Assembly: GCA_030038995.1 (NCBI GenBank)
Contig: JASHQS010000185.1
Coordinates: forward strand, 1 to 35,173
DNA: 35,173 nt
Direction: 5' to 3'
Source of the DNA: Xanthobacteraceae bacterium
Lineage (GTDB): Bacteria; Pseudomonadota; Alphaproteobacteria; Rhizobiales; Xanthobacteraceae
The translations under genes and the position numbers were made by a program. This document shows positions 1 through 35,173 of the stretch, piece after piece (the first letter of the stretch is position 1; each line of letters starts with the position of its first letter). The notes beneath the pieces are model-generated. The model saw only the letters and a program-made list of their open reading frames with translations. It ran no database searches and was not told where the DNA came from.

Positions 1-105
1 GCCGGGCTTGACCCGGCAATCCATGCTGCGTCGGGGCCGCATGGATGCGCGGGTCAAGCCCGCGCATGACGGGGAAGTGGCGCTACATGAGCGGGATCTG
101 CTCTA
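1..105. repeat. Palindromic dispersed element, copy A (left end cut by window)
   Basis: The core is an inverted repeat: GGGCTTGACCCGGCAATCCATG near the left end pairs imperfectly with CATGGATGCGCGGGTCAAGCCC around 41-62. It is followed by a tail ending CGGGATCTGCTCTA at 92-105. The same core and tail recur at 12851-13043, where both outer ends are visible. The element has no coding capacity. The family looks like the intergenic palindromes common in Bradyrhizobiaceae, which is recollection, not a database result. Confidence 0.75.
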
Positions 106-158
106 GTACAAGCCAACACTGCACGTCCCGTGTCGCGGGACGTGATCCTCATTGGCAT

Positions 159-2294
159 ATGCCGAGGAAGGAGGCTGCTATTACAACTGGAAAAAGAGGC
201 CAGTCGGTGTTGACGGCCGCTGCAGATGGCGCATTTCGCCACGCGCTCGCGGCAATGCAGCAGGGTCATGCCGGCGCCGCCGAGCAATTTTTCCGGCAAG
301 TGCTGCAATTACAGCCTCGCCATGTCGCGGCCCTCAATCTTTTGAGCGTTCTTTTGGCCCAGCTCGGCCGATTTGAAGAGGCTGAAATTTACAGTCGGCG
401 TGCGCTCGCTGAAGACGCCACGTCGGACGCGACTTTCTCCAATTACGGACTGGTTCTCAAAGCGCTGATGCGGCCTGCCGAGGCATTGGAACAGTTCAGC
501 AAAGCACTGCAGATCAATGCTTCGATCGCGGATACCTGGAACAATCGCGGCGCGGTCTTTTCCGACTTGCGGCGCTACGGCGAGGCAATCCGCGACTTTG
601 ACCGCGCGATCGCGATCAAGCCAAATTTTTCCGAGGCTTTTTACAACAAGGGCAATGCTCTGGCGAGTTTGCAATCGTTTCAGCAAGCGCTTGCCGCCTA
701 TGACGAAGCATTGCGGCTCAACCCTGATCTGGCCCAGGCGTGGCTGGGTTGCGGCAACGTCGCGCTCGCGCTTCGCAACAGCGAGGACGCGCTGGTCGCT
801 TACGAACGGGCGCTGGCTCTTCGGGCCGATCTTGCCGAGGCCTGGTTGGGCCGCGGTACCGCCCTTGCCAAGCTGAAACGATACCAGGAGGCGATTGCCG
901 CGTACGGCAAAGCGATGGCGATGAAGCCGGCTTTGAACTACGTGGCCAGCCATCGACTTTATGCGAAGCTGGCTGCATGCGACTGGACGAACTTGGAAGC
1001 GGAGATCGAGGATTTTCTCACGACGATGAGAAAGGGGCGGCTGCTGAGCGATCCCTTCAATATGTTGGCGATACCATCGACGGCCGCGGACCAATTAAGC
1101 TGCGCCACGGGTCACATGGCCGACCAGCCGACCTTTGCGCCGCTGTGGCGCGGCGAAGTCGCTGTGCATGACCGCATTCGCGTCGCCTATCTGTCAGCCG
1201 ATTTTAACGAGCACCCAGTCGGTCATTTGATCGTCGGCCTTTTCGAGCATCATGACAAATCGCAGTTCGAGATAACCGGAATATCGCTTAGCGCCGATCC
1301 GGCCTCCGCAATACGGCAGAGAATAGTGGCGGCCGCGGAAAACTTCATGGATGTCGGGGATCAGAGCGACCAGCGCATTGCCGAACGGATTCGACAGTTG
1401 GAGATCGACATTTTGGTCGATCTCCACGGCTTCACCGCCGGAAATCGCAATGGCGTTCTGGCGCGCCGTGTTGCGCCCATCCAGGTCAACTTTCTAGGTT
1501 ATGCGGGAACGCTGGGCAGCGGCTCCGTCGATTACATCGTCGCCGATCCGACCGTCATTCCCCATGAGCATTTCCGTTTCTACAGCGAATCGGTCGTCTG
1601 GCTGCCCGAGAGCTTCATGCCGAACGACGCCGCAAAGCCGATTGCGGCGCGAACGCCGAGCCGCAGCGAGCTCAACCTGCCGGAGCGGGGCTTCGTGTTC
1701 TGCTGTTTCAATCAAGCCTACAAGATCAATCCGGCGATGTTCGACATCTGGATGCGGCTACTCGCCAGGAGCCCCGACAGCGTGCTGTGGCTGCGCGAAG
1801 ATGATGCCGTGGTTTTGCGTAACCTTCGGCTCGAGGCTGAGCGCCGCGGGGTGGCGGGGCATCGTTTGGTTTTTGCCGGGCGAACTGCGCTTCTCGCCGA
1901 CCACTTGGCGCGGCACCGACAGGCTGATTTGTTTCTCGACACGTCGCCTTATAATGCGCATGCCTCGGCGTGCGATGCGTTGTGGGCCGGTGTGCCGGTA
2001 TTGACGCAAATCGGCGGGACCTTCGCCGGCAGGGTTGCCGCTAGCCTGCTGCGTGCAATCGATCTGCCTGAACTGATCACTTCGACCCCGCAAGCCTATG
2101 AGCATCTGGCGACCGAACTTGCGACCAGTCCGGAGAGATCGGCGGCGCTCAGGGAGAAGCTGGCAAGAAATCGGCTGACGGCGCCGCTGTTCGACACGCG
2201 CCTGTTTGCCCGCCGTATCGAGGCCGCGTACACGGCCATGTATCAACGATATCGAGCCGGCTTGAGACCGGAGCACATCGATCTGGCTGGTTGA
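159..2294 (+). CDS. TPR + SPINDLY/OGT-type (GT41) glycosyltransferase 1
   Basis: Predicted cytoplasmic O-linked glycosyltransferase that transfers a sugar from a nucleotide donor to Ser/Thr of proteins. With the ATG at 159 the product is 711 residues. About seven TPRs occupy residues ~20-260 and the two-lobed GT41 domain ~335-700. The expected catalytic His is in SADFNEHPVGHL (H352) and the donor-phosphate Lys in FNQAYKINP (K522), matching human OGT H498 and K842 by motif. The reading frame stays open upstream into the palindromic element, so a longer protein is unlikely. GTG at 207, preceded by AAAGAGG, is a serious alternative start. No signal peptide is seen. Acceptor and sugar donor (GlcNAc, fucose or other) cannot be read from sequence. 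Confidence 0.9.
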   Translation: MPRKEAAITTGKRGQSVLTAAADGAFRHALAAMQQGHAGAAEQFFRQVLQLQPRHVAALNLLSVLLAQLGRFEEAEIYSRRALAEDATSDATFSNYGLVLKALMRPAEALEQFSKALQINASIADTWNNRGAVFSDLRRYGEAIRDFDRAIAIKPNFSEAFYNKGNALASLQSFQQALAAYDEALRLNPDLAQAWLGCGNVALALRNSEDALVAYERALALRADLAEAWLGRGTALAKLKRYQEAIAAYGKAMAMKPALNYVASHRLYAKLAACDWTNLEAEIEDFLTTMRKGRLLSDPFNMLAIPSTAADQLSCATGHMADQPTFAPLWRGEVAVHDRIRVAYLSADFNEHPVGHLIVGLFEHHDKSQFEITGISLSADPASAIRQRIVAAAENFMDVGDQSDQRIAERIRQLEIDILVDLHGFTAGNRNGVLARRVAPIQVNFLGYAGTLGSGSVDYIVADPTVIPHEHFRFYSESVVWLPESFMPNDAAKPIAARTPSRSELNLPERGFVFCCFNQAYKINPAMFDIWMRLLARSPDSVLWLREDDAVVLRNLRLEAERRGVAGHRLVFAGRTALLADHLARHRQADLFLDTSPYNAHASACDALWAGVPVLTQIGGTFAGRVAASLLRAIDLPELITSTPQAYEHLATELATSPERSAALREKLARNRLTAPLFDTRLFARRIEAAYTAMYQRYRAGLRPEHIDLAG

Positions 2295-2319
2295 GGTCGA
2301 TGTCGAGCGAGGCGCGAAA

Positions 2320-2353
2320 GCCTGCGCAGGTTCCGCGCCGACTCCGCGCAGGC
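2320..2353 (+). terminator. Possible hairpin after glycosyltransferase 1
   Basis: GCCTGCGC (2320-2327) and GCGCAGGC (2346-2353) form a perfect 8-bp stem with an 18-nt loop, 25 nt after the stop codon. It is followed by GCTATTTATCTT, which is not a clean T-run. It may be a weak terminator or only a chance hairpin in GC-rich DNA. Confidence 0.3.
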
Positions 2354-2439
2354 GCTATTTATCTTGATAGTTTCAATATGTTGCTGGCGTGGCGCGCTTC
2401 TGGTTGACTAACGCCCGACAACGGATTGCCTGAACCGCC

Positions 2440-4752
2440 ATGGCCGCGTCGCCGACTACGGACCTGCTGCAGGAGGGGCTCGCTTTGCATCGGCGCGGCG
2501 CCGTGGCGGAAGCGGCGGCGCGCTATACCGCGCTGCTGGCCGCCGAACCGCGCCATGCCGACGCGCACTACTATCTCGGCCTGATCGCCTGCCAGCAGGG
2601 TCGTTTCGCCGAGGGTGCCGAGCATGCGCACAACGCGCTCGCCGGCGACCCGGCGCATGCGCGCGCGCATATGCTGCTCGGCCGCGCGCAGAGCGCGCTT
2701 GGCCAAGGCGAGGAAGCGCTGGCAAGCTTCGACCGCGCGCTCGAACTGGCGCCGGACCTCGCGGCGGCCCACGGCCACCGCGCCGACCTGTTGAGCGATC
2801 TCGGCCGCCATGGCGAGGCGGTCGAGGCCTACGACCGCGCCTTGGCCGCGGAGCCGGACCGCGCCGAAGATTGGTTCAACCGCGGCGTCGCGCTCAACGC
2901 GCTGGGCCGGCGCGGCGAGGCGACGGCCAGCCTGGAACAAGCCATCGCCTGCAAGCCTGATCTAGCGCCGGCGCATCTCTTGCACGCAACATTGCTGGCA
3001 GAGCTTGGCCGCCACGAAGAGGCGCTGCAGAGCGCCGATGCCGCGATTGCGGCGGCGCCGAATTCGGCCGAGGCGTGGTTTGGCCGCGGCAAGCAGTGCC
3101 TGGCCGCCGGCAACCCGGCGGCTGCGGTCGACGCGCTTTTGCGCTCGCTCGCTCTCGGTGAGACGGCGGAGACGCGGGCGCTTCTGATCGATGCGCTCAG
3201 GTTTGCGAATCTCGCGACGACCCACGCCCGCGGCCGCGATCTCGTCGAACGCGCGCTCCGCGAAGGCTGGGTGCGTCCCCATGAGCTGATGATCCTTGCG
3301 ATCACGGCGATGAAGCGCGACCCGCGCATCAACGAGATCAGCGCCCGCGCCGCTGCGGCGTGGCCCGCTCGCCTGCCGGCGGCCGAAGTGCTGGCCGCCC
3401 CGTGCATTGCGGCACTGGCGCAACATCCGCTGTTTTGCCTTACCTTGCAGTCGGCACCCATCAGCGACGTCGCTCTCGAGCGGCTGGTGGCCAACGTTCG
3501 CCATGCTCTGTTGGCGGCGAACCGATCCGATGCGGCGGCGGATGAAGATTTGCTCCGGCTTTCCTGCGCGGTGGCGCGGCAGTGCTTCATCAACGAGTAC
3601 GTTTTTTCGCCGAGCCCAGACGAGGCGGAGCGGGCCGGCGAATTGCGCGCAGCTTTGGACCAGGCGCTGGGGGCGGGCGCGCCATGCCCGGCAAGCTGGC
3701 CTGCTTTGGTCGGCAGCTATTTTCCGCTGCACACGTTGGCGAATGCGGCGGCTTTGCTGGCCCGCTCCTGGCCGCCGGAGATACGCGAATTGCTGGTCCA
3801 ACAGGTCGAGGAGCCCCTTGAGGAGCGCCGCCTTGCCGGCGCCATTCCGGCGCTGACCGAAATCGGCGGCGGCGCGTCGCAAGCGGTGCGCCAACAATAC
3901 GAGGAGAATCCATATCCGCGCTGGACCAGAGCCGGGCCGCCGGCCCTGCCGCTGGTGCTCAAGGACCACTTGCCGCCGCAGAGCCTCGACATTCTCGTCG
4001 CCGGCTGCGGCACCGGCTTGGTCACGATCGAGCTCGCGCGGGCACGACCGAAAGCGCGCATCCTGGCAATCGACCTCAGCCTTGCCAGCCTCGGCTACGC
4101 CAAACGCATGGCGCAAAGTTTTGCTCTGAGCAATGTCGAGTTCGCCCAGGCCGATATCATGCAGCTTGCGGCGCTAGGACAGCAAAAATTCGATTTCATC
4201 GACGCCTCGGGCGTGCTGCATCATCTTGCCGATCCGTGGGCCGGCTGGCGCGTGCTGCTGGCGCTCTTGCGCCCGGGCGGCGCCATGCAGGTCGGCCTGT
4301 ACAGCGCGGCGGCGCGCCGCAACGTGGTCGCCGCGCGCGAGCTGATCGCGCAGCGCCGCTACCAGCCGACGCCGGCCGATATCCGGCGCTGCCGGGACGA
4401 GATTTTGGCCACACAGGACGGGTCGTTGCTCAAGTCGGTAGCGGCATCGCCGGATTTCTTTTCGCTCAGCGCCTGTCGCGATTTGTTGTTTCACGTCCAG
4501 GAGCACCGCGTGACCTTGCCGGAGATCAAAGCGTTTCTGGCCGCCAACGACCTGCAATTTACCGGGTTCATTCTACCGGCGCCGATTGCGAACCAATTCC
4601 GTGCACGCTTTCCCGATCCGTCCGCCATCACGGACCTCGATCGTTGGCGCGCCTTCGAATACGAGGCGCCGCACACTTTCGCCGGCATGTATCAATTCGG
4701 CGTGCGCAAAAGCGGCGCTGCCGGTGACGGAACGACAAGCCCGAGCCAATGA
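2440..4752 (+). CDS. TPR protein fused to class I SAM methyltransferase
   Basis: 770-residue protein. Residues ~5-245 are consecutive TPRs with typical LG..A...P spacing, then comes a helical linker. At ~490 there is the NPYPRW motif that often precedes this class of methyltransferase domain. Motif I is AGCGTGLV (GCGTG at 522-526), followed by an acidic strand end in ILAIDLS and a later FDFIDASGVLHHL segment. The fold is that of an S-adenosylmethionine-dependent methyltransferase; the substrate is unknown. No signal peptide is seen. ATG 2440 has only a weak ribosome-binding site. It lies 145 bp after glycosyltransferase 1 on the same strand, and the TPR arm suggests it docks to a protein, perhaps the same partner as the neighbouring OGT-like enzymes. 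That link is inference. Confidence 0.88.
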   Translation: MAASPTTDLLQEGLALHRRGAVAEAAARYTALLAAEPRHADAHYYLGLIACQQGRFAEGAEHAHNALAGDPAHARAHMLLGRAQSALGQGEEALASFDRALELAPDLAAAHGHRADLLSDLGRHGEAVEAYDRALAAEPDRAEDWFNRGVALNALGRRGEATASLEQAIACKPDLAPAHLLHATLLAELGRHEEALQSADAAIAAAPNSAEAWFGRGKQCLAAGNPAAAVDALLRSLALGETAETRALLIDALRFANLATTHARGRDLVERALREGWVRPHELMILAITAMKRDPRINEISARAAAAWPARLPAAEVLAAPCIAALAQHPLFCLTLQSAPISDVALERLVANVRHALLAANRSDAAADEDLLRLSCAVARQCFINEYVFSPSPDEAERAGELRAALDQALGAGAPCPASWPALVGSYFPLHTLANAAALLARSWPPEIRELLVQQVEEPLEERRLAGAIPALTEIGGGASQAVRQQYEENPYPRWTRAGPPALPLVLKDHLPPQSLDILVAGCGTGLVTIELARARPKARILAIDLSLASLGYAKRMAQSFALSNVEFAQADIMQLAALGQQKFDFIDASGVLHHLADPWAGWRVLLALLRPGGAMQVGLYSAAARRNVVAARELIAQRRYQPTPADIRRCRDEILATQDGSLLKSVAASPDFFSLSACRDLLFHVQEHRVTLPEIKAFLAANDLQFTGFILPAPIANQFRARFPDPSAITDLDRWRAFEYEAPHTFAGMYQFGVRKSGAAGDGTTSPSQ

Positions 4753-4793
4753 CGAAGCCGCCCCGGCGTCGCGAAGCGAGATCGCCGCGACGG

Positions 4794-5591
4794 TCAACGT
4801 GCCCAGCACGCCAACCAATTCATCGCCACCGGGCGCTGCTCGTTGATCGCAAGCCAGCGATCGATCGATTGCCAGCTCCGCATGCTCGCGAACTGGCTGG
4901 GATCGCGCGGCCCCTCGACAACGTCCACGACATCGTGACTGTCGGAAAACCGCGTTCTCAGAATCTGCGTGGCATTTGCTTTCGCGAAGTCGTGGCACTC
5001 GATTATCATGTCGCAATGGAGCGTTTCAGGCACCCGAGCCGGATGGAGAAGCTCAACCTCGGCGCCTTCGCAATCCACGATAAGAAGCGACCGCCCGGTT
5101 TGCGGCAAGACCCGACGCAATGAGTCGATCTCGCATGTGCCGGCGACGGTCAGTCGACTGCCGAGCCGGTTTGCAGCCGCTGCGCGGCGGCAGATGTCCT
5201 GGCCTTTCTGGTTACTTTCGAATGCGAACACACGCGCCTGCGGCAGCAACCGAGCCAGTCCGACCGCATAATATCCCTCGGCAGCACCAATATTGACGAC
5301 TACCGTTGGATTTCGGGCAACCGCCTGCGCGATGGCCGGGTGCAGTTCTGCCTCATAGCAACCGAGCAGCATTGGCGGCAAGTTGCCGTCGCCCCAGATT
5401 ACCTCCGGCAGCACTTTCATGCCGGCAAATGGGCCGCTGGCTACAATCCCGTCATGAGCCTGAAGCAGCATGTGCACAATTCCCATGCGCCTGATCTGGA
5501 CAGCAATCGTGAAGATTTGAAACAATCCCATGTCGCGTATGTCGCCAGCCCCGCCCCGTTCCTCGGATTTAAAGTCATCGGCACTGGCCAT
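4794..5591 (-). CDS. FkbM-like SAM-dependent methyltransferase
   Basis: 265-residue protein. SAM-binding motif I is NIGAAEGYY (100-108), with an acidic residue at the end of strand 2 in FAFES (E125). The motif IVDCEGAE (171-178) and the following MIIECHDF are typical of FkbM-family methyltransferases, which O-methylate sugars or polyketides. AG-rich GAGGGCGAG precedes the ATG at 5591. The gene converges with the TPR-methyltransferase (41 bp apart) and diverges from the TPR protein at 5688 across a 96-bp gap that must hold both promoters. A role in methylating the glycan made by this locus is plausible but unproven. Confidence 0.8.
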   Translation of the reverse strand: MASADDFKSEERGGAGDIRDMGLFQIFTIAVQIRRMGIVHMLLQAHDGIVASGPFAGMKVLPEVIWGDGNLPPMLLGCYEAELHPAIAQAVARNPTVVVNIGAAEGYYAVGLARLLPQARVFAFESNQKGQDICRRAAAANRLGSRLTVAGTCEIDSLRRVLPQTGRSLLIVDCEGAEVELLHPARVPETLHCDMIIECHDFAKANATQILRTRFSDSHDVVDVVEGPRDPSQFASMRSWQSIDRWLAINEQRPVAMNWLACWAR

Positions 5592-5687
5592 GAAGCTCGC
5601 CCTCGCAATGAACCCGTCAACTTACTGCAGGCCGCGATTGAAGATCAATGCCGCGATCCGCGGACGGCAGGTGGGGTATTCAACCGC

Positions 5688-6551
5688 ATGACCAAGCAAC
5701 CCGCGCGTCCGCCGCAAGCGACGACCCAAATGCCCGGCCGCTTCGACGGCCTGCTGCAGCAGGCCGTCATGGCGCTCAACGCCCAGCGCATCGACGATGC
5801 CCAGCGCTTGGCGGGCGAAGTGCTCAGGGCCGATCCGCGCCACGTTGCGGCGTTGAAGATCGCCGGCCGCGCGATGCGCCTGCAGGGCAGGGCGGCCGAC
5901 GCCATCGCGCTGTTGGAGCCGGCGGCGCGCGTAAGCCACGACGCCGAGCTCGACACCGAGCTGGCCTTGGCGCTGCGGCAGGCCGGCCGCGCGGATGACG
6001 CGGCGTCGCGGCTGCGCCGCGCCGTCAAGCGAACTCCGCCGTACCCGCCGGCGTTCGCCGAATTTGCCCAGCTTCTGATTTCGCTCCAGCGCTTCGACGA
6101 GGCCGCCGAAACGCTGCGGCGCGGCGTCGACGCCGCGCCGATGGCATCAGCGCTCCACGCGCAGCTCGGCCTTTTGCTGCTCGAGCGCCGCAACCATGCG
6201 GAGGCGAAAGCGGTGTTTGGCCGGCTGCTCGCCCTCTATCCCGGATTTCCCGATGCGCTGTTCGGCCTCGGCAAGACCCACCAGGAGCTGCACGAGAACG
6301 AGCCGGCCGCAGCCTGTCTGCGGCAGTACCTGATGGCACGGCCGGCGCATTGGGGCGCCTGGATCAGTCTCGGTCATTGCCTGTTGGCGCTCGGCGATTT
6401 CGCGGCGGGCTACGACTGCTTCCGCACCGCCGCGCGCGGCGATCCCAAGCACTACACCTACGCGCTGTCGTCGCTGGTGAAAGCGCCACGCGGCCGATTC
6501 TGGCTCAAACCGAGCGCCGGCGCGGAGTTTTTGTTGGGAACGAAGCGATAG
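5688..6551 (+). CDS. Tetratricopeptide-repeat protein
   Basis: 287-residue protein made almost entirely of TPR helices from about residue 20 to 260, ending in a basic aromatic stretch RGRFWLKP and GTKR. There is no catalytic domain, signal peptide or membrane segment, so a scaffold or adaptor role is likely. The frame is open far upstream, but that part is antisense to the FkbM-like gene and does not look like protein. ATG 5688 follows GGTGGGG with reasonable spacing. It converges with the gene ending at 6647. Confidence 0.8.
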   Translation: MTKQPARPPQATTQMPGRFDGLLQQAVMALNAQRIDDAQRLAGEVLRADPRHVAALKIAGRAMRLQGRAADAIALLEPAARVSHDAELDTELALALRQAGRADDAASRLRRAVKRTPPYPPAFAEFAQLLISLQRFDEAAETLRRGVDAAPMASALHAQLGLLLLERRNHAEAKAVFGRLLALYPGFPDALFGLGKTHQELHENEPAAACLRQYLMARPAHWGAWISLGHCLLALGDFAAGYDCFRTAARGDPKHYTYALSSLVKAPRGRFWLKPSAGAEFLLGTKR

Positions 6552-6646
6552 ATGCCAAAGCCGTCAAACGAGCCACCAACGATCAGAGAAAGCCGTTGCG
6601 ATCGACGGCGCCGCGTCGGTCCGAACTCTACGAAGCGACCTCCGAT

Positions 6647-7369
6647 TTACCGCTTCGCCGCCCGGAAATTGCGGCGGTAGACGGCGGTTTCCTGGCGCAG
6701 CGAATCGTTAGTGTCGCTGAACCGCTCCATCGCTTCGGCAGACAGCGCCTCGCAGCGCGCCGTCCAGGTTTCACGCTTCACCGGCAGGCACTGCACCAAG
6801 GGCGTGCCCTTGGGCAGCACGCCGTTGAAGGCGGCGTCATGCCAATGCGCGGGAAATTGCACCGGCACGTCGCGATAGGCGTCGCAATCGACCAGCCCGG
6901 TCAGCGCCGTGAACGGCAGGTCGCGGCGGTTCACCGGGTGGGTGAACAAGAGCGAATAGCCGGACGGCGCTTCGATGGTCCAGAAGTTGACGAACTTGAT
7001 GATGTAGCGGTCGTCGTCGAAGAACGGCGAGCCGACCGCCTGGATCGGATCGTGAAAATCGATCGGCGAAAACGCATGATTCGACGCGGCGCCGGACGGC
7101 ATGTCGAGATTCCAGGTGAATTCGCCGTCCTGTACTTTCAGGTCGGTGGCCAATGGGATGAGAAATCCGTAAGTCATGGCGTCGATGAACGGCGGGCAGC
7201 GTTTGAGCGTCTCCTGCTGGTCCCCCGAGCGCGGGTTGACCACCCGCTGCGGCATGGCTTTGAACCATTCCGGCAAGCCGAGCACGGCCGGGATCGGCTC
7301 CGGCAGCACGCCGGCAAGCTCGGGCGGGCAGCGAAACGTCAAGGTCATCTCGTCGGCTTTTGGCTCCAT
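6647..7369 (-). CDS. Conserved protein of unknown function (DUF6065-like)
   Basis: 240-residue soluble protein with many Pro, Trp and Phe residues. Recognisable stretches are KRCPPFIDAMTYGFLIPL, KFVNFWTIEAPSGYSLLFTH and GVLPKGTPLVQCLPVKRE. From memory these match a family listed as DUF6065, also seen in phage genomes; this could not be checked. No function is known to me. The start is well supported: GGAGGGG lies 6 bases before the ATG at 7369. It sits 52 bp downstream of glycosyltransferase 2 on the same strand and is probably co-transcribed with it. No signal peptide is seen. Confidence 0.75.
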   Translation of the reverse strand: MEPKADEMTLTFRCPPELAGVLPEPIPAVLGLPEWFKAMPQRVVNPRSGDQQETLKRCPPFIDAMTYGFLIPLATDLKVQDGEFTWNLDMPSGAASNHAFSPIDFHDPIQAVGSPFFDDDRYIIKFVNFWTIEAPSGYSLLFTHPVNRRDLPFTALTGLVDCDAYRDVPVQFPAHWHDAAFNGVLPKGTPLVQCLPVKRETWTARCEALSAEAMERFSDTNDSLRQETAVYRRNFRAAKR

Positions 7370-7421
7370 AATAAAACCCCTCCGCCCTGCGCCAGGCCGG
7401 CGCCGCCGTTGCGATCCATTA

Positions 7422-9734
7422 CTACGCGAGCGGTTCGACCGTGATGGGCCGTGGCGCTTCGCCGCGCTGGTGGATGTCCCAAATGATTTTATAGGCCGCT
7501 TCGATGTGCCGGCGCAGGCGGTCGGTGTCGAACAGCGGATAAGTGGATCGGTTGACGTCGAGTCTCTCGCGGATCGACTGCAACAATGCCGGTTCGGCGG
7601 CGAGCTTCACGGCCAGCGCCTCGTAGCCTTCGAGGCTCGTGGTGACCATTTCGGGCAGGCCGACGGCCTCGAGCAGGCTCGAGCCGACCCGGCCGGCAAA
7701 CGAGGCGCCGACGCAGGTGAGCACCGGCAATCCGGCCCAGAGCGCGTCCAGCGCGGTCGAGTGCGCGCCGTAAGGCAGCGTATCGAGAAAGAGGTCCGCG
7801 CGGCGATGGCGGGCGAGGTGGTCCTCGATGCGTTGCAGCCGCGGCGCAAATATAAGCCGCGCCGGATCGAGGCCGCGCCCGGCGAATTCGCGGCGGAGGT
7901 TTTCCATGGCAACATCGTGCATCTTCGGCAGCCATAGCAAGCTTTCGGGCACGCGCTGCAGGATGCGCGCCCAGGCCGCGAAGATGCTCGCGCTGATCTT
8001 GAAGCTGCGGTTGAAGCAGCAAAACACGAAGCCATTTTCCGGCAGGCCGAGCTCGGCCCGCGTCGGGACCACCGGCGCGATCTGCCGTGTCGTGTCGCTG
8101 GGGTGATAGCAGTCCGGCAAGTGGATGATGTTCTCGCTGAAATAACGCTGCTCGGCCAACGGCAGCACGGTCGGATCGGCGAGAAAGTAATCGATGAAAT
8201 CCGCGCCCGTCGTGCTCGCATAGCCGAGATAGGCGACCTGAACGGGCGCCGGACGCAGCGCGAAGCTGCCGACCCGGTTGCCGCGCGTGAGCCCATTCAA
8301 ATCGACCGCGATATTGACGTCGAGCTCTCTGATAAGTTCTGCGATCCTGCGATCGGAGCTGGACGATACGTCATGGAAGCGATCGAACGATTTGGCGATT
8401 CGCGCGCGGATGGTGCTGCCGTCGTTGCGGCCGGTCGATAGCCCGACAAGCTCGAAATCGGTGCGGTCGTGACGCTCCAAGAGCGCAACGATCGAGGCCG
8501 CGACCGCGTGGCTGCGGAAGTCGGAGGAGACATAGGCCACCCGCAGTTTGTCCGATTTCGCGACGGCGCGGCGCGGCAGCGGCCTGATGGCCGGTGGCAA
8601 GCTGCGGCGCAGATGGTCCTGCGCGCAGATCTGCAGATAGGACGGGTTGCCGAAATAGAACAGCGGGTACGTGATCCCGATAGTGTGCCTCTTATCGATG
8701 ATCCCGGCTTCGGCAATCTCGGCAAGACGTGCGGCTTTCGTCCAATCACAGGCGTCAAGCGCAATAAAACCCAGCGACTCGAAGACATGCGGATGACGCG
8801 GGTCGAGCGCCAAAGCGCGTTCGTAATCGCGGACCGCTTCCTCATGACGGTTCGGGCCGAGCACATTGGCGCGGTTGTTGAGGATGTCGGCGCGGTCGGG
8901 GGCGATGGCGAGCGCGCGATCATAGCTGGCGAGCGCCTCTTCTGCGCGTTCGAGAGCGGCCAGCACGTTGCCGCGGTTGAATAGCAGTTCGGGGTCGTTC
9001 GGCGAGAAGGAGAGGGCGCGATCAAAAGCGGCCAACGCCTCCTCGGTTCGCCGCAGCTCGATCAGCAAATTGCCGTAATTGTTGAGGATCGCGATATGGT
9101 CGGGTTTCAGCGCCAGCGCCCGCTGGTACGGCGCAACCGCCTCTTCGTGTCGGCCCAGAAGACACAGCACGTCCGCATAACTGCCAAGCGCCGCAACGTG
9201 GTTCGGCATGAGCCGCAGCAGTTTTTCGTAACACCGACACGCCTCGCCAAACCGGTTGCCAAGCGCGAGCGTGTTGGCGCGATTGAACAGGGCTGGAGCA
9301 TGGTCCGGCCGGATCGCCAACGCGCGATCATAGCTGTCAAGGGCCGCTTCATGGCGTCCGATTTGCGACAGCAAAACACCGCGGTTGAAGTGACAATCGG
9401 CGTCGCTTGGCCGCAGTTCGACGAGCCGGTCGTATTTGGCGAGCGCCTCGTCGCGGCGGCCGAGCGCGCTTAAGGCAAATGCACAAACCGCCAGAGCCTC
9501 GGGTGCATCCGCTCGCAGCCGGACGGCGCTCTCGGCGAGACGCAGCGCCTCGTCGGGCCGGCCTTGCTGCATTCTCAGCATGCCAAAGAGATGCAGCGCG
9601 TCGAAATGACTGGGCTGACGCGCCAGCAAAGCGGCATAGGCCGACTCCGCTTCGGCCAGGCGGCCTCGGCGATGCAGGCTCAATGCGTGTTGGACATCTC
9701 CAATCGCCGCAGACATTGATCGCTCGCGCGACAT
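7422..9734 (-). CDS. TPR + SPINDLY/OGT-type (GT41) glycosyltransferase 2
   Basis: 770 residues from the ATG at 9734 (MSRERSM...); the second Met at 9716 is an alternative, and the frame upstream of these does not look coding. TPRs fill residues ~10-330, about nine units, the longest array of the three OGT-like proteins here. The GT41 domain runs ~390-760. Catalytic-site equivalents are SSDFRSHAVA (H409) and FNRSFKIS (K579). The usual HP after the acidic loop is HA here. The sugar-site loop reads DLNGLTRGNR. The protein is cytoplasmic, with no signal peptide. It diverges from the methyltransferase gene at 9946 across a 211-bp intergenic region and leads into the unknown gene ending at 6647. 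Confidence 0.9.
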   Translation of the reverse strand: MSRERSMSAAIGDVQHALSLHRRGRLAEAESAYAALLARQPSHFDALHLFGMLRMQQGRPDEALRLAESAVRLRADAPEALAVCAFALSALGRRDEALAKYDRLVELRPSDADCHFNRGVLLSQIGRHEAALDSYDRALAIRPDHAPALFNRANTLALGNRFGEACRCYEKLLRLMPNHVAALGSYADVLCLLGRHEEAVAPYQRALALKPDHIAILNNYGNLLIELRRTEEALAAFDRALSFSPNDPELLFNRGNVLAALERAEEALASYDRALAIAPDRADILNNRANVLGPNRHEEAVRDYERALALDPRHPHVFESLGFIALDACDWTKAARLAEIAEAGIIDKRHTIGITYPLFYFGNPSYLQICAQDHLRRSLPPAIRPLPRRAVAKSDKLRVAYVSSDFRSHAVAASIVALLERHDRTDFELVGLSTGRNDGSTIRARIAKSFDRFHDVSSSSDRRIAELIRELDVNIAVDLNGLTRGNRVGSFALRPAPVQVAYLGYASTTGADFIDYFLADPTVLPLAEQRYFSENIIHLPDCYHPSDTTRQIAPVVPTRAELGLPENGFVFCCFNRSFKISASIFAAWARILQRVPESLLWLPKMHDVAMENLRREFAGRGLDPARLIFAPRLQRIEDHLARHRRADLFLDTLPYGAHSTALDALWAGLPVLTCVGASFAGRVGSSLLEAVGLPEMVTTSLEGYEALAVKLAAEPALLQSIRERLDVNRSTYPLFDTDRLRRHIEAAYKIIWDIHQRGEAPRPITVEPLA

Positions 9735-9945
9735 GGAATTCAGCTCATCGCCGGCGGAAATGCTGCGTCTGACGGCGCCAAGATAGGTATTTTCCAGACA
9801 TGCCGGGCAGGCTATCGCCGTTTGCCGCCCTGGTAAACCTCTCGCTTGCATTCGTCCCAGCGCACGACCCGGCCGGTCCCCCATCATCGGTGTGGCTTTT
9901 TCGATTGGCTTTACAAAATTTACGTCCGCGGGTAACGGAGTTGTA

Positions 9946-10959
9946 ATGGACGACGCCATCGATCCACTGACGCGGCTTGCCATCCGCCATGGCACCGACA
10001 AATGGGGGCCGCATTTCTATACACCGGTGTATCACGAACTGTTTTCGCGGCTGCGCGACCGGCCGATCCGGTTGCTGGAAATCGGCGTCGGCGGCTATGA
10101 GCTCAAGACCTCGGGAGGCGCGTCGCTCGCGATGTGGGCGGACTACTTTCCCGAAGGACAGATCACCAGCATCGACATCGTGGAGAAGCGCTTGCCGCCG
10201 CATCCGCGGATCAAGCTGTTTCAAGGCTCGCAGGATGATGCGGCGTTGCTCAGGAGGGTGCGCGACGAGCGAGGCCCGTTTGACATCATCATCGACGACG
10301 GCAGTCACGTCCCCAAACACGTGGTCGCCAGCTTCCAGCATCTGTTTCCGACGTTGACCGATGGCGGCACCTACGTCATCGAAGACATGCAGACTGGCTT
10401 CTGGCCGCAATTCGGCGGCTCCATTCTGCACGGCGGCGACATCGTGAAGCTGGCGCGCACTGCGATCGAGTGCCTCAATCATGCGGAAGTCGTGGTCGCC
10501 GATCGAACGCATGCGTTCCCACCGTTCGCCAGGCAGATCAAGTCCTTTCGCGCCTATCACAACCTCTTCGTCATCGAGAAAGGCGACAATCACGAGCCGT
10601 CGAATTTTGCCTACGACCTCAAAAATCCTTGTGCGGTCAAAGCGCTGCAAACGATCGAGCAGGAGCTTCAACGAGCACCGACCGCCGCGGGCATGGCGAA
10701 TCTCATCGACGTGTATCTGAGGGGCGGAAATCCAACGCGAGCGAAGGAAATTGCCGATCGGGCCTTGATGCAATGGCCGGCCAACGCGGCTGTGCTGACG
10801 GCCGCCCACCACGTGGCGGCGCGCCGCGGCGATATACCGGCAGAGATCGATTGTCTGGAACGCCTTTTGCAGATCGAGCCGGACAACGTGGTGCTGCAGC
10901 GCGCCCTGGCGGACGCCCGCACGCAACTCGAACCGCCAGAACCACGCCGGGGCGACTGA
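9946..10959 (+). CDS. Class I SAM methyltransferase with C-terminal TPR-like region
   Basis: 337-residue protein. SAM motif I is LEIGVGG (44-50), followed by ITSIDIV, then IIDDGSH (115-121) and VIEDMQT (144-150). This pattern resembles the macrolide-sugar O-methyltransferases (MycE/TylE type), which are metal dependent, so a sugar hydroxyl is a reasonable substrate. Residues ~230-325 form helical TPR-like repeats. ATG 9946 follows ACGGAG at 5 bases. The stop overlaps the start of the next gene by one base (TGATG), so the two are translationally coupled. The assignment to a sugar substrate is inference from family and neighbours. Confidence 0.85.
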   Translation: MDDAIDPLTRLAIRHGTDKWGPHFYTPVYHELFSRLRDRPIRLLEIGVGGYELKTSGGASLAMWADYFPEGQITSIDIVEKRLPPHPRIKLFQGSQDDAALLRRVRDERGPFDIIIDDGSHVPKHVVASFQHLFPTLTDGGTYVIEDMQTGFWPQFGGSILHGGDIVKLARTAIECLNHAEVVVADRTHAFPPFARQIKSFRAYHNLFVIEKGDNHEPSNFAYDLKNPCAVKALQTIEQELQRAPTAAGMANLIDVYLRGGNPTRAKEIADRALMQWPANAAVLTAAHHVAARRGDIPAEIDCLERLLQIEPDNVVLQRALADARTQLEPPEPRRGD

Positions 10960-11825
10960 TGGCCCATTATCATCTGATGCATTGCGTGCCGCCCGACCCC
11001 CGCGTGCACGGCCTCAACGGCTACAAGGAAGTCATCGAGACCGTGGCCTGGGGATTGGAGCAGCTCGGTCATCAGGCCAGCTATGCGCTCAACCAAAGCG
11101 TCCGCGACGCCACCAACATCGTGTTCGGCGCCCAGGTCATGCCGATCGCGGCGCTCAAGCGGCTGCCTGAGGGCACTATCATCTACAATTTCGAGCAGAT
11201 GCGCGAGATCACGGCAGCGGCGCAGATCCGCGCCGAAACCCGCTACTACGCGCAGGTGCCGCATTTCCAAGTCTGGGATTATACGCCGGCCAACCTGCCG
11301 AGCTGGCGCACGCTCGGACGCTATCGGGTCAAGATCGTTCCGGTCGGTTACGCGCCGATCCTGACCCGCATTCCGAAGGCGCCGCGCCAGGACATCGACG
11401 TGTTGATCTACGGCATGAGCGGCGAGCGCCGGCTGCAGACTTTTCACGGACTGTCGCAGCGCGGACTGTCGACGGTTTTCGTCAGCGGACTTTACGGCGC
11501 GGCGCGCGACGAGCTGATTTCCCGCGCCAAGATCGTGCTCAACGTCAATCTCTATCCGCAGACAAGAATCTTCGAAATCGTGCGGGTGTCGTATCTGTTG
11601 GCGAACCGGAAGGCGGTGGTGGCCGACCTCGATGCCGACACCAGCATCGACGACGACATCCGGCCGGCGGTCAGGCTTGCCTCGTCGCTGCAAGAGTTTT
11701 TGAGTCTGTGCGACAGCCTCGCCAATAACGAGCGGGAGCGCACCAAGCTGGAAGAGCTCGGATTTTCGTGCATCAGCCGGCGCGACATCCGCGATATCCT
11801 CAAAGGCGCGTTGGCAAATCCGTAG
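10959..11825 (+). CDS. Glycosyltransferase-like protein (GT-B, CgeB/group 1-like C-terminus)
   Basis: 288-residue protein. The C-terminal half has the layout of a GT-B nucleotide-binding lobe: VLIYGMSGERR, then RAKIVLNVNLYPQTRIFEIVRVSYLLAN, then KAVVADLD. It resembles short group 1 / CgeB-like glycosyltransferases. The N-terminal half is less conserved and opens MAHYHLMHCVPPDPRVHGLNGY. No signal peptide or membrane helix is seen. The start overlaps the previous stop (TGATG, with GGGGCG just upstream). It is the second gene of a methyltransferase-glycosyltransferase-epimerase run. Donor and acceptor are unknown. Confidence 0.72.
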   Translation: MAHYHLMHCVPPDPRVHGLNGYKEVIETVAWGLEQLGHQASYALNQSVRDATNIVFGAQVMPIAALKRLPEGTIIYNFEQMREITAAAQIRAETRYYAQVPHFQVWDYTPANLPSWRTLGRYRVKIVPVGYAPILTRIPKAPRQDIDVLIYGMSGERRLQTFHGLSQRGLSTVFVSGLYGAARDELISRAKIVLNVNLYPQTRIFEIVRVSYLLANRKAVVADLDADTSIDDDIRPAVRLASSLQEFLSLCDSLANNERERTKLEELGFSCISRRDIRDILKGALANP

Positions 11826-11875
11826 TCCGGGCGGCGCTTTGCGCAATCCGGGATACTGCCTTATGGGATAGCCGC

Positions 11876-12853
11876 ATGCGGTTGGTGGGCAAGAACGTCG
11901 TCGTCACCGGTGGCGCCGGATTGATCGGCTCTTATCTAGTTGATTGCCTGGTCGAGCGCGGCGCGCGCGTCGTCGTCGCCGACGATTTTTCGAAGGGACG
12001 GCGCAGCCATCTCGCCGGCGTCATCGACCGGATTACGATCCGGGAGGGCGATCTCGAACAAGCCGCCGCCATGGCCCGCGCGCTTGACGGTGCCGAAATC
12101 GTCTTCCACCTCGCCAGCCGCGCCTACGGCATCGGCTATTCGTCGCAAAATCATCTGGCGCTGCTGGCGCACAACGAGCGGATCACCAACAATCTGCTCG
12201 ATGCTCTGGTCAGGCGGCCGGTCCCGCATCTGTTGGTCTGCTCATCGTCGTGCGTCTATCCGGACGACGGGCCCGACACGGTTGCGGAGCTGCCGGTGTT
12301 TTGCGGCGAGCCGGAGCAGGCGAACTGGGGCTACGGTTGGGCCAAGCGCCTGCTCGAGCAGAAAGCGGCGCTGCTGGCGCAGGCGACCGCCATGCCGCTG
12401 ACCATCGTGCGGCCGTTCAACATCTACGGCGAGCGCTATCGCTGGGTCGGCGCCGCGTCGCAAGCGATCCCGATGCTGGTGAAGAAGGTGATGGACGGCG
12501 ACGATCCGGTCGTGGTCTGGGGCTCCGGCACGCAGCGGCGCAACTACGTGCATGCCGCCGATTGCGCCGAGACTATCGCGGCAGTGGTCGAGGCCGGTTT
12601 TGTCGGCACTGTGAACATCGGCACCGAAGACACGGTGTCGATGCTCGAACTGGCCGGGACGATATGCCGGCTCGCCGACCGCCGGCCGCGCATCGTCACC
12701 GACCCGAGTCGGCCCGAAGGCCGGCGCGTCAAGAGCTGCAATGCCGCTTTGCTGCGCAAGGTCTATCCCGGATTGGAGCAGCGCATTTCGCTCGAGCAGG
12801 GCGTGTTGCGCATGATCGCTTGGCATGCCGCGGAGTTCGGCACAGTGACCTAG
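11876..12853 (+). CDS. NAD(P)-dependent SDR nucleotide-sugar epimerase/reductase
   Basis: 325-residue extended short-chain dehydrogenase. The Rossmann motif TGGAGLIG is at 11-18 and the catalytic pair Y153/K157 is in YGWAK. SSSCVYP (C126) and VVVWGSGT....HAAD resemble GDP-fucose synthase and GDP-mannose 3,5-epimerase, where this Cys is an epimerisation residue. The partner His of GDP-fucose synthase (in SHVIP) appears as Gln here (Q196 in SQAIP), so the exact product cannot be named. It probably makes or edits the sugar nucleotide used by the adjacent transferases. The ATG follows GGGATAG, 50 bp after the glycosyltransferase-like gene. The TAG stop lies inside the terminal repeat of the downstream palindromic element. 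Confidence 0.85.
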   Translation: MRLVGKNVVVTGGAGLIGSYLVDCLVERGARVVVADDFSKGRRSHLAGVIDRITIREGDLEQAAAMARALDGAEIVFHLASRAYGIGYSSQNHLALLAHNERITNNLLDALVRRPVPHLLVCSSSCVYPDDGPDTVAELPVFCGEPEQANWGYGWAKRLLEQKAALLAQATAMPLTIVRPFNIYGERYRWVGAASQAIPMLVKKVMDGDDPVVVWGSGTQRRNYVHAADCAETIAAVVEAGFVGTVNIGTEDTVSMLELAGTICRLADRRPRIVTDPSRPEGRRVKSCNAALLRKVYPGLEQRISLEQGVLRMIAWHAAEFGTVT

Positions 12854-13043
12854 AGCAAATTCCGTTCGAATCGACTCGAATTTTCCACTCGTCATTGCCG
12901 GGCTTGACCCGGCAATCCATGCGGCAGAACCGCTTCCGCGGCCATGCGACAATGCCTTCAATCGCGACAGCTCAGCATGGATGCGCGGGTCAAGCCCGCG
13001 CATGACGGGGAGGATTGCTTCAAGATGAGCGGAATATGCTCTA
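12851..13043. repeat. Palindromic MITE-like element, copy B (complete)
   Basis: The ends are an imperfect 14-bp inverted repeat: TAGAGCAAATTCCG (12851-12864) and CGGAATATGCTCTA (13030-13043). Nested inside is a second inverted repeat, GTCATTGCCGGGCTTGACCC (12891-12910) against a GGGTCAAGCCCGCGCATGAC-type arm ending near 13007. The centre differs in length from copy A at the window start while the arms are conserved. There is no reading frame of interest. The first three bases are the stop codon of the epimerase gene. Confidence 0.8.
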
Positions 13044-13079
13044 GGACGCCGCGTTCCGCGGGCGCAGCGAAGCAACATT

Positions 13080-15182
13080 TCAGCGAGCTTGTGCCTCCCT
13101 CTGCACCGCAAAGCTCGCTGGCGGCCGTCCGTCCTGATAGGCCTGCCACATGGTGGCATAGGCCGCTTCGATGTGCCGGGTGAAGCCGGCGGTGTCGAAC
13201 AGCGGATGAGTTTGCCGGTTGCGCGCCAGTTTCTGCTTCAGCTCAGCGCATAGCGCCGGATCCTTCGCGATCTTGAGCGCCAGCGCCTCGTATTCGGCGA
13301 GCGAAGTGGTCACGAGCTCCGCCATGCCGACCGCCCGATCGACGCTGGCGGCGACGCGCCCGGCAAAGCTCGACCCGAGGCAGGTGAGCACCGGCAGCCC
13401 GACCCAGAGCGCTTCGGTCGCCGTGGTGTGGGCATTGTAGGGGAGCGTGTCGAGAAACAGGTCGGCCTGGCGTTGCCGCGCCAAATGGTCGGCCGCGAGC
13501 GGTACGCGCGGCGCGAAAATCAAGCGTTCGGCGGCGACGCCGCGCCGCTCGGCTTCCGCGCGCAGGTTGCGCGAAGCAATGGTGTTGTACTCGCGCAGCC
13601 ACAGCACGCTGCCCTCGATCTCGCGCAGCAGCCGCATCCAGATGTCGAACATCGCCGGATTGATCTTGTAGGAGAGGTTGAAAGCGCAGAACACGAAGCC
13701 TTTTTCGGGCAATCCAAGTTCGCCGCGCGTCGGCGTAACCTCGGCAACGGCTCGAGTCGCGTCGGTCGGCAGATAGGCATCGGGCAGCCAAGCCGCCTTC
13801 TCGGTGTAGGATGCGACGTGCTCGAGCGGCAGCACGGTTGGGTCGGCGATCACGTAGTCGAAATAGTCCGCGCCGAGCGTGCCGGGAAAGCCGATGTAAT
13901 TGACCTGAATGGGCGCCGGGCGGCTGGCAAAGACGTTGGTGCGCGCGCTTTCCAGAAAGCCGACGAGATCGACGGCGATATCGATTTCGCGCTCGCGCAA
14001 CAGCGCGCCGATCTCCGCGTCGCTTTTGGCGCGGACGTCGACGAAATGCTCGAAGGCGCCTTGCAGTCTTTGGCGAATGCCCCGCTCTTGCTGCGGTCCG
14101 AATGACACCGCCGTCACGTCGAAGCGCGTCCGGTCGTGGTGCTCGAACATTCCGGCTGTCAGATACGCGATCGGATGCTCGCGAAAATCGCCCGAGACGT
14201 AGGCGAGACGAATGCGATCGTGACGATAGATTTCGCCGCGCCACAACGGCGCGGCGGCGGGAAATCGCAGCTGGCTGAATTTTTTGGCGCAGCGCAGATG
14301 GTCCTCGACCGACGATGAAACCGCGAGCGCCACGAACGGATTGACCACCGTGCCGCGCGCGATGGCGGCGAGCAGGCGCTCGCGCTCAATTTCGAAATTG
14401 CTCCAATCGCACAGGTGCATTTTGGCGGAATATCGCATGCTGCGCGCTTCGGAATCCTCCGGTTGCAGCGCCAAGCCCTTGTCGTAGGCGGCGATCGCCT
14501 CCTCGTAGCGGCCGATGTTGGAATGGATATTGGCCATGTTGTTGTAGGCGTCGGCAAAATCCGGCTGCAGTGCGATCGCTTTTTGGTAGCTGGCGAGCGC
14601 CTCGTCGGAGCGCCGCAACTCGGCCAAGGCGTTGCCACGGTTGAGGTGGGCTTCGGCGAAATCTGGCTTGAGCGCGATTGCGCGCTCATAATCGGCCAGC
14701 GCCTCCTTGACGCGTTTGAGGGCATGGCGCGCGGTGCCGCGATTGATGTAGGCCTCGGCAGAGGCCGGCGCCTGGGCGATGAGTTCGTCGTATTGACGCA
14801 ACGCATCAGCCGGCCGACCGGCGTGCAGCAAAGCGGTGGCGTAGTTGCTGCGCGCATTGGCGTGACGCGGATCAAGTTGCAGCACTTTCTCGTAGCTGAG
14901 CGCCGCCGTTTCGTAGTTACCTGCCATGCTGAGTGCGACGGCGAGATTATAGTGGACATCCAACATGTCGGGTCTTATCTGCGCCGCCCGGCCGAACATT
15001 TCGGCCGCCGCGCCGAACTTCTGCTGCTGGGCATAGACCATCGCCAGCGAATAGATGCAGCCGAAATTATCGGGCTTCTTTTTCAGAAGCCGGCTGTAGG
15101 CTTTTGCGGCGTCGGACAGGCGCCCCGCGCGCTGGTGCGCGATCGCGGCCTGCAGCTCGACCATGTCTTTATTCGTCATCAT
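13080..15182 (-). CDS. TPR + SPINDLY/OGT-type (GT41) glycosyltransferase 3
   Basis: 700 residues from the ATG at 15182; Met at 15179 or 15164 are alternatives, and no strong ribosome-binding site is seen for any. TPRs cover ~10-250 and the GT41 domain ~320-690. The catalytic His is in SGDFREHPIAYL (H336) and the donor-site Lys in FNLSYKINP (K506). The loop that reads NGYTKGAR in human OGT is VGFLESAR here, so the Thr and second Gly are missing, unlike in the other two copies. It lies 73 bp downstream of the alpha/beta hydrolase on the same strand. It is cytoplasmic by absence of a signal. The acceptor is unknown. Confidence 0.9.
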   Translation of the reverse strand: MMTNKDMVELQAAIAHQRAGRLSDAAKAYSRLLKKKPDNFGCIYSLAMVYAQQQKFGAAAEMFGRAAQIRPDMLDVHYNLAVALSMAGNYETAALSYEKVLQLDPRHANARSNYATALLHAGRPADALRQYDELIAQAPASAEAYINRGTARHALKRVKEALADYERAIALKPDFAEAHLNRGNALAELRRSDEALASYQKAIALQPDFADAYNNMANIHSNIGRYEEAIAAYDKGLALQPEDSEARSMRYSAKMHLCDWSNFEIERERLLAAIARGTVVNPFVALAVSSSVEDHLRCAKKFSQLRFPAAAPLWRGEIYRHDRIRLAYVSGDFREHPIAYLTAGMFEHHDRTRFDVTAVSFGPQQERGIRQRLQGAFEHFVDVRAKSDAEIGALLREREIDIAVDLVGFLESARTNVFASRPAPIQVNYIGFPGTLGADYFDYVIADPTVLPLEHVASYTEKAAWLPDAYLPTDATRAVAEVTPTRGELGLPEKGFVFCAFNLSYKINPAMFDIWMRLLREIEGSVLWLREYNTIASRNLRAEAERRGVAAERLIFAPRVPLAADHLARQRQADLFLDTLPYNAHTTATEALWVGLPVLTCLGSSFAGRVAASVDRAVGMAELVTTSLAEYEALALKIAKDPALCAELKQKLARNRQTHPLFDTAGFTRHIEAAYATMWQAYQDGRPPASFAVQREAQAR

Positions 15183-15255
15183 GAAGGTAATGTCTTTGTC
15201 GTCATCATAAATATGCCTTTGGATGGGAGCCGGTCGCGCCCCGGCGCAACGCAGG

Positions 15256-16146
15256 CTACGGCTTATCGCATGAGATCACGAAATCGCGGATACGGCTTAC
15301 GATGTCCTCGCCTGTCAAAAGCGGCACGTGGCCCTGGCCCGGCACTTCGACCGCTTCCATGCCGGGGTGGCGCGCCGCCATGGCTGCAAGCGTCGCCGCC
15401 GAGAGGATGTCGGAATTTTCGCCGCGGATCACCAGCATCGGCACGCGGATAAGCGAATCGAACTCGTTCCATAGCGGCGGCAGCGGCTGCTCGATGTCGA
15501 TCGCGGCGAGCGCGCGCGCGATCCGCACGTCGTAGGTCGGCACCAGCGCGCCTTCGTTCATGCGCCAGGCGCGCTCGGCGGCGGCAAGCCATTGCTCGGC
15601 GGTGAGGTTTGGAAATTGCGCGTGGAACAACTGGCGCAGAATCTCGGCGCCCTCGGTAAAGCTGCGCGGCTGCGGCAGCTTGCCGACATAGCTTCGGATG
15701 CGCGCCAAGCCCTTGGGCTCGATCACCGGGCCGATGTCGTGCAGCACGACGCCGGCAATGAGCGTCGGATGAGGGACGCCGAGATGCATGGTGAGCAGCC
15801 CGCCACGCGAGCTGCCGATGAACACCGCGGGGCCGACGGCGAGCGCGGTGAGCACGGCAACGAGATCGCCGAGCTCGACCAGCAGATTGTAATTGTCCGG
15901 ATTGCGGTCGTATTCGGACCGGCCGCGCCCGCGTGAATCAAGGGCAATGACGCGGCGCGGGCCGGCCGCCGCCAGCGCCGGCGCGAGCGCCGCGAAATCG
16001 GCGACGGTGCGGGTGAGCCCGGGCAGGCAGACGACCGGGCGCGCCGCCGCGAGCCGCGGCCCATAGTCGCGCACGTGCAGCCGCAGGCCGTCCGGCGCGC
16101 TGATAAAAACGCTGTTTCCCTGGTCGGACGCGACGCTGCCGGACAT
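15256..16146 (-). CDS. Alpha/beta hydrolase
   Basis: 296-residue cytoplasmic hydrolase of the alpha/beta fold. The nucleophile elbow is GSSRG (S113), the acid is D246 in ENSD and the base is H273 in GQGHVPLL. The oxyanion region is LPGLTRT (41-47) and the DSRGRGRS stretch (70-77) is typical of the family. The nearest relatives by pattern are lactonase or esterase-like enzymes; the substrate is unknown. The start at 16146 is chosen because GATGAGG lies just upstream and the MSGSVASDQG opening fits the family; the open frame continues upstream without protein-like sequence. It is transcribed towards glycosyltransferase 3. Confidence 0.85.
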   Translation of the reverse strand: MSGSVASDQGNSVFISAPDGLRLHVRDYGPRLAAARPVVCLPGLTRTVADFAALAPALAAAGPRRVIALDSRGRGRSEYDRNPDNYNLLVELGDLVAVLTALAVGPAVFIGSSRGGLLTMHLGVPHPTLIAGVVLHDIGPVIEPKGLARIRSYVGKLPQPRSFTEGAEILRQLFHAQFPNLTAEQWLAAAERAWRMNEGALVPTYDVRIARALAAIDIEQPLPPLWNEFDSLIRVPMLVIRGENSDILSAATLAAMAARHPGMEAVEVPGQGHVPLLTGEDIVSRIRDFVISCDKP

Positions 16147-16197
16147 GTCGACCTCATCGGAGCTCTTGGCGATACAGATGATGCAGATAAAGGCCGG

Positions 16198-16360
16198 ATG
16201 GTGCAGAGCGCAACCGTTGTTCTGCCGGGCGGCGAGCGCGCCCGGCAAACGTTGGCCCACGATCCGGACAATCCGCGCGGGCATGTTTTGTTGGGCCGCG
16301 CGCTCGCCGCGCTTGGACGGCCCGCCGAGGCGCTGGCGAGCTGGCTACGATGCGCCGCGG
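16198..16360 (+). pseudogene. TPR remnant on the opposite strand
   Basis: In the gap between the hydrolase and slt, the plus strand encodes an ATG (16198, after AAAGG) and about 54 residues with one clear [30 protein letters not shown], preceded by ARQTLAHDPDNP. The frame then runs antisense into slt with no TPR-like sequence. This looks like the 5' end of a decayed TPR gene related to those of the island. Chance similarity in alanine/leucine-rich GC-rich DNA cannot be excluded. Confidence 0.45.
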
Positions 16361-18633
16361 TGCAGATCGGCCTCGATCAAGAGTTTCGGGTTATTTTCGA
16401 GCCGGGCGCGATAGACCTGCATGTTTTCCAAGATGCGCTGCACGTAATAACGCGTTTCCGAGATCGGGATGCGCTCGATCCAGTCCACCGGATCAACCCT
16501 GGGATCGCGCGGATCGCCATATTGCGCGATCCACTGGTTGGCGCGGTGCGGGCCGGCATTGTAGGCGACGAAGGCGAGGATATAGGAGCCGCGATACGCG
16601 TTGATGTCGTCGCCGAGTTCGGCGGTGCCGAGCTCGGCGTTATAGGCGACGTCGCCGAGCAGCCGTTTCTGGTCGAACGGCACCTTGAACTTGCGCGCCG
16701 TATTGCGGCCGGCGCCGGGCGTGACCTGCATCAGGCCGAGCGCGTGCGCGCTGGAGACCACCTTGGTGTTGAAGGCGCTTTCCTGGCGCACGATGGAATA
16801 GACCACGCAGCGCTCGACCTGCGGACCGATCTGCCGGTAATCGGGGATGCCGAAATCGGGGAAGGCGTAGCGCTCGAACGGCAGACCGTGTCCCAGCGCC
16901 GCCTTGCCGATGAGCAGCGTCGCGCGCGCGTCGTTGTGGCGCACCGCGATCTCGGCAAGCGTCGCCAATCCCGGCCCGTCGGTCGATTTGTCGGCGATAT
17001 CGGCGGCCATGCCGGCAACGAGGTCGCGCTCGTCGATGGCGTAGAGGATGTCGAAGGCGCGACCGAGCTCGAGCGGGCGATGCTCGGCCGGCGGCGGCTC
17101 GCGCAGCGTCACCGCGTCGAGATGAAGCTGCGCCCGCGCCAACTGGCCGTAATAGGCGGTCGGAAAGCGCGCCGCGACTTCGTAATAGCCGAGTGCCTCG
17201 CTCGCGCGGCCGAGCGCCTGCGCGGCGCGGCCCTGCCAATAGAACGAGCGCGCCAGCGTGATCGGGTTGGTGACGCCCTCGGCGATGCGGGCGAAATGCG
17301 GCAGCGCCAGTTGCGGCTCGCGCAGGAAGCGCAGCGCGATCCAGCCGGCGGTGAATTGCTGCTCGGCGCGGGCATTCTCGCTGGTTGGCGTCGCCGCACC
17401 GTCGGCGATCGCGTAAGCGGTCTTGAAATCACCGAGGTCGAGCAGTTTGCGCGCGATCAGCCGCCGCTCGATCCACCATTGATCGAGGTCGAGCAGCTTT
17501 TCCTGATCGCGCGGCGCCTCCAGCATCCAACGCGCGGCTTCCTGGATTCTATCGTTGCGGCGCAGCCATTGGATGCGGCTGAACATGTAGCCGGCATCGT
17601 GTTGCGCGGCGGCCGGCACGGCATCAAGGAGCGCCCTGGCATTGCCGGCCTCGTCGTTGACGGCGACGCGTGCCTTGGCGATCGCTTGCTGGGCGGGATC
17701 CAGATGCTGTGCCGCCCGCAGGGCGGCGTCGTTCTCTTCGAGATAAAGACGCCCATCCATGCGGATTTTGTCGTCGGCCGGCGTGATCAGACCGGCGAAG
17801 GTGGTGCGTGCCTGCGCCTCCACCATTTCGGAAAAGCCGTCGAATTGCCAGGCAGTGCGCACGGCGGTGGCGGCGCGGCCGACATCGCCCTTGACCAGAA
17901 GGGCGCGCGCGAGCGCGAAATACCCCTTGGCGCTCAATGGCTCCTGGTTGCGGAAATAGTTGAGCGTGGTCTGGGCATCGACCTGCTGCTGCCACAGCGC
18001 GGCCTCGGCATGGCGGCGCAAAGTGACCAGGCTCGGCCAGGTCGGATTGGCGGCGACGAAGGCGGCGTAACGCGAAAAATCGACGCTGCTGTCATCGCTG
18101 CGCAGTATAACCCATTCGACCAGCTTGCGGGCCAGCGGATCCGAGATGGTGCGCTCGATGTTGGTGGCTTCGTCGGCGCGGTCCTTGTGGACCATGCTGA
18201 TGGCCTGTTTGACCGCCGCGAGATCGAGCGGCGAGGTGGCGGCGCCTTCGGCCGCAGCAAGCGGCGGGCCGGTGCGCACCGGTGCGATGAAGCTCGTGGC
18301 CGGCGGCGGGGTGCCGGCCGGCGCGGCGCTCGACATCCGCGCGGAACCGGCATGCGGCGCGGATGCGGCGGGGGCGGCGGTGCTGCCATTGTGCGCGGTT
18401 GCCGCCGGGTGAGCCTCTTTACGTTTTGCGGTCTCCTTGCTCGCGTTATGTTTTGCGGTCTCCTTGCTGGCTTTGGCCCTTTTTTCGCCTTTGATCGCCG
18501 GACGCGATTTCGGCAACGGCACGTAGTCGCGTTGCGGCGCGGCCCAGGGTGAGCCGGCCCACCAGCCGAGATAAAGCCCGCATGCGGTCAGGACCGCGAT
18601 GAGCCGAGTACCTGTCACCCGTCTATTCTCCAT
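16345..18633 (-). CDS. slt: Soluble lytic murein transglycosylase (GH23)
   Basis: 762-residue exported enzyme that cleaves peptidoglycan between MurNAc and GlcNAc with 1,6-anhydro product formation. An N-terminal signal or anchor segment spans ~10-31 ([22 protein letters not shown]). A Lys/Ala/Pro-rich low-complexity linker with repeated KETAK follows (to ~120), then a long alpha-helical superhelix to ~590, then the catalytic domain. The catalytic Glu is E618 in VRQESAFN, followed by the [10 protein letters not shown] motif and [15 protein letters not shown] 18633 gives [11 protein letters not shown] at 18618, with GGAG upstream, is an alternative. A long open frame on the plus strand over this gene is a codon-bias shadow. 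Confidence 0.92.
18424..18468. repeat. 27-bp tandem repeat in slt linker
   Basis: TTTTGCGGTCTCCTTGCT occurs at 18424-18441 and again at 18451-18468, a period of 27 bp or nine codons. It encodes repeated KETAK units in the linker after the signal segment of the lytic transglycosylase, and may vary in copy number between strains. Confidence 0.7.
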
Positions 18634-18899
18634 GCCGCCACGTGCGGCAGCCGTCTGCCATGGTCAAGATTGACGAAGCCCTAACCGGCGCGGCCGCCGC
18701 ACCGCTCCATCCTACACGAGTCCCTGGGCTTCGCCGCAAAAGCGCAGCCCCCCTCAGCCGCCCCTGCGGCGGAAATCCCCGTCCCGGGCCGCTAGGGTCT
18801 TTTAAGGCTGGTCGGGACCCGATATTTTATTGGCCGGATGGCCGGTCGTATTGCCGCAGGCGCTCTGACCTGCTCGGCCGACCGGTGGAGACCCCTGCC

Positions 18900-19790
18900 A
18901 TGACCGCCAAAACCAGCTTCCGAGGCTCGTTCACCGCGCTTGTGACGCCTTTCAAGAACGGCGGGGTCGATGAAAAGGCCTTTCGCGACCTGGTCAATTG
19001 GCAGATTGCCGAAGGCACCAACGGCCTGGTGCCGGTCGGCACCACCGGCGAGAGTCCGACGCTCTCGCACGAGGAGCACAGGGACGTCGTCGAATGGTGC
19101 ATCGAGGAGGCGCGCGGCCGCGTGCCGGTAATCGCCGGCGCTGGTTCCAATTCGACCAGGGAGGCGATTGCGCTGGCGCAGCATGCCGAAAAGGCCGGCG
19201 CCGACGCCGTGCTGGTGGTCACGCCGTATTACAACAAGCCGACCCAAGAGGGCCTCTATCAGCATTTCAAGGCGGTCAACGACGCTATCGGTATTCCGAT
19301 CATCATCTACAACATCCCGCCGCGCTCGGTGATCGACATGTCGGTCGACACCATGAAGCGGCTGTTCGAGCTGAAAAACATCGCCGGCGTGAAGGACGCC
19401 ACTGGCAGCGTGGTGCGCGCCTCGCAGCAGCGCGCCGCCATGGGCGCGGATTTCAATCAGCTGTCCGGCGACGATGTGCTGGCGCTCGGCTTCATGGCCC
19501 ATGGCGGGCATGGCTGCATCTCCGTCACCGCCAACGTGGCGCCACGGCTGTGCGCCGAATTCCAGGCCGCTTGCCTGAAGGGCGATTTTACGACCGCGCT
19601 GCGATACCAGGACAAGCTGATGCCGCTGCACGCCGCGCTGTTCATCGAAGCCAATCCGGCGCCGGTGAAATACGCGCTGTCGGTGATCGGCCGCTGCGCC
19701 GAGACGGTGCGGCTGCCGATGGTGCCGATCGCGGAAAAAACCAGCGCGGCGGTGCGCGAGGCCATGGTGCATGCCGGGTTGATGAACTGA
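18900..19790 (+). CDS. dapA: 4-hydroxy-tetrahydrodipicolinate synthase
   Basis: 296-residue TIM-barrel enzyme that condenses pyruvate with aspartate semialdehyde, the first step towards diaminopimelate and lysine. The Schiff-base Lys is K165 in AGVKDATGS, the catalytic Tyr is Y137 in [10 protein letters not shown], and the GTTGE motif (47-51) binds pyruvate; R142 in PRS is also conserved. Length is typical. The ATG at 18900 follows GGTGGAG at 8 bases. The 266-bp gap upstream (from slt at 18633) is divergent and should contain promoters for both genes; no clear consensus box is visible. smpB follows 68 bp downstream. Confidence 0.95.
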
Positions 19791-19858
19791 CACGCTTGCA
19801 CGCGGCGCATTTATCTTAACGCGCGCGACCTCTTCAAGAAGCCGCTGATACCGAAGCC

Positions 19859-20329
19859 ATGGCCAAAGCGGAACGTAAGCTGCGCGTCGTCGCTGCCAAC
19901 CGCAAGGCCCGCTTCAACTACTTCATCGATGACACGATGGAGGCCGGCCTTGCGCTCACCGGCACCGAGGTCAAATCGCTGCGCCAGGGCAAGGCGACAA
20001 TCGCCGAATCGTATGCCGATGCCCGCGGCGGCGAAATCTGGCTGATCAATTCCAACATCCCCGAATACGTGCAGGCGAACCGCTTCAACCACGCGCCGAA
20101 GCGGCCGCGCAAGCTGTTGCTGCACCGCCGGCAGATCAACAAATTGATCGGCGCCGTCGAGCGCGAAGGCATGACGCTGGTTCCGTTAAAGCTCTATTTC
20201 AACGAAAAAGGCCGCGCCAAGGTCGAGCTGGCGCTGGCCCGCGGCAAGAAACTCTACGACAAGCGCGAGACCGAGAAGAAGCGCTCATGGGAGCGCGAGC
20301 GCGGCCGGCTGATGCGGCAGAAGGGGTAA
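19859..20329 (+). CDS. smpB: SsrA-binding protein SmpB
   Basis: 156-residue partner of tmRNA in trans-translation, the rescue of stalled ribosomes. It shows the family opening ([29 protein letters not shown]), the central INSNIPEY and [17 protein letters not shown] segments, and the basic C-terminal tail ending [11 protein letters not shown], which enters the mRNA channel. The length is usual. The ATG at 19859 gives the standard MAKAERK start. The VOC gene begins 4 bp after its stop, suggesting co-transcription. The tmRNA gene itself is not in this window. Confidence 0.96.
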
Positions 20330-20333
20330 GGAC

Positions 20334-20726
20334 ATGGTGCCGACCAGACTCGATCACTGCGTCATTCACGTCACCGACTGGGAGCGCTCCAACGCCTTCT
20401 ACACGGCGGTGCTGGGAGCCGAACTCATTGCGCGGCCGGTGGGCTACGCCTACCGGTTCGGCGACCTGCAGCTCAACGTGCACGGGCCGGGTGTTGCGCC
20501 TGTCGAAGTGGCGCGGCTGCCGGTGGCGCCGGGGAACAGCGATCTGTGCTTCGAATGGCAGGGACCGATCGCCGACGCCATTGCCCATTTGCAGCGCTGC
20601 GGCGTCGCCATCGAGCGCGGGCCGCTGCAGCGCTTCGGCGCCAAGGGCCCCGGCACCAGCGTCTATTTTCGCGATCCGGACGGCTCGCTGATGGAATTTA
20701 TGTCGTATGACGGACGCCAGAGGTGA
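20334..20726 (+). CDS. VOC (glyoxalase/bleomycin-resistance fold) protein
   Basis: 130-residue single VOC domain made of two beta-alpha-beta-beta-beta modules. Candidate metal ligands are H8 in LDHCVIHV and the Glu in SLMEFMS near residue 120. YFRDPDGSLMEF is the family's usual C-terminal motif. Such proteins are metal-dependent lyases, dioxygenases or resistance proteins; the substrate here is unknown. GGGGTAAGG before the ATG is a good ribosome-binding site, overlapping the smpB stop. It converges with the uracil-DNA glycosylase gene. Confidence 0.87.
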   Translation: MVPTRLDHCVIHVTDWERSNAFYTAVLGAELIARPVGYAYRFGDLQLNVHGPGVAPVEVARLPVAPGNSDLCFEWQGPIADAIAHLQRCGVAIERGPLQRFGAKGPGTSVYFRDPDGSLMEFMSYDGRQR

Positions 20727-20737
20727 GCCAAGCGCCG

Positions 20738-21418
20738 CTATGGTCGCGATGCCGGCGCCGCAGCGGCCAAGGCGCGATCCGCTTCCAGGTGCTTGCGCAC
20801 ATTGGCAATAACTGCACGAAACATTTCCGGCGTCAGCACGCCCGTGTTGGTGTTGTAGCGCGAGCAGTGATAGCTGTCGAACAGCGCGAGCGCGCCGACG
20901 TGGTGCACGCGGCCGTGCCCGAACGGATAATCCGCGCGCCGCGCGCCGCACGCCAGGACGAAGCTCTCGTGCGCGATGCGGCCGAGCGCCAGCACGGCGG
21001 CAAGACGCGGCATTTCCTTGAGCGTGGCGGCGAGAAACGGCCGGCAGGTGGCGATTTCCTCGGGCGTCGGTTTGTTTTCCGGCGGCACGCAGCGCACCGC
21101 GTTGGTGATGCGGCAGTCGACGAGCGTGAGGCCGTCATCGGCGCGCGCCGCGTAATTTCCCGCGGCGAAGCCGAGTCGCTTGAGCGTGCCGTAGAGCAGA
21201 TCGCCGGCGTAATCCCCCGTAAACGGCCGGCCGGTGCGGTTGGCGCCGCGCAAACCCGGCGCCAGCCCGACGATCAGCAGGCGGGCATCGCGCGGCCCGA
21301 ACGAATCGACCGGGGCGTTGAACCAGTCGGGCTCTTGCGCGCGCCAGGTTTTGCGCAGCGCGACGAGGCGAGGGCAGCGCGGACAATTGCGGCCGGGCAC
21401 GCCGCTTCGTTGCGGCAT
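20738..21418 (-). CDS. Uracil-DNA glycosylase, family 5-like (UDGb, Fe-S)
   Basis: 226-residue base-excision repair enzyme that removes uracil or deaminated bases from DNA. The four cysteines expected for a 4Fe-4S cluster are C12, C15, C110 and C125. Motif 1 is GLAPGLRGANRTGRPFTGD (51-69), lacking the acidic residue of family 4, which is why family 5 is favoured. The second motif is SYHCSRYNTNTG with H184; the usual Pro after His is Cys here. The start at 21418 follows CGGAG. It is 19 bp downstream of the NYN-domain gene on the same strand, so the two likely form an operon. Confidence 0.88.
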   Translation of the reverse strand: MPQRSGVPGRNCPRCPRLVALRKTWRAQEPDWFNAPVDSFGPRDARLLIVGLAPGLRGANRTGRPFTGDYAGDLLYGTLKRLGFAAGNYAARADDGLTLVDCRITNAVRCVPPENKPTPEEIATCRPFLAATLKEMPRLAAVLALGRIAHESFVLACGARRADYPFGHGRVHHVGALALFDSYHCSRYNTNTGVLTPEMFRAVIANVRKHLEADRALAAAAPASRP

Positions 21419-21437
21419 TGCCGCGCTCCGAAAGCCG

Positions 21438-22082
21438 CTAGTCCTCCTCGAACTCGTCGTCGATTTCGACACGCTGCGCGGTCGGGCTGCGCTGCAAGAA
21501 TTGCGGCGTGTGGCGCGGCTCGCGACCTTCACGCGGCTCCCGCACCGGCCGCTCCGAAGGATCGCGGCCGATCTTGCTCTGCAGCTCGACGATGTCGACG
21601 AACTGGTCGGCCTGCCGGCGCAGTTCGTCGGCCACCATCGGCGGCTGCGTCGAAACGGTCGAGACCACGACGACGCGCACGCCGCGCCGCTGCATCGCCT
21701 CGACCAGGGAGCGAAAATCGCCGTCGCCGGAGAACAGCACCATCTGGTCGATATGCGGCGCGATCTCCATGGCGTCGACCGCAAGCTCGATGTCCATGTT
21801 GCCCTTGACCTTGCGCCGGCCGGTCTGGTCGACGAATTCCTTGGTCGCCTTGGTGACCACGGTGTAGCCGTTATAGTCGAGCCAATCGATCAGCGGCCGG
21901 ATCGAGGAATATTCCTGATCCTCGATCACCGCGGTGTAATAGAAGGCGCGTAACAGATAGCCGCGCGATTGGAACTCGCGCAGCAGCCGCTTGTAATCGA
22001 TATCGAAGCCGAGCGATTTCGCCGTGGCGTAAAGATTTGCTCCATCAATGAAGAGCGCGATTTTTTCGACTTGTGCCGACAT
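21438..22082 (-). CDS. NYN/PIN-like domain protein (LabA/DUF88 family)
   Basis: 214-residue protein with an N-terminal NYN domain: FIDGANLY (D13), NMDIELAVDAM (D97, D103) and LFSGDGDFRSL (D120, D122) supply the acidic metal-binding cluster of a PIN-like ribonuclease fold. The C-terminal ~45 residues are Arg/Glu/Pro rich and likely disordered, ending in EIDDEFEED. It is probably an RNase or RNA-binding protein; the target is unknown. The ATG at 22082 is preceded by GAGAG. The frame stays open for over a kilobase upstream, but that part is not protein-like. The uracil-DNA glycosylase gene follows. Confidence 0.88.
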   Translation of the reverse strand: MSAQVEKIALFIDGANLYATAKSLGFDIDYKRLLREFQSRGYLLRAFYYTAVIEDQEYSSIRPLIDWLDYNGYTVVTKATKEFVDQTGRRKVKGNMDIELAVDAMEIAPHIDQMVLFSGDGDFRSLVEAMQRRGVRVVVVSTVSTQPPMVADELRRQADQFVDIVELQSKIGRDPSERPVREPREGREPRHTPQFLQRSPTAQRVEIDDEFEED

Positions 22083-22518
22083 GGGTTCTCTCGTGAGCGT
22101 CTGTTGGATAAACCGGACCGGCCGCAAGGCAATCGGCCGTCCCGGCGCTTTGTTAAAACAGTTTTGCCGTCGTCCGAAACATTCGACGTGCGCGATACTG
22201 CCGCAAGCACCGCAAGGGTATTTGGCAAGCGCCGCGCTCGCAAGTGGCGTGTTGCGGGCGCCGGCGCAATGCAGCACTGCGGCACGCCGTCGCGGCGACG
22301 CGCAGCGACAATTCGCATGTTCCGGTCCGGGCTGGCCGGGGATTTTGCGAGGCTTGGATCGCGGCGGCGCCGGCCATGCCGCGCGGCCCAAGGAAAACGC
22401 TGCCGGCTCTTGCCTTTGGCGTCCCTTGACGATACTTAGAGGCGCCAATCGGGCAACTTGCATTTGCAGCGGAACCGCACGGGACCCCTGCCGAGCGCCG
22501 ACCAGGAGTTGAAGCCAC
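22083..22518. other. Divergent intergenic region, no gene seen
   Basis: 436 bp between the NYN gene (-) and rpoZ (+). Frames across it are open only through GC bias and show no recognisable protein. It should hold the promoters of both transcripts. A TTGACG box occurs at 22426-22431, but no matching -10 box is evident. Confidence 0.5.
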
Positions 22519-22926
22519 ATGGCCCGCGTGACCGTCGAAGATTGCATCGACAAGGTCGAGAATCGCTTCGAACTCGTCCTGCTGGCCGCGCACCGCGCCC
22601 GCATGATCTCCTCCGGCTCGCAGATTGCAGTCGAGCGGGACAAAGACAAGAACCCGGTGGTGGCGCTGCGCGAGATCGCCGAAAAGGCGCTTTCGCCCGG
22701 CGACCTCAAGGAGGAACTCGTCCATTCGCTGCAGAAATACGTCGAAGTGGACGAGCCGGAGCCCGAGACCATGCCGTTGATCGGCGCGCCCGGCACCGGC
22801 GTCGATGCCGACGACACCGAGGTCACGACCGAGCGGATGAGCGAAGAGGAGCTGCTCAAAGGTCTCGAAGGCTTGACGCCGCCGGAAAGCGAGCCGGAGC
22901 CCGATCCGATCGACGACGAGGAATAG
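22519..22926 (+). CDS. rpoZ: RNA polymerase omega subunit
   Basis: 135-residue small subunit that helps assemble and stabilise RNA polymerase and forms part of a ppGpp site in proteobacteria. The family start [28 protein letters not shown] and the [11 protein letters not shown] segment are diagnostic. The C-terminal ~60 residues are acidic and Pro/Glu-rich, as usual in alphaproteobacteria. AGGAG lies about 11 bases before the ATG. The (p)ppGpp synthetase gene follows after 259 bp, a conserved pairing. Confidence 0.95.
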
Positions 22927-23185
22927 AGCACGGCAACCGGGCGGCGCCTCGGCCGCCGAATCATTAACGAAATTCCGCCACTGTGAACGCGCTCGGCGCT
23001 CGGCGCGCGGACCCGCGGCCGCGCCGGCGCGACGGCCGTGCGCGTCTTGTGGCACGAGCGGCGCTTCATGATATTGTGATCTGAAGCGCCGCAGACGCGG
23101 CCGGCACGAGCGCCGACGCGGGATGCGCCGGTGCCCGTCGGCCAGGCGCTGAGCAACCGCCAGGGGACCGCCGAAGGCCACTGCC

Positions 23186-25531
23186 ATGCCGCACTCGCCC
23201 GTGGATCTGCCGCCGGAGCAGACTGATCCCTCGCTGGGAGTGGCGGTGGCGCAGGCCCCGGAGCTGGTGCCACAGGCCGGCCAAACGCCGCTGCGGTCGC
23301 CAGCACCGGCGACCTCCGCACGCAAGCCGCAGTTGACGCGGCAATACGAGCTGATCGAGCGCGTCAAGCAGTACAATCCCAAGGCCAACGAGGACTTGCT
23401 CAACCGCGCCTACGTCTACGCCATGCGCGCGCACGGCGAGCAGAAGCGTGCCTCCGGCGATCCCTATATCTCGCACCCGCTGCAGGTCGCGGCGATCCTC
23501 ACCGAGCTCAAGCTCGACGATGCCACCATCGCCGCTGCGCTCTTGCACGACACGATCGAGGATACCGAAGCGACCCGGGCCGAGATCGATCGCCTGTTCG
23601 GCCACGACATCGGCGTCCTGGTCGACGGGCTGACCAAGCTGAAACGGCTCGACCTGGTATCGAAGGAGGCCAAGCAGGCAGAAAACCTGCGCAAGCTCCT
23701 GCTCGCCATCGCCGATGACGTGCGGGTGCTGCTCATCAAGCTCGCCGACCGGCTGCACAACATGCGCACGCTCGGCCATCGGCCGCCGGAGGCGCGGCGC
23801 CGCACCGCGCAGGAGACGCTCGACATCTACGCGCCGCTCGCCGGACGCATGGGCATGCAGCAGATGCGCGAGGAGCTCGAGGATCTGGCGTTCCGCGAGC
23901 TTGATCCCGAGGCCCACAGGGTGATCACCGAGCGGCTCGAGGCGCTCGCCGAGCGCTCGCGCCGCTGGATTGCCGAAATCGAGCAGCAGCTCGCGAAAAA
24001 ACTTGCCGACCAGGGCATCGCGGCCGAGGTTACCGGGCGGCGCAAGCGCGCCTATTCGATCTGGCGCAAGATGGAGCGCAAGGCGGTCGGCTTCGAGCAG
24101 CTCTCCGACGTTCTCGGCTTCCGCGTCGTCGTCGGCACCGCGGCCGAGTGCTACCAGGCGCTCGGCATCGTGCATACCAGTTGGCCGGTCGTGCCCGGCC
24201 GGTTCAAGGATTACATCTCGACGCCCAAACAGAACGACTACCGCTCGATCCACTCCACGGTGATCGGCCCCGGCAAGCAGCGCGTCGAACTGCAAATCCG
24301 CACCCGCGAGATGCAACAGATCGCCGAATACGGCATTGCCGCGCATGCGCTCTACAAGGACGCCCTCGGTTCGCCGACCGAGATGCTGTCGCGCGAGTCG
24401 AACGCCTATGCTTGGCTGCGACGAACCATCGAGCTGTTGGCCGAGGGTTCGAACCCGGAAGAGTTCCTCGAACACACCAAACTCGAACTGTTCCACGACC
24501 AGGTGTTCTGCTTCACGCCGAAGGGCAAGCTGATCGCGCTGCCGCGCCGCGCCACGCCGATCGATTTCGCCTACGCGGTGCACACCGATGTCGGCAACAT
24601 GGCGATCGGCGCCAAGATCAACGGCAAGATCGGCCCGCTGGTTTCGCCGCTGCAGAACGGCGACGAGGTGCAGATCCTGACCTCGTCCGCACAAGTTGCG
24701 CCGCCGGCGGCCTGGGAATCGATCGTGGTCACCGGCAAGGCGCGCGCCGCCATCCGCCGCGCCACGCGCGAGGCAGTGCGCAGCCAATACTCGGCGTTCG
24801 GCCGACGGCTGGTCGAGCGGCTCTGCCAGCGCGCCAAGATCGCCTATTCGGACGAGCAGCTCGAAGGCGCCTTGCCACGGCTCGCCCGCGCCTCGATCGA
24901 CGACGTGATGGCGGCGGTCGGGCGCAGCGAAATGCGCGCCGCCGACGTGGTGCGCGCCATGTACCCGGACTACAAGGACGAACGCGTGACGCCGGCCGTG
25001 GCGAAAGCGGAAACCGGCTGGTTCGGCTTCAAGCGCGCCAAGGCGGTGAAGTTCAGGCTGCCGGGCGGTGGCGGCGCCGGCGCGATCCCGATCCGTGGCA
25101 TCAACACCGATCTGCCGGTGCGCTTTGCGCCCAACGGCGGCGCCGTGCCGGGCGACCGCATCGTCGGCATCATGACACCGGGCGAAGGCATCACCATCTA
25201 CCCGATCCAGTCGCCGGCGCTCAAAGAGTTCGAGGATCAGCCGGAACGCTGGGTCGACCTGCGCTGGGATATCGACGAGAAGGCGCCGCAGCGTTTTCCG
25301 GCGCGCCTTGCGGTGCACTCGGTCAACGAGCCGGGCACGCTCGCGCAGATCGCGCAAGTCATCGCCGAGCACGATGGCAATATCGACAATGTCAAGATGA
25401 CGCGCCAGTCGCCGGATTTCACCGAGCTGACCATCGATCTGGAGGTCTATAACCTTAAGCACCTCACCTCGATCATCGCGCAACTGCGGGCGAAGAAGGT
25501 GGTCGCCGATGCCGAGCGGGTGGACGGCTGA
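23186..25531 (+). CDS. rsh: Bifunctional (p)ppGpp synthetase/hydrolase (RelA/SpoT homologue)
   Basis: 781-residue stringent-response enzyme. The N-terminal HD hydrolase has H97 (ISHPLQV) and the HD pair at 121-122 in LLHDTIED. The synthetase domain has RRKRAYSIWRKM, DVLGFRVVV and VELQIRT. Its signature RFKD (~339-342) is the RXKD form found in bifunctional Rsh/SpoT enzymes, not the EXDD of synthetase-only RelA. TGS (~435-500) and C-terminal ACT (~705-775) domains follow. All hydrolase residues needed are present, so it should both make and degrade (p)ppGpp. The ~50-residue N-terminal extension is Pro/Ala rich. ATG 23186 follows GAAGG. Confidence 0.95.
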   Translation: MPHSPVDLPPEQTDPSLGVAVAQAPELVPQAGQTPLRSPAPATSARKPQLTRQYELIERVKQYNPKANEDLLNRAYVYAMRAHGEQKRASGDPYISHPLQVAAILTELKLDDATIAAALLHDTIEDTEATRAEIDRLFGHDIGVLVDGLTKLKRLDLVSKEAKQAENLRKLLLAIADDVRVLLIKLADRLHNMRTLGHRPPEARRRTAQETLDIYAPLAGRMGMQQMREELEDLAFRELDPEAHRVITERLEALAERSRRWIAEIEQQLAKKLADQGIAAEVTGRRKRAYSIWRKMERKAVGFEQLSDVLGFRVVVGTAAECYQALGIVHTSWPVVPGRFKDYISTPKQNDYRSIHSTVIGPGKQRVELQIRTREMQQIAEYGIAAHALYKDALGSPTEMLSRESNAYAWLRRTIELLAEGSNPEEFLEHTKLELFHDQVFCFTPKGKLIALPRRATPIDFAYAVHTDVGNMAIGAKINGKIGPLVSPLQNGDEVQILTSSAQVAPPAAWESIVVTGKARAAIRRATREAVRSQYSAFGRRLVERLCQRAKIAYSDEQLEGALPRLARASIDDVMAAVGRSEMRAADVVRAMYPDYKDERVTPAVAKAETGWFGFKRAKAVKFRLPGGGGAGAIPIRGINTDLPVRFAPNGGAVPGDRIVGIMTPGEGITIYPIQSPALKEFEDQPERWVDLRWDIDEKAPQRFPARLAVHSVNEPGTLAQIAQVIAEHDGNIDNVKMTRQSPDFTELTIDLEVYNLKHLTSIIAQLRAKKVVADAERVDG

Positions 25532-25539
25532 CCGATTGG

Positions 25540-25776
25540 ATGTGGACTGCATTGGAGGAACTGACGCAGATGATCCAAGTCGTCCCATTGCCGCCGGAGG
25601 CGGCTGACGTCTATGGATCGATTCGTGCAGAGTTGACCGCCGGAGGCAGGTCGATCGGCGGCAACGAGCTTTGGATCGCGGCACACGCGAGATTGCGGAA
25701 CCTTGTCTTGGTAACAAACAACGAGCGCGAATTTCGACGCGTGCCTGATCTGAAAATCGAGAATTGGATCAAATAG
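25540..25776 (+). pseudogene. Truncated VapC-type PIN toxin (C-terminal half)
   Basis: 78 residues matching only the C-terminal part of VapC ribonuclease toxins: VVPLPPEAADVYGSIRAEL, GGNELWIAAHA, LVTNNEREFRRVPDLKIENW. The first ~60-85 residues, with the initial catalytic Asp motif (usually LLDTN), are absent. The usual Asp in GANDLLIAAHA is Glu here. No antitoxin gene is next to it. The fragment begins 8 bp after the rsh stop and pdxJ starts 18 bp after it, so it sits inside the operon. It is almost surely inactive as a toxin; ATG 25540 could still be translated. Confidence 0.8.
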
Positions 25777-25794
25777 GCCAGGCGTCCGATTGCC

Positions 25795-26568
25795 ATGCCG
25801 ACTCCCTTACCCATTCGCCTCGGCGTCAACATCGACCACGTCGCCACGGTGCGCAATGCGCGCGGCGGCCGCCATCCCGATCCGGTCAAAGCCGCCGCGA
25901 TCGCGATAGCCGCCGGTGCCGACGGCATTACCGCGCATCTGCGCGAAGATCGCCGCCATATCGTCGACGACGATATTACGCGATTGAAGGAGCGTATCAC
26001 CAAGCCGCTCAACCTGGAGATGGCAGCGACCGCCGAAATGGTCGGCATCGCCAAAAAGCTGCGCCCGCATGCGGCCTGCATCGTGCCGGAGCGACGGACC
26101 GAACGCACCACCGAAGGCGGCCTCGACGCCGTCGGTCAGCGCAACGCGCTGCGCGCCGCGGTCGGCGAGCTCGCCTCCTGCGGCATCCGTGTGTCGCTGT
26201 TCATCGCTGCGGAACCGGGACAGATCGAAGCGGCGCGTGCCATCGGCGCGCCGGCCATCGAAATCCATACCGGCGCCTGGTGCAACGCCTTGGCGGCTCA
26301 AAACGAGGCCGCCGCCGCAGCCGAATTCGATCAGATCGTGCGCGGCGCTGCGCTCGCCAAGGGCATCGACCTTGAAGTCCACGCCGGTCACGGTCTCGAT
26401 TTCGCAACGGCCGAGGCCATCGCGGCGCTGCCGCAAATCGTCGAGCTCAATATCGGCCATTTCCTCATCGGCGAGGCGATCTTCGACGGGCTTGGCGCGG
26501 CGGTGCGCGACATGCGGGCGGCGATCGACCGCGGCCGCGTCAAAGCCAGCGCCGGGTCGGCGCGATGA
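25795..26568 (+). CDS. pdxJ: Pyridoxine 5'-phosphate synthase
   Basis: 257-residue TIM-barrel enzyme that condenses deoxyxylulose 5-phosphate with 1-amino-acetone 3-phosphate to form pyridoxine 5'-phosphate (DXP-dependent vitamin B6 route). Family motifs are [13 protein letters not shown] (12-24), HLREDRRHI (48-56), NLEMA with catalytic Glu near 75, VHAGHGL and [14 protein letters not shown]. The length is typical. Its TGA stop overlaps the acpS ATG by 4 bases (ATGA), showing translational coupling as in many proteobacteria. Confidence 0.95.
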
Positions 26569-27023
26569 TTCTCGGCATCGGCTCCGACATCGCCGACGTG
26601 CGCCGCATCGCCAAGGTGATCGAGCGCCACGGCGACCGCTTCATCGACCGCGTCTTTACCGCGGCCGAGCGCGAGCGCGCCGAGCGGCGGCGCAACCGCG
26701 TCGAGACCTATGCAAAACGCTTTGCCGCCAAGGAGGCGTGCGCCAAGGCCTTGGGCACGGGACTGCGCGCCGGCGTGTGGTGGCGCGACATGGGCGTGGT
26801 CAACCTGGCCTCGGGACGGCCAACCATGGTGCTGACCGGCGGCGCCAAGCGGCGGCTCGAGGCGATCACGCCGGCCGGCTATGAAGCGCGCATCGATATC
26901 ACCATCACCGACGAAGGTCCGATGGCGCATGCCTTCGTCATCATCTGGGCGCTCGCGGTCAGCCCGGCTGATCGTGACGGCCATACCACAGCGTCGCATC
27001 GCGCCCGCTCCGGCACCGGTTAA
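26565..27023 (+). CDS. acpS: Holo-[acyl-carrier-protein] synthase
   Basis: 152-residue enzyme that transfers 4'-phosphopantetheine from CoA to apo-ACP, activating fatty acid synthesis. It shows [12 protein letters not shown] with metal ligand D8 and [16 protein letters not shown] with E57. It is about 20 residues longer than usual; the extra Ser/Arg/Gly-rich tail after WALAVSPAD has no recognised role. It overlaps pdxJ by 4 bases and is followed by a 184-bp gap before lepB. Confidence 0.94.
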
Positions 27024-27142
27024 AAGTTCGGCAGACGCCCAAGCGCTATCGTAAGGAGTTGAAATCTCTTGTAAAAAGTGGACAGGCGGGGCCGCGGCGA
27101 ATTCCCGCGCGCAATTGCGCCTGCCCCTCCCAGAGGCTACAA

Positions 27143-27177
27143 GGGCGCGGGCGTGGGGGCGCGTGGGGGCGTGCGGG
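27143..27177 (+). promoter_or_regulatory. G-quadruplex-type motif in lepB leader
   Basis: Five runs of three or more G (GGG, GGG, GGGGG, GGGGG, GGG) separated by 3-5 bases lie 30 bp before the lepB ATG on the coding strand. This fits the G3-N1-7 pattern for a quadruplex in DNA or in the mRNA leader. No function is shown by sequence alone. Confidence 0.45.
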
Positions 27178-27207
27178 CAGCGACGACAGATGCAGGACAA
27201 CAGGCGA

Positions 27208-27960
27208 ATGAGCGTGCAGACCGGAACCAAACGCAAGGAGGCGGGCTTTGCCGAGACGGTCCGCGTGGTCATCCACGCGCTGATCATCGCGCTCGTCATC
27301 CGGACTTTTCTGTTCCAGCCGTTCAATATTCCTTCCGGCTCGATGATCCCGACGCTGTTAGTCGGCGATTATCTGTTCGTCTCCAAATATTCGTACGGCT
27401 ATACCCATTACTCGTTGCCGTTCTCGCCGCCGCTGTTTTCCGGGCGCATTTTTGCATCGCAGCCGCAGCGCGGCGACGTCGTCGTGTTCCGGCTGCCGAA
27501 GGACGATTCGATCGACTACATCAAGCGGGTCGTCGGCCTGCCTGGCGACCACATTCAGGTGATCCACGGCGTGCTCAACATCAACGGCGTGCCGGTCAAG
27601 CGCGAGCGCGTGACGCAAGGCTGCGTTGCCCATGAGGAGTTGCCGCAGCCGGTCATGTGCTACCGTGAAACGCTGCCGAACGGCGTGAGCTACATCACCC
27701 ACGACTTCACCGACAACGGCTTTCTCGACAATACCGCGGTCTACACGGTGCCGCCCGGCGATTATTTCATGATGGGCGACAATCGCGACAACTCGACCGA
27801 CAGCCGGGTGCTCAGCGCGGTCGGCTATGTGCCGTTCGCGAATCTCATCGGCAGGGCGCAGGTCATCTTCTTCTCGATCAGCGGCGGCGCGCGCGCCTGG
27901 GAGATTTGGGATTGGCCGTGGGCGGTGCGCTGGAGTCGGATGTTTACGCTGGTGCGATGA
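27208..27960 (+). CDS. lepB: Signal peptidase I
   Basis: 250-residue inner-membrane serine protease that removes signal peptides from exported proteins. One N-terminal membrane helix spans ~17-36 (TVRVVIHALIIALVIRTFLF). The catalytic Ser45 is in IPSGSMIPTL and the Lys106 general base in YIKRVVGLPGD. The later GDYFMMGDNRDNSTDSR motif is characteristic. ATG 27208 is chosen because it places the helix correctly and follows AGGCGA; ATG 27190 is an alternative. The stop overlaps the rnc start (ATGA), and the lepB-rnc-era order is conserved in bacteria. Confidence 0.95.
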   Translation: MSVQTGTKRKEAGFAETVRVVIHALIIALVIRTFLFQPFNIPSGSMIPTLLVGDYLFVSKYSYGYTHYSLPFSPPLFSGRIFASQPQRGDVVVFRLPKDDSIDYIKRVVGLPGDHIQVIHGVLNINGVPVKRERVTQGCVAHEELPQPVMCYRETLPNGVSYITHDFTDNGFLDNTAVYTVPPGDYFMMGDNRDNSTDSRVLSAVGYVPFANLIGRAQVIFFSISGGARAWEIWDWPWAVRWSRMFTLVR

Positions 27961-28781
27961 GCCGCCGCCGCAAGACAACGAGCGCGGCCGCACCGCAAGA
28001 GCAGGAGCCGGCCGCGGCCGATGATGGCGCCGAGCAGGCGCAGGAGCAGGGGGACGGCCGGAAACAATCGCGACGCAGCCGCCGCATCGCCTCCGTCCTG
28101 GAAAATCGCATCGGCTACCGCTTCGCCGATTCGGCGCTGCTCACCGTCGCGCTCACCCATATCTCGGCGCTGAAAGGCCCGCGCAACCGCGCCGGCTCGT
28201 ATCAGCGCCTGGAATTTCTCGGCGACCATGTGCTGGGCCTGGTCATCTCCGACATGCTGTTCCGCAGCTTTCCCAAGGCCGACGAGGGCGAGCTGTCGCG
28301 CCGGCTCGCCGATCTGGTACGCAAGGAGACTTGCGCCGAAATCGCGGTTTCGATCGAGCTCGGCGCCGCCATCAAGCTCGGCTCCTCGGAAGTCAACGCC
28401 GGCGCCCGCAAGCGCCCGGCAATCCTGGCCGACGTCTGCGAGGCGCTGATCGGCGCGGTCTATCTCGACGGCGGCTATGCGGCGGCGGCGGCGCTGGTGG
28501 AACGACTATGGCAGGAGCGCATGCGGGCAACCGCGCAGCCGCTGCGCGATCCCAAGACGGTGCTGCAGGAATGGGCGCAGGCGCGCGGCCTGCCGACGCC
28601 CGCATACCGCGAAGTGGCGCGCTCCGGCCCCGATCACAGCCCGGAATTCCGCGTTGCGGTGCAGCTGCCGAATTTTGCCCCGGCCGAAGGATTGGGCCGC
28701 TCCAAGCGCGCCGCCGAACAGGCCGCCGCCGCCGCCATGCTCACGCGCGAGGGCGTCAAGACCCGCCGCCTCAATGCCTGA
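27957..28781 (+). CDS. rnc: Ribonuclease III
   Basis: 274-residue double-strand-specific endoribonuclease that processes rRNA and mRNA. The signature RLEFLGDHVLG (84-94) supplies E86 and D90; DVCEALIGAVYLDGG supplies D159 and E162. These are the four metal-site acids. The C-terminal double-stranded-RNA-binding domain covers ~200-270 (DPKTVLQEWAQARG to AAEQAAAAAML). A Gln/Ala/Arg-rich tail of about 45 residues precedes the catalytic domain, longer than in E. coli. It overlaps lepB by 4 bases at its start and era by 8 bases at its end. Confidence 0.95.
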   Translation: MSRRRKTTSAAAPQEQEPAAADDGAEQAQEQGDGRKQSRRSRRIASVLENRIGYRFADSALLTVALTHISALKGPRNRAGSYQRLEFLGDHVLGLVISDMLFRSFPKADEGELSRRLADLVRKETCAEIAVSIELGAAIKLGSSEVNAGARKRPAILADVCEALIGAVYLDGGYAAAAALVERLWQERMRATAQPLRDPKTVLQEWAQARGLPTPAYREVARSGPDHSPEFRVAVQLPNFAPAEGLGRSKRAAEQAAAAAMLTREGVKTRRLNA

Positions 28782-29724
28782 GCCCGAGTCGCCGCAAGCC
28801 GCGGCGCCACCAATCCGGGCGGCGCCCGATACGAGGTGCGGTTTCGTGGCGTTGATCGGCGCGCCGAACGTGGGCAAATCCACGCTCATCAACGCGCTGG
28901 TCGGCGCCAAAATCTCGATCGTCACGCCCAAGGTACAGACCACGCGCACGCTCATTCGCGGCATCGCCTGCGCGGGGTCGGCGCAGCTGATCTTGGTCGA
29001 TACGCCGGGGATTTTTCCGCCGCAGCGGCGGCTCGACCGCGCCATGGTCGGCACCGCCTGGGGCAGCGCCCAGGACGCCGATATCGTCGCCTTGCTGGTC
29101 GATGCCCGCAAAGGCCTCAAGGATGATGATGCGGCGATCGTGCGCGGGCTTGCCGACGTGCGCGGCCGCGCCAAGGTGCTGGCGCTCAACAAGATCGATG
29201 TCGTAGCCAAGCCGGATCTCCTTAAGCTCGCGCGGACGCTCAACGCGCGCGTCGCCTTCGCGGCAACGTTCATGGTCTCGGCGCTGTCCGGTGACGGCGT
29301 CGACGACTTGAAGAAATGGCTCGCTGCGCACGTGCCGCCCGGCCCGTGGCTATACCCTGAGGATCAGATCTCGGACGCGCCGCTGCGCCGGCTCGCCGCC
29401 GAGATCACGCGTGAAAAACTTTATCTGCGGCTGCATCAGGAATTGCCGTATCAGTCGACGGTGGAAACCGAGCTCTGGAAGGACTTGCCGGACGGCGCGG
29501 TGCGCATCGAGCAGACCATCTATGTCGAGCGCGACAGCCAGCGCAAAATCGTGCTCGGCAAGGGCGGCCGCAGCATCAAGGCGATCGGCGCCGCAGCGCG
29601 CGCCGAGATCGCCGCAGCCATCGAGCAGCCGGTGCACCTGTTCCTCCTCGTCAAGGTGCGCCAGGGCTGGGGCGACGATCCGGAGCGCTACCGGCAGATC
29701 GGCCTGGAATTTCCGCGCGAATGA
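28774..29724 (+). CDS. era: GTPase Era
   Basis: 316-residue GTPase that binds 16S rRNA and helps mature the 30S subunit. The G1 loop is GAPNVGKS (29-36), the G2 Thr is in VQTTR, G3 is DTPG (76-79) and G4 is NKID (139-142). The C-terminal KH domain contains VLGKGGRSIKAIG. ATG 28774 overlaps the end of rnc by 8 bases, with no clear ribosome-binding site, so translation is probably coupled. The ~20-residue N-terminal tail is Pro/Ala-rich. Confidence 0.95.
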   Translation: MPEPESPQAAAPPIRAAPDTRCGFVALIGAPNVGKSTLINALVGAKISIVTPKVQTTRTLIRGIACAGSAQLILVDTPGIFPPQRRLDRAMVGTAWGSAQDADIVALLVDARKGLKDDDAAIVRGLADVRGRAKVLALNKIDVVAKPDLLKLARTLNARVAFAATFMVSALSGDGVDDLKKWLAAHVPPGPWLYPEDQISDAPLRRLAAEITREKLYLRLHQELPYQSTVETELWKDLPDGAVRIEQTIYVERDSQRKIVLGKGGRSIKAIGAAARAEIAAAIEQPVHLFLLVKVRQGWGDDPERYRQIGLEFPRE

Positions 29725-29728
29725 GACA

Positions 29729-29761
29729 TAGCCGGGATTGCGCGCCACGCGATCCGGGCTA
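29729..29761. repeat. Imperfect 33-bp palindrome after era
   Basis: TAGCCGGGATTGCGCG (29729-29744) is matched by an inverted arm ending CGCGATCCGGGCTA (29748-29761), only 5 bp after the era stop. There is no T-run, so it is more like a short dispersed palindrome than a classical terminator. Confidence 0.55.
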
Positions 29762-29890
29762 CGCCGCGCGTGTTTGACGCTGTGGTCGAACTGCGGTGAA
29801 ATCTTCGCGCTTCGGGGGCGTCGCAGGTTCAAGCAACGCAAAATCGGCCCGCGCCTTGCGACAGGCGCGCAAAACAGAGCGAGTCCCATC

Positions 29891-30970
29891 ATGAAGAGCG
29901 GCTTTCGTATCCTGCTCGGGTTGTCCTGTCTTTCGGCGTCGATGATCCCAGGCGCCGCGATGGCACAGGCGCAACTTCCCGTCCTGCACACCAACCAGGC
30001 CTATGTGGAGGAGGCGACGCGGCCCTGCTCGCTCGACGTCAAGGACCCGAAGGCGGTGTTCGCCTTCGTGTTCAACAGCCTTCCCGATCACGTCAAAGTC
30101 TATCCGACCGAGAACTATTACTATTACACGTTCATCTGCAACGGCGTGCCTTACGACGGCAACATCAGGCTCGATGCCGGCAACCGCGACGAGGGCAAGG
30201 TGATCTTCGCCTATTCGGAGGATTTGGAAGGCTGGCGCGGCGATACCCCGGAAAACCACATCATCCTCGACACCTCGGACGGCGTACAGCTGGAGAAGGT
30301 CGAGCCCCTGGTTTACCGCATGACCTATCAGGGCAAGAGCGTGGTGTTTGCGCTCAACGACCTGTCCGATGTGAAGCCGCCGCCGAGCGCGCTGGCGCCG
30401 GACGAGGAGTACATCGGCCCGTCATTCGACGAATCCGCGATCCGCTTCTTCCTGGTGTTCGACAAAAAGCTGAAAATTTTCCACTTCATCCTTGACGAAA
30501 CGATCAAAGTTGCCGATCAGCTCGAGCCGAGCCCGCGGACCGGCCGCATTCTGATCGGCAAACGCACCGGCTTTGCCTTCTATCGCGATTACCTGCGCGA
30601 TCGCAAAATCATGATCGGGGCTTACAAGCCGAACATGCTGACCAATACCTGGTTCGACGGGCCGTTCGATCAACTGCCGGATAATTTCATTCAAGGCGAG
30701 GCGCTGCGCGATGCCTTGATCGCCAACAGCCCCGACCTCAAGGGCCGCATCGACCGTTTCGGCGGTTTCCCGGGCGGCGCCGAGCGCATGGCCGTCGATC
30801 CCTATCTGCCGTATAGCTCGGTACCGGATCTCTACATCTTCGACCGGTGCGCGACCGCACGGCAGCACAGCCCGAGCTATTATCTATGCTTCGCGCTCGA
30901 TTACGATCGCGCCGGCCGTCCGTATCTCGAAGCCTATGGTCCGAAACAACCGCATGGCGCCCGCCGGTAG
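29891..30970 (+). CDS. Secreted protein of unknown function
   Basis: 359-residue protein with a signal peptide: a positive start, hydrophobic ILLGLSCLSASMIP, and a likely cut after AMA (23-25). The mature part is rich in aromatic residues (ENYYYYTFICNG, RIDRFGGFPGG) and has a few Cys that may pair in the periplasm. I recognise no domain. The ATG at 29891 is chosen because it gives the signal peptide; GAGCGAG is a weak ribosome-binding site. It lies 166 bp after era on the same strand. Confidence 0.75.
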   Translation: MKSGFRILLGLSCLSASMIPGAAMAQAQLPVLHTNQAYVEEATRPCSLDVKDPKAVFAFVFNSLPDHVKVYPTENYYYYTFICNGVPYDGNIRLDAGNRDEGKVIFAYSEDLEGWRGDTPENHIILDTSDGVQLEKVEPLVYRMTYQGKSVVFALNDLSDVKPPPSALAPDEEYIGPSFDESAIRFFLVFDKKLKIFHFILDETIKVADQLEPSPRTGRILIGKRTGFAFYRDYLRDRKIMIGAYKPNMLTNTWFDGPFDQLPDNFIQGEALRDALIANSPDLKGRIDRFGGFPGGAERMAVDPYLPYSSVPDLYIFDRCATARQHSPSYYLCFALDYDRAGRPYLEAYGPKQPHGARR

Positions 30971-31002
30971 CCCGATCGCTGCGCCGCCGCGATAAAATGA
31001 AA

Positions 31003-31028
31003 GGGCCCGGCCAGGCCTGGCCGGGCCC
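31003..31028 (-). terminator. Perfect 26-bp palindrome downstream of small secreted gene 1
   Basis: GGGCCCGGCCAG-GC-CTGGCCGGGCCC is a perfect palindrome 21 bp past the stop at 31050. On the minus strand it is followed by CCTTTCATTTTATC, a T-rich tract, so it fits an intrinsic terminator for that gene. It could also stop transcription from the convergent secreted-protein gene ending at 30970. Confidence 0.7.
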
Positions 31029-31049
31029 CGTCAAACACGTCAGACGCTG

Positions 31050-31298
31050 TTAGCACCACCACCAGCGGCTCATCGGGCCGTGGCAGCGGCGGCGATGCGG
31101 GCCACGCCAACGGCTGCCCCAGCGCCAGTGACCGCCCCAACGGCTGCCCCAACGCCAGTGCTGGACATGGATCATGGGACTGTTCACCGTCGCGGCCTGC
31201 TTGAGCGCCGTGTTGTTGACCGGGGCTGCCGAGCCGGCCGATACGCCGACGAAGCCGATCCCGGCGGCAAGCAATGTAGCAATGACGATTTTACGCAT
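31050..31298 (-). CDS. Small secreted Trp/Arg/His-rich protein 1
   Basis: 82 residues. The signal peptide is MRKIVIATLLAAGIGFVGVSAGSAA, with a likely cut at SAA-PV. The mature part has a tandem repeat WRWGSRWGGH-WRWGSRWRG and ends RWWWC. AGAGGAGG at 8 bases before the ATG at 31298 is a strong ribosome-binding site, which fixes the start. It is paralogous to the gene at 31587-31784: the signal peptide and the PVxxTALKQ-AT start of the mature part are nearly the same. Function unknown; such proteins are common in Rhizobiales. Confidence 0.8.
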   Translation of the reverse strand: MRKIVIATLLAAGIGFVGVSAGSAAPVNNTALKQAATVNSPMIHVQHWRWGSRWGGHWRWGSRWRGPHRRRCHGPMSRWWWC

Positions 31299-31537
31299 GC
31301 GCTTTTCCTCCTCTGCCCGAACGGGCAAACGTTATAACTATTGAGCCTCAGAGAGAGTTCCTTCAGAGAGGGCTCTAAGCGTGCGGAATCTATCCGCGAA
31401 CAGGCCAGCCGGCCAGGGGCAATCCAGTATCTTGATGGACGTCGCAGGTTGATGAACGGCAGATGAACGGCGCATTTTGATAATGGCGGATGAACAGCAA
31501 ATGTCTGACGGTGCTCGAAAAGCGCGCCGGACAGCGT

Positions 31538-31564
31538 AGGGCCCGGCGTCAGCCGCCGGGCCCT
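31538..31564 (-). terminator. Perfect hairpin downstream of small secreted gene 2
   Basis: AGGGCCCGGCG (31538-31548), a 5-nt loop and CGCCGGGCCCT (31554-31564) form a perfect 11-bp stem, 22 bp past the stop of the gene at 31587-31784. No T-run follows on the minus strand. The stem shares GGGCCCGGC with the hairpin after the paralogue. Confidence 0.55.
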
Positions 31565-31586
31565 GAATAGATCGTCGCGGCGGCAA

Positions 31587-31784
31587 TTACCGGCACCACC
31601 ACCAGCGGCTGCGCCAGCCATGGCAGCGGTGGTGATGGCGCCACCATCGCACTTGGATCGTTGCCTCGCTCTTGGTGGCGATTTGCTTGAGCGCGGTGCC
31701 GCTGACCGGCGCGGCCGATGCCGCCGAGGCACCGACCAATCCGATCCCGGCGGCAATCAACGTAGCAATCACGATTTTACGCAT
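31587..31784 (-). CDS. Small secreted Trp/His-rich protein 2
   Basis: 65 residues. The signal peptide MRKIVIATLIAAGIGLVGASAASAA is almost identical to that of protein 1, followed by PVSGTALKQIAT and a short mature end RWWRHHHRCHGWRSRWWWCR. It lacks the WRWGSRW repeat of protein 1. GGGAGAGG precedes the ATG at 31784. Tandem duplication followed by divergence of the C-terminus is the simplest reading. Function unknown; the His/Cys content could bind metal. Confidence 0.78.
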   Translation of the reverse strand: MRKIVIATLIAAGIGLVGASAASAAPVSGTALKQIATKSEATIQVRWWRHHHRCHGWRSRWWWCR

Positions 31785-31960
31785 TCGCCTCTCCCTTTTT
31801 CTGCCCTTCGATCCGCGGCGCAGGCGCGCGGCAACGGGGCGTTCGAAGCGTCGCGAGGTTAACGCCGAATCGGCGCGTCGGCTAGTATTTGCGACGCCAT
31901 AGGCGCCTCGAATTCTTCGTGGGGCTGATAACTCTCGGTCAGCCGCGCTACATAAAGCCC

Positions 31961-32704
31961 ATGCAATGGACCGACGAAGGCATCGTGCTCGGCGTCAAGC
32001 GGCACGGCGAGACCAGCGTCATCCTCGAATTGATGACGCTCGAACGCGGCCGGCATCTCGGCTTGGTGCGCGGCGGCGCCGGCACGCGGCTGCGCGGCGT
32101 ATTGCAACCGGGCAACTTGCTGCGCGCCACCTGGCGGGCGCGGCTCGACGAGCATCTCGGCCATTACGCGGTCGAGGGTCTCAACCTGCGCGCCGCCGGT
32201 CTGCTTGGCGCCGCGCACGCGGTTCACGGCGTGACATACCTCGCCGAATTGTGCCGGCTCCTCGCCGAGCGCGAGCCGCATGGGCGGGTGTTTGCGGCTT
32301 TGCAGGCGATTCTCGACGGCATCGACGATCCGCCCGCCGCCGCGACGCTGATCGCGCGCTTCGAACTGAAACTCCTCGCCGAGCTTGGCTTCGGCCTCGA
32401 TCTGACCTGCTGCGCCGCAACCGGGACGACCGCCGATCTCGCCTATGTGTCGCCGCGCTCGGGCCGCGCGGTCTCGCGCGCGGCCGGCCACGATTATCGC
32501 GACAAGCTGCTGCGGCTGCCGGATTTTTTGCAGTCCGATGCCGGCGCACCCGGCGCGGCCGACCTGAGCGATGCCTTCGCGCTCACGGGCTTTTTTCTCG
32601 AGCGGCACGCCTTCGCGCCGCGCGGCATGGCGCTGCCGGCGGCGCGTGCGCGTTTTTTGGCTGCGGTCATGCGCGCGCGGCCGCAAGCCGTTGCGCCGGC
32701 GTGA
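31961..32704 (+). CDS. recO: DNA repair protein RecO
   Basis: 247-residue recombination mediator that, with RecR, loads RecA on SSB-coated single-stranded DNA. The N-terminal OB fold starts [26 protein letters not shown], the family signature, followed by [19 protein letters not shown]. The helical C-terminal part includes [23 protein letters not shown], the position where other RecO proteins have zinc cysteines; only part of that set is present. ATG 31961 gives the canonical start; upstream sequence is a weak ribosome-binding site. It lies convergent to the small secreted gene at 32729. Confidence 0.93.
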
Positions 32705-32728
32705 CCACCGCAGCGGCGCTATCTCCTC

Positions 32729-33046
32729 TTAAGGATCGCGGCGCCGGCGGTGATGCGCGCGCCAGTGGTGCAGCCAAGGCGGATGCCATTTGCGGGCCCA
32801 TACATTGGCGGCGACGAGATGCGGCTCGGGGCTGCCCCAAAAATTCGGCTTGAGCACCACCCAGGGGTCGTCCCAGATCGGCCGGTGATCCCATTGCCAG
32901 TAGCGTCGGTGCGGCCAATCCCGCACGCATTCGCAGTGCGTGGCGCGTGGCACAGCATATCCGGCGGCGAGGGCCTTTTCGGCGGCGGGCGCCGCAGCGG
33001 AGAACACCAGACTTAGCGTCAAAGCGGCCAATGCAGCGGTGCGCAT
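32729..33046 (-). CDS. Small secreted Trp/His/Arg-rich protein 3
   Basis: 105 residues. The signal peptide MRTAALAALTLSLVFSAAAPAAEKA is followed by a mature part with many Trp and Pro (HRRYWQWDHRPIWDDPW, PPWLHHWRAHHRRRRDP) and one CEC. GGGAGAGGCG before the ATG at 33046 is the same ribosome-binding context as in small secreted protein 2. Sequence similarity to proteins 1 and 2 is otherwise low. It is divergent from parC with a 97-bp gap. Function unknown. Confidence 0.7.
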   Translation of the reverse strand: MRTAALAALTLSLVFSAAAPAAEKALAAGYAVPRATHCECVRDWPHRRYWQWDHRPIWDDPWVVLKPNFWGSPEPHLVAANVWARKWHPPWLHHWRAHHRRRRDP

Positions 33047-33143
33047 ACGCCTCTCCCTACGAACTCGGCGGATTGTAGCCCATTGCGGCGCCGCGTCCAT
33101 GGTGCGCCTTGTTCGGTGGGCGTAACCGCGCTAGCTCGGCGTT

Positions 33144-35173
33144 ATGGCGGCAAGATCGATTCCCCCCGAAGAATCCGGCGACGTGCAGGACATCGCGCTG
33201 CGCGAGGCCCTGGAAGAGCGCTATCTCTCCTACGCGCTCTCCACCATCATGCATCGCGCGCTGCCGGACGCCCGCGACGGGCTCAAGCCCGTACACCGGC
33301 GCATCCTCTACGGCATGCGGCTCCTTCGGCTCGATCCCGGCACCGTCTTCAAGAAGTCGGCGAAAATCGTCGGCGACGTGATGGGCAATTTCCATCCGCA
33401 CGGCGACCAGGCGATTTACGACGCGCTGGTGCGCCTCGCCCAGGATTTTGCTTCGCGCTACCCGCTGGTCGACGGCCAGGGCAATTTCGGCAATGTCGAC
33501 GGCGATAATCCCGCCGCCTACCGCTACACCGAGGCGCGGCTGACCGAGGCGGCGCGACTTCTGCTCGACGGTATCGACGAAGACGCGGTCGATTTTCGAC
33601 CGACCTATGACGGCGTCGCGCAGGAGCCTGTCGTGCTGCCGGCCGCGTTTCCGAACCTGCTCGCCAATGGCGCCCAGGGCATCGCCGTCGGCATGGCAAC
33701 CGCGATCCCGCCACACAACATGGCCGAGCTGTGCGCCGCCGCGCTGCACCTGATCGAGAACCCGAAAGCGCGTACCCGCACGCTGCTCAAATTCGTGCCG
33801 GGCCCGGATTTCCCGACCGGCGGCCTCGTCGTCGATCCGCCGGAGGCGATCGCGGAAGCCTACACCACCGGCCGCGGCTCGTTCCGGCTGCGCGCGCGCT
33901 GGAAAACCGAGGATACCGGCCGCGGCACCTATCAGGTCGTCGTCACCGAGATACCGTGGCAGGTGCAGAAAATGCGGCTCGTCGAGCATATCGGCAATTT
34001 GCTCAACGAGAAGAAGCTGCCGCTCGTTGCCGACATGCGCGACGAATCCGCAGAAGACGTGCGCATCGTGTTCGAGCCGCGCTCGCGCAGCGTCGATCCG
34101 GTGCTGATGATGGAGAGCCTGTTCAAGCTCACCGAACTGGAAAGCCGCGTGCCGCTGAACATGAACGTGCTCATTCGCGGCCGCGTTCCAAAAGTGGTCG
34201 GGCTCGCCGAGGCCTTGAGCGAATGGCTCACGCATCGCCGCGAGGTGCTGCTGCGCCGCTCGCGCCACCGGCTCGGCCAGATCGAGCACCGCCTCGAAGT
34301 CTTGGGCGGTTACCTCGTCGCGTACCTGAATATCGACAAGGTCATCAAAATCATCCGCAAGGAGGACGAGCCGAAGCCGGTGCTGATGAAGACCTTCCGG
34401 CTCTCCGATGTGCAGGCCAACGCCATCCTCGACATGCGGCTGCGCAACCTGCGACGGCTGGAGGAGATGGAAATCCGCGCCGAGGAGCGCACGCTGCGCG
34501 CCGAGAAAAAATCGATCGAGGATTTGCTGCGCTCGGAAAAGGAGCAGTGGAAGACCATCGCCGGCCAAATCCGCGAGGTGCGCGAAAAATTCGAGCCGAA
34601 AACGCCGCTCGGCAAGCGGCGCACCGGCTTTGCGCAGGCGCCGGCGCACGACGAGGTGGCGATCGAAGAGGCGCTGGTCGAGCGCGAACCGATCACCGTC
34701 GTGGTCTCGGAGAAAGGCTGGATCCGCGCGCTGCGCGGCCAGGTGGCCGATCTGTCCAGCCTGTCGTTCAAGGCCGACGATGCGCTCGACTACGCCTTTT
34801 TTGCCGAAACCACCTCGAAGATCATGGTGTTTGCCACCAACGGCCGCTTCTACACCATCGAGGCGGCGAAGCTGCCGGGCGGACGCGGCCACGGCGAGCC
34901 GATCCGGCTCTACATCGATCTCGAGCAACAGGCCGACATCGTCGACGTGTTCCGCCATCAGGGCGGCCGCAAATTGCTCGTCGCTTCAAAGCAGGGCAGG
35001 GGATTCGTCGTCGCCGAGGACGAATGCCTCGCCAATACCCGCAAGGGCAAGCAGATCCTCAACGTCAAGCCGCCGGACGCGGCGCGCGCCAGGGCGCCGG
35101 TCGAGGGCGAACTCGTTGCGGCAATCGGCGAAAACCGCAAGATGCTGGTGTTTCCGATCGAGCAGGTGCCGGA
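33144..35173 (+). CDS. parC: DNA topoisomerase IV subunit A (3' end outside window)
   Basis: The first 676 residues of ParC, which cuts and rejoins duplex DNA to separate linked chromosomes, working with ParE. The start [23 protein letters not shown] leads into [16 protein letters not shown]. The catalytic Tyr is Y128 in [10 protein letters not shown]. The quinolone region reads [13 protein letters not shown], with Gln89 and Asp93 where E. coli ParC has Ser80 and Glu84. The coiled coil and its [14 protein letters not shown] globular head precede the C-terminal DNA-wrapping domain, which is cut by the window end. No strong ribosome-binding site is seen. Confidence 0.95.

Follow-up and report, generated by a model that had tools for sequence, protein, structure and literature searches.

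A TPR-glycosyltransferase and methyltransferase island in a Xanthobacteraceae genome, with the neighbouring porin as candidate acceptor

Described TPR-guided enzymes and the present island

The HMW1C/NGT N-glycosyltransferases, which are related to GT41 enzymes, act in the cytoplasm on a surface protein destined for export. Members of the OGT family, including human OGT, plant SPINDLY, Xanthomonas XcOGT and Thermobaculum TtOGT (PMC4683255), combine a TPR array with a GT41 domain that carries a conserved His and Lys. A further cytoplasmic enzyme, Caulobacter FlmG, joins a TPR part to a GT-B part; its TPRs bind the exported target flagellin, which is modified with pseudaminic acid before export (PMC7591256). 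In addition, a Campylobacter porin is described as O-glycosylated (PMC3909276).

Here, we analysed a 35,173-nucleotide stretch of DNA (the window) from a soil bacterium of the Xanthobacteraceae, represented by a MAG that is 91% complete. At positions 159-15182 the window holds an island with three full-length TPR-GT41 genes of the OGT/SPINDLY type, all with the expected active-site residues, together with two TPR-methyltransferases, an FkbM methyltransferase, a GT-B glycosyltransferase, a TPR-only protein and an SDR. This gene list had been drawn up in an earlier note and was confirmed with Pfam, TIGR01444, the PDB, and AlphaFold2 with Foldseek; an ORF at 6647-7369 (minus strand) with a predicted dUTPase-like fold had been overlooked. 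The island enzymes resemble the OGT family in their TPR arrays and GT41 domains; they differ in occurring as three paralogs that are grouped with methyltransferases and a GT-B enzyme in a single island, and in a recurrent linkage to a porin gene. Compared with FlmG, they carry GT41 domains, occur as three paralogs with methyltransferases and have a porin as neighbour, and no flagellin or nonulosonic-acid gene was identified in the 35 kb window.

Enzymes of the island

GT41a (159..2294, plus strand), GT41b (7422..9734, minus strand; likely start codon at 9734 or 9716) and GT41c (13080..15182, minus strand) couple seven, nine and seven TPR units, respectively, to a GT41 catalytic domain, and these numbers, already given in the earlier note, were borne out by Pfam and a count by eye. 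The catalytic domains match PF13844 with E values of 9.8e-81, 3.8e-77 and 1.8e-76 and with Glyco_transf_41 (Pfam) scores of 258-272 bits (cut-off 25). GT41c can be aligned with human OGT (7ntf, E 6e-129), and GT41a has an ortholog, L052, at 92%. As the same note had claimed, all three retain the catalytic His (DFxEHP/DFRSHA) and the donor-phosphate Lys (N-x-[SA]-[YF]-K-I); the AH of LDTxPYxAH is likewise kept. Under the HMW1C/NGT family model, scores of 20.9 and 32.6 bits fall far below the cut-off of 1000. Protein O-glycosylation is the activity expected of intact TPR-GT41s, and the three proteins are likely to transfer sugar to protein. Even so, GT41 activity does not follow from intact active-site residues, given that TtOGT was without activity in vitro (PMC4683255). 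No GT41 genes other than these three occur in the MAG. A SEC-C tail was rejected as a general link between GT41s and Sec, as it occurs in only one of 170 GT41s, which lies beside secA.

The methyltransferase domain of TPR-methyltransferase B (2440..4752, plus strand) has as its best named PDB matches the protein Lys methyltransferase Rv2067c (8hkr, the nearest, E 4.3e-20) and PKMT2 (5doo, E 1.7e-5). Unlike these two, B is fused to TPRs, and a D-glucose O-methyltransferase (6uv6, 3e-7) and other class I methyltransferases match as well. Residues 3-188 of B (2446..3003, plus strand) form a TPR segment that recurs, at about 61-67% identity, in TPR-GT41 and TPR-GT9 enzymes of congeners. Within the window's genus, this segment of ~185 residues is found in TPR-MT B, some TPR-GT41s and FlmG-like TPR-GT9s at 63-66% identity, and the remaining cross-class TPR pairs reach at most 49% (median 33%). 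With one segment common to methyltransferase, GT41 and GT9 enzymes, different chemistries seem to use one docking module. The earlier suggestion that TPR arrays of different length imply different acceptors is therefore not supported: the segment is shared across chemistries, and with a single porin gene as the conserved neighbour, one main acceptor is indicated.

DDGSH and IED are the metal and base motifs of the MycE/TylE sugar O-methyltransferases, which act on antibiotic sugars. Both motifs are conserved in the alignment of MycE with MT G (9946..10959, plus strand; likely start codon at 9946), a MycE/TylE-like (Methyltransf_24) methyltransferase with matches to 3ssm (E 7.7e-48) and 8ia9 (E 1.8e-44). 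The likeness is confined to the methyltransferase domain, with only chain residues 183-396 of 3ssm being matched; the N-terminal domain of MycE is missing and replaced by C-terminal TPRs, and MT G lies in a presumed protein-modification island. Glycan methylation gains support from this close relationship to MycE and TylE. The island also encodes an FkbM-family methyltransferase, C (4794..5591, minus strand; TIGR01444, 40.0 bits against a cut-off of 37.7).

The start codon of the GT-B glycosyltransferase H (10959..11825, plus strand; likely start at 10959) overlaps the MT G stop. Its AlphaFold2 model (pLDDT 86.7) matches 7qsg in Foldseek (E 3e-9, TM 0.64), and in other families H homologs adjoin GT41 or are fused to it (fusion L118). 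The SDR (11876..12853, plus strand; Pfam E 1.7e-47) is nucleotide-sugar epimerase/dehydratase-like, with GDP-mannose 3,5-epimerase (2c59, the nearest PDB entry, E 1.9e-25) and GDP-fucose synthase as nearest relatives; under the GDP-L-fucose synthase model NF047922 it scores 107.8 bits against a cut-off of 500.

The TPR-only protein D (5676..6551, plus strand; start uncertain; Pfam) is convergent with protein E (6647..7369, minus strand), a member of the phrog_7084 family (E 4.5e-45), and the pairing is conserved. The predicted model of E (pLDDT 85.5) resembles many dUTPases (VIA Z about 10-11; rmsd about 2.8 A over 116 residues to 2py4/8hrv), and of the canonical dUTPase motifs its alignment contains only look-alike stretches, GLVDCDxY and KGTPxxQ. 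Across the order the D/E pair is found without an adjoining GT41, and for this reason a role of E in glycosylation was set aside. The pair has the appearance of a separate module. Of the dedicated protein O-glycosylation and glycan-methylation system first envisaged for the whole island, the glycosylation part stands as the expected activity of the GT41s and the methylation part through MT G, whereas D and E appear to fall outside it.

A conserved locus and its porin

The island occupies a conserved locus with the order gatB - porin - abh - slt - dapA, in which the porin is of the Porin_2 family. Pfam and synteny identify the flanking alpha/beta hydrolase abh (15256..16284, minus strand) and lytic transglycosylase slt (16345..18633, minus strand), followed by dapA and smpB. 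As the window is an entire contig, the island is truncated on its left side. At this edge, an interspersed palindromic repeat (1..106, no strand) with ~40 near-identical genomic copies marks the assembly break between GT41a and the porin, which lies on contig C247, whose end reads gatB-TPRMT2-porin. An exact 106-bp overlap between C247 and the window was rejected as proof of contiguity because it is this repeat. Contiguity rests instead on synteny with a related genome (G018, 92% DNA identity), in which a single contig carries porin, GT41a and TPR-MT B in that order, all on the same strand. The porin is thus almost certainly located just beyond the left end of the window. The gatB and slt sides, considered as separate island sites, proved to be one locus. 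A version of the locus without the island is found in another genus (L162) and, as far as the slt-abh side is concerned, also in congeners (L137-L141). Comparison of neighbourhoods, which the earlier note had proposed, indicates that relatives hold homologs of the GT41, TPR-MT, TPR-D, E, GT-B and SDR genes together at this same locus rather than scattered.

Contrary to the view that OGT-like proteins are scarce in bacteria, GT41 is present in 89 of 247 sampled Xanthobacteraceae genomes and in half of the genera (21/42); other alphaproteobacteria carry four to five GT41 genes in tandem. In our first sample, GT41 lies less than 10 kb from a porin in 11 of 34 loci, where random placement expects at most 0.19. 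In the second, whose loci were chosen before their neighbours were known, the distance is within about 3 kb in 20 of ~49 new loci; these counts come from related genomes and are not independent. Across the family, GT41 within about 3 kb of a porin was found in 13 genera. The six genomes of genus g45 carry a porin->GT41 pair, with a gap of 67-196 bp, at a site away from gatB/slt. Porin-adjacent GT41s belong to several lineages (14 parsimony changes, at least five of them forced by well-supported branches), and their orientation to the porin varies, indicating that there is no fixed operon. No clear porin homolog was found in one genome with GT41 (G017), and Ser/Thr, Asn and Lys contents did not differ between porins with and without an adjacent GT41. 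Within the genus, porin and TPR-enzyme presence are correlated (13/13 vs 2/7, Fisher p 0.001), a result on which we do not rely because the GT41 state changes only about three times on the slt tree. In the open-access literature searched, of which coverage was incomplete, we found no publication describing a porin that is modified by GT41 or TPR enzymes.

Candidate acceptors and a proposed pathway

This genomic context suggests that the porin is the target of the island enzymes. The explanation we favour, although we consider the case for it evenly balanced, is a TPR-guided locus assembled around the porin gene that glycosylates, extends and methylates the exported porin before Sec export. It is possible, if doubtful, that the GT41s are true protein glycosyltransferases with diverse or cytoplasmic acceptors, and that the porin plays no part and simply lies at an insertion hotspot. 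Fewer than half of the family's GT41 loci have a porin nearby; at the others the neighbours are FkbM methyltransferases, an L,D-transpeptidase or another type of outer-membrane barrel. The porin is also already present in the ancestral locus without GT41 (L142, L161, L162), so that adjacency there could reflect such a hotspot. However, adjacency lies far above random placement, and it recurs in the second sample, elsewhere in the genome and among several lineages of GT41. Flagellin, as in FlmG-type glycosylation, is an unlikely acceptor, on which the GT41s would have to act from a distance. The window genome does encode flagellin, GT41 genes lie 0.1-1.6 kb from flagellin arrays in two genomes (G055 and G059), and TPR-MT B homologs adjoin flagellin in two more (G021 and G026). 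Yet the flagellin of the window genome is on a separate contig (C105) beside its own FlmG-like TPR-GT9 and TPR-sulfotransferase, most congeners without GT41 retain flagellin, and the flagellin-adjacent GT41s sit on long branches apart from the window's three.

Two further readings dispense with a protein acceptor or with joint function altogether. That the enzymes make or decorate EPS, capsule or LPS is quite improbable, even though GT4 enzymes occur in some congeneric islands and the families of H, FkbM, the SDR and the MycE-like methyltransferase are also known from polysaccharide or small-molecule pathways. Pfam and curated family models detected no polymerase, flippase, Wzx/Wzy or ABC exporter in the island, the GT41 acceptors described so far are polypeptides, and TPR arrays on glycosyltransferase, methyltransferase and sulfotransferase enzymes fit protein docking. 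A loose collection of TPR genes at a recombination-prone locus would account for the strongly variable content among congeners, for the interspersed palindromic repeats, which lie at about 12897-12976 as well as at the contig edge, and for the lack of MT G in G018 and G009, whose clusters match in other respects. We regard it as very improbable given that orthologous sets are retained at about 85-94% identity in congeners, active-site motifs are kept and GT41-porin adjacency recurs across genera.

For the porin-directed pathway, we infer the activity, donor, acceptor and order of steps as follows. The TPR arrays of GT41a, GT41b and GT41c would dock in the cytoplasm on the new, unfolded porin, or on a few exported surface proteins, and the GT41 domains would attach to Ser/Thr the sugar supplied by a nucleotide-sugar donor. 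GT-B enzyme H may then add a further sugar, after which MT G and FkbM C would methylate sugar hydroxyls, and TPR-MT B, through the shared TPR module, would methylate the same acceptor on sugar or lysine. The modified porin would finally be exported by Sec and inserted into the outer membrane.

More tentatively, and with the balance somewhat against it, the gatB-porin-slt locus of the Xanthobacteraceae may be a surface-antigen cassette, in which GT41 lineages, TPR-MTs, FlmG-like TPR-GT9s and TPR-sulfotransferases are swapped beside the porin, several of them sharing a porin-recognising TPR module in the window's genus, to give strain-specific glycosylation, methylation or sulfation. Few OGT-like enzymes of bacteria have a known acceptor, and the recurrent porin neighbour, seen in 13 genera and several lineages, offers a concrete candidate substrate. 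As porins can be purified from outer membranes, the question of GT41 targets becomes a mass-spectrometry experiment. If the cassette reading is correct, it would describe the first TPR-GT41 system that targets a porin and has a modular docking domain common to several chemistries. The occurrence of one TPR segment in methyltransferases, GT41s and GT9-like enzymes hints that target recognition is modular and could be put to use in glyco-engineering. Modification of the porin would have a bearing on phage receptors, permeability and host recognition.

The island and its locus

The window is the complete contig C97 from a metagenome-assembled genome (MAG) of 4.6 Mb and 91% completeness, whose close relatives with names are likewise MAGs of Xanthobacteraceae. 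The ten genes in its left 15 kb encode three OGT/SPINDLY-type glycosyltransferases (GT41a, GT41b and GT41c), the methyltransferases TPR-MT B, FkbM C and MT G, TPR protein D, protein E, GT-B protein H and SDR I. These three GT41 genes are the only ones in the assembly, and their products carry 7, 9 and 7 TPRs, respectively, and retain His and Lys in the active site. The earlier note had described this island (159-15182) correctly, overlooking only protein E. To the right of 15.2 kb lie the housekeeping genes abh (alpha/beta hydrolase), slt (lytic transglycosylase), dapA, smpB, udg, spoT, pdxJ, era and parC.

At the corresponding site, congeners with GT41 carry variable combinations of these gene families, further enzymes of congeneric islands being a TPR-sulfotransferase (L041) and FlmG-like TPR-GT9s (L157, L054). 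In congeners lacking GT41 (L137-L141), dapA-slt-abh or slt-abh is intact and no GT41 adjoins abh, and a GT41-free locus in another genus (L162) reads slt-abh-porin-...-gatB, the porin being a Porin_2 gene. A single contig of congener G018 carries porin, GT41a and TPR-MT B in this order on one strand, with DNA 92% identical to the window. In the window genome, contig C247 holds gatB-TPRMT2-porin and ends in the same 106-bp interspersed palindromic repeat that starts the window (1-106), recurs at about 12897-12976 and breaks the assembly at the window's left end. Some 40 nearly identical copies of this repeat are scattered through the genome, so the proposed contiguity of C247 and the window rests on synteny and not on the overlap.

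Protein E (phrog_7084; predicted dUTPase-like fold, Z about 10-11) and D form a tail-to-tail pair at 5676-7369. Such a pair, of E and a TPR protein of about 270 residues, is kept across the order (L075-L077, L079, L093, L097), including sites without GT41 at the pair, and a second E copy (67%) lies on contig C53 of the window genome; D/E is probably a module separate from the rest of the island.

Recurrent adjacency of GT41 and porin genes

Among 61 genomes, a Porin_2 gene lay within 10 kb of 11 of 34 GT41 loci, where random placement, which takes no account of relatedness or of an insertion hotspot, predicts at most 0.19. A second, family-wide sample of about 49 new loci, picked by score and genus before neighbours were seen, had a porin within about 3 kb in 20, bringing the total to 13 genera. 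In most of these the adjacency is the gatB-porin-abh-slt locus; in the six genomes of genus g45, a pair in which GT41 follows the porin after a gap of 67-196 bp lies away from gatB and slt.

Porin-adjacent GT41s are not one clade (14 parsimony changes on a quick tree, at least five forced by well-supported branches) and their orientation to the porin varies from genus to genus, so such a pattern is not easily derived from a single insertion followed by vertical inheritance. Recurrent gain or exchange of GT41 genes next to the porin accounts for it readily. The ancestral locus already contains the porin, however, and part of the signal could come from neutral insertions at a hotspot. Nor is the porin the sole possible partner, as the neighbours of porin-free GT41 loci vary (FkbM methyltransferases, an outer-membrane barrel, an L,D-transpeptidase) and some GT41s from outside Xanthobacteraceae adjoin flagellins (L128, L129).

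Other GT41 arrangements were also observed. Tandem runs of five (L063, 7701-18658) and four (L064, 5887-13944) GT41 genes, each followed by peptidase M16 genes, occur in other alphaproteobacterial genomes. At L224 (8320-10548), a GT41 gene directly follows a SecA-like gene, and its product has the same C-terminal SEC-C tail as that neighbour, the only case among 170 GT41s.

A TPR segment shared by three chemistries

In cross-class comparisons of TPR segments from enzymes with unrelated catalytic domains, residues 3-188 of TPR-MT B, a segment of about 185 residues, were about 61-66% identical to GT41 TPRs in G018, G002 and G006, which were in turn 64-68% identical to TPR-GT9 enzymes of G012 and G017. 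The remaining cross-class pairs reached at most 49% (median 33%). The segment is absent from GT41a, b and c of the window, and the 43% between GT41b and TPR-MT B is within background. By sequence similarity, one docking segment appears common to enzymes of three chemistries at one locus. This pattern favours a shared acceptor and weakens the earlier suggestion that differing TPR lengths reflect different acceptors.

The island enzymes belong to known families. MT G matches MycE (3ssm, E 7.7e-48) and TylE (8ia9, E 1.8e-44), keeping the DDGSH and IED motifs; because both of these enzymes act on antibiotic sugars, sugar methylation is the natural guess for MT G. The nearest structure to the methyltransferase domain of TPR-MT B is 8hkr (E 4e-20), presumably Rv2067c of M. 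tuberculosis, given that the paper on this protein cites 8HKR (PMC10739865). Other class I methyltransferases match as well, so its target may be lysine or sugar. The nearest relatives of SDR I are GDP-mannose 3,5-epimerase and GDP-fucose synthase, and it falls below the curated GDP-fucose synthase cut-off. H has no family match in Pfam, NCBIfam or PHROG, and its model (pLDDT 86.7) predicts a GT-B glycosyltransferase fold; in another family of the order (G427, L118, 7005-10745), a natural fusion of 1247 residues unites a TPR-GT41 and an H-like GT-B domain in one ORF. Separately, in the GT41 island at L054 (G012 contig C148), a homolog of MT G (11271-12420) that lies some 160 bp away from the porin is apparently broken, matching in pieces with stop codons, and TPR-MT B homologs adjoin flagellin genes in two other genera (L163, 9618-11999; L164, 5397-7697).

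The porin as candidate acceptor

FlmG, whose TPR domain binds flagellin and whose GT domain modifies it ahead of export, is the worked precedent for a TPR-guided enzyme acting on an exported protein (PMC7591256). The window genome itself encodes an FlmG-like TPR-GT9 and a TPR-sulfotransferase next to flagellin genes on another contig (L165, contig C105, 7906-10416 and 15518-16969). O-glycosylation of a Campylobacter porin is reported in PMC3909276. Given these precedents, we favour as a candidate reading that the porin would be glycosylated and methylated in the cytoplasm and exported by Sec afterwards. Against the porin as target, Ser/Thr content does not differ between porins with and without an adjacent GT41, and G017 has GT41 and no clear porin. 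TtOGT has an intact active site, yet showed no activity in vitro (PMC4683255). The earlier proposal of a dedicated protein O-glycosylation and glycan-methylation system is supported in part and refined.

The island, marked by a link to the porin that recurs across genera and by a TPR module common to several enzymes, would add a new form to TPR-guided protein modification. L165 is possibly a second such locus in the same genome, and TPR enzymes encoded beside their own exported substrates would therefore be a theme.
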